Shown one piece after another: positions 1 to 64,000 of a stretch of DNA of 64,000 nucleotides (position 1 is its first letter; each line of letters begins with the position of its first letter). Source of the stretch: an uncultured Bacteroidota bacterium (GTDB taxonomy: Bacteria; Bacteroidota; Bacteroidia; Chitinophagales; Chitinophagaceae); contig CAIRYK010000042.1 in NCBI GenBank assembly GCA_903882805.1, positions 124,001 to 188,000 of the forward strand, in the 5' to 3' direction. Both the position numbers and the translations under genes were made by a program. The notes under the pieces were generated by a model, which did no database searches, was not told where the DNA came from, and saw nothing but the letters and a program-made list of their open reading frames with translations.

Positions 1-1595
1 GGTGTGGCGCTGCTAAGCGTACTTCCTCCCCCGATACATACATGGTTGGTACCGGTAATAGGAGCAGGCAACGGATTGACAACAACCGTAACGGTAGCGG
101 CAGAATCGGAAAAACACCCTGCCTTGAGTGCATAGACCGTGTACACGCCTGCCGATGCCAGCGTAGAGCTGGCTATTGTGGGGTTGTCGAGCGGTGATGT
201 GAACCCTGCCGGCCCTGTCCAACTAAACGACGAAAATGGCGTGGTAGTGGAAGCTGTAAAGTTGATGGCGCTTCCCTCGCATACCGGGCTATTGCTACCT
301 GCTGTGGGCGTATTAGGTAATGGCGTAGATGGTTTAAGATTTAAAATCAACGTATCGGGTAAGCCGGAACAACTACCGGTACCCACCACCATAAGCGATA
401 TTATTGAAGTATCGGTGGTAACCTGCGTAGAAGGACCTACGTAGGTAGACAAAGCCTCGCCTGAGAGCGAATACCAGGTCCAGGTATAGTCGCCGGGATT
501 GGTAATGGTTACTGTAGTTACTGTAGATACGCACACATTCGCAGTATCGCCTTCTACGTGCGGCGTGGTGGATGTGTCGCCCGTTGCCGTCCAGTTGGGT
601 CGGGTTGCTTCAAATGCCTTTGTCAGGTCCGAGGTGTTCAGGATATATGCGTATGCGAAACTAACGCTGTCGCCCGGATTGATGTCGCCAAGATTAAACA
701 CGATACCTATGCCGGCGTCAGCAGTATCGAATCCGCTGTAACGAGCCGTAGACCTACCCTGCCAATACAACGAATCGCAGTTTACTGATGGAGTAAGACC
801 CGATGTGCAATAAAAACACTTAGCGCGACAGTCGAGCGTACCCAAACCAAGAAACGCATCGAGATAGGTAATACCCGTAGCCGTTACCAATGTTGCATTG
901 AGCGCATTGGGCAACTGATAAAATATATTATTGATAGTGCGATAGTTACCATTTGTGGCCACCTCCTGATCGGGGTCCACGGTGCGCATGTAGTAAACTT
1001 TGTTTCTTCTGAAAGCCGATGTGTTGGTAAGCGTTACTGAAATAGAGAAAAACAGGTTTCCGGTATCGAGCGACGTTACCTGCCTGATGGTGATACTGTC
1101 GCCATTAATACCTTCCCAAACGGCTTTATTCTTTACGCCGTCGAAAGAGTAACCGGTATTGATGCCTGATAGCGAACCCGTAAACAACACAGGCGAACCA
1201 CCGCAGCCAGCTCCCTGGTTCCATGCATTGCTTTGAACGCCGTTCACCTGAAGGCTCCATCCTTCCTGCGGGCTTCCCGGCAAAAAGTAATCGCCAAAAT
1301 ATGCGGGCGTACCTACCGTCCAGCCGTCGCGATTAGGATCAGATACCCAACCCAGCCCTTGCGTGAGCGAACAGCCGCCGGTACAAGTATTTTGCATACT
1401 AACGCCGCCGCGCGGGTGATAACCCGCAGGCGCTGGTTCGCTGGAACCAAAAGCGCCGTTGATGTTAACGCCCACTTCTACATAATTACCTTTCAAAAAA
1501 GCATTGCAATTGTTGAGCTGTGCGCTAACGCTGCCCGACAAAAATAAAATTGCAATGATGAAGGATAATGACAGAATATATTTACTGAATCTCAT
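1..1595 (-). CDS. Secreted Ig-like repeat protein, partial (3' end outside window)
   Basis: The reading frame is open from the ATG at 1593-1595 to the left edge, giving at least 531 residues. An N-terminal signal peptide of about 26 residues ends at VSA|Q. A long beta-rich region follows that I do not recognise, with Cys pairs around CTGGC and CRAKCFYC. Near the visible end there is an Ig-like repeat (GTNHVCIGGGSTL), a module common in large Bacteroidota surface proteins. The family usually ends in a T9SS sorting domain, but that part lies outside the window, so export by T9SS is inferred. It lies 38 bp downstream of another secreted-protein gene on the same strand, probably in one transcript. 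An adhesin or matrix role is a guess. Confidence 0.8.
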   Translation of the reverse strand, partial: MRFSKYILSLSFIIAILFLSGSVSAQLNNCNAFLKGNYVEVGVNINGAFGSSEPAPAGYHPRGGVSMQNTCTGGCSLTQGLGWVSDPNRDGWTVGTPAYFGDYFLPGSPQEGWSLQVNGVQSNAWNQGAGCGGSPVLFTGSLSGINTGYSFDGVKNKAVWEGINGDSITIRQVTSLDTGNLFFSISVTLTNTSAFRRNKVYYMRTVDPDQEVATNGNYRTINNIFYQLPNALNATLVTATGITYLDAFLGLGTLDCRAKCFYCTSGLTPSVNCDSLYWQGRSTARYSGFDTADAGIGIVFNLGDINPGDSVSFAYAYILNTSDLTKAFEATRPNWTATGDTSTTPHVEGDTANVCVSTVTTVTITNPGDYTWTWYSLSGEALSTYVGPSTQVTTDTSIISLMVVGTGSCSGLPDTLILNLKPSTPLPNTPTAGSNSPVCEGSAINFTASTTTPFSSFSWTGPAGFTSPLDNPTIASSTLASAGVYTVYALKAGCFSDSAATVTVVVNPLPAPITGTNHVCIGGGSTLSSAT

Positions 1596-1633
1596 ACTAA
1601 ATCTATTGGAAAATGTTACATTAAAATACCCTA

Positions 1634-2092
1634 TTACTTGCCGCCCTGTACTTTCTGGAATGAAATACTGTATAAACTTTCCGACTTATTGCCGCTGGTG
1701 ATATTGATTTGATATGCGCCGGGTTCGAGTTTGGAAATATCTATCGATTCGTTGTAACTATGGCCTTTTTGCGAGGGCTGCCAATGTATTTTCTTTTCGC
1801 CCTTTGCATCTATGATATCTGCCGCAAACAGCATGGGGTCGGGAGTATTGAGTTGCAGATTGAGCGTAGTAGAGAAAGGCGCAGGAGCTATCGCGTAATT
1901 CACATTTATATGCTCAATTATGCCGCGCGCTTTGTTTGGTTTATCTATTTCAAAATGCCCCGAAACAATACTTTTATCCAATAAATCGTTTTGTTTGGCT
2001 GGCAACCTACTGCCCATTGTTTGTTGAGCAAACACACTGCCGCCGCACAATGACAAAGCAATGACAAAGGAACCAAGGAAACGTTTTTTCAT
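1634..2092 (-). CDS. Small secreted protein of unknown function
   Basis: A 152-residue protein with a clear signal peptide (MKKRFLGSF start, cleavage near VFA|QQ at residues 22-23). The mature part is beta-rich and has no cysteine. Its end, with LEPGAYQINITSGNKSESLYSISFQK, resembles the last strands of a T9SS type A sorting domain (a G-x-Y motif, then K-F/Q-K near the C-terminus), but the match is too weak to assert. It is the first gene of a probable two-gene unit with the large Ig-like protein downstream. I do not recognise the family. Confidence 0.75.
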   Translation of the reverse strand: MKKRFLGSFVIALSLCGGSVFAQQTMGSRLPAKQNDLLDKSIVSGHFEIDKPNKARGIIEHINVNYAIAPAPFSTTLNLQLNTPDPMLFAADIIDAKGEKKIHWQPSQKGHSYNESIDISKLEPGAYQINITSGNKSESLYSISFQKVQGGK

Positions 2093-2525
2093 ACTAATTA
2101 GTTAACTATCAACAATATCTACATTCAATATTCACTTATTCGAATAGAATTACAGCCCTGATATTTGGGCTTAGCGGTAGTATAGGCAAGATATTCCGAA
2201 CAAGTCGTTAAAGTTAATATATTTCCACCTATTAAAAGAGCCTTAAAAAATATTTTTTGAGCATTAATAGACCTTTTTTTGAATTGATACAAGGCTTTTT
2301 GATACAAAATGCTTGATTGTAGATTGCTACGCCAACGAATTGTGAGAAGGGACCCGACGATTTACAAACAATCAAATGAGCTACAGCCGCCCATTTTCGG
2401 CTAAAGGAATAATTGACTATTTAAGCGACTATGTTGCACAACTGCGGTAGGCATCCACTTGCATACCCACACACAGAAATACCCCACCAAAATGGCAGGG
2501 TACACTGAATATATTGAAGAGGTAA
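2093..2525. other. Intergenic stretch, AT-rich, no gene found
   Basis: 433 bp between rpsG and the small secreted protein, both on the minus strand. It should hold the end of the rpsL-rpsG transcript and the promoter of the secreted-protein pair. A weak TACCC/GGGTA hairpin near 2482-2508 could end the ribosomal transcript, but it has no T tract. The 60-codon frame at 2125-2307 lacks protein-like composition and I do not count it. No tRNA cloverleaf was found. Confidence 0.6.
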
Positions 2526-2993
2526 TTAGATCTTGAAGTGAGAGAACGCCTTGTTGGCTTCAGCCATACGATGCGTATCTTCTTTCTTTTTGAAAGCTCC
2601 GCCTTCACCTTTCGCTGCTGCTACTATTTCGTTGGCAAGCTTGTCGGCAATGGTTTTACCGTTGCGCTCGCGGCTGAAACGGATAAGCCATTTCATACTG
2701 AGCGATATTTTGCGGTCTGGTCTAACTTCTGCTGGAATCTGGAAAGTAGCTCCACCAATACGGCGGCTACGAACTTCTACAGCTGGAGTAACGTTTACGA
2801 GGGCGCGTTTCCACACTTCGTAACCTTCTTCGTTAGTTATTTTTGATACTTTATCGATAGCATCGTAAAAAGCGCTCAATACCACTGTTTTGTTACCACC
2901 CCACATAAGGCAGTTTACAAAACGCGTTACGTTTTTGTCGTTAAATTTCGGATCCGGCGCTAACGGGAGTTTTTTTGCCTGTGCCTTTCTCAT
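2526..2993 (-). CDS. rpsG: 30S ribosomal protein S7
   Basis: 155 residues, the normal bacterial length. It carries the family core around residues 66-90 ([18 protein letters not shown], then ATFQIPAEV) and the C-terminal [19 protein letters not shown]7 starts assembly of the 30S head by binding the 3' major domain of 16S rRNA and contacts the exit-site tRNA. It lies 34 bp behind rpsL on the same strand, the usual str-operon order, so it is cotranscribed from the rpsL promoter. The next gene downstream is not fusA but an unrelated secreted protein. Confidence 0.98.
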
Positions 2994-3027
2994 TGCTGAC
3001 TTGGCTTATATTAGAGAGTTAAAAAAA

Positions 3028-3450
3028 TTATTTTTTGCCTGCTGGTTTAGCTCCTGGTTTACCAGCTGCGCCTGCTTTCGCTTTTTCCTTCTTAGTGCCA
3101 TATTTACTGCGGCTCTTCTTACGGTCTTTTACGCCCGCTGTATCCAGAGCTCCACGTACAATATGATAACGCACACCGGGAAGATCCTTAACACGACCGC
3201 CGCGTATAAGCACTATCGAGTGCTCTTGCAGGTTGTGCCCTTCACCGGGGATGTAGGCAATCACTTCCACCTTATTGGTAAGGCGCACCTTAGCCACCTT
3301 ACGAAGGGCGGAGTTTGGTTTCTTTGGAGTAGTAGTGTACACACGGGTACAAACACCACGGCGTTGAGGGCAGGAGTCCAAAGCGCGGGACTTTGATTTT
3401 GTCCGCATTTGTTCACGGCCTTTTCGTACTAATTGTTGTATTGTAGGCAT
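3028..3450 (-). CDS. rpsL: 30S ribosomal protein S12
   Basis: 140 residues. It has the S12 core [31 protein letters not shown] and [14 protein letters not shown], and an Ala/Gly/Lys-rich tail after residue 120 of the kind seen in Bacteroidota. S12 sits at the decoding centre. The two lysines whose changes give streptomycin resistance (in PKKPNSA and GRVKDLPG) are wild type, and the Asp after the second, the usual methylthiolation site, is present. First gene of the rpsL-rpsG unit, with a good -7 promoter box 34 bp upstream. Confidence 0.98.
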
Positions 3451-3484
3451 TGCTTACGTTAGTAATAAATTAAAATTAGGAGTG

Positions 3485-3492
3485 CAAAGGTA
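3485..3492 (-). promoter_or_regulatory. -7 promoter element of rpsL-rpsG
   Basis: On the minus strand this reads TACCTTTG, a full match to the Bacteroidota -7 consensus TAnnTTTG. It is 34 bp before the rpsL ATG, and the DNA behind it is very T-rich. Inferred from sequence only. Confidence 0.6.
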
Positions 3493-3608
3493 AGGGAATA
3501 AATCAAAAGTAAAAACTAAAAATTTAAAAAAATATTTTCGAACGCTCTTTTCGCTGTTTTGCAGCCGAAAAACGCAGCTTCCCCCCTCAATTTTTTTTCA
3601 AAAATACA

Positions 3609-4358
3609 TCATTTATTTTCAAAAGGCCGATTTATTAATTCAAATAGTTCTTCTCTTTTTGCGCGAAGCCCCTTCGACTGCCCTACCGCTATCTCCGGCA
3701 AGCCGTTTTTAAGCCCGTCCATAGCCTCTTCCAGAAACTCGGCAACCGGTATTCCGCCATGCGATTGTGTTTTATCGGCGCGCCTGTCGTGCCCCAATTC
3801 CGTGTCTACCGATGGCGGAGCCACCTCATAGACCGACACGCCCGTATTGCGCCACTGCCACCGCAATGACATGGTAAACGAATGTATAGCAGCCTTGGTG
3901 GCGCAATACACCGGCATAAACGCCAGAGGCGTAAAGGCAAGACCCGAAGAAATGTTGATAATAGACGCCTGAGGCAGTGCGCCAAAATGAGCGCCAAAAA
4001 GGGAACACAAATGTATGGGCGCCATCAGGTTGGTCTCCACCTCGCTGTACACTTTGCTCATTTCTGTCTCTTGAGTAAGATCTGCCGCAAATTGCACCCC
4101 GGCATTATTTACCAACACATTTACTGCAGGATAATGAGCCAAAACCCAGTCGCGCAACGCTGCACGTTGCGAAGCAACGGCAATATCGCACTGCCTGGTG
4201 ATCATTCCTTTATTTTTTGCCGCTATTTCTGCCAGCCTGTCGGCGCGCCTGCCGCAAATAATTACGGTATTGCCTTCTGCAAAAAATCTTTCGGCAAATG
4301 CCAATCCGATGCCAGAAGTGCCGCCGGTAATTAAAATAGTATTTCCTGTTATGTTCAT
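3609..4358 (-). CDS. Short-chain dehydrogenase/reductase (DltE-like)
   Basis: 249 residues, classical SDR size. Visible motifs are the NAD(P) loop TGGTSGIG (residues 11-18), NNAG (84-87), the catalytic Ser in INISSG (137/138) and the YxxxK pair (Tyr151, Lys155). The arginines after the second strand (CGRRADR) suggest a preference for NADPH. The closest subgroup I can suggest is the DltE/YdfG-like oxidoreductases; the substrate cannot be read from sequence. It lies 25 bp behind the thioesterase gene on the same strand, probably one transcript. Confidence 0.88.
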   Translation of the reverse strand: MNITGNTILITGGTSGIGLAFAERFFAEGNTVIICGRRADRLAEIAAKNKGMITRQCDIAVASQRAALRDWVLAHYPAVNVLVNNAGVQFAADLTQETEMSKVYSEVETNLMAPIHLCSLFGAHFGALPQASIINISSGLAFTPLAFMPVYCATKAAIHSFTMSLRWQWRNTGVSVYEVAPPSVDTELGHDRRADKTQSHGGIPVAEFLEEAMDGLKNGLPEIAVGQSKGLRAKREELFELINRPFENK

Positions 4359-4383
4359 ATTTTTTGTTGTTCAGCTACCGCAA

Positions 4384-4803
4384 TTACAGATTCGTACCCT
4401 CTATCTCACTTACCACCTTTCGAAATTCGGCAGTTATGGGCGTTTTTTCATTCTTTCTAAAATCAAAATTTACTATTACATCGTGCGCCTCGGCCACTAC
4501 TTCGTTATCGGCATTCCGGATCCGATGATGAAGGCCAAAGCTTGTGTTTTTGATAAACTCCATCCGCGACTCTACGACAATATTGCCGGGATAGAACAGT
4601 GGCTTAATAAAATTGCAGCCGGTAGATAGTAGTATTGGCCCAGTCTTATGTTCGCTAAAGCCCGCTGCTATACCCGTTAGCTCCCAGTATTGCACCCGGG
4701 CGGCCTGTATGTATTTGAAATAAGAGACATTGTTTACGTGTCCGAAAAGATCCATTTCGCTCCAGTCTATACGGAGGCTCAGCGTTACAGGAAAGAGGTT
4801 CAT
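4384..4803 (-). CDS. Acyl-CoA thioesterase, hotdog fold (4HBT/YbgC-like)
   Basis: 139 residues from the ATG at 4801-4803. A longer frame reaches 4887, but its first 28 residues do not look like this family, so I chose the internal Met. The hotdog signature is clear: DLFGHVNN at residues 18-25 (catalytic Asp18, Gly21-His22), followed by the long helix YFKYIQAARVQYW. Relatives hydrolyse acyl-CoA thioesters in the cytoplasm, often of short or aromatic acyl groups. It precedes the SDR gene; the pair may act on related metabolites, which is inference. Confidence 0.85.
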   Translation of the reverse strand: MNLFPVTLSLRIDWSEMDLFGHVNNVSYFKYIQAARVQYWELTGIAAGFSEHKTGPILLSTGCNFIKPLFYPGNIVVESRMEFIKNTSFGLHHRIRNADNEVVAEAHDVIVNFDFRKNEKTPITAEFRKVVSEIEGTNL

Positions 4804-5022
4804 TATGCGAATGTAGCACGTTTTGGCGAGGCCAAAACCATGCGCCGTCAGTAGTTCCCAGCTGCCCCATAGCTTTAGAATCTTCATAAATATCGCTTAG
4901 CGGCAGCATTGCATTTACCGACTTTAATAACAAGGCGTCTTCCGGATTCTTGTATTCATTAAGTTCCCATTTGCCATCGCTATTTATACAAAATGCCCCC
5001 CTAAAGAAAGCCCATTCAAACT
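4804..5022 (-). pseudogene. Possible remnant of a protein-coding gene
   Basis: Upstream of the thioesterase, the minus-strand frame that follows the TAG at 5021-5023 is open and has protein-like composition: WAFFRGAFCINSDGKWELNE, then NAMLPLSDIYEDSK and GTTDGAWFWPRQN. It has no ATG (the only start-like codon is the TTG at 4931-4933) and it runs out of phase into the thioesterase gene. The simplest reading is the decayed 3' part of an older gene. It could also be chance, and I cannot name a family. Confidence 0.3.
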
Positions 5023-5081
5023 AAGAACCGAACCTGTAAAGCAATAGTCAATGAATACATACAACATTCACCAGGCTAACC

Positions 5082-5753
5082 TTACATAAACAAATACATA
5101 ACCCGCACCACCCACAAATTGTTGAACTGCGCCGCTTTTGAATAGTCTTGAGGTATGTTATCGCGAATAGATACGAGCGAATACTGGAAGCGAATATTCA
5201 GGAAAAACCCTTTGTAGCAATGCAAATTTCCGGATAACACAATATTATAGTCGCTTTTTTTAAACGGATATTTATTGAGATCAAAGTTTTGGGCAGGGCT
5301 TGTAGTAATGTATTCGCTGCTTGATGCCAGGCGCGAATAAGAAAACCCTCCGCCAAAATGACTCTTACGTTTATCGAAGTAGTTGATCATTACCGGTATT
5401 TCGGCATACTTGAGGTCTATACCGTAGTTGGTTATGTACTGGCCCGAGGCAATTTGCTGCGCTTCGGTAGATCTTGCGCCTTTTTGAGCGTACAAGATCT
5501 CGAGACTGGCCGCCAGATGCTCATCGAGCTTGGTGTACACTATGCCGCCCATATTGAAACCTACCTTGTGGTAGCCCGCAAAATAATCGCCGTCTACTTG
5601 CAAAAAATTAGCTCCGGCTACCACGCCGCCATAAAAGGTACGTTCATCCTCTATGTAATAACCCTTTTGCGCCAGAGCGCCTGCGGCAACGCCGCATAGC
5701 CCTATACAAAGCAGTAGGATGAATTTTATATTTTTGAGCAATAAGGAATGCAT
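5082..5753 (-). CDS. Outer-membrane beta-barrel protein (PorT-like), copy 1
   Basis: 223 residues with a signal peptide ending near ALA|QKG (about residue 29), then alternating beta-strands (GGVVAGANF, HKVGFNMGGIVY, LKYAEIPVMINYF) ending in a hydrophobic strand with terminal aromatic residues (VVRVMYLFM). This is the eight-strand outer-membrane barrel pattern of the PorT-like family. It is a close paralogue of the next gene upstream (5788-6474); long blocks such as NYG(I/V)(D/K)L(K/N)YAE(I/V)PVMINY match. A -7 box at 5773-5780 gives it its own promoter. Function unknown. Confidence 0.85.
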   Translation of the reverse strand: MHSLLLKNIKFILLLCIGLCGVAAGALAQKGYYIEDERTFYGGVVAGANFLQVDGDYFAGYHKVGFNMGGIVYTKLDEHLAASLEILYAQKGARSTEAQQIASGQYITNYGIDLKYAEIPVMINYFDKRKSHFGGGFSYSRLASSSEYITTSPAQNFDLNKYPFKKSDYNIVLSGNLHCYKGFFLNIRFQYSLVSIRDNIPQDYSKAAQFNNLWVVRVMYLFM

Positions 5754-5772
5754 TGGTTTTAATATTGATGTA

Positions 5773-5780
5773 CAAATATA
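5773..5780 (-). promoter_or_regulatory. -7 promoter element of the first PorT-like gene
   Basis: Minus strand TATATTTG, a full TAnnTTTG match, 19 bp before the ATG at 5753. It lies in the short gap between the two paralogues. Confidence 0.5.
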
Positions 5781-5787
5781 CGTGCGT

Positions 5788-6474
5788 TTACCGCAACAGA
5801 TACATTAACCGAACAGACCACAGATTATTGTACTGCTCCTGCGCTCTTGAAAAACCTGGCGGCGAAGAAGACCTGACCGGCATAAGCGAATACTGAAAAC
5901 GGATATTGAGAAACAACCCCTTCCACAAATGCAGATTGGCGCCCGCTAAGAAATCGAAATTATCTTTTGAATAAGGGTATTTATTAAGATCGACGCTGGT
6001 AGCAGGCGCAGTAGATAACGACTCAGAACTGTTGACCAGCCGGCTATAAGACACCCCCAACCCGAAATGGCTCCGGCGTTTATCGTAGTAATTAATCATT
6101 ACCGGCACTTCGGCATAGTTGAGTTTCACGCCATAATTGAGAATAAATACGCTGTCTTTGGGGGTCACTTTTACCATATCGCTTTTAGCTCCCTTTTCGG
6201 TGTACAAAAACTCCCAACTCAACGCCAAACGCTTGCGCAACTGTATATAACCAATACCGCCCACATTGAGGCCAATCTTGTGATAGCCGGCAAAATTATC
6301 GCCGTCTACCTGCGTAAAATTGGAACCCGCCACCACGCCCACCGAAAAAATCTTCGGGTCCTCGAGGTACATACCATGAGGTTCATCATCATCTTGCGCC
6401 CAAAGCCTGCCCGAAACCAAGCTTAAACAAAATGTAATGAAAATAAGTGCCGCAAATTTTCTACTTTTATTCAT
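5788..6474 (-). CDS. Outer-membrane beta-barrel protein (PorT-like), copy 2
   Basis: 228 residues from the ATG at 6472-6474. An upstream in-frame Met at 6516 would put 14 polar residues before the signal peptide, so the internal start is better. The signal peptide ends near LWA|QDDD. The mature part has the same strand pattern as its neighbour and ends in VRLMYLLR. Tandem duplication with the 5082-5753 gene is evident; the two differ mainly in loops, as expected when surface loops evolve faster than strands. It is divergent from the small gene at 6534. Confidence 0.85.
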   Translation of the reverse strand: MNKSRKFAALIFITFCLSLVSGRLWAQDDDEPHGMYLEDPKIFSVGVVAGSNFTQVDGDNFAGYHKIGLNVGGIGYIQLRKRLALSWEFLYTEKGAKSDMVKVTPKDSVFILNYGVKLNYAEVPVMINYYDKRRSHFGLGVSYSRLVNSSESLSTAPATSVDLNKYPYSKDNFDFLAGANLHLWKGLFLNIRFQYSLMPVRSSSPPGFSRAQEQYNNLWSVRLMYLLR

Positions 6475-6533
6475 TGAATCAACAGAGTATAGTGCGATTT
6501 TTCTGACGAAACGCACCTAATGATTACCATCAA

Positions 6534-6842
6534 ATGAGTTTCAAATATACGCCAAACACGCTTAAAAAATTAGAAGGCCTTTTCGACGAGGCCCGCTACA
6601 TCATTCGTTACGAGAAAGGACACTTCAATAGCGGCTACTGCGTGCTGGAAGAAAGAAGGGTTGTGGTTATCAATAAATTTTTGAGCGTAGAGGGCAGAAT
6701 TAATGCGCTGATAGAAATATTACCCTCTATAGCAGTAAACGAAGAAGAACTAAGCGGGGAAATGCTGAAGTGGTACCGGGCATTAAAAACCGAACCTGCT
6801 TTTGGCGCAGACCCTACCGTACAAACACAAATGGATATCTGA
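6534..6842 (+). CDS. Small conserved protein of unknown function
   Basis: 102 residues, acidic and probably helical (NTLKKLEGLFDEARYIIRYE, then GHFNSGYCVLEERRVVVINK). No signal peptide or membrane segment. Its TGA stop is followed two bases later by the GTG start of the metallo-hydrolase, so the two are translationally coupled and probably act in the same process. I recognise the pattern as a small Bacteroidota hypothetical protein but not its function. Confidence 0.8.
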   Translation: MSFKYTPNTLKKLEGLFDEARYIIRYEKGHFNSGYCVLEERRVVVINKFLSVEGRINALIEILPSIAVNEEELSGEMLKWYRALKTEPAFGADPTVQTQMDI

Positions 6843-6844
6843 CC

Positions 6845-7609
6845 GTGAACATAACATTCTTAGGCACCGGCACTTCGCAGGGCGTTCCGTTTATTGGTTG
6901 CCCCTGCCCCGTTTGCACATCGACCAACAAAAAAGACCAGCGACTCAGGTCGTCGGTATGGATAGAAACGCCCGATGCCAGCATAGTTATAGACAGCGGC
7001 CCCGACTTTCGCTACCAGATGATACGCGCCAATGTGCGCCAACTGGACGCTATTGTGTTTACCCACGCCCACAAAGACCATATTGCCGGGCTGGACGACA
7101 TAAGACCCTACAACTTCTTTAGCGGCAACCCTGTAAAAATATATGCCACTCCCGAAACGCAGGAAGGACTGCATCGCGAGTTCAGTTACATATTTTCGGG
7201 CATGAACTATCCGGGTATACCGCAGATAGAGATGCACACCATAAACCCCGACGAGCCGTTTTTTGTGAATGGCGTAAAGTTCACACCCATAAAGCTGTTG
7301 CATTACAAACTGGAGGTGCTGGGCTATCGCGTGGGCGACTTCACCTACATTACCGACGCCAACTATATAGCGCCCGAAGAACTAAACAAGGTGCGCGGCA
7401 GCAAGGCAATAACCCTGAATGCCCTGCGTCATGAACCGCATATATCGCACTTTACCTTGGCGCAAGCGATAGAACTGGCCAAAGACCTGAATGCTGAAGA
7501 AACCTATTTTACCCACATAAGTCACCAATTAGGGCTGCACGACAAGGTGAATGCAGAACTGCCGAGAGGTATGAACCTGGCCTACGACGGACTAACGCTA
7601 ACCTATTAG
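6845..7609 (+). CDS. MBL-fold metallo-hydrolase (PhnP-like)
   Basis: 254 residues starting with GTG at 6845, two bases after the upstream stop. A longer frame from 6770 overlaps the upstream gene and starts with non-family residues. The fold begins at NITFLGTGTSQGVPFIGC. The metal site motif is HAHKDH (residues 74-79), later ligands are YITDANY and HISH, and a CPCPVC cluster (Cys19-Cys24) is typical of the PhnP-like branch. Relatives are phosphodiesterases, including cyclic-phosphate hydrolases, often with an extra zinc bound near the N-terminus. The substrate here is unknown. Confidence 0.88.
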   Translation: MNITFLGTGTSQGVPFIGCPCPVCTSTNKKDQRLRSSVWIETPDASIVIDSGPDFRYQMIRANVRQLDAIVFTHAHKDHIAGLDDIRPYNFFSGNPVKIYATPETQEGLHREFSYIFSGMNYPGIPQIEMHTINPDEPFFVNGVKFTPIKLLHYKLEVLGYRVGDFTYITDANYIAPEELNKVRGSKAITLNALRHEPHISHFTLAQAIELAKDLNAEETYFTHISHQLGLHDKVNAELPRGMNLAYDGLTLTY

Positions 7610-7676
7610 CCACCAATCAATAATAGAACTCCCCGCGAATTTGTAAAAGCGGCCGCTACATAGGGGCTGAATTTTG

Positions 7677-7684
7677 TATTTTTG
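7677..7684 (+). promoter_or_regulatory. -7 promoter element of leuS
   Basis: TATTTTTG, matching TAnnTTTG, 38 bp before the leuS ATG. I did not see a well-spaced -33 TTTG. Confidence 0.5.
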
Positions 7685-7722
7685 CCGGATTACCTATATA
7701 AATAAAATAAGGCGCTGAAAAT

Positions 7723-10713
7723 ATGGAATACAATTTTGCGGATATAGAGCAAAGAGCAAAAGATAAATGGACTGCCGAACAGGTATATAAAGCACACAAC
7801 CCTACAGGCAATGAACCCGCCAAACCCAAGTGTTATATACTCGATATGTTTCCCTACCCCAGCGGCGCAGGCCTGCATGTAGGGCATCCGCTGGGCTATA
7901 TTGCATCAGATATTTATGCCCGTTACAAGCGTCTGAACGGCTATAATGTGCTACACCCTATGGGCTTTGACGCCTTTGGATTGCCTGCCGAACAATATGC
8001 GCTGGAAACTGGTCAACACCCGGTGGAAACCACCCGCAAAAACACCGCCCGCTACCGCGAACAACTGGACAACATAGGCTTTTGCTTCGACTGGAGCCGC
8101 GAGGTGCGCACCAGCGACCCAAAATACTATAAATGGACACAATGGATATTCTTACAACTGTTTCATAGCTGGTTCGATCGCAGCCGCAATAAAGTGCGCC
8201 CTATAGCAGAACTCATAAGTATTTTTGAACAGGAAGGCAATATCAAAAATGCATGCCCCGGCGACGAGAACATAGTGTTTGACGCAGCGGCATGGAATAA
8301 TTATACCGAACAGCAAAAGCGCGACTGCCTGATGCAATACCGCATGGCCTACCAGGGCTATGCGCAGGTGTGGTGGTGCGAGGCGCTCGGCACTGTGCTG
8401 GCCAACGACGAGGTAGTAAACGGCGTGTCTGAACGCGGCAACCACCCCGTAGAACGCAAGAATATGCGCCAGTGGTTTTTGCGTATTACAGAGTATGCAG
8501 AGCGTTTGCTGTCGAGCCTCGACAACCTGGAATGGAGCGAAGCCATGAAAGAAATGCAGCGCAACTGGATAGGTAAGAGCATAGGCGCAGAGGTGAAGTT
8601 TAAGTGCCTCACCCCGGCCCTCTCCAAGGGAGAGGGAGGTGGAGAGTCGTCTATTACCGTATTCACCACCCGCCCCGACACTATTTTTGGCGTAGATTTT
8701 ATGGTGTTGGCGCCCGAGCATGAGCTGGTAGATGCTATTACTACCGCTGAGCAAAAAACAGCGATAGAAGAATACAAGACGTATGTAAAAAGTAGGTCGG
8801 AGCGCGAGCGCATGAGCGAGGTGAAGCAAATAACAGGTTGTTTTACCGGAGCCTATGCAGCGCATCCGTTTACCGGACAGCCCATACCCGTATGGATAGC
8901 AGAATATGTGCTGGCTGGCTATGGCACCGGCGCCATAATGGCTGTGCCCAGCGGAGACGACCGCGATTTTGCTTTTGCCAAACACTTCGGCATACCGATA
9001 ACCAATATTTTTGGCGACAAATATACCGGCGATAAGGCCTACAGCGACAAAGCTGGAACAATAGAAAACAGCGATTTTGTAAGCGGCAAAAGCATTGCCG
9101 AGGCAGCTGCATTGGTAATAGAAGCGCTGGCCGCCGATGGCAGGGGTAAGAAAAAAGTAAATTACAAACTACGCGATGCAGGATTTAGCCGTCAGCGTTA
9201 CTGGGGCGAGCCATTTCCGATAGTGTATGTAAACGACATACCCTATGGCATAGATGAGGAACCGGTAAAAGATACCAACCTGAACAGCCTGCCGGTAGAG
9301 CTACCCTACGTAGAAGGCTACAAACCCGGGCCGGAAGGACAGGGACCGCTGGCCAATGTAAACGAGTGGATGAACACCCCTGTAGGACAACGCGAAACCA
9401 ACACCATGCCGGGATATGCAGGCAGTAGCTGGTACTTTTTGCGCTACATGGATCCGAATAACGACACAGCATTTGCCGACCGCAAAGCCACCGACTACTG
9501 GAACCAGGTAGACCTGTATATAGGCGGCACCGAACATGCTGTAGGCCACCTGCTGTACAGCCGCATGTGGACAAAAGCCCTGTACGACCTAAACCATATT
9601 AGTTTTGATGAACCATTTAAGCGGTTGTTGAATCAGGGGATGATACAGGGAGTTTCTTATTACATAGGCTCTGGGGAATGGGATAATGAAATCGCTATTA
9701 TAAATGAAAATCGCCCACCAAGTGAGTTAGTAAAATTTGACGTTGTATGTTCTTTCTATCACCGAAACGAGAGAACTGCAGCAAAACCACAGGGCAAATT
9801 ATTTCATGCTGGTGAAACTGGATTAGTTAGTTACGGTCCGAACATACGATTAAAATATGGCCATAATTTCGTAGACACTAAAGATAGGCTTACAAAAGAA
9901 AAGTACCGACAATACCTAACAAGTCAAGGATACGCCGATGATTCAATTATCGATAAATTGACCAAGGTTTTATGGGAAAATCAGTTATCTGAAAACGGCG
10001 AACAATACATCCAATGCAAAATGGAAGTGGAAAAAATGTCGAAGTCGAAATACAATGTGGTCAATCCCGACGATATTGTAGCGCAGTATGGCGCCGACAC
10101 CTTCCGGATGTATGAAATGTTTTTGGGTCCAATAGATGTAAGCAAACCATGGGACACCAAGGGTATTGAAGGCGTGCATCGTTTCCTGAAAAAGATGTGG
10201 CGGCTGTATTTTGGCGATGGCGGATGGATCGTAACCGACGATGCTCCTACCGACGAAGAATACCGATCGCTACACAAAACAATAAAGAAAATAGGCGACG
10301 ATATAGAACGGTTTTCGTTCAACACATCGGTAAGCCAGTTCATGATTTGTGTCAATGAGCTTTCGGCTTTGGGTTGCCACAAGCGGGCTATACTGGAGCC
10401 GCTGGCGGTGGTGATCTGTCCGTTTGCGCCGCATATTGCGGAAGAACTGTGGCGACATTTTGGCCATAACGGCAGCGTGGTAGACGCCTCGTTCCCTAAA
10501 TATGAAGATCGCTATGTTACCGACAACACAAAGAAATATCCAGTAGCAGTAAATGGCAAAACGCGTATAGAACTGGAATTTGCGCTGGATGCCGACGCTG
10601 CCGATATTGAAAAAGCAGTATTGGCCGAAGAAGTAGTACAGAAATGGATGGAAGGCCGTCCGCTGAAAAAATTCATCTACGTGCGCGGCAAAATGATAAA
10701 TGTGGTGGCCTAA
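7723..10713 (+). CDS. leuS: Leucine--tRNA ligase, with insertions
   Basis: 996 residues, long even for Bacteroidota. Class I motifs are HVGH (residues 52-55, the HIGH motif) and KMSKS (771-775). The CP1 editing domain is present: TTRPDTIFGV and GYGTGAIMAVPSGDDRDFAF, with the editing Asp. Bacteroidota-type extra segments are visible at about 150-190 and 625-765. Residues 295-309 (CLTPALSKGEGGGES) are a translated palindromic repeat lodged in the linker just before the editing domain. The segment coding for 625-765 is visibly more AT-rich than the rest of the gene. The enzyme charges tRNA-Leu in the cytoplasm and is essential, so both inserts must be tolerated. Confidence 0.97.
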   Translation: MEYNFADIEQRAKDKWTAEQVYKAHNPTGNEPAKPKCYILDMFPYPSGAGLHVGHPLGYIASDIYARYKRLNGYNVLHPMGFDAFGLPAEQYALETGQHPVETTRKNTARYREQLDNIGFCFDWSREVRTSDPKYYKWTQWIFLQLFHSWFDRSRNKVRPIAELISIFEQEGNIKNACPGDENIVFDAAAWNNYTEQQKRDCLMQYRMAYQGYAQVWWCEALGTVLANDEVVNGVSERGNHPVERKNMRQWFLRITEYAERLLSSLDNLEWSEAMKEMQRNWIGKSIGAEVKFKCLTPALSKGEGGGESSITVFTTRPDTIFGVDFMVLAPEHELVDAITTAEQKTAIEEYKTYVKSRSERERMSEVKQITGCFTGAYAAHPFTGQPIPVWIAEYVLAGYGTGAIMAVPSGDDRDFAFAKHFGIPITNIFGDKYTGDKAYSDKAGTIENSDFVSGKSIAEAAALVIEALAADGRGKKKVNYKLRDAGFSRQRYWGEPFPIVYVNDIPYGIDEEPVKDTNLNSLPVELPYVEGYKPGPEGQGPLANVNEWMNTPVGQRETNTMPGYAGSSWYFLRYMDPNNDTAFADRKATDYWNQVDLYIGGTEHAVGHLLYSRMWTKALYDLNHISFDEPFKRLLNQGMIQGVSYYIGSGEWDNEIAIINENRPPSELVKFDVVCSFYHRNERTAAKPQGKLFHAGETGLVSYGPNIRLKYGHNFVDTKDRLTKEKYRQYLTSQGYADDSIIDKLTKVLWENQLSENGEQYIQCKMEVEKMSKSKYNVVNPDDIVAQYGADTFRMYEMFLGPIDVSKPWDTKGIEGVHRFLKKMWRLYFGDGGWIVTDDAPTDEEYRSLHKTIKKIGDDIERFSFNTSVSQFMICVNELSALGCHKRAILEPLAVVICPFAPHIAEELWRHFGHNGSVVDASFPKYEDRYVTDNTKKYPVAVNGKTRIELEFALDADAADIEKAVLAEEVVQKWMEGRPLKKFIYVRGKMINVVA
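8605..8649 (+). repeat. Palindromic repeat translated inside leuS
   Basis: The core at 8618-8636 is a perfect 8-bp inverted repeat (CCCTCTCC, AAG loop, GGAGAGGG). It is in frame and encodes CLTPALSKGEGGGES, which is foreign to LeuRS alignments at this place. The GC-rich hairpin is typical of dispersed palindromic elements that enter coding regions without breaking the frame. Confidence 0.65.
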
Positions 10714-10735
10714 AAAAGCCAACCATTTTTTACCT

Positions 10736-10743
10736 TAATTTTG
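10736..10743 (+). promoter_or_regulatory. -7 promoter element directly before the Sco1-like gene
   Basis: TAATTTTG matches TAnnTTTG and ends 4 bp before the ATG at 10748. Transcription should start at or next to the A of the start codon, giving a leaderless mRNA. Confidence 0.5.
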
Positions 10744-10747
10744 CGCC

Positions 10748-11383
10748 ATGAAGATTAATAAGATTAGCATTTTTCTGATGGTATTTTTCATGCTCCTGGG
10801 TGTTTGCTTTTTGGGGTATTATTATAAAGTAAGTAAAGAACAAGTAAAACTGGCGCTACCTGTACTCGGCAATCCGGGACACACGGTAGCGCCTTTTTCT
10901 TTTACCAATCAGTTGGGCAAAACCATTACCAACGATGACGTGAAGGGAAAAATATGCATAGTGGAATATTTCTTCGCCACCTGCAAGGGTATATGCCCCA
11001 AAATGAACGAAAACATGAATACAGTGTACAAGGCCATAAAAGGCAACAAGCGCGTACTCATATTATCGCATACTGTAGACCCTTATAAAGACACCGCCGC
11101 AGCCCTGAACGCCTACAGCAAGCGTTTTGACGCCGATCCGGAACAATGGATGTTTTTGACCGGCGATAAAAAACAGCTATACGACATGGCGCGCTACAGC
11201 TACCTGATCAACGCCAAGGAAGACACCACCGGCGTAAGCGTAGCCGAAGATTTTATACACGACAACCACTTTATGCTCGTAGACGGCGGCGGCCACATTC
11301 GCGGCGAATACGACGGTCTGGTTGTAGCCGATATCAACAAATTGATATCAGACATCAACGAACTGATGAAGGAGAAGAATTAA
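10748..11383 (+). CDS. Sco1/SenC-family copper chaperone
   Basis: 211 residues. One N-terminal membrane anchor (about residues 7-26) is followed by a thioredoxin-like domain facing the periplasm. The copper ligands of the family are visible: Cys79 and Cys83 in CKGIC, and a His in FIHDNHFMLVD (His171, or His174). Sco proteins deliver copper to the CuA site of cytochrome c oxidase or maintain its cysteines. No oxidase genes are nearby. It lies 34 bp behind leuS but seems to have its own promoter. Confidence 0.9.
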   Translation: MKINKISIFLMVFFMLLGVCFLGYYYKVSKEQVKLALPVLGNPGHTVAPFSFTNQLGKTITNDDVKGKICIVEYFFATCKGICPKMNENMNTVYKAIKGNKRVLILSHTVDPYKDTAAALNAYSKRFDADPEQWMFLTGDKKQLYDMARYSYLINAKEDTTGVSVAEDFIHDNHFMLVDGGGHIRGEYDGLVVADINKLISDINELMKEKN

Positions 11384-11517
11384 TGCCTGTCATTATCAAA
11401 AACAAGCAAATAACCGGTTCCATTACACCTCATTGTCATTGCTTGGGAACTATCTGTTGGGATATTTTGCAGAAAAATATAATAGACAATTGCAAAACAA
11501 GCACGTATTTCAAATTC

Positions 11518-11597
11518 AACCCTTTCAGGGTTGGAACGAGTTTACTCCTTAACCCCGGGCTTCGCCGCGGGGCTACGCACATTTATGCCCTTCGGGC
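11518..11597. repeat. Multi-hairpin intergenic repeat (REP-like)
   Basis: Three consecutive hairpins in 80 bp: AACCC/GGGTT at 11518-11532, a GC-rich CCCC...GGGG arm pair at 11553-11572, and GCCC/GGGC around TTC at 11587-11597. The block is richer in GC than the flanks and lies in the gap between the convergent Sco1-like and cmk genes. It looks like a dispersed palindromic element. The 76-codon frame over it is an accident of the repeat. It may also act as a terminator. Confidence 0.6.
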
Positions 11598-11655
11598 AAT
11601 GTATTGTTATTGAAAACAATTTAACCACCAACATCTCCACCTCCCCAAAAAACAA

Positions 11656-12351
11656 CTACACCGCTTTTTTCTTTGCCCGGCTTTTGGCCCATTCTATGGC
11701 CATTTTCAGCTGTTCTTCACGGGTAAGGCCGCTATTGTCGAGGAGAACGGCATCTTCTGCCTGACGCAACGGACTTTCGTCGCGGGTACTGTCTATATAG
11801 TCGCGCAGCTCCAGATTGTGGCGCACTTCGTCCATGGTTATGTGGTGGTTGGTAGCATACATTTCTTTAAACCTGCGCATCACCCTTACCTCGGGCGCTG
11901 CGGTCATAAATATCTTTAGTTCGGCTTTAGGAAAAACTGCAGTGCCAATATCGCGACCATCCATCACTATTCCTTTCTTTTCGCCCATTTGCTGCTGCTG
12001 CGCCACGGCAAAGGCGCGCACCTCGCGCAATGCCGCCACCTCGCTTACCTTCTCCGAAACAATCATATCCCTTATACACGATTCTACATTTTCATCGTTC
12101 AGGTGTATCTCTGAGCGATGGTTTTCTTCGTTCAGCTCAAAGGTAAGGGTGATGTTGCCCAGCGCTTCATGCGTCTGCGCAGCATCGGTATAGTCTACTC
12201 TGTTTCGTAAAAAATAAAGCGTTATTGCCCGGTACATTGCGCCGCTGTCTATATAATTATATCCCAACTTTGCCGCCAGCTCGCGCGCCAGCGTGCTTTT
12301 GCCGCACGACGAGAAACCATCGATAGCTATAATTATTTTGTGGTTAGCCAT
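11656..12351 (-). CDS. cmk: Cytidylate kinase
   Basis: 231 residues, the normal length. P-loop GFSSCGKST (residues 12-20), then YIDSGAMYRA, GIVMDGRDIGTAVFP (CMP and phosphate binding) and a LID region with RRFKEM. It phosphorylates CMP and dCMP with ATP in the cytoplasm. A -7 promoter box lies 5 bp before the ATG. Single-gene unit facing the Sco1-like gene. Confidence 0.96.
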   Translation of the reverse strand: MANHKIIIAIDGFSSCGKSTLARELAAKLGYNYIDSGAMYRAITLYFLRNRVDYTDAAQTHEALGNITLTFELNEENHRSEIHLNDENVESCIRDMIVSEKVSEVAALREVRAFAVAQQQQMGEKKGIVMDGRDIGTAVFPKAELKIFMTAAPEVRVMRRFKEMYATNHHITMDEVRHNLELRDYIDSTRDESPLRQAEDAVLLDNSGLTREEQLKMAIEWAKSRAKKKAV

Positions 12352-12356
12352 AGCCT

Positions 12357-12364
12357 CAAAGGTA
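12357..12364 (-). promoter_or_regulatory. -7 promoter element directly before cmk
   Basis: Minus strand TACCTTTG, full consensus, ending 5 bp before the ATG at 12351. It predicts a leaderless cmk transcript. Confidence 0.5.
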
Positions 12365-12511
12365 ATTAGAAAAAAGCGACCTCAAAATCGGCTTGCTTTA
12401 CGAAGAAAATAAAATCTGTCCCTTTAATCGAACTACATTAGTAAGTAGAAAAATAAAAAATGGCAACTTACTATTTTGCAAATTTCGAACCATTACCCGT
12501 AACTTTATTGT

Positions 12512-12682
12512 ATGATATATGAACTGGAAATAGAAGAAGGCAAAGAAAAACAGCTCATTGAGTTTTTGAAGCAATTAGATTTTGTGTCTATAAAGGCAAT
12601 CAAAGACAAGAAAAAGAAAACAATCAAAGCATCCGATACTTCTGACCTTCCTTATTTCGATTCTTGCCTGGATTGGAATTGA
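12512..12682 (+). CDS. Antitoxin-like small protein, orphan
   Basis: 56 residues, MIYELEIEEGKEKQLIEFLK then QLDFVSIKAIKDKKKKTIKA, ending DSCLDWN. The N-terminal strand plus helix and the motif FLKQLDFVSIK resemble short antitoxins of type II toxin-antitoxin systems in Bacteroidota. Such genes are normally followed at once by a RelE- or PIN-type toxin gene. Here only 60 bp separate the stop from the convergent DUF3999 gene, and no toxin frame is there, so it is an orphan or the toxin has been lost. It could also be an unrelated small protein. Confidence 0.55.
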   Translation: MIYELEIEEGKEKQLIEFLKQLDFVSIKAIKDKKKKTIKASDTSDLPYFDSCLDWN

Positions 12683-12742
12683 TAAAGGGATTGAAATTTG
12701 CAAAATAAGGGTGAACTCGACAACCTATTTTTTTACACCACC

Positions 12743-13963
12743 CTACTTCACATCCGTCAACAGCCGGTAAGTAAGCGCACCCAGCGCCACAACCGCGACA
12801 ATTATGGCAGGCCATAGCCAAGCCGTTGTATCATTTTTCTTTGCAACTGTAGCTTGTACTTGCGGCGCAACAACCAGTTCGCCGTAACCTAATGAAGGTA
12901 TACCAGCGGGAATGCTGTCTTTAAACTTTGGCAAATCGTACACCGGAGCAGTAGCCTCTCTATTACCAGCCAGCAGCTTATAGGTTTTACCCTGTTCCAG
13001 CCAGGCAATTATGGTGCGGTTTTCCTGCCATGTGGTGGCGCCTGATACGCGCAATGGCTGATTATCGTCGTTTTGTATGGCTACAATAATGGCTTTCGCC
13101 TCTTGCGCCGGCAGGTCGAAAGTGGGGTTTACACCCGTTGCCAGCGTAAAAGAAGCCACAGGCATGCTTAGAGCGCTACTATCGTTGTTTTCCGGCAGAA
13201 CATAGGCCGATGCCAAACGGCTATAATAACGCGGCCCGGCAACTGCGAGCGCCACTTTTGACACTCTATAGGGCGCATTGTTCTGCAACAAAACATAAGT
13301 CATTTTATTACTGCTGTCGATCTGCTTTACCCTCGGCGACGGATTAGTTTGGTAACCGGGTAGCGAAGTAGCGGTATCAAGATCATACACCCATGCGCGC
13401 TTTATATTGAGCGGGTCGGTTTGCGCATTGTTTATCTTTAGCCTGAAGTAGCGGTACTTGCTGTAGGGAAATTGCACAACCTGCAGGCTCAATCCATCTT
13501 TTGTGGTAACTGCGGCATTAAACTGTAAATGATCGGCAATAATATACCAATGCTCCCTGTCGTCGCTGCCGCTCAGCATGGCTGTGCGCTCTACTGCGTT
13601 ACTGGTTAGCTCCATAACCATGTAGGCTACGCCAGCATTTGTACTATTCTCAACATCCAGCAATGTGTACTTCCCTTGTCGCGCAATGCTAAGTATGGGT
13701 AGTATGGTGGTCGACTCCTTCACAATACGCTCTGTGTGGCGGTGCATGTAGGGCGTAGCCTGATCGCCCAGCATTATACGCACATCGCTCAGGTCGGCAT
13801 TGGCAATAGCGCTCAGTTGTGGACTAATGCCAATGCTGTAAAAACCGGTGGCGCCGGGCGTTTGTAGCGTAGCGACATGAGAAAACTGCTGCGCCGCCAT
13901 TCTGTTACAACTGCACAACGCCACAACCAGCAATAGTATCAGCCTACTCTTTGTGGTCATCAA
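12743..13963 (-). CDS. DUF3999-like envelope protein
   Basis: 406 residues. The N-terminal signal ends near ALCSCN (possibly a lipobox) or MAAQ, followed by a long beta-sandwich region with LSGSDDREHWYIIADHLQ and FPYSKYRYFRLKINN, and one C-terminal membrane helix (about 383-402). This matches the DUF3999 layout: a periplasmic domain tethered to the inner membrane. Its start overlaps the end of the DUF2339 gene by 20 bp, so the two are coupled. DUF3999 and DUF2339 genes are often neighbours; the function of the pair is not known. Confidence 0.8.
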   Translation of the reverse strand: MMTTKSRLILLLVVALCSCNRMAAQQFSHVATLQTPGATGFYSIGISPQLSAIANADLSDVRIMLGDQATPYMHRHTERIVKESTTILPILSIARQGKYTLLDVENSTNAGVAYMVMELTSNAVERTAMLSGSDDREHWYIIADHLQFNAAVTTKDGLSLQVVQFPYSKYRYFRLKINNAQTDPLNIKRAWVYDLDTATSLPGYQTNPSPRVKQIDSSNKMTYVLLQNNAPYRVSKVALAVAGPRYYSRLASAYVLPENNDSSALSMPVASFTLATGVNPTFDLPAQEAKAIIVAIQNDDNQPLRVSGATTWQENRTIIAWLEQGKTYKLLAGNREATAPVYDLPKFKDSIPAGIPSLGYGELVVAPQVQATVAKKNDTTAWLWPAIIVAVVALGALTYRLLTDVK

Positions 13964-16454
13964 TAATTATTTTTTTCAGCTTCTGATACATAAACGAAAC
14001 CGTGAGCAACAATGCGCCCAGCAGTATAAACGCGAGTATCTTACCGCCTTCTGATATACCCAAAATATCGAACGAAAACAGCTTTACTAATACTATGGAG
14101 AATAAAGTAAGCGATATGATGCGCAGCGTTTTCTGCCTGTGTTTCATACCCAACCACATGAGCGCAAACGAGCTCAATGCCCATATTACCGTAAGCCCGG
14201 CTTTGCCATACTGCCTGATCAGTAAATCGGCATTGCCATTGTGGTAGGCTGCTACTACATACACATGCATTAGCTCAAGACTTAAAAAACTGAGCGCCAC
14301 CAAAGTAAAGAATATGCTCACGGCCTTTAGGTTTGCTGTTAGCTGACCGGCTATTGCGCGCACTCCTTTTATGGTTATAAATAGCAGCGCGGCCATTATT
14401 GCGGTGTCTATCCAGTGTGCTGCCAAAAGTATGCCGCTATACCTATGGGCCAACACGCCATCGCGTAGGTCGGCGATTAAACCAGAGCTAAACAAATAAA
14501 CGGCATAGGCTACAATAAGCGGTGCAAAGTAGGGCCAAACCGTTTTGCTGTCAGGGCGGCGCTGCGCATATAGCAGCAATGCCAACGCAAACACCTCTGT
14601 TATCAAACGATGATAAACATTGGGTATATCGTAGACCGATAAATTTTTATAGATCAAATTGACTCCAAAAATACAAGTGAGGTACAATAACCCTATACCC
14701 ACACTAAGGAACAACCGCGACATACTGCGCGATGATATACCCTCTATGAATTCTTCATCGCCATTTTTGCGCAGCAGGTAATAATAAGCACCGAAAGCCG
14801 CAACTGATACAAGATTGGTTACCAGTCCCTGAGTAGAGTTGTAAATCAGTCTTAGCTGCGTGGTATTGAGCGAGGAAACAGCCGCCCAGTCCATGAGCAA
14901 ACTAATGACCGACAAACCGCAAACCAACATAGACGAATACTTGAAAATGCGTATACCCGAATAGCCTGACAACCAATAGAGCAACACAAACTCGGCGCTC
15001 CAGAAGAGCGTGATAGCATGGCCATGCAATTGTATAGGTATAGTGAGCGTAAGGAACGACAGCGTAAGCCCGATAAGCAGGAAAAACAGATTGCGGTCGG
15101 CCTTGCCATTTTTGTATACATAATAAGCCAGACCCAGATTGATGAAGCCTAACGCCAATGTAAACAACCCCTGATAAGCTCCTGCATTCCAGTAATGCAA
15201 AATGGTCATACCGGCAGCATAATACGTGGCGGTTATGAACAACAGCAGCATAAAATCAAACGCCTTAAATTGGGTCTTGTTACGCACCTGATTCAGCATA
15301 TTCATACCCATAAACAACAGGTAGAAAACCGTAGCAAACAACAGCCCAAGCGGATAGGAAATTACTTTGTTGTCGGACAGTGAAGTACCCAGCCATCCGG
15401 CAAAAATCACATCGGTAAATACGAGCGCTATGATATTGATAGGCGTCCAGCGTTTGAACCAGGATAGCGACAGCAGCCCAACATTGAGCACTATAAGGTA
15501 AACAAACAGAGTAATGTAGTTGCCCTCGCCGCTGCTTACCATAAAGGGGGCTAAAAACCCGCCAATGGTGGCTATTATAGCCAATTCCAGTTTGTCGTAC
15601 AGCACAGAAAGCGCTACCGCAAATGCCGTTATTATTACCATTATTACAAATGCAGCCGCCTGCGGCATTAGGTGGTATTGGTGGTAGGCAAATGCTATGG
15701 TGAAATAAAAGACTGCTATACCGCCCCCTGCCAGCACTGAGCTGAAGGAACGGTAAGTATTGCGCAGATAATGCGCCAAGCCAACTAATATGGCGCCGCA
15801 ACCCATCCCTATGCTCACTCTACCTACTTCGTTTATCCAGTTTTGGTCTATGGCATATTTTACAAAAAAGGCAATACCCAACACCAGTATGGCTATACCT
15901 ATTTTATTGATCAGATTTTCACCAATAAACTTTTCGAGGTCGGGATTGTTGCGCGCCCATTTGTCCATCGTGCTTTCTTCCGGTTCGCTATATGGTTTAG
16001 GCTCGGGCTGAGTAGTCGGCTCCGTAAAGGCCAGCATAGGCTCAGGTTCGGCGGAGGCATATGGCTCTTCTTCCGATATCTGCGTTTCGGGAAGTGGCAT
16101 AGCCGATGGAGGGGCAACATTTACGGCAATTATTGGTTCCGGCTTCTGAGGGGCTACTGGCGGAGGCGCAATCGGTTCTTCTACCTGGTATGCAGGCGGA
16201 GGCGCTGCTTCGGGTTGCGCTTTCGGCTTGGGCTTGTAGGTCTCGTAATCTACTACCTGCGGTTGCGCACCCTCTACACGGGGCAGTTTAATATCTGTTT
16301 TGAGTTCTTCTATTTCGATTCGCAGATTTCTGATTTCGGATGCCAGCAACTTTATCGTTTGCGTCAGCGATTCTAATTCGGCTTTGCGACCGGTTCCCTT
16401 GGTAATTGAAATAATAATAAGCGCAATTATTCCCAGAATAACTATGGCTTCCAT
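13944..16454 (-). CDS. DUF2339 polytopic membrane protein
   Basis: 836 residues. One N-terminal helix is followed by a short coiled coil (LESLTQTIKLLASEIRNLRI), a Pro/Glu-rich linker (about 65-160) and then more than twenty hydrophobic segments from about residue 185 to the end. The family block KFIGENLINKIGIAILVLGI followed by FFVKYAIDQNWI starts the membrane part, as in DUF2339 proteins. Inner-membrane, function unknown; the many helices suggest a transporter or a scaffold. Coupled to the DUF3999 gene downstream. Confidence 0.88.
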   Translation of the reverse strand: MEAIVILGIIALIIISITKGTGRKAELESLTQTIKLLASEIRNLRIEIEELKTDIKLPRVEGAQPQVVDYETYKPKPKAQPEAAPPPAYQVEEPIAPPPVAPQKPEPIIAVNVAPPSAMPLPETQISEEEPYASAEPEPMLAFTEPTTQPEPKPYSEPEESTMDKWARNNPDLEKFIGENLINKIGIAILVLGIAFFVKYAIDQNWINEVGRVSIGMGCGAILVGLAHYLRNTYRSFSSVLAGGGIAVFYFTIAFAYHQYHLMPQAAAFVIMVIITAFAVALSVLYDKLELAIIATIGGFLAPFMVSSGEGNYITLFVYLIVLNVGLLSLSWFKRWTPINIIALVFTDVIFAGWLGTSLSDNKVISYPLGLLFATVFYLLFMGMNMLNQVRNKTQFKAFDFMLLLFITATYYAAGMTILHYWNAGAYQGLFTLALGFINLGLAYYVYKNGKADRNLFFLLIGLTLSFLTLTIPIQLHGHAITLFWSAEFVLLYWLSGYSGIRIFKYSSMLVCGLSVISLLMDWAAVSSLNTTQLRLIYNSTQGLVTNLVSVAAFGAYYYLLRKNGDEEFIEGISSRSMSRLFLSVGIGLLYLTCIFGVNLIYKNLSVYDIPNVYHRLITEVFALALLLYAQRRPDSKTVWPYFAPLIVAYAVYLFSSGLIADLRDGVLAHRYSGILLAAHWIDTAIMAALLFITIKGVRAIAGQLTANLKAVSIFFTLVALSFLSLELMHVYVVAAYHNGNADLLIRQYGKAGLTVIWALSSFALMWLGMKHRQKTLRIISLTLFSIVLVKLFSFDILGISEGGKILAFILLGALLLTVSFMYQKLKKIIIDDHKE

Positions 16455-16732
16455 AAAGGTAAATTTTAGGGTGAAGAAGCAGTTATATCAGGTATGCCAA
16501 GTAAACCTGTTGTTGATTCTTAATGTGAAAGTAGTATAAATTGCTGCTTTGCAACACTTCAAACACCCATAAAATTGTTAATACTTTACAGTATGACCAT
16601 CCCAGCTTACGGCCGCATCATGATTGCTTTGCGAATACAACGCTAAGCCAAAAAACGCATTAATCGCCAAAAAATACAAAAGTCTATCAAAACTGCAATA
16701 ATTTCACCATCTCAAACCTGCCAAAACTGCCT

Positions 16733-17641
16733 ATGCATTGGCTCATGCTCATCCGCTGGAAAAACTTGGCTATTGTGGCGCTTACGCAGTCACTGGTATG
16801 GTATTGCCTTTCTACCAAAGACGTTCGTTTGTCGGTTGGTATTTTTCTGCTTTTGTGTGTTTCTACCCTACTTATCACGGCAGCCGGCTACATTATCAAC
16901 GATATTTATGATACAGATATCGACGCCATCAACAAGCCCGACAGGCTGTTTATTGGCGCAGCTATTCCTAAGCGCCATGCACTATGGGTTTACTGGGGTT
17001 GCAATACCGCTGGACTGCTGCTGGCAATATTGGCAGGCTATTGCTATGGTGGAATTGAACTTGCATTGGTGCAGTTGGGGTGCATTTTGTTGCTATGGCT
17101 TTATTCGGCATACCTAAAGCGAACTCTCCTCATTGGCAATCTTGCCGTTGCGGCGCTTAGCTCTGTTGTTGTGATTATCATTATGCTGTACCAGCCCGTA
17201 ACCATTGCGCCAATGGCCGTTGCTCCTTCAATAATGGGTTTTTGTTACGCACTTTTCGCATTTATGGCCACTTGGCTCCGGGAGCTGGTAAAGGATATGG
17301 AAGATGCGCGCGGCGATGCCGCTTGTGGCAGCAGCACATTGCCCGTAAAATACGGTATACAGGTGGCTGGTATATGGGTATTTGCGCTTGTCATCAGCAT
17401 GATGTTGGCGCTGGGTTTTGCTGTTGTTCAGTTATTTTTGCTTCATTACTTTTACTTAGGGGGGTATATTGTTCTGTTATTACTCCTGCCAATGTCGACT
17501 TGGTCGGTGTTTATCGGAAAAAATAATACCCCGACACACTATCATAAAGCTGCCAATTGGCTGAAAGTGATTATGTTGCCGGGCATTTGCTCCCTTATTG
17601 TTTATTATTTAGAAACACAACACATTTTATGCGCCAGATAA
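16733..17641 (+). CDS. UbiA-family prenyltransferase
   Basis: 302 residues with about eight or nine membrane helices. The two Asp-rich motifs that bind the prenyl diphosphate through magnesium are present: NDIYDTDID (56-64) and DMEDARGD. The length and motifs match the Bacteroidota geranylgeranylglycerol-phosphate transferase-like branch of UbiA; the acceptor cannot be fixed from sequence, and a quinone precursor is another option. Its last 13 bp overlap the maf start. Confidence 0.87.
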   Translation: MHWLMLIRWKNLAIVALTQSLVWYCLSTKDVRLSVGIFLLLCVSTLLITAAGYIINDIYDTDIDAINKPDRLFIGAAIPKRHALWVYWGCNTAGLLLAILAGYCYGGIELALVQLGCILLLWLYSAYLKRTLLIGNLAVAALSSVVVIIIMLYQPVTIAPMAVAPSIMGFCYALFAFMATWLRELVKDMEDARGDAACGSSTLPVKYGIQVAGIWVFALVISMMLALGFAVVQLFLLHYFYLGGYIVLLLLLPMSTWSVFIGKNNTPTHYHKAANWLKVIMLPGICSLIVYYLETQHILCAR

Positions 17642-18198
17642 TACTTGCATCGCAGTCACCACGCCGCAAATGGCTGATGGAAATGGCTGAACTACAGTTT
17701 GATATTATTGTTGCAGATGTAGATGAAACCAACCCACCCGGTATGCCCGGCGACGATGTGCCTGAGTTTTTGGCGCGCAAAAAAGCTGCGGCAATAGCCC
17801 CAATAGCCCCCGAAGCAGTAATAGTAGCCGCCGACACCGTAGTACTGCTTGACCACCACATACTGGGTAAGCCAACAGACGAGGCCAATGCACTGGAAAT
17901 ACTCCGCCAATTATCTGGCCGTATGCACAAAGTAGTATCGGGCGTTTGCATTCGCGATGGAGCTAAGGAAGTGGGCTTTTCAGTAACTACCGAAGTTTAC
18001 TTCCGCGCGCTTACCGATGCGCAAATACGTCATTATGTAACCAACTACAAACCCTACGACAAAGCCGGCGCATACGCTATACAAGAATGGATAGGCGTAA
18101 CCGGCATAGAAAAAATAAACGGCGACTACTACAACGTAATGGGGCTACCCATAGGCGACCTTATTGTAGCGCTCAAAGATTTTGGCATAGGGGCATAG
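17629..18198 (+). CDS. maf: Maf-family nucleotide pyrophosphatase
   Basis: 189 residues from the ATG at 17629; an upstream in-frame Met at 17557 is inside the UbiA gene and adds non-family residues. Motifs are LASQSPRRKWLM at the N-terminus, VIVAADTVV and KPTDEANA, then the late YDKAGAYAIQEW and GDYYNVMGLP. Maf proteins hydrolyse non-canonical or excess nucleotides (dTTP, UTP and modified forms) to monophosphates and have been linked to septum inhibition. Start overlaps UbiA by 13 bp, so translation is coupled. Confidence 0.93.
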   Translation: MRQIILASQSPRRKWLMEMAELQFDIIVADVDETNPPGMPGDDVPEFLARKKAAAIAPIAPEAVIVAADTVVLLDHHILGKPTDEANALEILRQLSGRMHKVVSGVCIRDGAKEVGFSVTTEVYFRALTDAQIRHYVTNYKPYDKAGAYAIQEWIGVTGIEKINGDYYNVMGLPIGDLIVALKDFGIGA

Positions 18199-18204
18199 CG
18201 CGGG

Positions 18205-19353
18205 CTATGCCTCGTGCTCAGCAACGAGCTGCGCTACCTGCACCGCGGTTTGCGAACCCAGCGCCACGCCCATGCCGCCCATCCTGAAACCGCCAAAAAT
18301 ACGACTGGTAAAGGCCTGTACTATTGGTCGTTTGGTTCGTCCGAATGCCATGATTCCAGCCCAACGCTGGGCAATGGTGAACGGGGTGCCAGGTAGTATT
18401 ATTGTAGCTAGTTTTTCTTCAAGATCGGCTTGAATGCGGTCGTTGAGCGAAAAATTGGTGGTTGCCTCGCCTTCGAAGTCCAGATTGCGGCCGCCGCCAA
18501 ACAATACCCGACCATCTATCTCCCTGAAATAATAGTATCCTTTATCGAAGTGGTAAATACCCCTAAATTTCAGTCCCGGCACTGGTTCTGTTACCAACAC
18601 TTGTCCACGCCCGGGGGTAACATCTACGTCTGGTAGTAACGCTTTTGTAAAGGCATTAGTACATACCACCATTCGCCTGCAACGAAACGAATAAACTTCG
18701 CCCCTGAACGGGTCGGTTACCTGCACTGCTACGCCAATGGCGTCTTCTTCAAAACCCGCAACAGCAGCGCTGGTCTTTATTTCTATACCCATCTGCATGG
18801 CCAGCCCAAGCAAGGCGCGCATCATCATACCGCTATGTAGTTCGCCCTCGCACGTATTTTGTATCAGGTGTCGGGTGTAGCCAGCAGAAAAGCCAAATTC
18901 AGCAATCTTATTGTTCGCCAAAGTAAATGCCTGCACACCTGTAATCGGTCGAATTATTCTGTTCAGGTAATCGAGTTGATCTACTGCGGTGGTCTCAGTT
19001 TCGCCTATCAGCTCATAACTGCCGTTTGCTTTGTAGCCAATATTTTGGTCGCCAAGGCGGCCCCGCAGACGCTCCAATCCCTTCTTGCGCTCTGCAAACA
19101 AGTCAAGCACTTCTTGTTCGCTGGCATGTTGCAGATCGTCAAGCAGCTCTGTTGCGCTGCCCATGCAGGCAAAGCCGGCATTGCGCGTACTGGCGCCTGT
19201 GGGCAGCATACCTCGCTCCAGTACCAATATTTGAGCATCAGTGTAGCGTTCTTTCAGTTCAATAGCCGTACTCAAGCCTACCACGCCGGCTCCTAAAACT
19301 ATATAATCGTAGTTCAGAAAACTCTGTCTTTCCCAATAGCTGAACATAAACAT
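18205..19353 (-). CDS. FAD-dependent oxidoreductase (DAO family)
   Basis: 382 residues. The dinucleotide loop GAGVVG (21-26) with LVLERG some 20 residues later binds the ADP part of FAD, and the C-terminal FGGFRMGGMGVALGSQ closes the flavin site. TGASTRNAGFACMGS is the DAO-family segment after the first helix. Relatives oxidise amino acids, glycine or sarcosine, and some lack a known substrate. Convergent with maf, six bases apart, with no room for a separate terminator. Confidence 0.87.
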   Translation of the reverse strand: MFMFSYWERQSFLNYDYIVLGAGVVGLSTAIELKERYTDAQILVLERGMLPTGASTRNAGFACMGSATELLDDLQHASEQEVLDLFAERKKGLERLRGRLGDQNIGYKANGSYELIGETETTAVDQLDYLNRIIRPITGVQAFTLANNKIAEFGFSAGYTRHLIQNTCEGELHSGMMMRALLGLAMQMGIEIKTSAAVAGFEEDAIGVAVQVTDPFRGEVYSFRCRRMVVCTNAFTKALLPDVDVTPGRGQVLVTEPVPGLKFRGIYHFDKGYYYFREIDGRVLFGGGRNLDFEGEATTNFSLNDRIQADLEEKLATIILPGTPFTIAQRWAGIMAFGRTKRPIVQAFTSRIFGGFRMGGMGVALGSQTAVQVAQLVAEHEA

Positions 19354-19382
19354 TTTTTCGTTTTACTTCCCTTAACCAATTT

Positions 19383-19547
19383 TGCAATACGGTATAATAC
19401 CGTTTGGACATTAAAAATCGCCATTCGGGCATTGTTGCGACGCTACGGGGCGCAGCCTATAAATAATACATAACTCAACTACAAACCTGTAGCGCCTAAC
19501 GGCGCAATGACATGCTTAGGGCCGAATTTTAATCGATTTGGTATAAA
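19383..19547. repeat. MITE-like element with imperfect terminal inverted repeats
   Basis: About 165 bp in the gap between two genes. The ends are related in inverted orientation (TTAAAAATCGCCATTCGGGC on the left, the complement of GCCGAATTTTAATCGATTT on the right). Inside are a perfect 7-bp inverted repeat (ACGGTAT, A, ATACCGT at 19389-19403) and GC-rich arms around GCGACGCTACGGGGCGC and GTAGCGCCTAACGGCGC. There is no coding capacity. The shape is that of a short non-autonomous repeat. Confidence 0.5.
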
Positions 19548-19640
19548 CTTACAAATTCTTAGCCCACCACAAATAAAAATGCTTATGCGCCGCTGTAAAA
19601 ACGACGCATAAGCAGGATAAAATAGAAACAGGAAAAGATA

Positions 19641-21119
19641 TTAGAAGGATACGGTTACAGAGATGGTCGTTTGAACATCGCCGTTGCACACAGTGATAAT
19701 GGCATTACCGGGGCTAACTGGAATTAACTGATTGGTTGTTGCATCTACAGTACAAACGGTCATATTGTCTGAGCAGAATTTCAGAACCGCGCCTGCAACT
19801 GGGTTGTTAGAAGCATCGAGCGCCTGCGCTGATACCGCTTGCGGGCCGCCTGTGATGTTGAGGTTGACAGAAGCCGGGGCAGAAATATGCGTAACGCCGG
19901 CTGCCTTAGTACCACAATCGCAATCGCTTACGCTTATCACTGCCACACCCGGATCTATGGTTGGCGAGGTAACATGCGCGATCACAATAGTGCTCAGGAA
20001 TGGAGTGGTAGATGTTGCTTTCATATGCACCATACCAGTATTCTCATCTACGGTTGCAATGTCGAAGTAACCGCCTGTGTAGGGCACTTCCCATTTAAGA
20101 CCTGCTGGCATAGTAATTTCAGACACTGCTTTAGTTGAGTGGTCTACAGTATAGGCCTTCGCCACTAGTTGCTTGTAACCATCTGGGGCGATGCTGGCCA
20201 TGTAGGGCGTTACAATAATAGCAGTGTCGGGCAATACCTGTACTTCTGCCTGTCCTACTATGCCTTTGGCGGTTGCAGTTATGATAGTGCTACCCAATTG
20301 CAATGCCGTTACTTTACCGCTTGCATCTACCGTAGCCACGCTTGGGTCTTGCGACGCCCAAGTAAATGTAGAAGACACCTCATTACCTGATACATTGAAC
20401 GCCTTTGCAGAAAAGGTAACGTTGTCGCCGCGGAAAATGTTGGCTCCACCTGGCGTCACTGCTACTCGCGCTACAGGCAAGGTTACAGGCGGCATACCTA
20501 CCACCATTACTGGTATATATACTTTGTTGTTTGCCGACAGACCGTTGCCGGTTACTGTAATCAGGCAAGAGCCTGCAGCCAGAAAGCTCACTTCGCCTGT
20601 GCTGCTTACAGTAGCCACACTTGGGTTGCTGGAGCTGTAGGAGTAGCCGCTTATTGTGCTCGTGCCTATGTACACAGGTAACAATGGAATAGTACCAGCT
20701 CCGGTTGTCCACACAATGGCCGATGGAACAACATTAAACAATGCCGGCGTATATACGCCTACAGGCACAGTAGCAGTCAGCTCTTTACCGCCTGTAGTTA
20801 CTTTTGCGGTTACCGTTCCGAAACCAGTGCCTGAACCGGTAAAGATATTGCCGCTGAAAGCTCCTATACTCGCTCCGCCATCGCCGATTACTGTCCATGT
20901 TGCATTTGCAGCCGGAGTTGTTTCCCCTTTGCCGTTAACAATTACTGCCGTGTATGGCATTGCCTGACCGGGCTCAAGATTAAGCGCTCCCGACTGGATA
21001 AACAGCGCAACATCTGATGACGACGAGGAACCTGAGTCGCTTTTCTTACAACTCTGCCATGTAAACGTGGTGGCAAATGCTACTGCCAGCAGGCCTAAAA
21101 TTGTTAGTGTCTTTTTCAT
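19641..21119 (-). CDS. Lipoprotein with bacterial Ig-like (Big_2) domains
   Basis: 492 residues from the ATG at 21117-21119; a frame from 21206 has no signal features in its first 29 residues and crosses the promoter. The signal peptide ends in a lipobox (TWQSC, Cys at about 23), followed by a KKSDSGSSSSS linker. Then come repeated Big_2 modules (about 90 residues each) with the signature SSNPSVATVSSTGEVSFLAA, a second copy with SQDPSVATVDASGKVTALQL, and more diverged ones. It is probably anchored in the outer membrane and exposed. A promoter box and three palindromic repeats lie upstream, and the regulator gene lies next to it. Confidence 0.88.
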   Translation of the reverse strand: MKKTLTILGLLAVAFATTFTWQSCKKSDSGSSSSSDVALFIQSGALNLEPGQAMPYTAVIVNGKGETTPAANATWTVIGDGGASIGAFSGNIFTGSGTGFGTVTAKVTTGGKELTATVPVGVYTPALFNVVPSAIVWTTGAGTIPLLPVYIGTSTISGYSYSSSNPSVATVSSTGEVSFLAAGSCLITVTGNGLSANNKVYIPVMVVGMPPVTLPVARVAVTPGGANIFRGDNVTFSAKAFNVSGNEVSSTFTWASQDPSVATVDASGKVTALQLGSTIITATAKGIVGQAEVQVLPDTAIIVTPYMASIAPDGYKQLVAKAYTVDHSTKAVSEITMPAGLKWEVPYTGGYFDIATVDENTGMVHMKATSTTPFLSTIVIAHVTSPTIDPGVAVISVSDCDCGTKAAGVTHISAPASVNLNITGGPQAVSAQALDASNNPVAGAVLKFCSDNMTVCTVDATTNQLIPVSPGNAIITVCNGDVQTTISVTVSF

Positions 21120-21229
21120 TTTTCTGTGTTTAAACGTTTGTTTTTGAGATACTTGGTTTCCGATTTTCGGCGGCTGTTTCACTTTGTTGACAGCGAAAAC
21201 CGCCATTTGTGATTAGCTTTATTTGAAAC

Positions 21230-21237
21230 CAAAAGTA
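21230..21237 (-). promoter_or_regulatory. -7 promoter element of the Ig-like lipoprotein gene
   Basis: Minus strand TACTTTTG, full TAnnTTTG match, 110 bp before the ATG at 21119. The box lies upstream of the alternative start at 21206, so that start cannot be excluded by position alone; the signal peptide decides for 21119. Confidence 0.5.
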
Positions 21238-21268
21238 GACTCACGCACTCCTACAGGCGTTAAAAGAT

Positions 21269-21310
21269 GTTGCAAAAACGTTCAAATTTGTTGCAACAGA
21301 GCGTTGCAAC
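21269..21310. promoter_or_regulatory. Triple GTTGCAAC repeat, possible operator
   Basis: Three copies of the 8-bp palindrome GTTGCAAC, or a one-base variant, lie at 21269-21276 (GTTGCAAA), 21290-21297 and 21303-21310. The first two are 21 bp apart, two turns of the helix. The set lies 31 bp upstream of the -7 box of the lipoprotein gene, where an activator would bind. The adjacent hybrid regulator has an AraC-type DNA-binding domain, a family that often binds repeats of this spacing. The link is inference. Confidence 0.5.
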
Positions 21311-21398
21311 ATTCATTTTCTATGAAAAGAAGGCAAAAAGGCTATCGAAAGCTAGCGCAATGAATCAGATGGACCGAAAAACACGCTATAACGCTCTA

Positions 21399-24014
21399 TT
21401 ATTTTTCGTTTGAGCCCTCCATGCTTGGGGGATAGCCAAAGTGATCGGTAAAGCACTTGGTGAAATAAGATTGCGAGGTAAACCCTGTTGCATAGGCCGT
21501 TTCAGTAATATTACTACCTCCTTGTCGCAACAACTGTTGCGCCTTTTCCAACCTTATTGTGCGTATGAGTTCAGATGGAGAGAATCCCGTCAACGCTTTT
21601 ATTTTGCGCTGAAAATGGCTTCTATTTACATTCATCAACTCCGCCAGCAATTCCACAGAAAGCTGAGCGTCGTCGAGTCGCTCGTTGATAATATCCAAGC
21701 ACTTCCGAGCAAACGGATCCATGGGTCGCGCCGGTATTTCGGACGCAGCCGCTGCTGTTTCGTCATTCAGCTGACTTCTATTTGCCAGCTGCGCCATATC
21801 GAGCAGGTTGGCAACCAGCGCCGCCAACTCGTCTGGTAAAAACGGCTTAACCATATAGGCTTGCGCGCCTGCGCCCATCGCTTCCATTTTGGCTTCTGCC
21901 GATGCTTTTGCGCTTAACGCTACAACCGGTATATGCCTTGTTCGCATATCCGCTTTCAGCTCTTTCAGCAGCGTTATTCCGTCCTTAACCGGCATCATTA
22001 TATCGGTAACTACAATATCGGGCTGCTCGTCAGCGAGCGCGGCAAGAGCTTCCACCCCATTTGTTGCAGTTATTACCTTGTAGCCTTTGCCTTGCAGCAA
22101 CCTGCGGTTAAAGTCCAATATGTCTTTGTCGTCTTCTACGAGCAAAACAATAGCCGCGCCTTCTGCAGGTAAAGTCGTTGGGCCCGATAACTGCTGCTTT
22201 GCAAAACTCAGTGTCACGGTAAACACTGCTCCTTGACCCGGTTCGCTCACTATATTAATATCGCCCTTCATCAGCCCTACCAACTCCTGCACCAGCGACA
22301 GGCCTATCCCTATGCCCTTTGTTCCCGCATTTTCCTGATTGCGCGTTCTGTAAAACCTGTCGAAAATGCGCTGTTGATCGTCAAGAGCTATACCTGGACC
22401 TGTGTCCCATACGCTAATTGTATAATTCATGCGCCCGTTGCCCAGCTGTACCCCCACCTCTATACCCACGCTGCCACCGTCGGGCGTATATTTTATGGCA
22501 TTGCTCAGCAAGTTACCCACTACCTTTTCCAGTGCATCCTTATCGAACATAACGTTACCAACGCCAGGCTCTACTTGCACTGTGGTTTTGATGTTTTTTT
22601 CGCGCGCCTGCGCTACATACTGTGTTACCAGTGTTTCTAAAAATTCACTCACATTACCTACTCGCTCTTCCAGCTTGTATTTTGCTGCGTCAATTTTTGA
22701 GATATCGAGCATCTGATTGATAAGCTCGTTCAACCTATTGGTATTGCGCTCTGCCATATCCAACTGATACACCATTTCGGGGTCGGTTATTTTACTTTGC
22801 AGTGTCTTCACCGGTCCTTGTATCATGCTTAGCGGCGTACGTATTTCGTGGGCTACATTTGCAAAAAATCTGCTTTTTGCCTCATCCACTTTCTTTTGCA
22901 CCCTCGACCTGATCGTAACATAGCCAAATAATACAATTCCTATTAGGGCAAGCAAAGTAAACACCAGTATTATCAACAATACCTTATTGCGTTGTTTCTG
23001 CACTTCCACATTTGCTGTTTCCAGTTTTAGTTGCTGGTCTTGTATTGTTTGCCGGTTTTTTTCTCCTTCAAACTGCTTATCAAGGCGCACCACATAATTA
23101 TTGAAATCGCTTTTGCTCAGCGAATCCTGCAACATTGCATATTTGTATAAATAATCGTAGGCATTCTTATAGTCGTGCAGCGCGGCATAGGCTTCTGCCA
23201 TAGTTCCGTATACATGCGCTACTTCCTTTTTAAATCCAAAACGCTCAGCGGCGTCCATCGACTTGTGGTAGTATTTTAATGCTTCTTTATGGTTGCCGCG
23301 CTCCTCATACAGAAAGCCAATATTAAAAATAGCCTTGTACATCTGCGCTTCGTTGCCGGCCAGTTTCCAGGCATCGTAGGCGCGCAAATAATAAATTTCA
23401 GCCGAATCGGGCCTACCAGTATACTCCATCACCGCCCCGCGATTTATATAATAGTAGCCTCTCAGCGGTATATTATCTGTTCGCGACAGTATGTCGGCCA
23501 CTTCATTCAGGGCTACAATAGCGCTGTCGTATTCTTTCAAAAAATCGTGCATCACCGCCAGATTTACCAATTGGTTGCCCAGGCTATCTTTGCTATTCAG
23601 CGATCGGCAAAGCGACAATTGCATCTGGTAGTAGCTTTTCGCTTCTTTAATGTGTTGCTGCGCATAATAAGCAAAGCCAATCTCGCCATACAGCGCAGCA
23701 ATTTCTTTCTTATCCTCTGCCGGCCTGCACATGCTCAGCGCTTCGAAATACAGCGCTACTCCTTCTTTTTCTTTATGCAGATTAAACAACGCCTTACCCT
23801 TTAGGGTCATTGCATTTATGCGATCTTGTCGATTATTGTTAGCGGCAGCGTTTTGTAAGGCTATGTCAGCAAAATGCAGCGCTGAGTCGGGCTTTTTGAG
23901 TTTAACGTACCCACGCGATTGTTCAAGCAGTCGCTCTACAACTGCTGATTGGGCAATAGACGTACCATTATGCAAACACAACAACCATAAAATACCTAAA
24001 AAAATTATCCGCAT
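21399..24014 (-). CDS. Hybrid two-component regulator: TPR, kinase, receiver, AraC
   Basis: 871 residues. Signal peptide (1-22), TPR repeats (about 30-310), coiled coil, membrane helix (about 345-367), dimerisation domain with the phospho-His in VAHEIRTPLS (His389), ATPase domain (NLLSNAIKYTPDG, then WDTGPGIA and GIGLSLV), receiver domain with phospho-acceptor Asp671 in VVTDIMMP, and a C-terminal AraC-type HTH (LAELMNVNRSHFQRKIKAL, then ETAYATGFTSQSYFTKCF). All signalling steps sit in one protein. Unlike the sugar-sensing hybrid systems it has a TPR, not a beta-propeller, sensor. It lies directly upstream, same strand, of the Ig-like lipoprotein gene, its likely target. Confidence 0.94.
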   Translation of the reverse strand: MRIIFLGILWLLCLHNGTSIAQSAVVERLLEQSRGYVKLKKPDSALHFADIALQNAAANNNRQDRINAMTLKGKALFNLHKEKEGVALYFEALSMCRPAEDKKEIAALYGEIGFAYYAQQHIKEAKSYYQMQLSLCRSLNSKDSLGNQLVNLAVMHDFLKEYDSAIVALNEVADILSRTDNIPLRGYYYINRGAVMEYTGRPDSAEIYYLRAYDAWKLAGNEAQMYKAIFNIGFLYEERGNHKEALKYYHKSMDAAERFGFKKEVAHVYGTMAEAYAALHDYKNAYDYLYKYAMLQDSLSKSDFNNYVVRLDKQFEGEKNRQTIQDQQLKLETANVEVQKQRNKVLLIILVFTLLALIGIVLFGYVTIRSRVQKKVDEAKSRFFANVAHEIRTPLSMIQGPVKTLQSKITDPEMVYQLDMAERNTNRLNELINQMLDISKIDAAKYKLEERVGNVSEFLETLVTQYVAQAREKNIKTTVQVEPGVGNVMFDKDALEKVVGNLLSNAIKYTPDGGSVGIEVGVQLGNGRMNYTISVWDTGPGIALDDQQRIFDRFYRTRNQENAGTKGIGIGLSLVQELVGLMKGDINIVSEPGQGAVFTVTLSFAKQQLSGPTTLPAEGAAIVLLVEDDKDILDFNRRLLQGKGYKVITATNGVEALAALADEQPDIVVTDIMMPVKDGITLLKELKADMRTRHIPVVALSAKASAEAKMEAMGAGAQAYMVKPFLPDELAALVANLLDMAQLANRSQLNDETAAAASEIPARPMDPFARKCLDIINERLDDAQLSVELLAELMNVNRSHFQRKIKALTGFSPSELIRTIRLEKAQQLLRQGGSNITETAYATGFTSQSYFTKCFTDHFGYPPSMEGSNEK

Positions 24015-24052
24015 ACACCCCGTTTGATATTAGTAGTCTACCATTATATAAG

Positions 24053-24060
24053 CAAAAGTA
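24053..24060 (-). promoter_or_regulatory. -7 promoter element of the hybrid regulator gene
   Basis: Minus strand TACTTTTG, identical to the box of the lipoprotein gene, 38 bp before the ATG at 24014. Confidence 0.45.
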
Positions 24061-24218
24061 TTGCCAAATTGCAATAATTGCTTGTTAACTGCTATTGTAG
24101 TTTCGCAACTGCTGTATTAATAGTCCCTAGACGAAGAAAACAAGGTAATATTCATTTATTTGCAACCCGGCTTACAACGCAGGTATTAACGGTAATAGTG
24201 TATTTTTACCGCTGCAAC

Positions 24219-25139
24219 ATGGCAAAACGTATTTCCATACTCATCATTACCTACAATCGGCCCGCCGATTTGCTGGAGCTATTGCAAAACATCAGCGAAC
24301 AAAAAGACTTTGATGCTGTTATTGAGGAGATACTCCTACTCAATAATGCATCTACAGACGATTATACTCCTGTTACTCAATTTATCAAACAGCATACCGA
24401 GTTAAGAATTGCCTACATCGATTCGCCAAGCAATTTGGGGGTAGCGCGCGGCCGCAACCGGCTGCTGACTCATGCCAAAGGCGATATAATATTAAGCCTC
24501 GACGACGACATGGTATTTACTCAACCAGATGATCTGTTGCGGCTTTCTACACTATTTGAAGAACCTTATTTTAGAGAAGCGCATACAGGCGTCATTACAT
24601 TCAGGGTATTGTATTACGATAATCGGCAAGTGCAGATTACCGCATTCCCGCACAAAAAATACGACCAATACAAGGATAAACCACAGTTTCTTACAGCTTA
24701 TTTTGCAGGAGGGGCGCACATCATGCTGCGCGAGGCCCTTAATGTTACCGGACTTTACCCCGAAGACTTTCATTACGGTATGGAAGAATACGACCTCAGC
24801 TACCGATTACTCAATGCCGGGTACACCATTGGGTACGATAATAAAGTAACAGTGCTGCACAAGGAGTCGCCGCTGGGCAGGCAACCAAGCTTTAAAAAGC
24901 TACAAATGCAGTGGATAAATAAAAGCAAAGTTGCCTGGCGCTACCTACCCTTTTTCTATTTTGCCACTACGGCATTAAGCTGGGGCATACAATACATGAA
25001 AGAAGCAAAGGGGCATTGGGGCGCGTTTTTTTCTGCTATCGGGCAAATTCTGGCTATACCCTTTACCGAAAAAACACAACGCATCAGCGGAGCTACGCTA
25101 CAGTACCTGAAAAAAGTGGAAGCTCGCCTCAAATACTAA
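24219..25139 (+). CDS. Family 2 glycosyltransferase
   Basis: 306 residues from the ATG at 24219; a frame from 24078 adds 47 residues that do not fit the family. The GT-A fold starts at RISILIITYNRPADLLELL, with the nucleotide-sugar region LLNNASTDD, the metal-binding LSLDDDMVF and the later catalytic region YGMEEYDLSYRLL. Soluble or peripheral, with a short hydrophobic stretch near the end (FFYFATTALSWGIQY). It transfers one sugar to an acceptor, probably a surface glycan. Divergent from the hybrid regulator gene. Confidence 0.88.
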   Translation: MAKRISILIITYNRPADLLELLQNISEQKDFDAVIEEILLLNNASTDDYTPVTQFIKQHTELRIAYIDSPSNLGVARGRNRLLTHAKGDIILSLDDDMVFTQPDDLLRLSTLFEEPYFREAHTGVITFRVLYYDNRQVQITAFPHKKYDQYKDKPQFLTAYFAGGAHIMLREALNVTGLYPEDFHYGMEEYDLSYRLLNAGYTIGYDNKVTVLHKESPLGRQPSFKKLQMQWINKSKVAWRYLPFFYFATTALSWGIQYMKEAKGHWGAFFSAIGQILAIPFTEKTQRISGATLQYLKKVEARLKY

Positions 25140-25180
25140 CCCAAACCAGCAAACAGCCCCTTACGGCACACTAAAAAAAA

Positions 25181-25201
25181 CTGCCCCCTAAATGGAGGCA
25201 G
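25181..25201 (-). terminator. Rho-independent terminator after the 121-residue gene
   Basis: On the minus strand an 8-bp stem with one mismatch (CTGCCTCC ... GGGGGCAG) is followed by eight T. It lies 28 bp past the stop at 25229. Confidence 0.75.
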
Positions 25202-25228
25202 ATTGAGTACAATTAGTTTTTGTAAGGC

Positions 25229-25594
25229 TTAATAATAAGCTTGGGTAGACGCTTCTGATGCTATAGAGGTAAATTCAGCATGGCTCCTGTATCCTCTATT
25301 TTTGCTTAACCAGGCGGATAGGTCTTCATGCACCATTTCCATGCCATCTTTCGATTTGGCTATTATCAAAACCTCAAATTGTTTCCCGCTATAATCGTGC
25401 GATAATGCCATACCTGCATCATTAAACAGCAAGTAATAGACCATAAATCTATTACGAGATTGTTCCTCGTAAGGGGCGACAACTATACAGTCGATGGTGG
25501 CGCAAATGCCCTCCTGAAAAGGTTGTCCAACCAAGTATTGGAACTCTGCGCACTTTAGTTCAGCTTCTTTTTGAGTATATGGACCAGGTATCAT
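25229..25594 (-). CDS. Hypothetical protein, 121 residues
   Basis: Soluble, mixed alpha/beta, with no signal peptide. Visible pieces are YTQKEAELKCAEFQYLVGQP, then GKQFEVLIIAKSKDG, and a C-terminal SEASTQAYY. The gene has its own hairpin terminator and good codon structure, so it is real. I do not recognise a family. The strand-helix alternation and small size would fit a cytoplasmic single-domain protein. Confidence 0.7.
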   Translation of the reverse strand: MIPGPYTQKEAELKCAEFQYLVGQPFQEGICATIDCIVVAPYEEQSRNRFMVYYLLFNDAGMALSHDYSGKQFEVLIIAKSKDGMEMVHEDLSAWLSKNRGYRSHAEFTSIASEASTQAYY

Positions 25595-25683
25595 AATGCT
25601 TATAAATTCTTAAGCAATATAGGGCTATTGCCCGAATTTCGTAAAAATTAATACGCTAATAACACCTAAATAACTTAATTTGT

Positions 25684-26250
25684 TTAACCCCTACCAACGG
25701 CATAACCGGCAGGTAGCGGATACCCCAATTCATCCATTATCAATTCCAAATCAGGCTCGTCGCCAGGATTATATATCCTGTCAAGATTCATGCCATTCAG
25801 TCTTGCCCAGGCCTGCCACTTTACCGCCGTAAGCGGATTTTTAAACTCTTTCAGCGTTTTATATATATTCATTTCTGTCTGGCGAGCTATTAGCTTTACA
25901 AGCAGCGCACCTTGCACATCGTTTAGGCTCTTTACTTTATCCTCAAACTTTACACGCACCTCATCCTCTTTCGCATTCACAAATTTGCGTTTATCCTTCT
26001 TTCGCAATCCCGGCTCTTCCAACTTTGCATCTATTTCTTTAAACAATTTTGTAGCGGCATCTACATAGGGCAATACCATGGTAACATAGTGCTTTTTCTG
26101 GTTGTAGCGATACCGTGCTGTATCGTTTTTCCATTTAGCTGTAACCTTTATTTCCTTTAGCTGCACATCATAAGCAGTATCCTGCTCTGTCTGGCCAATA
26201 GCGTTAAAAACGCCAAAACACATAAAAATCAAAAAAGACAATCCTTTCAT
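25684..26250 (-). CDS. DUF4294 secreted protein
   Basis: 188 residues from the ATG at 26248-26250; a start at 26286 would place 12 residues before the signal peptide. Signal peptide ends near AIG|QTEQ. The DUF4294 core is visible: QLKEIKVTAKWKND, RYRYNQKKHYVTMVLPYVDA, QGALLVKLIARQTEMNIYK and KWQAWARLNGMNLDRIYNP. The family occurs in Bacteroidota and its function is unknown; the signal peptide suggests the periplasm. Confidence 0.85.
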   Translation of the reverse strand: MKGLSFLIFMCFGVFNAIGQTEQDTAYDVQLKEIKVTAKWKNDTARYRYNQKKHYVTMVLPYVDAATKLFKEIDAKLEEPGLRKKDKRKFVNAKEDEVRVKFEDKVKSLNDVQGALLVKLIARQTEMNIYKTLKEFKNPLTAVKWQAWARLNGMNLDRIYNPGDEPDLELIMDELGYPLPAGYAVGRG

Positions 26251-26310
26251 ATCCAGTAACATAGCAACATTTGTACCAATCTGCAATAGAAGCGTTGCGG
26301 CCTTCTTTGC

Positions 26311-26357
26311 TAATTATTAAAAAGGCTTCAGCGACGCTGAAGCCTTTTTAATAATTA
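26311..26357. terminator. Perfect 22-bp-arm hairpin, bidirectional terminator
   Basis: Arms of 22 bp each around a three-base loop (GAC). The outer third is A/T, so it has a T tract on both strands. It follows the minus-strand beta-barrel gene ending at 26403 and precedes the DUF4294 start. Confidence 0.85.
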
Positions 26358-26402
26358 TGAAGCAATCAATAATAAAACTAACAATAAAATGCACAAACCG
26401 AA

Positions 26403-27281
26403 TTAACGGAAGAAACCCGGACACTTGGTCTTGAGGTACTCTTTAGGGTTACCGAATGCACGGAAATAAACCGTAGCGGTAATATTTGCATACCAAAACC
26501 AGTCGTTCGATTTGCTATCGCCTCTCTGGAAACCATAGTTAGGATTGTTTTTATCCCAACCTACAACAGTGTTTCCTCTGTAAGCCATAGAGCGCGATAC
26601 TTTTCCTTTGTATTTCTGCAGCGTATCCAGATTTACATAAGACTTGCTTACATCATCCAGATAGTCGGTATTGGTGTAGCGCATGCCAAACTCACCTGTG
26701 AGCATAATTTTACGGCCAATGAAGAACTTCATACCGCCGCCAAATGGGAATGCCATATTTACAAGGCTATATTGCTTACGGTCGGGGTACATAGGTAATC
26801 CCTGTCCTTCGGTGCTCAATGGGCGCAACATTACTTTGTTGCCGCTTGCATCTTCTGTAAATGGATCGAAATAGAATGCAGAAATACCGCCAAACAAGTA
26901 TGGGCTAACTTTACGTCTGAGGATATCTATCGGTAAAAAGTTCAGTTCGAGCGCAGTATGGAACTCAAAAAGGTGTGTGGAAAAGCTAAGGTTGCGCGAT
27001 ACATTTACCGGAATATTACTCAAACTATCTGCAGCGCTGAGGTTAGTGTATGATGCGCCAACGCGTATGCCTACTCTTGGGGTCATAAAATACTTATAGA
27101 CAATACCCGCTACCGGCTGGTAACCATAATCTGGGAAAAGCTTTGGCTGCAAATCGCCATAATAATTGGAAATACCAACCATTAGGCCTATTTCGTGATG
27201 TTCAGTACCCATCATATGCTTGTCCTGAGCCTGTAGGCACATAGGTAAAAGCAGGGCTAAAGACAGTATAATTCTTTTCAA
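26403..27281 (-). CDS. Outer-membrane beta-barrel protein (DUF6089-like)
   Basis: 292 residues, starting with TTG at 27279-27281; the next Met codons are inside or behind the signal peptide, so TTG is the best start. Signal peptide ends near LQA|QDK. The mature part begins HEIGLMVGISNYYGDLQ, a hallmark of DUF6089-like proteins, followed by barrel strands (GIRVGASYTNL, FEFHTALELNFLP, SPYLFGGISAFYF) and a C-terminal NITATVYFRAF. Family members are outer-membrane barrels of unknown role. Confidence 0.87.
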   Translation of the reverse strand: MKRIILSLALLLPMCLQAQDKHMMGTEHHEIGLMVGISNYYGDLQPKLFPDYGYQPVAGIVYKYFMTPRVGIRVGASYTNLSAADSLSNIPVNVSRNLSFSTHLFEFHTALELNFLPIDILRRKVSPYLFGGISAFYFDPFTEDASGNKVMLRPLSTEGQGLPMYPDRKQYSLVNMAFPFGGGMKFFIGRKIMLTGEFGMRYTNTDYLDDVSKSYVNLDTLQKYKGKVSRSMAYRGNTVVGWDKNNPNYGFQRGDSKSNDWFWYANITATVYFRAFGNPKEYLKTKCPGFFR

Positions 27282-27438
27282 CGCTATAGATTTTTCAAGT
27301 AGTACGGAAAGATAGAAACAAATTTCGGAATTATAAAACGAATAAACAACTAAAATAATATAGGCGGCAAAAATAGGGCAAAATTTTCAGAAACATTTAA
27401 TTCTTCGTCCACATACTCAACAAGCAAGCCGGATGCCT

Positions 27439-27446
27439 TATTTTTG
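27439..27446 (+). promoter_or_regulatory. -7 promoter element of tyrS
   Basis: TATTTTTG, matching TAnnTTTG, 22 bp before the tyrS ATG at 27469. It lies inside the longer in-frame extension that begins at 27433, so that longer start cannot be translated from this promoter. Confidence 0.55.
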
Positions 27447-27468
27447 TGTTTCGACAATAATATACCCG

Positions 27469-28746
27469 ATGAATTTAGTAAAAGACCTACAGGAAAGAAA
27501 TCTACTGCAAGACATAATGCCCGGCACAGAAGAACTGCTATTGAAAGAAATGACCTGCGGTTACATAGGCTTCGACCCAACTGCCGACAGCCTGCACGTA
27601 GGTAGCTTGCTGCCAATAACTTTGTTGATGCGCCTGCAGCGCGCAGGTCACAAACCCTATGCGCTTGTAGGGGGCGCAACAGGTATGGTGGGCGACCCAT
27701 CGGGAAAATCGGCAGAGCGCAATTTGCTTGACGTAGCTACTATTCAGCAAAATTGCGATGGTATTCGCAAACAACTCGAGCATTTCCTCGATTTCAGCAG
27801 CGATGCGCCTAATGGAGCGATAATGGTCAACAACTACGACTGGTTTAAAGATTTTTCGTTCCTTAACTTCATACGCGATGTGGGCAAGCACATCACTGTA
27901 AACTATATGATGTCTAAAGACTCTGTAAAAAACCGTCTCGAAAATGGCATGTCATTTACAGAATTTACTTATCAGCTTATACAAGGTTACGATTTTCTGC
28001 ATCTTTACGACAACCATAAAGTGCGCCTGCAAATGGGCGGCGCAGATCAGTGGGGTAACATCGTTACTGGATCAGAGCTCATCCGCCGTAAATCGGGCGG
28101 CGAGGCTTATGCGTTTACCTGCAAACTCATTACCAAGGCCGACGGCTCAAAATTTGGCAAGTCGGAAAGCGGAAACATTTGGCTCGACCGTAACCGCACC
28201 TCGCCCTACCTGTTCTACCAATACTGGTTCAATCTGCCCGATGCCGATGCCGCAAAAATGGCGTTGATATTTTCTTTCAAACCCGTAGAGGAAATAAAAG
28301 CTCTCATAGCCGCACACGAGCAGGATACAGCCCAACGCCTGTTGCAAAAAGCGCTTGCCGATGAACTGACGATACTTGTTCATAGCGAGGAGGACCTCGC
28401 ATTTGCAAAGCAGGCATCGGATATTCTTTATGGAAAATCGTCGATAGAAATGCTGCGCTCGCTTGATGAACGCCAACTGCTGGAAGTAATGGACGGAGTA
28501 AAACAGGCAACAGGACAAAAAGAGACCCTTACGGAAGGACTTGACCTGCTCACGTTCTTGACAGAATCAGGTATTTTCCCTTCAAAGGGCGAAGCTAAAA
28601 AAATGATTCAGAGCGGCGGATTCAGTATCAACAAAGAGAAAGTCACCAAAATAGACTTCAAGATTACAGCCGACTTGTTGCTCAACGATAAATACCTGTT
28701 GTTGCAAAAAGGAAAGAAAGACTATACGCTTGCCATTTTCAACTAA
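27469..28746 (+). CDS. tyrS: Tyrosine--tRNA ligase
   Basis: 425 residues. HVGS (43-46) is the HIGH motif and KFGKS (228-232) the KMSKS motif. Tyrosine and tRNA contacts are visible (GYIGFDPTADSLHVG, GGADQWGNI). The C-terminal 70 residues form an S4-like RNA-binding domain (LLTFLTESGIFPSKGEAKKM). It attaches tyrosine to its tRNA in the cytoplasm. Start chosen behind the promoter box; single-gene unit. Confidence 0.97.
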   Translation: MNLVKDLQERNLLQDIMPGTEELLLKEMTCGYIGFDPTADSLHVGSLLPITLLMRLQRAGHKPYALVGGATGMVGDPSGKSAERNLLDVATIQQNCDGIRKQLEHFLDFSSDAPNGAIMVNNYDWFKDFSFLNFIRDVGKHITVNYMMSKDSVKNRLENGMSFTEFTYQLIQGYDFLHLYDNHKVRLQMGGADQWGNIVTGSELIRRKSGGEAYAFTCKLITKADGSKFGKSESGNIWLDRNRTSPYLFYQYWFNLPDADAAKMALIFSFKPVEEIKALIAAHEQDTAQRLLQKALADELTILVHSEEDLAFAKQASDILYGKSSIEMLRSLDERQLLEVMDGVKQATGQKETLTEGLDLLTFLTESGIFPSKGEAKKMIQSGGFSINKEKVTKIDFKITADLLLNDKYLLLQKGKKDYTLAIFN

Positions 28747-28821
28747 CCCAGAATATCTGAACATTAAAAAGTACCGGTATTTTCCATAGGATAATGAGAT
28801 TAATTAACCCGTAAAAAAATC

Positions 28822-30777
28822 ATGCCACCGCGCCTGCTCCGTACGCTACTCCTTTCACTGGCCTTGTTTGCTTTTACATTGCCAGCTTTCTTTTGCAGCA
28901 GTCCGGCGGCAGGCGGCGGAGATGAAGCCGAACACCCTACGTCGCCGTGGCTTAATGTGTACGATACCAGCGCGCATTATGTTGGAATGCAAACCTGTCG
29001 GGGTTGTCACCAGAGCATTTACGAAACATTTATTCAAACAGGCATGGGGCAGTCGTTTGGTCATGCCAACCATGCAAAATCGGCGGCCGATTTTACTCCA
29101 GCCCATGCGCTCGTTTACGACACCGCCCTAGATTTTTATTACAAACCCTACTGGGTAGGCGACTCCTTCTATATAATGGAATTTCGCACCGAGGGCCGGG
29201 ATACTGTGCATAAACTCGTACACAAAGTAGATTATGTAGTAGGATCCGGACAGCATACCAACTCGCATCTTTTTTCTACCAACGGCTACATGTATCAGGC
29301 GCCTATAACTTTTTATACTCAGAAACACCGATGGGACCTTGCCCCCGGTTTCGAGAAAGGCGCCAACAGCCGCTTTCAGCGCATGATACAAATAGAGTGT
29401 ATGAGCTGCCACAATGGCTATCCCGACTTTGCAGCCAACAGCCAGAACAAATTTAATGTTATACAAACAGGCATAGACTGCGAACGCTGCCACGGCCCAG
29501 GCGGCCTGCATGTGTACGACAGGCAAAACAATAAACCAGTCGACACTTCTAAAGGCCCCGACTACACCATAGTTAATCCACGCCGCCTGTCGGTAGAATT
29601 GCAGAACAATATTTGCCAGCGCTGCCACCTTCAGGGCATATCAGTGCTCAACGACGGCAAAACATTTTTTGACTTTCATCCCGGTATGAAACTATCGGAG
29701 GTGATGAATGTATTTATGCCCGAATACGAAGGCGCACAAGACAAAATGATCATGGCAAGCCATGTAGAACGGATGAAAAAAAGCAGGTGTTTTGTGCAGA
29801 GCGGCAAAATGAGTTGTATTACCTGCCACAATCCGCATGTGAGCGTTAAGTTTACACCGCGCGCCCAGTACATCAATGCTTGCCAGAGCTGCCATGGCGC
29901 CGGTCAAACACAATGCAAGGAAATGCAACAAGCGCGCGCCGCTAAAAATAACGACTGCGTGGCCTGCCATATGCCGCACAATAGTAGCATAGATATTCCG
30001 CATGTGGCTGTTACCGACCACTACATACGTAGCAGGCCAATAGATGACACCCTAAAAAAGAAGATAACCGCCTTTTTGGGTATGAAGTGTTTCAACAACG
30101 ATCACCCCGATGCGATAACTACAGCGCGTGGGTTTATGGAGTTTTACGAGCGCTATGCTCCGTCGCGCGGCTTGCTCGATTCCGCCCTACTCTATCTGGG
30201 CAAACAAGCTGATATTGAGACAAATAAAAAACAAAACCGCGATTATATACGCGCCTACTTTTTGCTAAAAGACCCTGCCAAAGTAATAAGCTATGCCGCA
30301 GGACTGAAACCAGAAGCCGTTACCGATGCCTGGACAGCTTACCGGATTGGCGAATCGTACTTTATGCTGCAGCAGGCGGATAGCGCCCTGCAATGGTACA
30401 AACGTGCCACTGAAATATGGAAATTTTCGCTCGACTTTCAAAACAAATACGGTATTTGTCTGCTGGAACTTCAGCGCATAGCAGAAGCCAAAGCAGTATT
30501 CCAGTTTATTATTAGCGAAAACCCAAACCATATTAGCGCCATGACTAATCTGGGATACATAAGCATGCAGCAGGGAGATAACACCATGGCCTACGACTAC
30601 CTGAACCGCGCCAACCAGCTATCGCCCGACTACGAGCAAAACCTAATAAACATGGCTTTGTGGTTTCACAACAATAACCAAAACGACAAGGCTAAAAAAT
30701 GTGTAGAGCGTTTGCTGAAAAAACACCCCGAAAACGAACAAGCTAAAGCTATGCTTTTAGACCTTGAGCATCTATAA
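28822..30777 (+). CDS. Heptahaem cytochrome c with C-terminal TPR domain
   Basis: 651 residues. N-terminal signal (1-25; FFCSS may be a lipobox). Seven CxxCH haem sites can be read: CRGCH (59-63), CMSCH, CERCH, CQRCH, CITCH, CQSCH and CVACH. From about residue 430 the haem region gives way to TPR-type repeats (WTAYRIGESYFMLQQADSAL, then AEAKAVFQFIISENPNHISA). The haem part resembles multihaem cytochromes of the c554 type; the missing catalytic Lys haem site argues against a nitrite reductase. It is probably periplasmic or attached to the outer membrane. The electron partner is unknown. Confidence 0.9.
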   Translation: MPPRLLRTLLLSLALFAFTLPAFFCSSPAAGGGDEAEHPTSPWLNVYDTSAHYVGMQTCRGCHQSIYETFIQTGMGQSFGHANHAKSAADFTPAHALVYDTALDFYYKPYWVGDSFYIMEFRTEGRDTVHKLVHKVDYVVGSGQHTNSHLFSTNGYMYQAPITFYTQKHRWDLAPGFEKGANSRFQRMIQIECMSCHNGYPDFAANSQNKFNVIQTGIDCERCHGPGGLHVYDRQNNKPVDTSKGPDYTIVNPRRLSVELQNNICQRCHLQGISVLNDGKTFFDFHPGMKLSEVMNVFMPEYEGAQDKMIMASHVERMKKSRCFVQSGKMSCITCHNPHVSVKFTPRAQYINACQSCHGAGQTQCKEMQQARAAKNNDCVACHMPHNSSIDIPHVAVTDHYIRSRPIDDTLKKKITAFLGMKCFNNDHPDAITTARGFMEFYERYAPSRGLLDSALLYLGKQADIETNKKQNRDYIRAYFLLKDPAKVISYAAGLKPEAVTDAWTAYRIGESYFMLQQADSALQWYKRATEIWKFSLDFQNKYGICLLELQRIAEAKAVFQFIISENPNHISAMTNLGYISMQQGDNTMAYDYLNRANQLSPDYEQNLINMALWFHNNNQNDKAKKCVERLLKKHPENEQAKAMLLDLEHL

Positions 30778-30835
30778 CTTACAAATTGGCAAAAAACCTA
30801 CTCAAGTTAGGGGCGCCAGCTATTTGTTTAGAATG

Positions 30836-30843
30836 TATTTTTG
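30836..30843 (+). promoter_or_regulatory. -7 promoter element of the small beta-barrel gene
   Basis: TATTTTTG, 61 bp before the TTG start at 30905. The box lies inside the longer frame that starts at 30764, which supports the later start. Confidence 0.45.
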
Positions 30844-30904
30844 CCTCCCTAACCTAAGCGACTATGTCTTGCTTATTACCGAGTACACAAATAACAAATA
30901 CAAT

Positions 30905-31537
30905 TTGAAAAAACTGCTTTTTATATTTCCTGCTTTGTTTCTTGCCTCGGTTTCGTATGCACAGCAACCGCACAGACAGGTAAAAAAATATAATAAAATG
31001 CGCCGAAAAATACTGAACCGGCCAGCTAATTGTTCGGATGTGTATATAGTTGCGGCAACAGGTGTAAATAGCAACACCAGCGCTTTAGGGCTTTGTTTCG
31101 ATATCCCGGTGCAAAAGTCTATTACTGTTGAGGCGGGCGTAGGTTTAGGGCTTTACGGATACAAGCTTTATCTGGGTGGTAAATACTACTTTAGCGAATG
31201 CCACAGAGGATGGGCGCTAGGTACCGGCATTACCTACAATACCGGCTCAGATAAATTTTCGTGGGATTTAGAAACGGTAAATGGTAAGAATGAAAAAGTA
31301 ACAGTTAACTTTTTACCGCAAACAAATTTATTTGCCTCCATTTACCGTTACTGGACAATGGGCAATGCCAACAACCGATTCTATATACAGGCTGGTTATT
31401 CCTATGCGCTGTTTACCAATAAATTTCAACAAACGGACGGTGCAATTCTCAGCGAGACGTCAAAAACTATACTTACCTATATTGGTCCGGGCGGCCCAAT
31501 ACTAGCCTTCGGTTTTTCAGTAGGTCTCAACAACTAA
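30905..31537 (+). CDS. Small outer-membrane beta-barrel protein, TTG start
   Basis: 210 residues starting with TTG at 30905. From there a proper signal peptide appears (KKLLFIFPALFLASVSYA|QQ); the only upstream Met codons would place a non-secretory leader before it and cross the promoter. The mature part is basic at first (RQVKKYNKMRRKILNR), then has barrel-type strands (SITVEAGVGLGLYGYKLYLG, WALGTGITYNTG, ILAFGFSVGLNN). Function unknown. Confidence 0.75.
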   Translation: MKKLLFIFPALFLASVSYAQQPHRQVKKYNKMRRKILNRPANCSDVYIVAATGVNSNTSALGLCFDIPVQKSITVEAGVGLGLYGYKLYLGGKYYFSECHRGWALGTGITYNTGSDKFSWDLETVNGKNEKVTVNFLPQTNLFASIYRYWTMGNANNRFYIQAGYSYALFTNKFQQTDGAILSETSKTILTYIGPGGPILAFGFSVGLNN

Positions 31538-31548
31538 TGTACAAACTA

Positions 31549-31588
31549 AAAAAGCGTTTAGACTATTTGCAATAGCCCAAACGCTTTT
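31549..31588. terminator. Bidirectional terminator between convergent genes
   Basis: Arms AAAAGCGTTT and AAACGCTTTT with an inner CTATT/AATAG stem. A and T tracts flank both sides, serving the barrel gene (+) and the superoxide dismutase gene (-). Confidence 0.8.
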
Positions 31589-31610
31589 CATTATTATTAG
31601 CTACCTCGGA

Positions 31611-32213
31611 TTAAAGAGCAGCGGCATATCTTGCGCTTACAGCAGCCCAATCTACTACATTCCAAATCGCTTTCAGGTAGTCGGGACGCTTATTCTGGTA
31701 TTTCAGGTAGTAGGCATGTTCCCATACGTCTATGCCCAGTATTGGCATTCCTTTCACCTCAGCTACATCCATAAGTGGATTGTCCTGATTCGGTGTAGAG
31801 CTTACGTGCAGCTTACCATCGGCTACCAGCAACCATGCCCAACCGCTACCAAATCTTGTAGCTCCGGCTGTGCTCATTTTTTCCTTCAAAGCATCGAGCG
31901 AACCAAAGGTTGCATCTATAGCAGCAGCAAGCTCGGCCGATGGCTGGCTACCGTTGGCGCCAAGCACAGACCAAAACAAACTGTGGTTATAATGTCCGCC
32001 GCCATTGTTCCGTACAGCCGCCGGATATGCAGAAATATTAGCCATCAGTTCCTCGAGCGATTTGTTCTCGCCTTCGGTACCTGCCAGCGCCTTGTTCAGG
32101 TTGTCTACATAAGCCTGATGGTGCTTGCTATGGTGTATCTGCATAGTCATTGCATCAATATGGGGTTCCAGCGCGTCGTATGCGTAAGTAAGTGCGGGAA
32201 GTGTGTGTGTCAT
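31611..32213 (-). CDS. sodA: Superoxide dismutase, Fe/Mn family (Mn-like)
   Basis: 200 residues, family length. Metal ligands His27, His77, Asp162 and His166 (in [19 protein letters not shown] and DVWEHAYY). The second-shell pattern NNGGGHYNH and the Gln in PNQDNPLMD (Gln143) look like the manganese type; use of either metal cannot be excluded. It dismutates superoxide, probably in the cytoplasm because no signal peptide is present. A -7 box lies 38 bp before the ATG. Confidence 0.95.
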
Positions 32214-32251
32214 AGTAAATTTATTTTAAGTTTTTGGTATTTATTAGAAAT

Positions 32252-32259
32252 CAAAGTTA
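32252..32259 (-). promoter_or_regulatory. -7 promoter element of the superoxide dismutase gene
   Basis: Minus strand TAACTTTG, full TAnnTTTG match, 38 bp before the ATG at 32213. Confidence 0.5.
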
Positions 32260-32336
32260 AGTCAATCCGTTGTGTTTGTAGTACAACTAAATCATAAGAA
32301 ATGCACATAGGCGCATAATCATATCGCCGCGCCTTA

Positions 32337-33995
32337 CTACGATGCCACCAGTTCTTTAGCATTATTTATCGCCGCTTCGCTTGGCGTTTCTCCGCCTATC
32401 ATGCGCGCAATAGCCAGTATGCGCTCTTCGTGGCCCAGCACCCTTACATTTGTTGTCAGGCGTTGGTCGGCCCCGGCATGTTTGTACACATAAAAATGAC
32501 GGGAGCTCTTTGCCGCCACTTGCGGCTGATGCGTGATGCATATCACCTGATGGTATTGCGCCAGATCTAGCAACAATGCCCCTACCTGCCTTGCCGCCTC
32601 GCCAGATACTCCGGTATCAACCTCGTCGAATATCAATGTGGGCATGTGCATGGCTTTTGCTGTGAGCGATTTTATACACAACATAATCCTGCTCATTTCT
32701 CCGCCCGAGGCTGCTTTCTGCAACTGCTGAAACTGACCGCTCTTATTGGCGTCCAGCATAAACCTGACTATATCTGTGCCATGTGTCGTTGGCGCTACGG
32801 TTTCAAGCCGTACGTCAAATCGCGCATTGGGCATACCCACCAATATCAGCAATTCGTTCATGCGCTTCACCAAACTCGGTATCTGCTTATTACGGCTTGT
32901 CGACAGTTTTGTAGCGTCGCTTATCAGTTCTTTATATACAGTTCCCTCCTCCTTAGCCAATCTTTCTATGGCGTCGTGCACATCCATAGTAGCTTTCAAT
33001 TCATCCTCCAGTCGCTGCTTTATAGCCAGCAATTCGCCTGTATGCTTTGCGCCATGCTTTTTCAAGAGCTTGTATCCCAAATCCACCCGTTGCTGCAACT
33101 CGTCCATTACTTGAGGGTCCAGCGTTACTTTTTCCTCTTCGTTTTCCAGCTCTGCCGCCACATCTTTCAGCTCTATCCATACCGATGCTACGCGCTCCTG
33201 AAGCGTTTTCAACCCCGGCATTACATCGGCCACTCCCTGCAATTGTTGGTTGATCCGTTTCAGTTCGTTGAGAATGGGCGCGTCTCCTTCTTCCATTGCT
33301 GCTCGCGATGCCTGCAATACGCTTATGATGCGTTCGGCATGACTCATCTGCTTTAATTGCGCCTCGGCCTGCTCAATTTCGCCCTCTTTAAAGGCTGCCT
33401 GAACGAGCTCATCAAGCAAAAACTGCTTGTAGTCGGCTTCTTTCTGCCAAAGCGATTGACGTTCGCGGTAGTCGGCCAGCTTCTGTTTAATTGATTTGTA
33501 TTTGTAGTACAGATCGCGATAATTTTCGCATGCTGCAGCATTACCGCCTATTGCGTCGAGCGCCTCCATCTGAAAATTATCTTCCTCCAATGCCAGATGG
33601 CCGAATTGCTGGTGAAGATCAACCAGCAGCATGGTCAGTTTATTGAGTGTGGTCAATGTTACTGGAGTATCGTTGACAAATGCCCTCGATTTGCCAGTTG
33701 AAGATATCTCGCGCCTTATAATACACTGCGCATCATAATCGAGTTCCGCATCTTTTAGCGCATGCTTAAAAACATCGTTGGCACTGATATCGAAATAGCC
33801 TTCTACAACCAACTTATCATTTTTATTGATTAGGGCAGATGTATCGGCGCGTTCGCCTAATATCAGTGAGAGCGCTCCGAGAATAATGCTCTTTCCGGCG
33901 CCTGTTTCTCCGGTCACAATGTTCAACTGCGCGTCCGGCTCTATTACCAGATAATCAATTATGGCGTAGTTCTTGATAACTAACTTCTGAAGCAT
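32337..33995 (-). CDS. recN: DNA repair protein RecN
   Basis: 552 residues, normal for RecN. Walker A GETGAGKS (about 30-37) with the N-terminal LQKLVIKNYAIIDYL, a long central coiled coil (about 150-370), the ABC signature region (KAASGGEMSRIMLCIK) and Walker B in TLIFDEVDTGVSG. RecN is an SMC-like ATPase that acts at double-strand breaks and helps bring DNA ends together for recombination. The -7 box just before the ATG suggests a leaderless mRNA. Confidence 0.96.
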   Translation of the reverse strand: MLQKLVIKNYAIIDYLVIEPDAQLNIVTGETGAGKSIILGALSLILGERADTSALINKNDKLVVEGYFDISANDVFKHALKDAELDYDAQCIIRREISSTGKSRAFVNDTPVTLTTLNKLTMLLVDLHQQFGHLALEEDNFQMEALDAIGGNAAACENYRDLYYKYKSIKQKLADYRERQSLWQKEADYKQFLLDELVQAAFKEGEIEQAEAQLKQMSHAERIISVLQASRAAMEEGDAPILNELKRINQQLQGVADVMPGLKTLQERVASVWIELKDVAAELENEEEKVTLDPQVMDELQQRVDLGYKLLKKHGAKHTGELLAIKQRLEDELKATMDVHDAIERLAKEEGTVYKELISDATKLSTSRNKQIPSLVKRMNELLILVGMPNARFDVRLETVAPTTHGTDIVRFMLDANKSGQFQQLQKAASGGEMSRIMLCIKSLTAKAMHMPTLIFDEVDTGVSGEAARQVGALLLDLAQYHQVICITHQPQVAAKSSRHFYVYKHAGADQRLTTNVRVLGHEERILAIARMIGGETPSEAAINNAKELVAS

Positions 33996-33999
33996 ACCC

Positions 34000-34007
34000 C
34001 AAAATTA
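34000..34007 (-). promoter_or_regulatory. -7 promoter element directly before recN
   Basis: Minus strand TAATTTTG, ending 4 bp before the ATG at 33995, the same spacing as at the Sco1-like gene. Confidence 0.5.
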
Positions 34008-34107
34008 ATAAAGAACGGCCAACCAGTCGATAATACTTATCAGGCTGATGCAATTATTTAACGCAGCGTATTAATCGCCAACAATATGCCAATAAGAAAC
34101 CTGTAGA

Positions 34108-37100
34108 TTATCTGATCAAGGTGACATTACCCTGATGGCGTTCCATCTGCCCGTCTTTGAAGGTAGCGCTAATGAGGAATACAAATACGCCTTCTGGCTG
34201 CGCCACACCGTTGAAGGTGCCATCCCAACCTCTGCCATCAAGGTTGGTAGTTTCAAAAATCAGCTGACCCCAACGATTGAAGATCTCCATTTTAAATGTC
34301 GACAATCCGCTGGTGAGGAACTGCCGTGGGAAAAAGTAGTCATTTACACCATCGCCATTGGGAGAAAACACATTGGGGATGTTCATGTAGCAATCGTTCT
34401 TAACCCAAACTGTATCGTTGGCAATACAGCCATTTACATTCACGGTTACCGAATAATAGCCCGGAGCACCTACAGATATTTGCGGCCCGGTAGCGCCTGT
34501 ATTCCACACCCAGCGAGCACGCTTGTTGCTCTCATTTGTATGATCAACAAGTATTATTGGTACCCCGCCCGGACATATTGCTGTGTCTTCGCCCAGATAT
34601 ACTGTTGGATGATCAATAACCAATACGGTACGCTGTACGCTTGTATCTGGGCAAGCTCTGTAAAATGCTTGCAGCGTTACAGTATACAATCCAGCTTTAT
34701 CAAACCCATGTACAATAGGATTTACATTCCGCATGCTCGTTCCATCGCTGAAAGTCCACATAGTACCTGTACCGCCAAGATTAGAGAACAACCCGGTAAA
34801 CGTTACATCATGCCCTCCGCACAAAACGGAATCGGTAAGGTTCATGCTAATAGTGCTGATAGAATCCACCTCGAAGACCTGACGAACCGTATCGAGACAG
34901 GGCACATAGTTTCTCATGGCAAGCAATACGTTGTATACACCTGCTTTCTTAAATATGTGCGTTACATTCTTGTTGGTATCTATCGAGCCATCCCCGAAAA
35001 ACCAGGTATAGCTTACCGCTGTGCCAATCGTATTATTAGTGAACACAACCGGCTTACCCTGACAAAGGAAACTATCGGGGGTAGCGGTAAATCCAGCGTC
35101 TATGAGGTTATCAATATCCATAAACTGAGTGACGCTGTCTTTACACCTGCCATTGGTAATAATCAATTTCACAGCGTACACACCGGGAGCTGTATATATA
35201 TGCACCGGATTTACAGAAGTTGCTACAGTACTATCGCCAAAATCCCAAACATAGGTCAGGTCTGATGCCGGGGCTGAAGTGTTGGTAAAGTATACAGTAT
35301 CGGCCTTGCAGGTCTTAGCTATGCGGAAGGTATAACCCGGTGTAATAGGTGGAGCAACGAGCGTAACAGGGCCCAACGCATTAGATACGCACACCCTGCC
35401 GGTACGCGCTATAAAGTCGTTGTAGGTCCCTTCGCAAAGACCAGAAAACACTACCTGACTATCTATACCTATTGTTACGCTTACCGGTGGTTGGGCTGCT
35501 CCATTTAGTGTGTATGATATTGTATCTGTCTGTCCGGGATGTAAACCGTAAAGTTTGATAACGCCATCGCAATATCCGCATTTCGACGGATTGGTGTATC
35601 CCAGCTTGCGCATAGTAAACGGAGGCACCACAAGATTGGCAGGACCAAGCGTATCTGTGATACACGAGCCACCGGTGCGCACCACAAAATTATCGAACAA
35701 CCCAAAACACAAACCAGTCATACGCACCTGACTATCGGCCGGTATCAATGAAATGATGGGCGGCTGCGCTACCCCATCAACGGTATAGTAAATAGTATCC
35801 AGATTGCCCGGATGTAAACCATAAAGAGTGATTGTACCATTGCAAATGCCACAAAACTCAGGGTTGGTATAACTAAGCGAGCGAACGGTGAATGGAGGCA
35901 CCGTTAGCGTTACCGGACCGAGTGTATTAGAAACACATATACCGCCAGTGCGTGCAACGAAATTAGCGTAAACGCCATGGCACAACCCTGTTATCACTAC
36001 CTGACTATCAGCCGCAATCAACCTTATTATTGGCGGCTGTGGAACGCCGTCTTTTGTATAGCTTATAGTATCGAGGTTGCCTGGATGTAAACCATATAAT
36101 GTAATGGTACCATTGCAAATACCGCAGTAATCTGGTTCGGTATACGAAATGGCGCGCATAGTAAATGGGGGCACAGTCAGCGTAACAGGCCCTAATGTAT
36201 TGGAAACACAGACGCCACCGGTACGCACAACAAAATTACCGTACACTCCTGAACACAGACCAGTGATAACCACCTGACTGTCGGAAGCAATCAACCGCAC
36301 AATAGACGGCTGTGCAACCCCATCGCGAGTATAGGTAATGGTGTCGGTTTCTCCGGGGTATAGCCCATATAGAGTTATAGAGCCGTTGCAAATACCGCAA
36401 TACTCTGGATTTGTAGACCTGAGTGTCCGCATAGTAAACGGAGGAACGGTAAGCGTTACCGGGCCAAGTATATTAGAAACACAGGCTCCGCCGGTGCGGG
36501 CAATAAAGTCGGTATATAAACCCTGACAAAGCCCACGGATTACCAACTGACTGTCTGCGCCTACCAAACCTGAAACGGGCGGTTGCGCAACACCATCACG
36601 GGTATAACTAATGGTATCGCGGGTGCCTGGATACAAGCCATGAACGGTGATCGTTCCGTTACAGGTGCCGCAATAATCGGGATTGGTAAACGACAGTGAA
36701 CGAATGATAAATGGAGGAACAGTAAGCGTAACCGGGCCCAAAGTATTGGATACGCATACGCCGCCGGTACGGGCAATAAAGTTGGCATATACGCCCGGAC
36801 ATAGTCCGGTAATTACCGCCGTGCTATCCGGACCAATGATTCTTACTACCGGAGGCTGCGGTACGCCATCCATTGTATAGCTAATAGTATCGCGCTGACC
36901 GGGATACAACCCGTAGAGGACAACGCTGCCGTTGCACAGCCCACAGTATTCAGGATTTGTATAGCTTATAGCCCGCATGGTAAATGGAGGAACTGTAAGC
37001 GTAACAGGACCAAGCGTATTGGATACGCATACGCCGCCGGTACGGGCAATAAAGTTGGCATATACACCGGGACACAAACCCGTAATGGTTGCGGTGCTGT

Positions 37101-39303
37101 CACTGCCAATTACGCGTATAACAGGTGTTTGGGGAACGCCTCCTAATGTGTAGCTAATCGTATCGCGCTGACCGGGACGCAATCCATATAGTGTAATGCT
37201 GCCATTACATATTCCGCAATATTCAGGATTTGTCGCCCTCAGCGCGCGCATAGTAAACGGAGGAACAGTAAGCGTAACCGGGCCAAGGGTATTTGAAACG
37301 CAAACACCTGATGTTCGAGCCACAAAGTTGGCATACAAACCTGCGCACAATCCGGTAATAACTACCTGACTGTCTGCTCCTATCAGTCGCACAACAGGCG
37401 TTTGGGGCACCCCTCCCCAAGTATAATTTATTGTATCTGTCTGTCCGGGTCTTAAGCCATATAGTGTAATGGTTCCGTTACATATACCGCAATAATCAGG
37501 ATTTGTAGATCGCAAGGTGCGCATGGTAAATGCCGGGTTCACCAGATTGAGCGGCCCCACAGGAGGCGAAACGCAATACCGGCCATAGGTCACTGTAATA
37601 TTACTGTATATGCCCGCTGGCAAACCCGTTAGTATTATAGTACTGTCAATACCCACAACTCGCATTACTGGAGGTTGTGGAACACCGTTTAGATTGTACC
37701 TGATACTATCTCTTGCACCTGGCGTGAGCCGCGACAAGGTAATAGTACCATCGGAAGCGCCACAATAAGATGGATTAGTAAAGGCCGTTCCCGGCGTTAC
37801 AATCACAGGCGGTGCAATAGTAAATGTAGTACTATTACTACAGCTTTCGGGCAGCGCTCCAAATATGGTAATAGTATATGTTCCGGGAGATAAACTATCT
37901 ATGAACGCTCCGGTAACCCCTAAATAAGTGGCAATAGTATCGCCAAGTGAATTGGATATCTTAACCGTCCAAGGGCGGCTTGTTCCACCGGGTATTATAG
38001 ATATAGCTGCGCGCGCCTGACAAGTGGCAAGCGATGCAAGCGTATGGGAAATTGTAGGTACGGGTAGTATTTTAATGGTGTATGCCAGCGTCTGCACTCC
38101 CGATAGCGGACAGTTGTTGTCGGTATACGTTACAAAAAATGTATAGATACCGGGAGTAACGCCGGTTGAGGTCCAGGAAAATGTACAATGTGGAGACCGT
38201 GTACCATTCCCAACAATAGAGAATATTGCCCCTACAGGCAACCCCGAATAGGTTACTGTTATTCTACTTGCGGTATCAGGCTCTATTGGGTTTATGCTTA
38301 CTGAAAACGGCCCTGTATTAGCGCAAGTATGGAAGTGAGTGCTATCATCTATAACGCCATTAACGGCATCTACCAGTCTTGCAGTAGGCGGAGTGGTAGT
38401 ACACGTCAACACCAAAAAAGTCATCTCGCGCTGACTTGTACCTATCAGCACCCCCCCTCTACGTTCTTCTATATTATACACCACCAATGAGCGCTGTAGT
38501 GCATTAGGCACAAAAGAAAACTGTCCTGTAGCCGGGTCGAATGAAAACGTACTGGTGGCCAGGGGCCTTGTACCTGAATAACCGCCGAGATACACCACGG
38601 GACTAGTGCCAGGCACACTCGTAGAAGAGCCTGCAATACCTGGCACCAAGGAGAACGTAAGGCTATCGCCTTCTGGATCTACTGCTCCGGGATTGTAGTT
38701 ATCGTTATTGTCCAGACAAAAGAATGGCGTCGGCACCACCGATAGTATAGGATTAGAGTTGTCTACAGTGGCATTATTCAATGTGTCCTCGAGCTGAATG
38801 TAGGTAACCGGACTGGACGAAATATTTGTTATCGATAATGCTCTGCCTGCAAGCGATCCGCCAAGATTGCCAGTAAACACAAACCGCCAAACACTTGATC
38901 TGTAAGGTAGCGTATAGGTATAAGTATAAACAAACTTCTTTATACCCGGTATGGTATAGGTAACATCTGTGCATTGTGTATTCAGTAGGTCGGCAGGGCA
39001 TACAGGCGTTATTTCTACACCTGTTGATGGCGGCTGAATGGCCATCGCTACCGTAGCTCTAAGGTTGTCGCCGTCGTAAATATACAATTCCGGCCTGTTG
39101 GTAGGTAGTGCATCATAAGCCCCCGACATACCGGCCGACCCACAATTCCCGTATGCTATAAGTGTTATTTTATAGGTATTGCCGCTAATATGAGTATAAA
39201 ACAAGTCCATACCCACCAGATGATTCCCAAACGCAACAAGTCCCGACAATAACAAAAGTATTGTCAGAAGCCCTTTTTGCAGATAGGTAGATGCGGCTTT
39301 CAT
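34108..39303 (-). CDS. Giant secreted PKD protein with nine internal repeats, paralogue 1
   Basis: 1731 residues. Signal peptide ends near AFG|NHLVG. An N-terminal domain of about 450 residues is shared with the two next genes (SGNTYKIT, then YGNCG). Residues 588-1315 are eight repeats of exactly 91 residues, with a diverged ninth just before (about 498-587); each has CGxC, GLC and a third Cys site. Three PKD domains follow (YVWDFGDSTV, YTWFFGDGSI, MWTFSDGTSM), then the C-terminal gliding-type domain (about 1645-1731: VFSPNGDGVNDYFFPR, FNRWGQLIFE, GWDGTFNG), which is the T9SS signal. Probably a surface adhesin or matrix protein. Same strand as its paralogues, with its own promoter box at 39357. 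Confidence 0.93.
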   Translation of the reverse strand: MKAASTYLQKGLLTILLLLSGLVAFGNHLVGMDLFYTHISGNTYKITLIAYGNCGSAGMSGAYDALPTNRPELYIYDGDNLRATVAMAIQPPSTGVEITPVCPADLLNTQCTDVTYTIPGIKKFVYTYTYTLPYRSSVWRFVFTGNLGGSLAGRALSITNISSSPVTYIQLEDTLNNATVDNSNPILSVVPTPFFCLDNNDNYNPGAVDPEGDSLTFSLVPGIAGSSTSVPGTSPVVYLGGYSGTRPLATSTFSFDPATGQFSFVPNALQRSLVVYNIEERRGGVLIGTSQREMTFLVLTCTTTPPTARLVDAVNGVIDDSTHFHTCANTGPFSVSINPIEPDTASRITVTYSGLPVGAIFSIVGNGTRSPHCTFSWTSTGVTPGIYTFFVTYTDNNCPLSGVQTLAYTIKILPVPTISHTLASLATCQARAAISIIPGGTSRPWTVKISNSLGDTIATYLGVTGAFIDSLSPGTYTITIFGALPESCSNSTTFTIAPPVIVTPGTAFTNPSYCGASDGTITLSRLTPGARDSIRYNLNGVPQPPVMRVVGIDSTIILTGLPAGIYSNITVTYGRYCVSPPVGPLNLVNPAFTMRTLRSTNPDYCGICNGTITLYGLRPGQTDTINYTWGGVPQTPVVRLIGADSQVVITGLCAGLYANFVARTSGVCVSNTLGPVTLTVPPFTMRALRATNPEYCGICNGSITLYGLRPGQRDTISYTLGGVPQTPVIRVIGSDSTATITGLCPGVYANFIARTGGVCVSNTLGPVTLTVPPFTMRAISYTNPEYCGLCNGSVVLYGLYPGQRDTISYTMDGVPQPPVVRIIGPDSTAVITGLCPGVYANFIARTGGVCVSNTLGPVTLTVPPFIIRSLSFTNPDYCGTCNGTITVHGLYPGTRDTISYTRDGVAQPPVSGLVGADSQLVIRGLCQGLYTDFIARTGGACVSNILGPVTLTVPPFTMRTLRSTNPEYCGICNGSITLYGLYPGETDTITYTRDGVAQPSIVRLIASDSQVVITGLCSGVYGNFVVRTGGVCVSNTLGPVTLTVPPFTMRAISYTEPDYCGICNGTITLYGLHPGNLDTISYTKDGVPQPPIIRLIAADSQVVITGLCHGVYANFVARTGGICVSNTLGPVTLTVPPFTVRSLSYTNPEFCGICNGTITLYGLHPGNLDTIYYTVDGVAQPPIISLIPADSQVRMTGLCFGLFDNFVVRTGGSCITDTLGPANLVVPPFTMRKLGYTNPSKCGYCDGVIKLYGLHPGQTDTISYTLNGAAQPPVSVTIGIDSQVVFSGLCEGTYNDFIARTGRVCVSNALGPVTLVAPPITPGYTFRIAKTCKADTVYFTNTSAPASDLTYVWDFGDSTVATSVNPVHIYTAPGVYAVKLIITNGRCKDSVTQFMDIDNLIDAGFTATPDSFLCQGKPVVFTNNTIGTAVSYTWFFGDGSIDTNKNVTHIFKKAGVYNVLLAMRNYVPCLDTVRQVFEVDSISTISMNLTDSVLCGGHDVTFTGLFSNLGGTGTMWTFSDGTSMRNVNPIVHGFDKAGLYTVTLQAFYRACPDTSVQRTVLVIDHPTVYLGEDTAICPGGVPIILVDHTNESNKRARWVWNTGATGPQISVGAPGYYSVTVNVNGCIANDTVWVKNDCYMNIPNVFSPNGDGVNDYFFPRQFLTSGLSTFKMEIFNRWGQLIFETTNLDGRGWDGTFNGVAQPEGVFVFLISATFKDGQMERHQGNVTLIR
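35359..37542 (-). repeat. Eight tandem 273-bp coding repeats
   Basis: Eight consecutive 273-bp units (91 codons), none with an insertion or deletion. Stretches such as GGAGGAACAGTAAGCGTAAC recur at the same place in several units. Protein identity between neighbours is high in the middle of the array (units 2 and 3 most alike) and lower at the ends, as expected when an array grows by unequal recombination. Confidence 0.9.
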
Positions 39304-39356
39304 AAAACAACAATTAAAAAAAACTTTTGGTAACTAAACAGCTACTACAACAAACG

Positions 39357-39364
39357 CAAATGTA
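39357..39364 (-). promoter_or_regulatory. -7 promoter element of paralogue 1
   Basis: Minus strand TACATTTG, full TAnnTTTG match, 53 bp before the ATG at 39303. Confidence 0.5.
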
Positions 39365-39540
39365 CGGCAAAACGTATATCACAAGATTAAAATGTTCTAT
39401 GAACCTATCTATTTTCACTATCTACCAGAGAACAAACGGATTTATTACCTGTATTTTACAAAATAGTATGACAGTCAATGAATTGTAAAGAACGCTTACT
39501 ATAAACTACACTAAACAAAGAAGGTTTAATGGCTTTATTG

Positions 39541-39574
39541 AAAAAGCCGCCTCTTTGTGAAGAGACGGCTTTTG
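39541..39574 (-). terminator. Terminator after paralogue 2
   Basis: Minus strand hairpin with arms AAAAGCCG(T)CTCTT and AAGAG(G)CGGCTTTT around a four-base loop, ending in a T run, 15 bp behind the stop at 39590. Confidence 0.85.
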
Positions 39575-39589
39575 TACATTTTTATGCTT

Positions 39590-42500
39590 TTATCGCAATA
39601 AGGTAATATTACCCTGATGTGATTCTATCTGGCCATCTTTAAACTTGGCTTCAATCTTGTAAATGTAGACGCCTTGAGGCTGCGGGGTATTGTTCAATGA
39701 ACCATCCCATCCTTGACCTTCTACTGTGCTCGATTCGAAAATCAGCTGACCCCACCGGTTGTATATACTCATTTTAAAGCTTGTTAGGCCTTTTGTCAAC
39801 AATGTTCTTGGGAAGAAGAAATCATTAACGCCGTCGCCATTTGGAGTAAACACACTTGGCATGCTAACGTAGCAATCGTTTGCCACCCATACGGTATCCG
39901 ATGTTGTACAACCATCTATGTTTACAACAGCAGTGTATGTACCTGGCTTGTTAACTACTATCGAAGGACCTGTTTCACCTGTGCTCCATTTCCAACGAGC
40001 GCTTGGGTTGGCAGAATTACGCTCATCTGTGATTTTGATTGGCTCTCCACCTGGGCATATTGCTTTATCCTCGCCTAAGTACATATCAGGTACTGGGAAT
40101 ACTCTTATCGATTTAGTAGACACCAATGAAGGGCAGGCTCTGTAGTTCACATCGGCCTTAATAGTCAGTGCGCCTGTATTATCAAACGAATGCAGCACTG
40201 GGTTTACATTCTTCATTGTTGTACCATCTCCGAAGTCCCAAATCACCTCTGTTTTACCAATAGTGGTAAACAACCCGGTAAATGTCACTTCTTGTCCGCG
40301 GCATATTACTGTATCAGTTGCCAGAATCTTGATCGGGCTAATTGAATCCACAGTTATCACTCCATATGCAGTATCAAAACAAGGAACTGAGTTTCCTGCT
40401 ATCAACATTATATTATAGGTACCAGTGTTGGCATACACATGCGATGTATTGAAGTTATTGTCTGTTTTACCATCGCCAAAATACCATGCAAATGTAGGAC
40501 TGGTGCCGGTAGACGTATCAGTAAATGTTACTGGCAAACCCTGACAAACATAAGGATAAGGCGAAATGGTAAATCCAGCGTCAATGAAGTTATTTAGGTT
40601 AACGGTCTGTGTCAATGAGTCAACACATTTACCGTTCGTAACTATCAATTGTACATTATAGCTTGCGCCCTTTGTATTTCTGTATATGTGTCTTGGGTTT
40701 GTTGCTGTATCGGTAGTTCCGTCGCCAAAATACCACTTGTAGGTAAGTTCAGCGGCTGGAGTAGATGAGTTGGTAAACAATACAGTATCGCCGCTACATC
40801 CTTCTCTTACAGAGAAATTATAACCTGCTCTGATAGCTGGAGCTCGCAACGGGATCAGCCCAGATGTAGCAGTGGTACAAACGCCTGCTGTGTGCACAAA
40901 GAACGAATTATAATCTGATTCGCAAAGCGCTGTAAGCTTCATAATACTATCAACGCCAATATATGCAGTAGCAGTTGTTGGCACGCCGCCTATTGTATAG
41001 CTCAATGTATCTAACTGAGCAGGATGCAAACCATATATTGTTATCTCGCCATCGCAGTAACCGCATTTTGCAGGCGGGTTTCCTGTAATTGTTCGGAGCG
41101 TAAACGGAGGATTGGTCAAATTCAATGGTCCGGCCGGGCGTGTTAGGCAATAACCCGATTTGATTACTATATTATCGTACACACCCGCAAGCAATCCTCG
41201 CAATGTGTCTGTTCCGTCGGCTTCGACGACAAACCCATATCCCGGTTGCGGCGTTGTATTGTAGTTATAGAACATGGTATCTACGTCGCCCGGATTGAGC
41301 AAACTAACTACTATGCTACCGTCCCTTGCCCCGCAATAAGTAGGACTCGTAAATCTGGCTGGCGAAGTAATGCGCGGAGTATCAATCCTAAACGGATAAT
41401 CAACAGCGCACTGATTAGTAACATCTGAGAAAATTGTGAGGTGGTAGCTACCCGGAGGCAAACTGTCTATAAACGAAGTCGTATCTACAAATGATTGTAT
41501 GGTATCCCCTATTACGTCGCTAACTTTTATACGCCATGGTTTACCTGTTCCACCGGGTATTACATAAAACGCAGCTTTACGAGCGCATGTAGCAGGTGCA
41601 ATAACAGAATCGCGTATAGTTGGCACAGGATATATTGTTATCGAAAATGCGTAAGTTTTTGATCCTACTGTTGGGCAATGGTCGTCCACAGCTGTTATAT
41701 AGAATACATAGTCGCCTGGCTGAACTACACCAGTAGTTGTAATCCATGAAAAATGCACATGCGGATGACTTGTGCCATTACTATCTACAACAAATACAGA
41801 GCCGGGAGGCAAACCTGTTGCGGTAACGGTTATATGGTTTGAAGTATCTGCTTCTCTGGGATTGATGTGCAAAGAAAAGGGACCGCTGTTTCCACATACT
41901 ACAAAGTGATGCGAGTCGGTAGTATCGCCGCCGGTAGTAGTAAATGAATCTATACCGCCGGTTGGGGCTGTAGTAGTACACGGCAACACAAGAAAGCTCA
42001 TTTCGCGCTGCATAGTGCCTACCATTATCGGACCTCTGTACTCACGTATATTGTAAACCACTACCGCACGCTGCGTGTAGGCATGAAAACATAGCTGCCC
42101 CGTTCTTGGGTCGAAAAAGAAGGTATAATCATGTACTCTGAGCGGAGTAGGTCCGCTTACCATTTGCACAGTTGGCAACAACCACGCTGTACCCACATAA
42201 CCAACTGGACCGCCAATAGCGCAGCTACCAGATCCGTTTGTAGCAGGAATGAGAGAAAACATCAAGCTGTCGCCTGCAGGACGGGTAAGGTAGTTAGTAT
42301 CGTACAGGTCCACAGCGCCCGGATTGTAGCAGTTGGTGTTGTCGTTACAAAAGAAAGGAACAGGCTCAACAGTCAGCACCGGACTTGAGTTATTAGGCAC
42401 GTCCAGATTATTCAACGTATCTATCAACTGCACAGTCGTTCCTCCAACAATGTTATCCAATGCGGCAGCACGACCAGAAGACTGACTTCCATTGTCTCCA

Positions 42501-42931
42501 GTATAAATGAATCTCCAAACACGAGAGGTGCGTGGTAATGTGTAGTTCAAGCTATAAACAAATTTTTTGATGCCCGGCGTAGCATAAGCAGTATTAGTAC
42601 ACTGCGTAGAATCGAGCATACGCGGACATACAGGCGAAACCTCTACACCGGCGCTTGGCGGCTCTATGGGCAAACGTATAGTAGCCACATTGGTAGGCCC
42701 GTCATAAATACATACCTCTGGCGTACCGGTAGGTAAGCCCGCAAACACCGGGCGACTTGGCAAACCGCAATCTCCATACAGTACAACTGTTATCTTGTAG
42801 GTATTGCCAGATATCCATTTGTAAAACAAGTCGGCGCCCACCACATGCGATGCATGAGCGCTAATGCTCAACATTATCAATGTTACCGAACATAAGAGGG
42901 CGCGTAACCAGGGTTGTATTAGTTTTTTCAT
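39590..42931 (-). CDS. Giant secreted PKD protein, paralogue 2
   Basis: 1113 residues. Signal peptide ends near AHA|SHVVG, followed by the shared N-terminal domain (FYKWISGNTYKIT, LYGDCG). The region that is nine repeats in paralogue 1 is here only two units (SPTYCGARDGSIVV and AKCGYCDGEITIYGL). Three PKD domains follow (YKWYFGDGTTD, FAWYFGDGKTD, VIWDFGDGTTM) and a C-terminal gliding-type domain (VFTPNGDGVNDFFFPR, YNRWGQLIFE, ending in GNITLLR). T9SS cargo by its C-terminus. Has its own promoter (43088) and terminator. Confidence 0.93.
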   Translation of the reverse strand: MKKLIQPWLRALLCSVTLIMLSISAHASHVVGADLFYKWISGNTYKITVVLYGDCGLPSRPVFAGLPTGTPEVCIYDGPTNVATIRLPIEPPSAGVEVSPVCPRMLDSTQCTNTAYATPGIKKFVYSLNYTLPRTSRVWRFIYTGDNGSQSSGRAAALDNIVGGTTVQLIDTLNNLDVPNNSSPVLTVEPVPFFCNDNTNCYNPGAVDLYDTNYLTRPAGDSLMFSLIPATNGSGSCAIGGPVGYVGTAWLLPTVQMVSGPTPLRVHDYTFFFDPRTGQLCFHAYTQRAVVVYNIREYRGPIMVGTMQREMSFLVLPCTTTAPTGGIDSFTTTGGDTTDSHHFVVCGNSGPFSLHINPREADTSNHITVTATGLPPGSVFVVDSNGTSHPHVHFSWITTTGVVQPGDYVFYITAVDDHCPTVGSKTYAFSITIYPVPTIRDSVIAPATCARKAAFYVIPGGTGKPWRIKVSDVIGDTIQSFVDTTSFIDSLPPGSYHLTIFSDVTNQCAVDYPFRIDTPRITSPARFTSPTYCGARDGSIVVSLLNPGDVDTMFYNYNTTPQPGYGFVVEADGTDTLRGLLAGVYDNIVIKSGYCLTRPAGPLNLTNPPFTLRTITGNPPAKCGYCDGEITIYGLHPAQLDTLSYTIGGVPTTATAYIGVDSIMKLTALCESDYNSFFVHTAGVCTTATSGLIPLRAPAIRAGYNFSVREGCSGDTVLFTNSSTPAAELTYKWYFGDGTTDTATNPRHIYRNTKGASYNVQLIVTNGKCVDSLTQTVNLNNFIDAGFTISPYPYVCQGLPVTFTDTSTGTSPTFAWYFGDGKTDNNFNTSHVYANTGTYNIMLIAGNSVPCFDTAYGVITVDSISPIKILATDTVICRGQEVTFTGLFTTIGKTEVIWDFGDGTTMKNVNPVLHSFDNTGALTIKADVNYRACPSLVSTKSIRVFPVPDMYLGEDKAICPGGEPIKITDERNSANPSARWKWSTGETGPSIVVNKPGTYTAVVNIDGCTTSDTVWVANDCYVSMPSVFTPNGDGVNDFFFPRTLLTKGLTSFKMSIYNRWGQLIFESSTVEGQGWDGSLNNTPQPQGVYIYKIEAKFKDGQIESHQGNITLLR

Positions 42932-43087
42932 AAAAAATTTATGAGCGTTGTTAAAATTGTTTGCGTATTAACAAGTAGTAGACAGCAAGAAACATAAAAT
43001 AGTTTGCTAAAAATTGAAAAAAATTAGAAAAACCACCTTTTTGTCGCTGTTTTATGTTCCTAAACTACTCAATTTTAATACGGAGAA

Positions 43088-43095
43088 CAAATATA
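43088..43095 (-). promoter_or_regulatory. -7 promoter element of paralogue 2
   Basis: Minus strand TATATTTG, full TAnnTTTG match, 156 bp before the ATG at 42931, so the mRNA would have a long AT-rich leader. Confidence 0.4.
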
Positions 43096-43307
43096 CACAT
43101 TCAGCACGCCAAACTACATGAAAATATTTCAAATACAAAACTAACTAACAGTCAACACACATTTTCTGTCACAAAAGCACTCGATCCTATACGTTCCAAT
43201 AGTTAACTAATCCTGTATAAAGCAAAAACCTTTTCTAACTACCATCTATGCTCATGCATAGTATTCAATATCAGCATACAACCAATAAATAGAATTTTCT
43301 AAAATAA

Positions 43308-43336
43308 AATAGCCGCCCATTTTTTGAGCGGCTATT
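43308..43336 (-). terminator. Terminator after paralogue 3
   Basis: Minus strand hairpin AATAGCCGC / GCGGCTATT around an 11-base loop, 19 bp behind the stop at 43356. Confidence 0.75.
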
Positions 43337-43355
43337 CCTATTGTTCTGTTTTCCG

Positions 43356-46300
43356 TTATCTCAGCAATGTTACATTGCCTTTATAATGCTCTATCTGGCC
43401 ATCTTTGAATTTCACATCTATTACATAGATATAAACGCCGGCAGGTTGTGGAGTATTATTCAGACTACCATCCCATCCTTGTCCATCAATAGCATTTGCT
43501 TCATAAATCAATTGTCCCCAACGATTGTAAATATTCATGGTAAAGCTGGTCAAACCTCTTGACAACAACTGACGAGGGAAGAAGAAGTCGTTTACTCCAT
43601 CGCCGTTTGGTGTAAATATGTTTGGCATGCTCAGGTAGCAATCGTTTGCTACCCACACCGTATCAGCGTTTGTGCAACCGTCTACATTTACAACTGCGCT
43701 ATAATAACCTGGTTTTGTAACCACGATACCTGGTGTAGCTTCTCCTGTGCTCCATTTCCATCTTGCTGCCGGATTGCCCGAGTTACGATCGTCGTTTATT
43801 CTTATTGGCTCGCCGCCGGGGCACATCGCTTTGTCTTCGCCCAAATAAATATCAGGAACAGGAATTACATGTATTTTCTTTGTAGCCGTCAATTGAGGGC
43901 AGGCCCTGTACAACACATTAGCTGTGATAGTGAGCGAACCTGTATTATCGAAAGCATGAAGCACAGGATTTACGTTCTTAATACCATTGCCATCGCCAAA
44001 ATCCCAGTTTATTTCAGTTTTACCTATGGTAGTAAATAACCCGCTAAATGTAACCTCCTGACCGCGGCAAAGAACCGTATCAGTTGCAGCTATCTTAATA
44101 GGGCTTATCGAATCCACTGTTATTTGTCCGTACGCAGTATCATAACATGGCACGCTATTGCCCGCTATCAGCATTATTTTGTAAGTGCCTACACGTGCAT
44201 ATGTGTGCGTAGTATTGAAAGAATTATCAAAGGCGCCATCGCCAAAATACCATTGGAATGTTGGGCTGGTGCCGGTAGATGTATCTGTAAACGTTACTGG
44301 TGATCCCTGACAAACATATGGATATGGAGCGATAGTAAAGCCAGCGTCAATAAAGTTGTTCAGCACAACAGGCTGGGTCAGCGTATCCACGCACTTTCCA
44401 TTAGTTATGGTAAGATTCACATTATAGGTCATACCCTTAGTATTGATATAAACATGTTTCGGATTTGTTGCCGTATCTGTTGTTCCATCGCCAAAGGTCC
44501 ATTTGAAAGTTAGTTCAGAAAGTGGTGTAGAGTTATTAATAAACTGTACCGTATCTCCGGCGCAACCTTCTTTAACATTGAAGCCAAAACCGGCATTTAT
44601 AGCAGGCGCTCTGAGACTTACTAATCCCAAAGTGTTTGTTGTGCAAACTGCAGCAGTATGCACATAGAAACGGTCGTAATCGCCTTCGCACAAGCCGGTT
44701 ATTTTCATTATACTATCTGGCGCTATAAACCCTGTTGCTGTTTTAGGTACGCCGCCAAACAAATACTCAAGCGTATCCAACTGACCGGGATTTAAACCAT
44801 AGAGTGTAATTTCCCCATCGCAGTAACCACATTTTGTTGGAGCAACATAAGACAGCGTCCTTAAATTAAACGGAGGATTTACCAGATTCAACGGCCCAAC
44901 AGGTCGAGACATACAGAATCCTTGTTTAACCCTGATGTTATCATACACCCCGGCATACAACCCTCGCAGAGTGTCTGTACCGTCCGGTTCGACGACAAAT
45001 CCAACGCCTGGCTGAAACACGGTGTTGTAGTCAAAAAATGCAGTATCTACGTCTCCTGGCGTCAACCGACTCAATATGATTTTACCATCATTGGCTCCAC
45101 ACTGTGTTGGATTAGTAAATATGGCAGGCGATACAATAAGTGGAGTGTCTATAGTAAACGGATATACCACACCGCACTGGTTTGACACATCGGTATATAT
45201 AGTGATCCAATATCTTCCCGGAGGCAAACTATCAATAAACGCAGTAGTATCTACAAACGACTGAATAGTGTCTCCAATCACATCATTCACTTTTATACGC
45301 CACGGCTTACCTGTTCCGCCGGGAATGATATAAAAAGCAGATTTACGTGTACATGTTGCAGGAGATATTACGGAGTCCCTTACTGTAGGCACGGGGAAGA
45401 TAGTAACCGTAAATGCCAGCGTATTTGTACCTGTTATGGGGCAGTTGTCGTCGGTAAAATTGATATAAAAGGTATAGTCGCCAGGAGCAACAACGCCTGT
45501 AGTGGTAATCCACGTAAAATGTGCATGCGGGTGGCTTGTATTGTTACTGTCTACTGTGAACACAGCGCCCGGAGGTAAGCCCGTAGCAGTTACCGTAATA
45601 TGGTTTGATGTGTCTGGTTCTGTTGGGTTGAAGTGCAACGTAAATGATCCGCTATTACCGCACGCCACAAAGTGGTGGGAGTCAAGCGTATCGCCCGAAC
45701 CAGCAAACGAGTCAATATCCCCTGTAGGAGAAGTGTTTACGCAATCAATGATATTAAAACTCATTTCGCGCTGCATAGACCCCATAAAGGTATCATGTCT
45801 GAATTCGCGTATGTTGTATACAACTACCGCACGCTGCAAGGCAGTCGGATAAAAACAGATTTGGCCGGTAAACTGATTGAACGAAAAACCCGATGGAGTG
45901 CCGTCGCGCACTACCAGCGGCGTAGCTGCAGAAACTGCCTGTACAAAAGGAGTAGTCCATGCTGTACCTCTGTAAGTTACAGATCCGCCCACGGTACAAC
46001 CAGTACCGCCAGATCCGCTTGTTGCTGCTGTCAGGTAAAACATCAAGCTGTCGCCGCTGGGGTTGGTGCGGCTTGTATCATAAATATCTACCGCGCCTGG
46101 ATTGTAACAGTCCTCATCGTTGATGCAAAAGAATGGCGTAGGCACAACTGTAAGCACTGGGCTTGAGTTGGGGTGATAAAAGTTATCGAGCGTATCTATA
46201 AGCTGCATTGTAGTTCCGCCTAGTATATTGGTAAGCGCTGCCGCTCTACCGGCTGCAGAACCACCGCCGTTGCCGCCTGTATAAATTAAACGCCAGTTGT

Positions 46301-46709
46301 GCGCCGGACCAGAAAACGTATACGTATTCTTGTACGTAAACCTTTTAATACCCGGAATAGTATAGGCGGGGTTGGTACATTGTGTTAATGATGAGTCGCG
46401 GGGGCATACAGGAGTGATTTCTTTACCTGTGGTAGGCGCTATAATATTCAAATCTACCGACCCAACGGATGTAGACCCGTTATAGATACAAACGTGTGGA
46501 CGGGACGTAGGCAATGTAGAGAATGCCCCTGCGCTACTCGGTCCACAATCTCCGTAGAGATTTACCGTAATTTCGTACGTATTGCCGGAAATCCACTTAT
46601 AATACAGGTCGGCGCCTACTATGTGCGATGCACGAGCCCCTATGCCCATCAACACAATGACGCCTGTTAACAACAGGCAACGCAATAACAAGAGTACATT
46701 TCTTTTCAT
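43356..46709 (-). CDS. Giant secreted PKD protein, paralogue 3
   Basis: 1117 residues from the ATG at 46707-46709; a longer frame starts at 46877, but its first 56 residues precede the signal peptide and lie in promoter DNA. Signal peptide ends near ARA|SHIVG. Order as in paralogue 2: N-terminal domain (YYKWISGNTYEIT), two copies of the Cys-rich unit (TQCGANDGKIIL, TKCGYCDGEITLYGL), three PKD domains (FKWTFGDGTTD, FQWYFGDGAFD, INWDFGDGNGI) and the gliding-type C-terminal domain (IFTPNGDGVNDFFFPR, ending GNVTLLR). Very close to paralogue 2 along its whole length, so a recent duplication. Likely T9SS-secreted and bound to the surface. Confidence 0.92.
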   Translation of the reverse strand: MKRNVLLLLRCLLLTGVIVLMGIGARASHIVGADLYYKWISGNTYEITVNLYGDCGPSSAGAFSTLPTSRPHVCIYNGSTSVGSVDLNIIAPTTGKEITPVCPRDSSLTQCTNPAYTIPGIKRFTYKNTYTFSGPAHNWRLIYTGGNGGGSAAGRAAALTNILGGTTMQLIDTLDNFYHPNSSPVLTVVPTPFFCINDEDCYNPGAVDIYDTSRTNPSGDSLMFYLTAATSGSGGTGCTVGGSVTYRGTAWTTPFVQAVSAATPLVVRDGTPSGFSFNQFTGQICFYPTALQRAVVVYNIREFRHDTFMGSMQREMSFNIIDCVNTSPTGDIDSFAGSGDTLDSHHFVACGNSGSFTLHFNPTEPDTSNHITVTATGLPPGAVFTVDSNNTSHPHAHFTWITTTGVVAPGDYTFYINFTDDNCPITGTNTLAFTVTIFPVPTVRDSVISPATCTRKSAFYIIPGGTGKPWRIKVNDVIGDTIQSFVDTTAFIDSLPPGRYWITIYTDVSNQCGVVYPFTIDTPLIVSPAIFTNPTQCGANDGKIILSRLTPGDVDTAFFDYNTVFQPGVGFVVEPDGTDTLRGLYAGVYDNIRVKQGFCMSRPVGPLNLVNPPFNLRTLSYVAPTKCGYCDGEITLYGLNPGQLDTLEYLFGGVPKTATGFIAPDSIMKITGLCEGDYDRFYVHTAAVCTTNTLGLVSLRAPAINAGFGFNVKEGCAGDTVQFINNSTPLSELTFKWTFGDGTTDTATNPKHVYINTKGMTYNVNLTITNGKCVDTLTQPVVLNNFIDAGFTIAPYPYVCQGSPVTFTDTSTGTSPTFQWYFGDGAFDNSFNTTHTYARVGTYKIMLIAGNSVPCYDTAYGQITVDSISPIKIAATDTVLCRGQEVTFSGLFTTIGKTEINWDFGDGNGIKNVNPVLHAFDNTGSLTITANVLYRACPQLTATKKIHVIPVPDIYLGEDKAMCPGGEPIRINDDRNSGNPAARWKWSTGEATPGIVVTKPGYYSAVVNVDGCTNADTVWVANDCYLSMPNIFTPNGDGVNDFFFPRQLLSRGLTSFTMNIYNRWGQLIYEANAIDGQGWDGSLNNTPQPAGVYIYVIDVKFKDGQIEHYKGNVTLLR

Positions 46710-47167
46710 ACAGATATACGATAAAAAATAATTATAGGAATTAGTTACAAACATTTCAACCAAACACAAAAGTTTTGTCTGCAAGGCGATAACACCCTCA
46801 AACTCAGTCAAAGAGTAAAAATAGTCATTCCTTGGTAAAAAAGAAATAAATAAGCCGTAAATCCAATAAATATTCAAAAAATATCAGCGAATCTTTACAA
46901 AATATGCCCAAATCCGGAAGCGGAGATTACGATCCTTCCTGATCTTCGTTAAGCTGAAACCTAACTGCGACATCTGGATACAAACTACTGTAATATACCG
47001 GCTTTTAGTTATTTTGCTTCACTAGAAAATCACTGCCTAAGAAAACTATAATTACATTTTTCGCAATTTAATTAGATTCAGACCAAAACCTTTCTATATT
47101 CACACGCTCAAAACAGTTATAATTTAGTGTACAGGCATGTAGCTTATATGTTTTTCTTGCTTTACTA
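46710..47167. other. Divergent intergenic stretch, no gene found
   Basis: 458 bp between paralogue 3 (-) and the sensor kinase locus (+); it should hold promoters of both. It is AT-rich without a clear consensus box. At its right end a hydrophobic frame (LYVFLALLMVAC, lipobox-like) is open from 47121 into the kinase gene but has no usable start codon; see the finding on frame breaks. Confidence 0.6.
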
Positions 47168-47905
47168 ATGGTTGCATGCAAGCGACAAGGGCTTGTTGCA
47201 CCCAAGGGGTCTGCTCACCTTGATTGTATCCTTATCGTGGCCGAGCGAACTTTCGACTCAGGCCACAAAGACAAAGCCGTTAGCTTAGCAGCTACTGTAC
47301 ACAACAACTTACCAGATAAAACTGTCGCCGACGACATTAATTATTTTGCTTTCTGTACTGGAATTTTCAGAAGAGATCCACCCGACTACGACAAACTGCT
47401 CTTGTACGCCGATAGCTTAATTACTGTAATAGAGAAAAACAAGCTTTCTACTGTTATAGCTGACAGGTACATTATGGGGCTTAACCGTAAGGCCGATGCT
47501 CTTTTTGCAAAGGGGCAATATACAGATGCATACGGCTACTACTACAAAGCGAAAAAAAACGCTAAAGAAAATGGAGATTCGTGCTCATTGAGCAATTACA
47601 GCCATAGTTTGGGAATGGCGCTATACAAACAGCAAAAATATATTGATGCCGCGAAGCGGTTCATGGAATCTTATTCTGAATCCGCCGGGTGTCCCGACGA
47701 CTTCACGAGATTCTACCACCGTCAGGAACTTTTTGACAATATTGGCCTTTCTTATACCCATTCCCACCAATACGATAGCGCTATGGTATATTATCAGAAA
47801 GCGCTGGCGCTGATTAATGAAAACAAAAAAAATACGACAAAAATGAAAAGTACTTTATTTCGGCTACTGCTGTCATTATCGGCAATATGGCCGACGTTTA
47901 TATAG
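47168..47905 (+). CDS. TPR sensor part of a split histidine kinase
   Basis: 245 residues as read. It starts with MVACKRQG, the cleavage end of a lipoprotein signal whose front half is missing from this frame, then TPR-like helices (ADALFAKGQYTDAYGYYYKA, LGMALYKQQKYIDAAKRF, YDSAMVYYQKALALIN). After codon 219, at an A8 run, the frame leaves the TPR pattern and soon ends; the -1 frame continues the TPR perfectly (YDKNEKYFISATAVIIGN, then MADVYIAV) into the kinase gene. The natural product is therefore one protein of about 680 residues. The break is a sequencing error, a real mutation or a ribosomal frameshift. Confidence 0.7.
   Translation: MVACKRQGLVAPKGSAHLDCILIVAERTFDSGHKDKAVSLAATVHNNLPDKTVADDINYFAFCTGIFRRDPPDYDKLLLYADSLITVIEKNKLSTVIADRYIMGLNRKADALFAKGQYTDAYGYYYKAKKNAKENGDSCSLSNYSHSLGMALYKQQKYIDAAKRFMESYSESAGCPDDFTRFYHRQELFDNIGLSYTHSHQYDSAMVYYQKALALINENKKNTTKMKSTLFRLLLSLSAIWPTFI
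47825..47833 (+). other. A8 run: frame break or -1 slippery site
   Basis: Eight A followed by T. In the upstream frame the codons are AAC AAA AAA AAT, so A AAA AAT (47827-47833) fits the X XXY YYZ slippery pattern. Slipping back by one base restores the TPR reading frame of the kinase. I see no obvious pseudoknot behind it. Confidence 0.6.
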
Positions 47906-49206
47906 CGGTCAAAAATCCGGACACCGCTATTGCACTTCTAAAACAAAGCAAAAACATAAACCTGCAAAAAGGCTATGTAAACTCTGATGCGCTAACAGAC
48001 CACATAAAGTTAGCAAACATATATTTTAATATTGGCCACACAGCAGAATTAAAGCAAACGCTTGAGCTGATTAAAGCTGAACTGGACACTATACCCGATA
48101 ACATTGCGCGGCTTAATTGGCAACAGCTTATGTGGCGACTATACGATACAGAAAAAGATTCTGTACGCGCATACAGACATCTATGCGCTTACGAAAAACT
48201 CAGAGACTCTATGCGGGTGCATAATACCGCATTGATGGCTACCGATTTAGACGGAAGAATTCATAGCATGGAACGACAATACCCAATTGCGTTGCTCAAT
48301 AAAAACAGTAAAACGGCTAAAATATACTTGTTAATTGCTGTACTTATCACAATCATGACGTTGGTGATTGTTTTGCTTATTTGGCGCAATGCCCGCAGAG
48401 ACAGAAAGAACTTAATTACTCTCACCAAATTGAACAAACAAATTACCAACCAAAAAGAACAGCTGATAGCCGCGCTCAACGAACTGGAAATAAAAGATAA
48501 AGATAAAACCCGTATCCTAAGATCTGTAGCGCACGATGTGATGAATCCTATTGCAGCCATTATGGCTTTAACAGATATACTAAGAATGGACCTAGATAAA
48601 GTTACAGAAGAAAACGACAATATACTTAATCTTATCAAAGAGGCTTGCGCGAACTCACTATCGCTAAGTAAGGAAATACTAGAAGCCGCTGTAAAAATTG
48701 ACAAAGCTAAATTGGTTAAAGACAATGTGAACATCATTCAGCTCGTAGCCAATTGTGTTGATTTACTTAGGCAAACAGCAGCGTCGAAAAAGCAACGAAT
48801 CATTCTAAAAACAAATATCAGCGAGTTAATATTGAAGGTTAATAAGGAACAAATATGGAGGATACTCAACAATCTAATTGCTAATGCCATAAAATTCAGC
48901 TATCCCGAATCTGATATATTTGTAAACATTACTACCATCAATAATGTTGTGAGAATTTCTGTGCAAGATCATGGCATAGGCATCCCCGATAAAAATAAAG
49001 GACTGGTGTTCGATATGTTTACAGAGGCAAAAAATACAGGCACTGCCGGAGAAACCCCTCATGGACTGGGATTATCAATATCGCTGCAAATTGCAAAAGC
49101 ACATAATGGAAATATATGGCTGGAAAGTGAACAAGAAAAGGGAACGACTTTTTATCTTGATTTGCCACTATATGAAACTAGCGTCGCTGACGTGCAAAGA
49201 GCTTAA
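47887..49206 (+). CDS. Sensor histidine kinase, kinase part
   Basis: 439 residues as an open frame, but the Met at 47887 lies inside a TPR helix, so this is the second half of the gene that begins before 47168. Order: TPR remainder (about 1-120), membrane helix (about 146-165), coiled coil, dimerisation domain with the phospho-His in RSVAHDVMNPIAA (His216), and ATPase domain with NNLIANAIKFS, VQDHGIGIPDKNKG and GLGLSIS. Membrane-bound sensor with TPRs on the outer side. The response regulator gene lies 228 bp downstream. Confidence 0.88.
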   Translation: MADVYIAVKNPDTAIALLKQSKNINLQKGYVNSDALTDHIKLANIYFNIGHTAELKQTLELIKAELDTIPDNIARLNWQQLMWRLYDTEKDSVRAYRHLCAYEKLRDSMRVHNTALMATDLDGRIHSMERQYPIALLNKNSKTAKIYLLIAVLITIMTLVIVLLIWRNARRDRKNLITLTKLNKQITNQKEQLIAALNELEIKDKDKTRILRSVAHDVMNPIAAIMALTDILRMDLDKVTEENDNILNLIKEACANSLSLSKEILEAAVKIDKAKLVKDNVNIIQLVANCVDLLRQTAASKKQRIILKTNISELILKVNKEQIWRILNNLIANAIKFSYPESDIFVNITTINNVVRISVQDHGIGIPDKNKGLVFDMFTEAKNTGTAGETPHGLGLSISLQIAKAHNGNIWLESEQEKGTTFYLDLPLYETSVADVQRA

Positions 49207-49434
49207 AAAACCGGAAATAAATAACACATTTCTTCATATTATCGACAAAATAGTAGATTTCATTGTTATTTGATGGTTAAAAATAGCAACAATCCCTTAC
49301 CAAAGACCCATATTAGCGATTCCAAAATACATAAGCATCTTTTTTTAGATTTTTTAGCAGATATTTGCCAAACAGCATATAATTTTATACATTATTTGCA
49401 GGAATTGGTAGAAACCTCTATTTTAAAAAACCAC

Positions 49435-49836
49435 ATGCCCAATATACTAGTTATAGAAGATGACGATATTATGCTCAAGGCTATACGAAACATTCTTAAT
49501 AAGGATGGGTTCAATGTAGTGACTGCGCAAAATGGCAAAGAGGCTTTTGAGATGCTGGATACCGCAACTTACGACATAGTGCTTACCGACCTGATGATGC
49601 CTTATGCCAACGGTCTGGAGGTTGTGAGCCGAATACGAAACGACAACGACAAAAGAGGGGTTGGCATTATTGTTGTTTCGTCGGTAGGTAATGAAGAAAC
49701 CATAACTGAAGCTTTTAGACTTGGCGCAGACGATTACCTAAAAAAACCAATTATGGCTGGCGAATTACTTACGCGCATACGCAAACTACTGGCCAACAAA
49801 AACAGTAAGACACAGTTTGTAACCAAAAAAAAATAG
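49435..49836 (+). CDS. Single-domain response regulator
   Basis: 133 residues from the ATG at 49435; a frame from 49270 adds 55 residues that do not belong to the fold. A receiver domain only: acidic pocket IEDDD (residues 6-10), phospho-acceptor Asp52 in VLTDLMMP, the switch residue Ser in IVVSSVG and Lys in YLKKPI. There is no output domain, so it must act by protein contact, CheY-like. Between the kinase and the helical-repeat protein, it probably carries the signal to one of the envelope proteins downstream. Confidence 0.9.
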   Translation: MPNILVIEDDDIMLKAIRNILNKDGFNVVTAQNGKEAFEMLDTATYDIVLTDLMMPYANGLEVVSRIRNDNDKRGVGIIVVSSVGNEETITEAFRLGADDYLKKPIMAGELLTRIRKLLANKNSKTQFVTKKK

Positions 49837-49846
49837 GAATTAATTC

Positions 49847-51001
49847 ATGTGGAGTGACCTTGTAGATTTACTATTATCGGCTTACGAACAATATAGCTTA
49901 CTCCCGCTTTTTATTGAAATTGCGCTTGCATTTATTGTAATTGCAATAATTGCTACAATTACAGCCTACACGTCCATATTGGTGCGCCGATACAGAGCAT
50001 ATGTACATCAAAAAAGAGTAGCCTACCTAAGTCCAAAAATTGAAGACCTTATTACAGAACAGGTATTGCTCAACGAAAATATGGACAAAGACCTACCCAT
50101 AGAATCGATTGAGTTTGACAAAGACGCGCTAAACAATAAAATATACAAAAAAGAAGAAGTAAGACAAATACTCATTGACACGCTGATTCGCTACCGGAAA
50201 AATTTTCGCGGCGAGGTGGGTGAATTGTTACGCAAACTTTATGTAGATATGAATCTGCAGGAAGATTCGTACAAAAAAATGAAATCGCGCAAATGGGAAC
50301 AAAAAATACGCGCACTGTCTGAACTGACGCAGATGGACATTGCCATTGCCGACGTTACCTTGCTTCCGCTCACCAACAGCCGAAATTCTACACTACGAGC
50401 TGCAGCCCGTAATGCATACATACAGCTAAGTAAAAACGAGCCTTTCAAGTTTTTTGATATCGCCACCGAACCAATTTTGCCCTGGGACCAGCTAGAAATG
50501 TTTAAAATTATTACTTCGAGCAAAGATATAGCCATACCAAACTTCGCTCGTTATGTTAGCTATTCGTCTAATAAAAGTATAGTGTCTTTTTGCCTGAAAC
50601 TAATTGCACACTACGACCAACAAAGCGCCATACCGGCAGTAACCAACTTGCTTGAAACAAAAGATCACTACTTCAGAGCTAATGCTATTAACTGTCTGGG
50701 TAAACTATCGGCAGAATCAATAGAGCATAAATTGGCTTTTATGTACAATAGTCAGCCAATTATTTGTCAGGTAGAAATACTGCGGGCAATGGGCGCTATT
50801 GCTTCCGGAAAGCACCTCGATTTTCTAAAAAGCGAATTTTTATATTCTTTCAATTTCGAAATTCAGATGGCTGCAGCAAGGGCTATCATTTCCCACAATA
50901 CGCAGGCGTCGAGAGCGATGCTCAATGAATTGATGGAAACAACCGATGAGGGAACTAAACTTATTATTAAACACTGCCAAAATCCACTTATTAAGTACTA
51001 A
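49847..51001 (+). CDS. Membrane-anchored HEAT-like repeat protein
   Basis: 384 residues. One membrane helix near the N-terminus (about 21-45), then a basic stretch and a mostly helical part with pairs of helices typical of HEAT/armadillo-like repeats (SKDIAIPNFARYVSYSSNK, then DQQSAIPAVTNLLETKDHYF and ANAINCLGKLSAES). Probably a scaffold on the cytoplasmic face of the inner membrane. It starts 10 bp after the response regulator, so the two are co-expressed, and precedes the glycosyltransferase gene. I do not recognise a named family. Confidence 0.8.
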   Translation: MWSDLVDLLLSAYEQYSLLPLFIEIALAFIVIAIIATITAYTSILVRRYRAYVHQKRVAYLSPKIEDLITEQVLLNENMDKDLPIESIEFDKDALNNKIYKKEEVRQILIDTLIRYRKNFRGEVGELLRKLYVDMNLQEDSYKKMKSRKWEQKIRALSELTQMDIAIADVTLLPLTNSRNSTLRAAARNAYIQLSKNEPFKFFDIATEPILPWDQLEMFKIITSSKDIAIPNFARYVSYSSNKSIVSFCLKLIAHYDQQSAIPAVTNLLETKDHYFRANAINCLGKLSAESIEHKLAFMYNSQPIICQVEILRAMGAIASGKHLDFLKSEFLYSFNFEIQMAAARAIISHNTQASRAMLNELMETTDEGTKLIIKHCQNPLIKY

Positions 51002-51045
51002 TACAGAAAAAATAAACGATATAACTACCATCAATTACAACCCAT

Positions 51046-51078
51046 TTTGTTATTTAGCTGGTACTTTCGCTACATTTG
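51046..51078 (+). promoter_or_regulatory. Promoter of the glycosyltransferase and TPR-barrel genes
   Basis: TTTG at 51046-51049, a 21-bp spacer, and TACATTTG at 51071-51078, a good Bacteroidota promoter. The transcript would start near 51085 and have a leader of about 170 bases before the ATG at 51255. Confidence 0.6.
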
Positions 51079-51254
51079 CATAGCAACATATGATTTTTTT
51101 ATCAATTAACAACAAGTCATCACCACTAAACAGGAGTTGATAACCTTTGTAAGAAGAAAAAACACCAGATAGATTACCTTCAGCGCAGAAATGAATATTT
51201 AAGTGTTTGTGATTATTAATTGAAGCGGCGATAACTCAACTGAATGAAACTAAG

Positions 51255-52784
51255 ATGAAAGTAATTACCGATTTTTTTACCAGAGGCAATTTTTTTGAAA
51301 CTATAGGTATCTTCTACCAGTATGTCGTATTTATATACGGAACATCGCTGTTGATGATATATGGTGTTCTGGCAATTATGTCGCTTACCTCCATCATCAG
51401 ATACATGAAAAAAAATGCATCTGTTGATTACAATATTATTGTGGAATCCCCCCTCGCTCCTGGAATATCTGTTATAGCGCCGGCGTTCAATGAGGGCGTT
51501 ACTATCATTTCCAATGTCCGATCGCTGCTTACATTCAACTATCCAAAATTTGAAGTAATCATTATTAATGATGGTAGTACCGATGATACCCTTGAAAAAT
51601 TAATTACTGAGTTTGAAATGGTGGAAGTTGAGTATGCCTATCGCGAAAAACTAAACTGCAAACCTGTAAAGAGAATTTTCAGATCTACTAACCCTGCGTA
51701 TGACAAGCTATCGGTAGTAGACAAAGTAAACGGAAAAAGTAAGGCCGACGCATCGAACGCGGGTATCAATATCTCGGCGTTCGATTATTACTTGTGTACG
51801 GACGTGGATTGTATCTTGGATAAAGACACGCTTATAAAGCTGATTAAACCCTTTATGGACGAGGAAACCACCATTACAAAAGAGGTGAATGGCGATGTTC
51901 TTATTGAAGATGATTACAAGCGAGTTATAGCATCGGGCGCAACACTGCGCATGGTAAACTCGTGCGATGTAGATGAGGGCTTGCTCATTCGTGCACGCCC
52001 ACCACGCCGTTTTCTGCCACGTTTTCAGGAAATGGAATACATACGCGCCTACTGTCTTGGTAAAATGGGTTGGGATTTGATTAATGCAGTACCCAACGTA
52101 TCGGGAGGTTTAGGAATGTTTGACAAGGAAATATCTGTGAAAGCGGGTGGATATGATTCTCAATCATTTGGTGAAGACATGGACCTCATTACGCGCATGG
52201 GCGCCTACATGACAGACAATAATAAAAAATACTCTGTAAAGTACGTGCCGGTTACATTGTGCTGGACCGAAGGCCCTGCTACACTCAAGGTATTTGGCCG
52301 TCAGCGTAGCCGTTGGGCGCGCGGACTTGCTCAGATCATGAGTATACATCGCAAAATACTATTCAACCCGCGCTATGGCCGTATGGGTTTGATCGTGTTC
52401 CCATATCACTTTTTATATGAATTGTTGGCGCCTATCATTGAATTTTTAGGAATTCTTTTTTACATTTACCTCATATTAACAAACCAAATCAACTGGCCGT
52501 ACGCCATCATACTCATAATATTTGTATATACATACTCTGTTATGATTACCACACTGGCCTTGCTTTGGGATCAAATTACTTTTAAATACTATAAAACATG
52601 GGGCGAAACAATAGGATTATGCCTTATGGCTTTCATTGAGCCATTTGTTTACCATCCACTTATTGTGTTCTTTGCTCTTAAAGGATATTATAACTTTGTT
52701 ACCGGCCGTAAGCACGTTTGGGGCAATATGCAACGACAAGGCTTGGGGGCGCAAAAGAAAAAAACACCCGCAAAAGCTGGCTAA
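51255..52784 (+). CDS. Processive family 2 glycosyltransferase (PgaC/hyaluronan-synthase-like)
   Basis: 509 residues. Two N-terminal membrane helices (about 20-50), then the GT-A domain: PAFNEG (76-81), NDGSTDD (105-111), TDVDC (182-186, DxD-like), FGEDMDL (305-311, catalytic Asp) and QRSRW (350-354, the QxxRW motif of processive synthases). Two to four helices follow (about 378-475). Enzymes of this layout make and push out a polysaccharide chain such as poly-GlcNAc, hyaluronan or cellulose across the inner membrane. Its partner, 24 bp downstream, is a TPR/outer-membrane barrel protein. Confidence 0.92.
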   Translation: MKVITDFFTRGNFFETIGIFYQYVVFIYGTSLLMIYGVLAIMSLTSIIRYMKKNASVDYNIIVESPLAPGISVIAPAFNEGVTIISNVRSLLTFNYPKFEVIIINDGSTDDTLEKLITEFEMVEVEYAYREKLNCKPVKRIFRSTNPAYDKLSVVDKVNGKSKADASNAGINISAFDYYLCTDVDCILDKDTLIKLIKPFMDEETTITKEVNGDVLIEDDYKRVIASGATLRMVNSCDVDEGLLIRARPPRRFLPRFQEMEYIRAYCLGKMGWDLINAVPNVSGGLGMFDKEISVKAGGYDSQSFGEDMDLITRMGAYMTDNNKKYSVKYVPVTLCWTEGPATLKVFGRQRSRWARGLAQIMSIHRKILFNPRYGRMGLIVFPYHFLYELLAPIIEFLGILFYIYLILTNQINWPYAIILIIFVYTYSVMITTLALLWDQITFKYYKTWGETIGLCLMAFIEPFVYHPLIVFFALKGYYNFVTGRKHVWGNMQRQGLGAQKKKTPAKAG

Positions 52785-52808
52785 CTTAACAATTAAATAC
52801 AACTAAAA

Positions 52809-55712
52809 ATGAGATCACCATCCAGATTGGTGTTATTTATTTTATTTTCTTTTTTGTGTATTACGTCTAATGCCCAATGGCTCAAAAAAGGTGAGTCATC
52901 CGACGATTTGTATAAAGAAGCAAAAAAAGAAATTGAACTAAAACACTACCAGAAGGCAATCAATCTATGCAACAAAGCAATAGATATATCGCCAAAAAAC
53001 CTTGATCTCTACTTATTGTTGGGTCGCTCGTTTGCTCTTGCCGGCAAGGTAGACAGCGCGCGACTGGAACTGAACTATGTAATACAAAAGAGCCCAAAAT
53101 ATAAAGACGCATACATATACCTTATTAATGTAGAGGTTGTGGCATGTAACTATGCTCAGGCGCTGGAATATGCCGACATGGGATTGAAACAATTTCCCAA
53201 CGACAGAGAAATACTACTAAAGAAACTGGATATATACAACAAAGAGGGCGACTGGATAGAAAGCAACAAACTATCGGAATACCTTTTTGACAGATATAGC
53301 GGCGACGGAGAAATCCGTAAAATATTCCTTGACTATAAACTTACTCTTGCCCGGCAGTATTCGCACCGCGGATATATTGAAATTGCTAAACGCGCTTACG
53401 AATCTGTACTGGAACAAGACCCACTGAACAAAGAAGCGCTACAGGCAGTATTTGCACTTGATGTGCGCTCGGGCAACTACGAAAGTTCACTAGCTTATAC
53501 CAATCGCGCTCTGCAATCTACCCCAAACTCCTATGAATTTCTGCTGAAGAAAATAAGTATTCTCGACGCTATGTCGCGCTATGTAGAGGCTATTGCGGTT
53601 GTAGAAAAACTATTGAAGCTGTTCCCATCCAATCCCGAAGTACAAAAGCTGAATATTTACCTGCGCATGGAAGCCGGCCGATACTATATGAACACTGATC
53701 CTTACCTTCAGTTTCAGGCGGTGCTGGATAAAGAGCCAAACAATCGCGACGCGCTCAATTATGTTATAAACATAGCCTATAGCCGCGGCCTGCTCAATGA
53801 TGCATTGTCTTGGGCAAACGTAGGGCTGAAAAAGAACCCGAACGACCGCGAACTCCTGACAAAAAAAATGGGGGCGCTGGAAGGACTTAAACGCTACGGC
53901 TCAGCTTCAAATATTGCAGAAACTATCTACAAAAGCAGCCCATCGCCAGCCAACAAAGAGAACTTTGTAGAACTGAGAACGCTTGCGGCAAAACAATACA
54001 TGAATGACATGGAATACGACAGTTCTATTACTGCGCTCAAGTCTGTTTTGTTTTACGACCACTCAAATATCACAGCGCTCAACTATCTTACCAACACCTA
54101 CATAGCGCAAAAACGCTACGATGATGCCTTGCATACCATTGACGAGGCGCTTACCTACTATCCCGGCGATGAAAAACTACTGTATAAAAAAGCGGGTGTA
54201 TTGGAGTCTTATCAAAAATTCTCGGATGCTGCCCTAATCAGTAAACAGCTGCTTCAAAAATACCCCGACAGCCGCCCCTATCTGGTTGCCTTTGTAGAGC
54301 AATCGTTGCAGGCTGGTCGTCAGTCTATGCAATACGATGACTTTAATGGCACAGTGTCCATTCTTCGCGATGTATTGGAAAAACAACCCGACAATGTGGA
54401 CGCGCTTAACTATATCATCAATATAGAATCCTCTTTTAAAAACTTCGATTCTGCAATTATCTATTGCGATCAGGCTTTGAAATATTATCCCGACAATCGC
54501 GACTTCCTGCTCAAGAAATCATCGGTGTATGCTGATGCTAAGAACTTCCCAGCGGCATACGAAATCTCTGGCAAACTCTACAACAACTATCCATACAACA
54601 GCAAAATAAGAAATACTTATGTTGACCAACTTTTAGGTTCTGGCCGCATGTACATTGCCGGTGATAAGTTGGACAGCGCGCTTATTGAGTTTTATCGCGG
54701 ACTTGCAGTGGCGCCAAACGATACAATGCCGCTGTTTTACACTATAAATGTGTTGATAGCACAGCAGACCTACGACACTGCGCTTGCTCTCGTGGAACGC
54801 GGTAGAAGACTATATCCAAACAATCCCTTCTTCCTGATGAAAAGGGCGATAATTTATGAAAACCAATTGAACTGGAACGATGCTTGGAAATCTGCAGATA
54901 CGCTATCGCGCATGACACAAGACCCTAAACACCTTGATTATGCCCGCTACCTTTATAGTCGCCGGCTGAAAAACGAGATTGGCATATTCTACTTGCGCTC
55001 GCGTATCATGGACACTACTAAGGATCAGTTCAACAGCATTGGCACAGTACAATACTCGCGCCGATGGAGGAGAGGAACTATTACCGGTCGCGTAAACTAT
55101 GCAGGCCGTTTCATAGGAACAGGTTACCAATTTGAAGCCGAGACCTACTACAACCATAGTCCGGCATGGTATTCGTTTGCTGTAGCAGCCTACTCGCCTA
55201 CTACAGTTATCTTCCCCAAACTCCGTCTTGGTTATTCGCTCACCCACGCCTTCAGGAAAGGCTATGAAGCGGAAGTAGGTATTCGTTACCTACAGGCCGA
55301 TAGCGGAACTATTTTATCGGGCCTTGTAGCTGTAGGGCGAGAAATCAACGATTTCTACTTCAATGTGAAAGGATACGTAATGAACCTTACACGTTTGGAT
55401 AATTCAACAGGGCTTTATTATGCCGGCGTATTGACCGGAAGATTCTATCTTAATAACCGGACAGAATATTTCTCAGCTATAGCCGGATATGGTACCGCCC
55501 CGGATGACTTCAGCCTTAACTACAACCTTACCAGGTCGCTGACCTACAGTACGGTGAGCGTGGGGGCAGGTTACACCAAAGTGCTGCAATACCGTACTTC
55601 AATAGGTATTTTCGGATCGTGGTACAATGTAAAAACCGGCTTAGACAGGTCGGAAAGAGAAACATTCCGCAACCAATACGACATTTACCTTACCCTGCTA
55701 AGAAGATTCTAA
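52809..55712 (+). CDS. TPR protein with C-terminal YaiO-like outer-membrane barrel
   Basis: 967 residues. Signal peptide ends near SNA|QWL. From about 30 to 725 there is an almost continuous series of TPR repeats (AINLCNKAIDISPKNLDLYL; ALEYADMGLKQFPNDREILL; DDALHTIDEALTYYPGDEKL). Residues 740-967 are a beta-barrel with YaiO features (QYSRRWRRGTITGRVNYAGR, LRLGYSLTHAFRKGYEAEVG, ending in the aromatic YLTLLRRF). The layout equals PgaA of the poly-GlcNAc system: periplasmic TPRs plus an export barrel, though the barrel family differs. It probably carries the polymer of the upstream glycosyltransferase across the outer membrane. Confidence 0.88.
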   Translation: MRSPSRLVLFILFSFLCITSNAQWLKKGESSDDLYKEAKKEIELKHYQKAINLCNKAIDISPKNLDLYLLLGRSFALAGKVDSARLELNYVIQKSPKYKDAYIYLINVEVVACNYAQALEYADMGLKQFPNDREILLKKLDIYNKEGDWIESNKLSEYLFDRYSGDGEIRKIFLDYKLTLARQYSHRGYIEIAKRAYESVLEQDPLNKEALQAVFALDVRSGNYESSLAYTNRALQSTPNSYEFLLKKISILDAMSRYVEAIAVVEKLLKLFPSNPEVQKLNIYLRMEAGRYYMNTDPYLQFQAVLDKEPNNRDALNYVINIAYSRGLLNDALSWANVGLKKNPNDRELLTKKMGALEGLKRYGSASNIAETIYKSSPSPANKENFVELRTLAAKQYMNDMEYDSSITALKSVLFYDHSNITALNYLTNTYIAQKRYDDALHTIDEALTYYPGDEKLLYKKAGVLESYQKFSDAALISKQLLQKYPDSRPYLVAFVEQSLQAGRQSMQYDDFNGTVSILRDVLEKQPDNVDALNYIINIESSFKNFDSAIIYCDQALKYYPDNRDFLLKKSSVYADAKNFPAAYEISGKLYNNYPYNSKIRNTYVDQLLGSGRMYIAGDKLDSALIEFYRGLAVAPNDTMPLFYTINVLIAQQTYDTALALVERGRRLYPNNPFFLMKRAIIYENQLNWNDAWKSADTLSRMTQDPKHLDYARYLYSRRLKNEIGIFYLRSRIMDTTKDQFNSIGTVQYSRRWRRGTITGRVNYAGRFIGTGYQFEAETYYNHSPAWYSFAVAAYSPTTVIFPKLRLGYSLTHAFRKGYEAEVGIRYLQADSGTILSGLVAVGREINDFYFNVKGYVMNLTRLDNSTGLYYAGVLTGRFYLNNRTEYFSAIAGYGTAPDDFSLNYNLTRSLTYSTVSVGAGYTKVLQYRTSIGIFGSWYNVKTGLDRSERETFRNQYDIYLTLLRRF

Positions 55713-55730
55713 TACTTGCTAACAAACGAA

Positions 55731-55770
55731 GAAATAGTCCGGATGTGCTAAACTCCGGACTATTTCTTTT
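55731..55770 (+). terminator. Terminator of the putative exopolysaccharide operon
   Basis: Stem of 13 bp (GAAATAGTCCGGA / TCCGGACTATTTC), 10-base loop, then TTTT. Begins 18 bp behind the stop at 55712. Confidence 0.9.
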
Positions 55771-55906
55771 TAGTTAATAACTAAAAGCCTTATACTATAG
55801 CGGATATAGATTGCACTGCAAATTTTCCAATATAAAATACAGCTTCGTTTTACATTTCCCTGACAATTTGGCGATGTTTGTCAGTTTTAAATCATTGTGG
55901 TTAAAT

Positions 55907-55914
55907 TAGTTTTG
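55907..55914 (+). promoter_or_regulatory. -7 promoter element of the TolB-like gene
   Basis: TAGTTTTG, matching TAnnTTTG, 17 bp before the ATG at 55932. Confidence 0.5.
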
Positions 55915-55931
55915 CAATCCATTAATTAATT

Positions 55932-57017
55932 ATGAAGCAATCTTTTGTAAAGCTGCCAAAGCTAATGGCGGCAATTTTTATTTTTTCAGGTATTACAGGG
56001 CGCGCACAAGATGCAAAAACACTTGCCTACCCCGACGAAAAACACTTTAAAAACATTAGACAGCTTACCACCGGCGGCGACAACGCTGAGGCTTATTTTG
56101 GCTTTGACAATGAGCACGTAACTTTCCAACGCACCAACCCTGCCGAAGGCATAAATTGCGACCAGATATTTTATGGTACGCTACCTAAAAAATCCGGCGA
56201 GAAATTTAAGTACAAAAGGGTAAGTACTGGTAAAGGCCGCACAACCTGCGCCTACCTTATGCCCGACCGCAAACACCTGCTTTATGCATCTACGCACCTT
56301 GCTGCCGATACCTGCCCGCCAACACCCGATCGCAATGTGATTAAAAAGTATGTTTGGCCTATATATAGCACCTACGACATTTTTGTTGCCGACTTTAACG
56401 GCAAGGTTACCAAAAAGCTTACCAACACACCCGGCTACGACGCAGAAGCGACAATATCGCCCGACGGTAAGAAAATAGTGTTTACAAGTATGCGCAATGG
56501 CGATATCGACCTGTATACTATGAACATAGACGGCACCAATGTAAAGCAAATAACCACCACACTTGGCTACGACGGCGGCGCTTGTTTCTCGCCCGATAGC
56601 AAAAAAATAGTATGGCGCGCTTCTCGCCCTGAGTCGGAAGAAGCGGCCAGAGAATATAAAGAACTGCTTGCGCAGGGATTGGTAATGCCTACAAAAATGG
56701 AGTTGTTTGTTGCAAATGCAGATGGTACAGACGCACACCAGGTAACCAAATTAGGTAAAGCAAACTGGGCGCCCGCATTTATGCCCGATGGCAAACGCCT
56801 TATATTTGCATCAAACCACACAACAGAGCGAGGATTCCCTTTCAACCTCTATATCGTAAATATAGACGGAACAGGACTGGAGCGTATATCAAATGATAAG
56901 AGCTTCGACGCCTTCCCAATGTTCTCCCCTGATGGCAAAAAACTAATTTTTAGTTCGAACCGCAATAACAATGGTGGTCACGACACCAACGTATTTATCT
57001 GCGACTGGGTAGACTAG
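55932..57017 (+). CDS. Secreted TolB-like beta-propeller (PD40 repeats)
   Basis: 361 residues with a signal peptide ending near GRA|QDA. The rest is a propeller with WD40-like PD40 blades: ATISPDGKKIVFTSMRNGDI, ACFSPDSKKIVWRASR, AFMPDGKRLIFASN and MFSPDGKKLIFSSNRN. Relatives include TolB, and free-standing PD40 proteins are common in Bacteroidota envelopes. No peptidase or OmpA domain is attached, so it is a pure propeller. Its own promoter and terminator make it a single-gene unit. Confidence 0.88.
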   Translation: MKQSFVKLPKLMAAIFIFSGITGRAQDAKTLAYPDEKHFKNIRQLTTGGDNAEAYFGFDNEHVTFQRTNPAEGINCDQIFYGTLPKKSGEKFKYKRVSTGKGRTTCAYLMPDRKHLLYASTHLAADTCPPTPDRNVIKKYVWPIYSTYDIFVADFNGKVTKKLTNTPGYDAEATISPDGKKIVFTSMRNGDIDLYTMNIDGTNVKQITTTLGYDGGACFSPDSKKIVWRASRPESEEAAREYKELLAQGLVMPTKMELFVANADGTDAHQVTKLGKANWAPAFMPDGKRLIFASNHTTERGFPFNLYIVNIDGTGLERISNDKSFDAFPMFSPDGKKLIFSSNRNNNGGHDTNVFICDWVD

Positions 57018-57045
57018 AAAAACACAAACCCACAAATAAAATGTA

Positions 57046-57070
57046 TAAGCCCCTCGCATAGAGGGGCTTA
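57046..57070 (+). terminator. Terminator after the TolB-like gene
   Basis: Stem of 10 bp (TAAGCCCCTC / GAGGGGCTTA), 5-base loop GCATA, followed by a T-rich stretch. Confidence 0.88.
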
Positions 57071-57142
57071 TTATTTTACTAAGTACCTATATCACCAATT
57101 ACAATAGAGCGCGTAAAGAAATTGATAACAGCAGTCTTGTTT

Positions 57143-57174
57143 TTTGCTTTATAGTGCCTAGTTTGGTAAATTTG
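57143..57174 (+). promoter_or_regulatory. Promoter of the 2-oxoacid dehydrogenase E2 gene
   Basis: TTTG at 57143-57146, 20-bp spacer, and TAAATTTG at 57167-57174, both consensus. It lies over the upstream in-frame Met at 57154, which rules that start out and supports 57199. Confidence 0.65.
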
Positions 57175-57198
57175 CAAGGCGTAAATGAAAATAATAGC

Positions 57199-58416
57199 AT
57201 GATAGATATAAAGGTTCCTACGGTAGGCGAATCGATAAGCGAAGTAAGTCTGGTAAAATGGCTGAAAAAAGAAGGTGATTATGTAAACAGAGACGAGATC
57301 TTATGTGAACTGGAATCGGAAAAAGCCACGTTTGAACTGAATGCAGAACAGGCCGGTATATTACACATAGTAGCTGCGGAAGGCGCTACGCTGGCCATAG
57401 GCGATCTGGCCTGCTCTATAGATGAAACCGCGGCAAAACCAGAAGGCGTTCCCGCTACCCCGGCTCCAGTAGCAAAAGCGGCTACTCCGGCTCCTGTACC
57501 CGCTCAGTCCGCTCCCGCCGCCGCTCAGTCCGATGTTAAAGCTACACCTGTAGCGCAGGCTATTATGAGTAAAAAACAGGTGAAGCCTACCGAAGTAAAA
57601 GGATCGGGCAGCCTGGGCAGAATAATGAAACAGGATGTATTGCAAGCCCTTACCAACCCCGGCCGCAAGGGCGGCGACGAGGCATTTAGCCGCAACACAA
57701 AACCTGAAAAAATGAGCAATCTGCGCAAAACTGTATCGCGCAGACTCGTTGAAGCAAAGAACAGTACGGCTATGCTTACTACTTTCAATGAAGTAGACAT
57801 GACCCGTATTATGGAAGTGCGCAAAGAATATAAAGATACTTTCAAAGAGTCGCATGGCGTCAACCTTGGCTTCATGTCGTTTTTTGCCAAAGCTTGCTGC
57901 ATAGCCCTGCAAGAGTGGCCGGCAGTAAACGCCTATATAGATGGCGATAATATACTGTACCACGATTATTGCGATATTTCTATTGCTGTGTCTGCGCCCA
58001 AGGGGCTGGTAGTACCGGTGATACGCAATGCCGAGAGCATGAGTATGGCCGATATAGAAAAACAAGTAGTAGTACTGGCTAAAAAAGCGCGCGACAACAA
58101 ATTAAGCCCCGACGAAATGGCTGGTGGAACTTTCACCATCACTAATGGCGGCGTATTTGGATCGCTCATGTCTACGCCTATTATCAATATTCCACAATCG
58201 GCAATATTGGGCATGCACAAAATACAAGATCGACCAATGGCCATAAACGGCAAGGTAGAGATACGCCCTATGATGTACCTTGCGCTTAGCTATGATCACC
58301 GCATTATAGATGGTCGTGAGTCAGTAGGGTTCCTCGTTCGCGTAAAAGAACTTTTGGAACGTCCGGAATTGCTTTTGCTGGGCAAAGACCCAGTGAAAGC
58401 GCTGCTTGAACTATAA
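57199..58416 (+). CDS. odhB: Dihydrolipoyl succinyltransferase (E2 of 2-oxoglutarate dehydrogenase)
   Basis: 405 residues. Lipoyl domain (2-77) with the lipoylated Lys42 in ESEKA, an Ala/Pro-rich linker, a peripheral-subunit-binding domain (about 125-163, [10 protein letters not shown] ... GRIMKQDVL) and a catalytic domain ending in [11 protein letters not shown] with the catalytic His and Asp. Length and motifs fit the succinyl-transferring E2 of the citric-acid cycle better than other E2 types. E1 and E3 are not next to it. icd, the preceding step in the cycle, lies 1.7 kb away, convergent. Confidence 0.92.
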
Positions 58417-58431
58417 TTTCAATCAACTGAT

Positions 58432-58480
58432 AAACACTAAAAAAGCCTGTACCAATCCGATACAGGCTTTTTTAGTGTTT
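58432..58480. terminator. Bidirectional terminator, 20-bp arms
   Basis: Perfect inverted repeat of 20 bp around a 9-base loop, with A and T tracts on both sides, between the convergent E2 gene and the VOC-protein gene. Confidence 0.92.
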
Positions 58481-58489
58481 TTATTCAGG

Positions 58490-58870
58490 CTACTTGTGTG
58501 TAGTAATCCACCAGGTATTGCCAAACGGATCTTTAATACCGCCGCTACGGCCATAACTCTGATCGGCTACAGGCATGATGGATGTGGCTTTCAGCGCAAG
58601 CGCTTTTGCATATGCTTCATCAGCGTTAGCAACATACACAAACATACCGGCGTTTTCGGCCCCATACAGCGCGGAGCTTTCGGTAACCATAATTATGCTG
58701 TCGCCTATGCCAATCTCGGCATGCATGATTGTTCCATCTTCTTTAAGATGCTTGGCCTTTTCTTCAGCGCCAAAAACATCCTTGGCAAAAATCAGAAAAT
58801 CGGCAGCTCCTTTTAAAATAAGGTAGGGCATTACCCTGTTGTAGCCTTCCGGAATTTTAATTGCGTCCAT
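58490..58870 (-). CDS. VOC-family protein (PhnB-like)
   Basis: 126 residues forming two beta-alpha-beta-beta-beta units of the glyoxalase/bleomycin-resistance fold. Visible pieces are RVMPYLILKGAADFLIFAKD, IMHAEIGIGDSIIMV and GGIKDPFGNTWWITTHK, the last typical of PhnB-like members. The acid and His positions could bind a divalent metal. No substrate can be assigned from sequence. It lies 43 bp behind icd on the same strand and could be transcribed with it. Confidence 0.87.
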   Translation of the reverse strand: MDAIKIPEGYNRVMPYLILKGAADFLIFAKDVFGAEEKAKHLKEDGTIMHAEIGIGDSIIMVTESSALYGAENAGMFVYVANADEAYAKALALKATSIMPVADQSYGRSGGIKDPFGNTWWITTHK

Positions 58871-58913
58871 AGTATATCATTTATAAAGCGCTTTGCTTCT
58901 GCAAAGGCATGAA

Positions 58914-60143
58914 TTATTTTGCCAGTTTAGCTACCAGATTTTCATTGAGCGCATCCAGAAACTCTTCGGTATACAGGTAGTGTTCGCCATGGTTTACTTT
59001 ATTGCCATGTATACACACTGCCAGATCCTTAGTCATTTTACCGCTTTCCACAGTTTCTATGCAAACTGCTTCCAGTGCATTAGCGAAATCTATCAACTCC
59101 TGATTGTTATCCAGTTTTCCTCTAAACGCCAAACCGCGCGTCCAAGCAAAAATAGAAGCTATCGGGTTTGTAGATGTTGGTCTGCCCTTCTGGTATTCGC
59201 GATAATGACGGGTCACAGTACCATGAGCTGCTTCAGCTTCCATAGTATTGCCATCGGGCGTTACTAATACAGACGTCATCAGCCCCAGCGAGCCAAAACC
59301 CTGCGCTACAGTATCGCTCTGCACGTCGCCATCGTAGTTTTTACATGCCCATACAAAGTTGCCGTGCCATTTCAGTGCGCTGGCCACCATGTCATCTATA
59401 AGGCGGTGTTCGTAAGTGATACCTGCTTTCTCGTAATCAGCGCGGAATTCGTTTTCATAAATCTCTTCAAAAATATCTTTAAAGCGACCGTCATATTTTT
59501 TAAGGATCGTGTTCTTTGTAGAAAGATACAAAGGCCAGCCTTTTTGCAAAGCAATGTTGAAGCAAGCGCGAGCAAAGCCAATAATAGACTCATCAGTATT
59601 GTACATAGCCAGCGCTACGCCGTCGCCCTTAAAGTTATATACCTCATGCTCAATGGTTTTACCATCTTCGCCTTCAAATTTTATGGTTAGCTTGCCTTTA
59701 CCTTTCACTACGAAATCGGTAGCGCGATACTGATCGCCAAAAGCATGACGACCAATGCAAATAGGAGCGGTCCAGTTGGGCACAAGGCGAGGAATATTGC
59801 TCATTACAATAGGCTCGCGAAACACGGTACCATCCAGTATATTGCGGATAGTGCCATTGGGGCTCTTCCACATTTGTTTCAGATTAAATTCTTTAACGCG
59901 GGCTTCGTCTGGAGTAATGGTAGCGCACTTGATACCCACACCATATTGCCTGATAGCATTTGCTGAATCTACGGTAACCTGATCGTTGGTAGCATCGCGG
60001 TGTTCCACACCCAGGTCGTAATACTTAATGTCGAGGTCCAGATACGGGAGGATCAGTTTTTCCTTTATGTATTTCCAGATAATTCTGGTCATCTCATCGC
60101 CGTCGAGCTCTACTACGGGATTTGCAACTTTTATTTTTGCCAT
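58914..60143 (-). CDS. icd: NADP-dependent isocitrate dehydrogenase (eukaryote-like type)
   Basis: 409 residues from the ATG at 60141-60143; an upstream in-frame Met at 60185 overlaps a promoter box. Motifs: [19 protein letters not shown] at the start, [10 protein letters not shown] with the isocitrate-binding Ser, [20 protein letters not shown] with metal-binding Asp residues, and [14 protein letters not shown] for NADP. This is the homodimeric type II enzyme, unlike that of E. coli. It converts isocitrate to 2-oxoglutarate, the substrate of the complex whose E2 is encoded nearby. Confidence 0.96.
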
Positions 60144-60148
60144 ATTTA

Positions 60149-60156
60149 CAAATTTA
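60149..60156 (-). promoter_or_regulatory. -7-like element directly before icd
   Basis: Minus strand TAAATTTG, 5 bp before the ATG at 60143, the same position as before cmk. It would give a leaderless mRNA. A second box is at 60183-60190. Confidence 0.4.
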
Positions 60157-60182
60157 CGGAGGGAAACTACTATTATTCGCCT

Positions 60183-60190
60183 CAAAAGTA
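60183..60190 (-). promoter_or_regulatory. Upstream -7 promoter element of icd
   Basis: Minus strand TACTTTTG, 39 bp before the icd ATG. It overlaps the alternative Met at 60185, so a start there is unlikely. Confidence 0.45.
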
Positions 60191-60375
60191 ATGAGTTTGT
60201 TTGAACCTTAATAAACCTTATAAAAGGAAATGTATTATAAAGCTAAATTCTTTGACGGTTTGGGTAAACAGAATCGTGAAATAATGCTCTGGGTTTTCCT
60301 ACTACATTGTTAGTCCGCCCACTAACCCAACATTTATCACTCACTTTTCCGCATATACTTGTTTCTTTGCAGTCT

Positions 60376-61503
60376 GTGTATCACCTTGTTGTTTATAGTG
60401 TATTTCTGTTTGCGCTGACAGCGCAGTTTGGGTATGCTGTGTATTTTTTTGTACGAATATTTCGCTTACCCACCAGTGCCGTACCTTCAGCCAATGCCTG
60501 TGGCGCAACTATTATAATATGCGCTAAAAACGAAGTAAACAATCTTGCAACTAATCTCCCAAAGCTGCTTACACAACATTACTTTGCCAAAGACGGCAGC
60601 CCCTTTTTTGAGGTGATTGTTGTAAACGACGCATCGACCGACGATACAGAAGCGCTCCTTAACCAACTTAGCGCACAGTATAATCACCTGAAAGTAGTCA
60701 ACATATCGCAAAACGAAGGGCGTACGCTTAAAGGTAAAAAATATGCGCTTAGCAAGGGCGTAATGGCAGCGCAATACGACTGGCTTGCGCTGATAGATGC
60801 CGACTGCACAGTGATAAGCAACCAATGGCTGACCCAAATAACCGCACCGCTGGCTGCAGGCAAAGAAATAGTAGCAGGCTTTGGCGGATATATTAGCCAG
60901 TCCGGCTTGCTAAATAGTTTTATACGGTGGGAAACCCTACATACCTTTTTGCAATATAGTACCTACGCTCAGGCGGGCTTACCCTACATGGCAGTAGGCC
61001 GTAATATGGCCTGCACAAAACAAGCGCTTATGCGGGCGCAACAAGCAGATGTCTGGAACGCTCTGCCCGGCGGCGACGACGACCTGCTGGTACGTATAGC
61101 TGCTACGAGCGGCAATACCGCCATTGTTTGCCACCCTTCTTCATTTACCTATACAGAATCAAAACCCGACTGGACAAGTTGGGCTCGACAAAAACAACGC
61201 CATCTATCTGCCGGTAAATACTACAAGCCCGCAATAAAGGCATTACTTGGCGGCTATGCGCTATCGCATGCGGCTATGTGGGTAACTTTTTTTGTACTGG
61301 TAGCTGGCGGCCCAGCTTATTGGGTTATAGGCATTATGGCTATTAGGTGTGCGCTCTACTGGACATTATGGGCCGTTACTGCGTACAAAACCCAAGAAAA
61401 AAAACTTTTATTTTTATTCCCTGCCTTCGATTTAGGGTGGCTGGCTTATAACTTTGCATTCCTGCCATACATAACCTGGAAAAACAAACAACAGTGGACC
61501 TAA
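60376..61503 (+). CDS. Family 2 glycosyltransferase, membrane-bound
   Basis: 375 residues if the GTG at 60376 is used. No suitable ATG exists; TTG at 60307 or 60367 are alternatives. One membrane helix at the N-terminus (VVYSVFLFALTAQFGYAVYF), then the GT-A domain (TIIICAKNE, VVNDASTDDT, ALIDADCTV, GGDDDLLVR) and QKQRH where processive enzymes have QxxRW, so the last position is His. Two or three helices close the protein. This could be an exopolysaccharide or lipid glycosyltransferase. The last 10 bp overlap the GTG start of rsmG. Confidence 0.85.
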   Translation: MYHLVVYSVFLFALTAQFGYAVYFFVRIFRLPTSAVPSANACGATIIICAKNEVNNLATNLPKLLTQHYFAKDGSPFFEVIVVNDASTDDTEALLNQLSAQYNHLKVVNISQNEGRTLKGKKYALSKGVMAAQYDWLALIDADCTVISNQWLTQITAPLAAGKEIVAGFGGYISQSGLLNSFIRWETLHTFLQYSTYAQAGLPYMAVGRNMACTKQALMRAQQADVWNALPGGDDDLLVRIAATSGNTAIVCHPSSFTYTESKPDWTSWARQKQRHLSAGKYYKPAIKALLGGYALSHAAMWVTFFVLVAGGPAYWVIGIMAIRCALYWTLWAVTAYKTQEKKLLFLFPAFDLGWLAYNFAFLPYITWKNKQQWT

Positions 61504-62135
61504 TACTTAAATATTTTGACGATTTTACAGATGAACAAATTGACAGATTTCGTAAACTGGATGGTTTTTACCGGGAATGGAACGAAAAGATCAATGTGAT
61601 ATCAAGAAAAGACATTGACGCACTATACCTTAAACATGTGCTGCACTCATTGGCTATAGCCGTAATCTGCCCGTTCGACGATGGCGCCGAAGTTGTAGAT
61701 ATTGGTACCGGCGGCGGCTTCCCTGGTATACCGCTGGCGATATTTTTTCCGCACGTACGTTTTTTGTTGGTAGATAGTATCGGCAAAAAGATAAAAGTAA
61801 CGCAGGAAGTTGCAGACGGCCTTGGTTTGAAAAATGTGACTACCCTACACGGCAGGGCTGAAGAAATAAAGGGCCGTACTTTCGACTATGCAGTATCGCG
61901 CGCCGTAGCGCCGCTGGGCGACCTTTGGAGATGGATAAACCCTGTAATACGCCGGGGTCAAAAAAGCGACGAGCTACCTAACGGACTCGTTTGTCTGAAA
62001 GGCGGCGACCTTACCGAGGAAATAAAAGCGACAGGCATGCAAAAAATAGTGCAGGCATGGAGCGTAAACAATATTTTCCCGGAACCGGCGTTTGAAGACA
62101 AATGTGTGCTTTATGTACCCAAGTTGTTAAAGTAG
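61494..62135 (+). CDS. rsmG: 16S rRNA (guanine-527-N7) methyltransferase
   Basis: 213 residues from the GTG at 61494, 10 bp inside the upstream gene. S-adenosylmethionine site VVDIGTGGGFPGIPLAI (about 67-84) with the acidic VDSIGKK after the next strand, then SRAVAPL with the conserved Arg. The N-terminal YREWNEKINVISRKD is a family signature. RsmG methylates G527 in the 530 loop of 16S rRNA; loss gives weak streptomycin resistance in several bacteria. Translation is probably coupled to the glycosyltransferase. Confidence 0.95.
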   Translation: MDLILKYFDDFTDEQIDRFRKLDGFYREWNEKINVISRKDIDALYLKHVLHSLAIAVICPFDDGAEVVDIGTGGGFPGIPLAIFFPHVRFLLVDSIGKKIKVTQEVADGLGLKNVTTLHGRAEEIKGRTFDYAVSRAVAPLGDLWRWINPVIRRGQKSDELPNGLVCLKGGDLTEEIKATGMQKIVQAWSVNNIFPEPAFEDKCVLYVPKLLK

Positions 62136-62323
62136 GCACAATATTTGCTATAGTATTTTTAAGTATAACAGTTTAGAGGACTGTTGGCATAAGGCCAATG
62201 AAGTGATAGCGAAGATTTGTTTTTTGCGGGCAATAGCAAAAACTAATCTTCAGGCGGTAGTTGCGAATAATGTTGTATTTTTATTTATCGAACTATTTAA
62301 CCACCTCAATAATAAACCTTCTT

Positions 62324-63406
62324 ATGTCAAAATCAATTACGCTTTCGGTAATTATCGCGGTTTGCGTTGCTGCATATTCCTGCAATAAAAGCGCAACTAA
62401 TACGGCTACAAACACCCCGGCGACGCTGGAGTTGCCGCAAACCACTTACCAATATTACGAAGTACGCTACCCCGAGCGTTTTTACGATAGCCTTAACAGG
62501 GTCGCTACGCTCGGCAGGGTGCTTTTTTACGATGGCCACCTTTCGCTAAACAATGCTATATCGTGCGCAAGCTGCCATAAGCAGGCGTTGGCGTTTTCAG
62601 ACAATGCAGCCCTGAGCGTAGGCTACGAAGGTCGGCTCACCAAGCGCAATTCACCCGGCTTCAATGCCCTAAATCGCACTTCAAATCTGTTTTGGGACGG
62701 CCGCGAAAACAATATCAATAACCTTGCTTTAAAACCCATAACCAATCATGTGGAAATGGGGATAGACGATACTGCTGTATTGCCCAGCAAACTGGCTGCC
62801 CTACCCTATTACCAAGATTTGTTTGTTTCTGCTTTCGGAAAAAGCACAATCACAGCCGGCAAAATATCGCAGGCTATTGCCGTATTTCTCAATAGCATTA
62901 ATGGAAATGGCAGCAGGTTGAGTAAGTACAACACTGGTCAGAAAGATGTGCTTACAGCTCAGGAACTTTACGGAATGCAGCTGTTCGATACCAAATACAA
63001 CTGTGCAGCATGCCATTCGGGCGGCGGCGGTCCATACGGCGGCATGCCCGGATTTAAAGACATAGGGCTCGATCAGACCTATAAAGACGAAGGACGCGGC
63101 GGCCTGCCAGGTATGAGCGCTGAAAAAGGTAAGTTTAAGGTGCCTAATCTGGCCAATGTAGCCCTCACAGGCCCGTATATGCACGATGGTCGCTTCAAAA
63201 CGCTTAGCGACGTACTGGACCATTACAGTGGCAATATTCAAAACAGCGACAACCTGGATACACTGCTCAAAAAGAGCAACGGCGAGCCAATGCGCATGAA
63301 CATTAGCACACAAGAAAAGCAGGCAATTATTGCTTTCTTGGGTACGCTAACTGATTACGAGATTATTACCGATCCTAAATTTTCCAATCCCTTCCAAAAG
63401 AAATAA
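62324..63406 (+). CDS. Dihaem cytochrome c peroxidase (CcpA/MauG family), lipoprotein
   Basis: 360 residues from the ATG at 62324; a longer frame from a TTG at 62261 adds a non-secretory leader. Lipobox AAYSC (Cys20), then two haem sites CASCH (81-85, high-spin) and CAACH (227-231), with NSPGFNALNRTSNLFWDGR between, as in the CcpA/MauG family. The C-terminal KVPNLANVALTGPYMHDGRF holds the distal Met region. It reduces hydrogen peroxide with electrons from a small donor, in the periplasm, attached by lipid. The next gene starts 3 bp downstream, so they form an operon. Confidence 0.92.
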   Translation: MSKSITLSVIIAVCVAAYSCNKSATNTATNTPATLELPQTTYQYYEVRYPERFYDSLNRVATLGRVLFYDGHLSLNNAISCASCHKQALAFSDNAALSVGYEGRLTKRNSPGFNALNRTSNLFWDGRENNINNLALKPITNHVEMGIDDTAVLPSKLAALPYYQDLFVSAFGKSTITAGKISQAIAVFLNSINGNGSRLSKYNTGQKDVLTAQELYGMQLFDTKYNCAACHSGGGGPYGGMPGFKDIGLDQTYKDEGRGGLPGMSAEKGKFKVPNLANVALTGPYMHDGRFKTLSDVLDHYSGNIQNSDNLDTLLKKSNGEPMRMNISTQEKQAIIAFLGTLTDYEIITDPKFSNPFQKK

Positions 63407-63409
63407 TCA

Positions 63410-64000
63410 ATGAAGAAATTATTGCTGATTGCTATACTGGCTGCAGGTGGCAACTACGCCGCTTTTGCACAGACCGATACCCTGACAAAAAAGTTAACCC
63501 ATTCGGTAGGCGTGCAAATAAACGGCCTGATAAAGCAGGTTTTCAACTTCAACAATACTAATACGCCAACTGGTAATCCATACTTGCTGACCTACTCAGT
63601 AAACTCTGTTAAAAATGGCTGGGGGGGGCGCGTTGGCTTTGGGTATGTATATACCGACAACGCCAGCAATGATGGCACTACCGACTTAAAAAGCACAATC
63701 AACCAGCTACAGGTAAGAGTAGGCTTTGAGAAAGCATTTAAACTTAATGAAAAATGGAGCGCAGGCGTAGGTATAGATGGACTTGCTAATGTAAACGATG
63801 ACAAAACAACCAGCAGGGTGGTTTCTTTCGACACCATAACTACCATTACCAAAAGCGCCATAAAAAGCTATGGCTGCGGCGCTATGGGCTGGCTGCGCTA
63901 CAGCCTCACGCCACATATACAAATAGGCACTGAGGCCAGCTTGTACTATACATCTGGCAAACAAACGCAGAGCGTTGCAATAACCCGTAAAGTTTTCACT
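63410..64000 (+). CDS. Outer-membrane beta-barrel protein, partial (3' end outside window)
   Basis: 197 residues visible. The start at 63410 follows the peroxidase stop by three bases. Signal peptide MKKLLLIAILAAGG... ends near AFA|QTD. The strands VGVQINGLIKQVFNF, GWGGRVGFGYVYTD, LQVRVGFEKAFKLN and HIQIGTEASLYYTSG alternate as in an outer-membrane barrel. The frame is open to the window edge. The tight coupling to the peroxidase suggests a shared regulon, but not a known pathway. Confidence 0.82.
   Translation, partial: MKKLLLIAILAAGGNYAAFAQTDTLTKKLTHSVGVQINGLIKQVFNFNNTNTPTGNPYLLTYSVNSVKNGWGGRVGFGYVYTDNASNDGTTDLKSTINQLQVRVGFEKAFKLNEKWSAGVGIDGLANVNDDKTTSRVVSFDTITTITKSAIKSYGCGAMGWLRYSLTPHIQIGTEASLYYTSGKQTQSVAITRKVFT

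Follow-up and report, generated by a model that had tools for sequence, protein, structure and literature searches.

A standalone receiver and a membrane-anchored HEAT-repeat protein beside a processive-type glycosyltransferase: a candidate exopolysaccharide locus of Chitinophagaceae

The well-studied Gram-negative synthases PgaC and NfrB are described, in excerpts of PMC8461298 and PMC8669472, as switched by c-di-GMP. What could switch a synthase whose gene is accompanied by those of a receiver and a HEAT-repeat protein? We have addressed this question in a stretch of 64,000 nt (the window; GCA_903882805.1, contig CAIRYK010000042.1, positions 124,001–188,000) from an uncultured Bacteroidota bacterium (Bacteroidia; Chitinophagales; Chitinophagaceae) with a genome that is 98% complete. 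A preliminary description had read in it a gene series running from signal to polymer export. Receiver, HEAT protein, family-2 glycosyltransferase (GT2) and TPR-YaiO exporter are intact and uphold this series, but its first member, a TPR kinase, is broken. The reading we favour, with a probability of roughly 0.58, is that these genes specify synthase-dependent machinery for an exopolysaccharide, on the HEAT–GT2 core of which the receiver acts by contact, the input to the core being exchangeable.

Four intact genes behind a frame-broken kinase

All genes of the locus lie on the plus strand. The first encodes the N-terminal part of a TPR sensor kinase (47168–47905; Pfam TPR_12, 42.5 bits). The C-terminal part (47887–49206) contains a hydrophobic, transmembrane segment at residues 148–166, a HATPase_c domain (PF02518, 89.5 bits) and a HisKA domain (PF00512, 26.7 bits, slightly below the cut-off of 26.9); the previously noted His216 lies within AHDVMN, in the numbering of the ORF that begins at 47887. 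Comparison of the region with five intact kinases by blastx yields two segments that are collinear but lie in different frames. The N-terminal part is 38–48% identical to the same part of the five; the first segment ends at 47824 and the second begins at 47830 with three of the five references and at most 24 bases later with the others, which places the switch of frame on, or just after, a run of eight adenines (A8, 47825–47832, plus strand). A lipoprotein-like signal is encoded upstream in the same frame as the N-terminal part. That frame is open from 47123, and from there up to 47168 it has no ATG, GTG or TTG; the ATG at 47148 is out of frame with the downstream kinase sequence. In this assembly the locus thus has no intact kinase gene, and the A8 break may be an assembly error.

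Among the 13 kinase orthologues examined, three (those of the window, L046 and L038) have frame breaks, each at a different place. A search of four close relatives at E 1e-60, two of them only 78–82% complete, recovered no orthologue. Since the kinase is broken here and was not found in these relatives, entry of the signal through it, as proposed in the preliminary description, is unsupported for this genome. More frame breaks or repeats may lie near the locus: when the 12 window ORFs with related reference ORFs were checked for matches in more than one frame, these came from 10 of 12 references for the C-terminal kinase piece, from 1 of 39 for the exporter, and from 3 of 3 and 5 of 5 for the minus-strand ORFs 34108–39303 and 39590–42931, respectively; no reference produced them for the remaining eight.

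The receiver (49435–49836; PF00072, 106.5 bits) stands alone. Counting from the ATG at 49435, both the phospho-acceptor D52 and K104, the Asp and Lys of an intact receiver, are kept, and Pfam and alignment agree with the earlier observation that no output domain follows. The longest ORF opens at a TTG at 49270, but the alignment favours the ATG. Ten base pairs past the receiver stop begins the HEAT protein (49847–51001), with one hydrophobic segment, just as first described; such a segment is found in 99 of 99 HEAT neighbours examined. The assignment to HEAT repeats follows from a HEAT_2 match above the cut-off (PF13646, 39.7 versus 27.7 bits) and from a helical solenoid in the AlphaFold2 (AF2) model, which is all helical (pLDDT 85.2) and finds designed HEAT-like alphaRep proteins and the PP2A scaffold in a Foldseek search. 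Pfam and NCBIfam give this protein only generic or weak HEAT matches.

The GT2 (51255–52784) contains NDGS, TDVD, GED and QRSRW, so that the motifs reported earlier are borne out, and NDGS, TDVD, ED and QRxRW are invariant in all 26 rows of an alignment of the window protein with 25 relatives. By its sequence it therefore has the DG/DxD/ED/QxxRW motif set of processive polysaccharide synthases. It is the counterpart of the second glycosyltransferase, GT2b, of its relatives: two GT2 genes stand in tandem at 57 of the 68 near loci, and at the GT2a position of most near relatives the window has a gap (51002–51254) that is without recognisable remnant, nothing below E 4.7 being returned by blastx against GT2a proteins. 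A CxxC insert is confined to the GT2b of tandem loci and is missing from the window GT2; the window is thus a reduced form of the locus, with a single GT2 and no insert. Insert and GT2a agree in 68 of 68 loci, but the tree leaves 2 independent pairs (sign test, p 0.5), and we do not regard a link between them as proven. Flavipsychrobacter stenotrophus is one of the single-GT2 relatives.

Is the system, then, decaying in this genome, with its kinase broken, GT2a lost, the CxxC insert gone and the module constitutive or idle? The A8 break, the want of a usable start for the signal, the differently placed breaks in three of the 13 kinase orthologues and the lack of GT2a throughout the window's clade of 7 loci on the tree would fit such a view. 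We nevertheless consider it improbable: receiver, HEAT protein, GT2 and exporter are open frames, the HEAT protein shares 85% and the GT2 88% identity with its counterpart in locus L032, and single-GT2 loci fall into two clades of the tree, of 7 and 4 members, so the single-GT2 form persists.

The last gene (52809–55712), that of the putative exporter, begins 24 bp downstream of the GT2 gene. Profile search agrees with the preliminary description that its 967-residue product combines TPRs with a C-terminal YaiO domain (PF19413, 99.5 bits versus a cut-off of 23.9; TIGR04390, 66.1 versus 32). The AF2 model (overall pLDDT 87.5, pTM 0.47) has helical repeats, a TPR superhelix, followed by 14 strands at residues 722–966, counted from the listed elements, and the C-terminal domain, by its scores a member of the YaiO outer-membrane barrel family, is accordingly predicted to fold as a β-barrel. 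Among the 50 matches listed for a fold search with the whole model, all are helical-repeat proteins by title; the barrel sequence alone, compared with solved structures, gives a best E of 0.31. The exporter profile has a match within 6 kb at 45 of the 50 loci in the window's class and at 20 of the 54 outside it (0 of 9 in green sulfur bacteria). Its absence from 34 of the 54 loci outside the class would suit a GT2 that modifies a lipid or a protein, with no exported polymer and the TPR-YaiO gene an unrelated neighbour; given an invariant QxxRW-type motif typical of processive enzymes, the near-constant YaiO neighbour within the class and the 24-bp spacing in the window, we find this scarcely credible.

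The HEAT–GT2 pair and its inputs across the phylum

In a phylum-wide sample of 395 genomes, 41 of 41 other HEAT genes adjoin this GT2, and, with one artefact removed, a HEAT gene adjoins 100 of 104 GT2 genes. Some of the sequences behind the iterated HEAT profile are GT2 neighbours, so its weakest calls are partly circular; those in green sulfur bacteria score only 52–76 bits. Control DNA amounting to 254 kb contains no HEAT-profile hit and a single standalone receiver. Of the 104 GT2 loci, by comparison, 80 have such a receiver no more than 6 kb away, and the clustering of receiver, HEAT and GT2 genes is far above what this control leads one to expect by chance. The preliminary description had staked its reading on the genes being found together in other genomes, and across the phylum receiver, HEAT protein and GT2, often with TPR-YaiO, do recur jointly.

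The input side varies. In the 24 loci of 104 without a standalone receiver, a GGDEF protein is encoded within 6 kb in 12 and neither of the two in the other 12. GGDEF proteins neighbour the HEAT–GT2 pair in 15 of the 104 loci, every one of them outside the window's class, and in green sulfur bacteria they take the place of the receiver at 8 of the 9 loci; when the two kinds of input are mapped onto a quickly built GT2 tree, the label changes 3 times. D52 is kept in 79 of 85 receivers that neighbour the pair. Three loci of one family have both a receiver and a GGDEF protein, and there the phospho-acceptor is E, E and Q, a loss that may be a single event as it rests on that one family. Outside GGDEF loci, D52 is replaced in three receivers (N in L145, E in L147, T in L225).

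The statement that the locus lacks a c-di-GMP enzyme extends, for GGDEF proteins, to the 98% complete genome, in which a GGDEF search that is positive in 8 of 14 control genomes has no match. GGDEF genes are likewise found in 0 of 39 genomes matched by a strict HEAT profile, the window's included. We do not read this as something that sets HEAT genomes apart: GGDEF occurs in 203 of the 395 sampled genomes, of which only two (G076 and G260) belong to the window's class, and since the absence follows the class it is uninformative.

The receiver might, instead of touching the core, serve neighbouring kinases as a diffusible relay or as a sink for phosphate, in the manner of Spo0F and DivK, and be clustered here for co-expression, while the core is controlled by expression or substrate. 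Half of the loci in the window's class (25 of 50) have a kinase-profile match no more than 7 kb away, and the kinases scanned include some hybrids that contain two receivers (L216, L163, L069) and some proteins with an Hpt domain (L216, L158), so that relays do exist near the loci. Yet in 25 of 41 cases the receiver gene directly adjoins the HEAT gene, on the same strand and at most 300 bp away, the receiver is retained where the kinase is not found, it is degenerate in the three loci that also have GGDEF, and in L056 and L057, two of the four loci of their clade, a second receiver has its own transmembrane helix. We therefore judge a mere relay unlikely and continue with contact between receiver and core as the preferred reading; the preliminary description had suggested such control by contact, and the suggestion gains support of an indirect kind.

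Relation to known polysaccharide systems

The preliminary description had likened the order of synthase and exporter to that of PgaC and PgaA. The likeness in gene order stands, and the logic is shared as well: like PgaABCD of E. coli, the window combines a processive-type GT2 and an inner-membrane partner with a TPR and β-barrel exporter, and of nine E. coli K-12 proteins compared with the GT2, PgaC comes nearest (24% identity over 370 residues, E 1e-21), ahead of YaiP and NfrB, which we discarded as its nearest kin. Membership in the poly-GlcNAc (PNAG) class does not stand. The GT2 reaches 110.6 bits with the PgaC/IcaA equivalog TIGR03937 (cut-off 422.3) and the exporter 56.4 bits with the PgaA model TIGR03939 (cut-off 366.65), which excludes it. 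Pfam and NCBIfam scans of seven proteins of the locus show no PgaB-like protein and, as first described, no other deacetylase, and the HEAT protein has no blastp match to PgaD. According to an excerpt of PMC8461298, PgaC is controlled through PgaD and c-di-GMP; in their place the window, which comes from a genome with no GGDEF match, has a HEAT protein and a receiver. The PgaA barrel has 16 strands according to PMC9384988, compared with 14 predicted here. A PNAG system with divergent parts is consequently a very improbable description of the locus.

NfrAB of E. coli likewise joins a GT2 synthase to a TPR-barrel outer-membrane protein, but the window GT2 matches NfrB with a blastp E of 0.12 only. 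In an excerpt of PMC8669472, NfrB has a c-di-GMP-binding MshEN-like domain of its own and NfrA a 16-stranded barrel; no MshEN domain is among the Pfam hits of the window GT2. The yaiO-yaiP-yaiS stretch of E. coli, by annotation, also has a YaiO-family outer-membrane protein near a GT2 gene, and YaiP is 23% identical to the window GT2 (E 6e-7). It differs in that the putative deacetylase YaiS adjoins, of which no counterpart was found among the window locus proteins, and in that HEAT or receiver annotation is absent from the E. coli stretch shown.

Single receivers without an output domain are familiar from CheY-type response regulators, which act on the flagellar motor. Like them, the window protein consists of one receiver domain and has the phospho-acceptor Asp and the conserved Lys, but it is genetically tied to a polysaccharide synthase and a HEAT protein rather than to a motor. 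As to the sulfatase-superfamily partner, we rejected a true sulfatase: the formylglycine pattern is matched in one of five sequences (L171), in what we judged to be outside its usual setting, and a Thr lies within a GGRTF-like stretch. We presume that this partner is more likely a phospho-transferase of the LtaS or pEtN type.

We recognised no receiver-HEAT-GT2 polysaccharide system in titles and abstract openings among the literature matches listed, a search that leaves subscription journals and preprints mostly uncovered. A term search of the main text of PMC7112194 finds none of HEAT, Bacteroid, YaiO and response regulator.

A proposed switch and its meaning

In the mechanism that we favour, the GT2 would polymerise sugar at the cytoplasmic face and move the chain through the inner membrane, and the TPR-YaiO protein would guide it across the periplasm to the outside. 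As the regulatory partner of the synthase, the HEAT protein would be held by one inner-membrane helix, with a solenoid predicted to be cytoplasmic. The receiver, once phosphorylated on D52, would touch the HEAT protein or the HEAT–GT2 complex and not act on transcription, so that receiver and HEAT protein might together fill the role that c-di-GMP and PgaD have for PgaC. HEAT and GT2 would form a constant core that reads an exchangeable input through the HEAT protein. In the window's class this input would be a phospho-receiver; in green sulfur bacteria, and in a small number of lineages besides, it would be c-di-GMP from GGDEF proteins. With the kinase of the locus broken in this genome, the receiver would have to get its phosphate from some other kinase; failing that, the switch would stay in one position. 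We count against this reading the kinase, broken here and not found in four relatives; the 12 loci with neither receiver nor GGDEF, together with the D52-less receivers of L145, L147 and L225; and the scarcity of the exporter profile outside the window's class.

A wider version, which we put forward tentatively and think somewhat doubtful, makes the HEAT protein an undescribed, near-obligatory synthase subunit that serves as an input socket, taking a phospho-receiver where c-di-GMP is absent; in green sulfur bacteria and some other lineages it would take a c-di-GMP signal or else a GGDEF protein. Where both inputs coexist, the receiver would be a non-phosphorylatable subunit, and in Chitinophagaceae the socket would also serve a heteromeric synthase pair joined via the CxxC-bearing loop.

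The 39 HEAT genomes without GGDEF raise the question of how such synthases get switched there. The cluster hints at how a slime coat might be switched in bacteria that do without c-di-GMP, and it names concrete parts: receiver, HEAT adaptor, GT2 and exporter. A related HEAT–GT2 core that, by lineage, goes with a receiver or with a GGDEF protein amounts to a natural control experiment, and therefore makes direct tests possible, including swaps of the input between lineages. If true, our reading would assign a function to a conserved protein so far matched only as a generic or weak HEAT protein.

A conserved HEAT-GT2 pair and its neighbors

The locus lies on the plus strand and comprises a TPR sensor kinase in two ORFs (47168-47905 and 47887-49206), a receiver (49435-49836), a membrane-anchored HEAT-repeat protein (HEAT, 49847-51001), a GT2 (51255-52784) and a TPR protein with a C-terminal YaiO-family barrel (TPR-YaiO, the proposed exporter, 52809-55712). 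The gene after TPR-YaiO, encoding a PD40 beta-propeller protein (55932-57017), was left out of the cluster because it had no match among the relatives' ORFs compared. Three long minus-strand ORFs adjoin the cluster: 34108-39303 and 39590-42931, each matched in more than one frame by related ORFs, and 43356-46877, which terminates in FTPNGDGVNDFF, reminiscent of type IX secretion C-termini. The window comes from a genome of 4.94 Mb (95 contigs, completeness 98.4%); the organisms named for related loci include Flavipsychrobacter, Taibaiella and Chitinophaga.

Of 395 genomes searched with the HEAT profile, 39 gave matches, 42 in all. A same-strand GT2 of the window's family adjoins all 41 HEAT genes outside the window; 25 of these genes also have a standalone receiver no more than 300 bp away on their own strand. 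Widening the range to 6 kb raises the number with a receiver to 36, and 35 have a YaiO-profile match in that range. As a control, 200 kb of a same-genus genome plus everything else in the window, 254 kb altogether, yielded a single standalone receiver and not one match to the HEAT profile. Searching with the GT2 profile at E 1e-80 gave matches in 94 of the 395 genomes, 105 of them outside the window, 104 evaluable; HEAT is adjacent in 101 of the 104 by threshold, from which we discount L234 as an overlap artefact. Around the GT2 genes of Bacteroidia, the window's class, we find HEAT in 50/50 loci, a receiver in 45/50, GGDEF in 0/50 and YaiO in 45/50. The figures for other classes are 35/54 for the receiver, 15/54 for GGDEF, 20/54 for YaiO and, after the L234 discount, 50/54 for HEAT, these last calls resting partly on position since profile scores are lower there and the iterated profile was built with some GT2 neighbors included. 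The HEAT protein of L139 (1693-3492) carries two LysM stretches, and those of L158-L162, L164 and L170 have long extensions (526-935 residues), mostly without a Pfam match in the five scanned (L158, L159, L161, L162 and L170).

The predicted HEAT structure is helical throughout (pLDDT 85.2, pTM 0.72), its nearest solved folds being designed HEAT-like proteins, armadillo designs and the PP2A scaffold. All 99 HEAT neighbors examined contain a hydrophobic segment at one position or another; in the window it spans residues 18-36 and is followed by basic residues, so by the positive-inside rule the solenoid should be cytoplasmic. The near-obligatory pairing of HEAT with GT2 points to HEAT as a probable component of the synthase, by analogy with PgaD in the PgaC synthase (PMC8461298). 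The TPR-YaiO model combines helical repeats with 14 strands (pLDDT 87.5, pTM 0.47), whereas extracts of PMC9384988 and PMC8669472 give 16 for the barrels of PgaA, BcsC and NfrA.

Exchange of receiver and GGDEF inputs

Within 6 kb, the input at the 104 loci is a standalone receiver only in 77 (the window, itself of this group, is not counted), GGDEF only in 12, both in three and neither in 12. The GGDEF-only loci belong to families f38 (8/9), f34 (3/4) and f64 (1/1); f38 is the green sulfur bacteria, since the FMO protein is encoded in 8/8 genomes tested. The GGDEF protein of L245 has the architecture CHASE3-GAF-PAS-GAF-GGDEF, and the sister locus L246 has an HD-domain (HD_5) protein somewhat farther upstream; in one f34 protein examined (L259), GGDEF is fused to two receivers. 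On the GT2 tree, a quick FastTree reconstruction with long branches flagged, the GGDEF label changes three times, with the f38 group apart from the f34/f56/f64 group.

The three loci with both inputs all come from family f56: L257 and L258 have GGDEF and EAL by Pfam, and L288 has GGDEF by our own profile only. The receiver Asp is present in 79 of 85 receivers; the f56 receivers have E, E and Q at this position, and the other exceptions are L145, L147 and L225. Loss of the Asp alongside a GGDEF protein fits a receiver that, with GGDEF nearby, would have turned into a plain subunit.

In the proposed contact model, receiver or GGDEF signals would pass via HEAT into the synthase. HEAT would be the signal entry point, because a receiver or GGDEF adjoins the HEAT-GT2 pair, and phosphorylation of the receiver would matter, because the phospho-acceptor D52 is conserved. 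The F. stenotrophus clade has a second receiver gene after the first; in L056 and L057 its product has an N-terminal transmembrane helix and then a linker, which would locate this receiver at the membrane. The corresponding segment of L055 and L107, weaker or truncated, falls under the threshold used. Among the papers listed by the literature searches, judged by titles and abstract openings, we found no description of this regulatory core.

The broken kinase and the likely phosphate donor

Compared with five intact kinases (L049, L050, L052, L059 and L061), the window's kinase gene is broken by its sequence, the two frames joining at or just past an A8 run (47825-47832); the break may be an assembly error. 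Frame breaks also occur in two of 12 other orthologues of named loci, L046 and the fragmentary L038, each at another place in the gene. Within the window's clade, L032, L034, L035 and L053 have no kinase match above 60 bits in the 2.8 to 8.3 kb searched upstream of the receiver; for L033 and L065 the upstream sequence is too short to judge. Whole-genome searches at E 1e-60 found no orthologue in G003, G023, G008 or G011. G030 and G031 gave nothing beyond 35-36% matches, and G016 a partial match of 51% that lies where a contig ends; absence is weaker evidence at the completeness of G003 (82%), G023 (78%) and G030 (59%).

D52 is kept in all 26 aligned receiver rows, clade members included, and the phosphate donor is therefore likely to be a kinase encoded elsewhere in the genome. 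A candidate is the paralogous TPR kinase (36% identity) about 25 kb past the window's end (G000:C42:213131-214432), which has a 694-residue open frame and one TAA within the match. Another receiver-domain match (61 bits) lies on the minus strand of the window at 21399-24014, in what is probably a hybrid kinase.

Tandem synthases and the polymer

Receiver, HEAT, two tandem GT2 genes (GT2a and GT2b, the latter the counterpart of the window's) and TPR-YaiO are the content of most complete named loci. HEAT and GT2b are both full-length in the window and in 67 of 78 named loci; of these 68, 57 have at least two GT2 genes and 11 have one. Exactly the 57 carry a CxxC insert, mostly PCPECGY-like, between DxD and ED of the second GT2; none of the 104 GT2 genes of the wider sample showed it. 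The loci with one GT2, among them the window's, fall into two distinct clades of the HEAT tree; GT2 doubling and presence of the insert have therefore switched in step on two occasions, and two independent pairs are too few to test the association. We infer that GT2a and GT2b may form a heteromer using the CxxC loop, and that the window's lineage would use GT2b alone. Between the usual two, L071 (5974-7530) and L099 (2120-3604) have a divergent third GT2, whose identity to the GT2 of the window is 41 and 45%, respectively. In L074 a Chitinophagaceae-type cluster lies on a contig titled Beijerinckiaceae (Pseudomonadota); a wrong label, a mixed bin or a transfer is the probable reason.

Among the E. 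coli proteins compared, the window's GT2 is closest to PgaC. Near YaiO and receiver, two f25 loci encode a DUF4838 protein whose hexosaminidase-type matches, Glyco_hydro_20b or NAGLU_N, stay below threshold (L219 4288-6522; L222 9723-11915). A sulfatase-superfamily (PF00884) domain is C-terminal to the GT2 in L149 (8731-12183), L171 (9176-12865) and L223 (5480-9271), and in L217 (8976-11426) it occurs with TPRs in its own gene adjoining the exporter; a Thr lies in a GGRTF-like stretch, the formylglycine motif not being clear. As to the product, we can only guess at a modified amino-sugar polymer. The cluster itself is real, conserved and found widely, and belongs to the synthase-dependent systems; the window carries it in reduced form.
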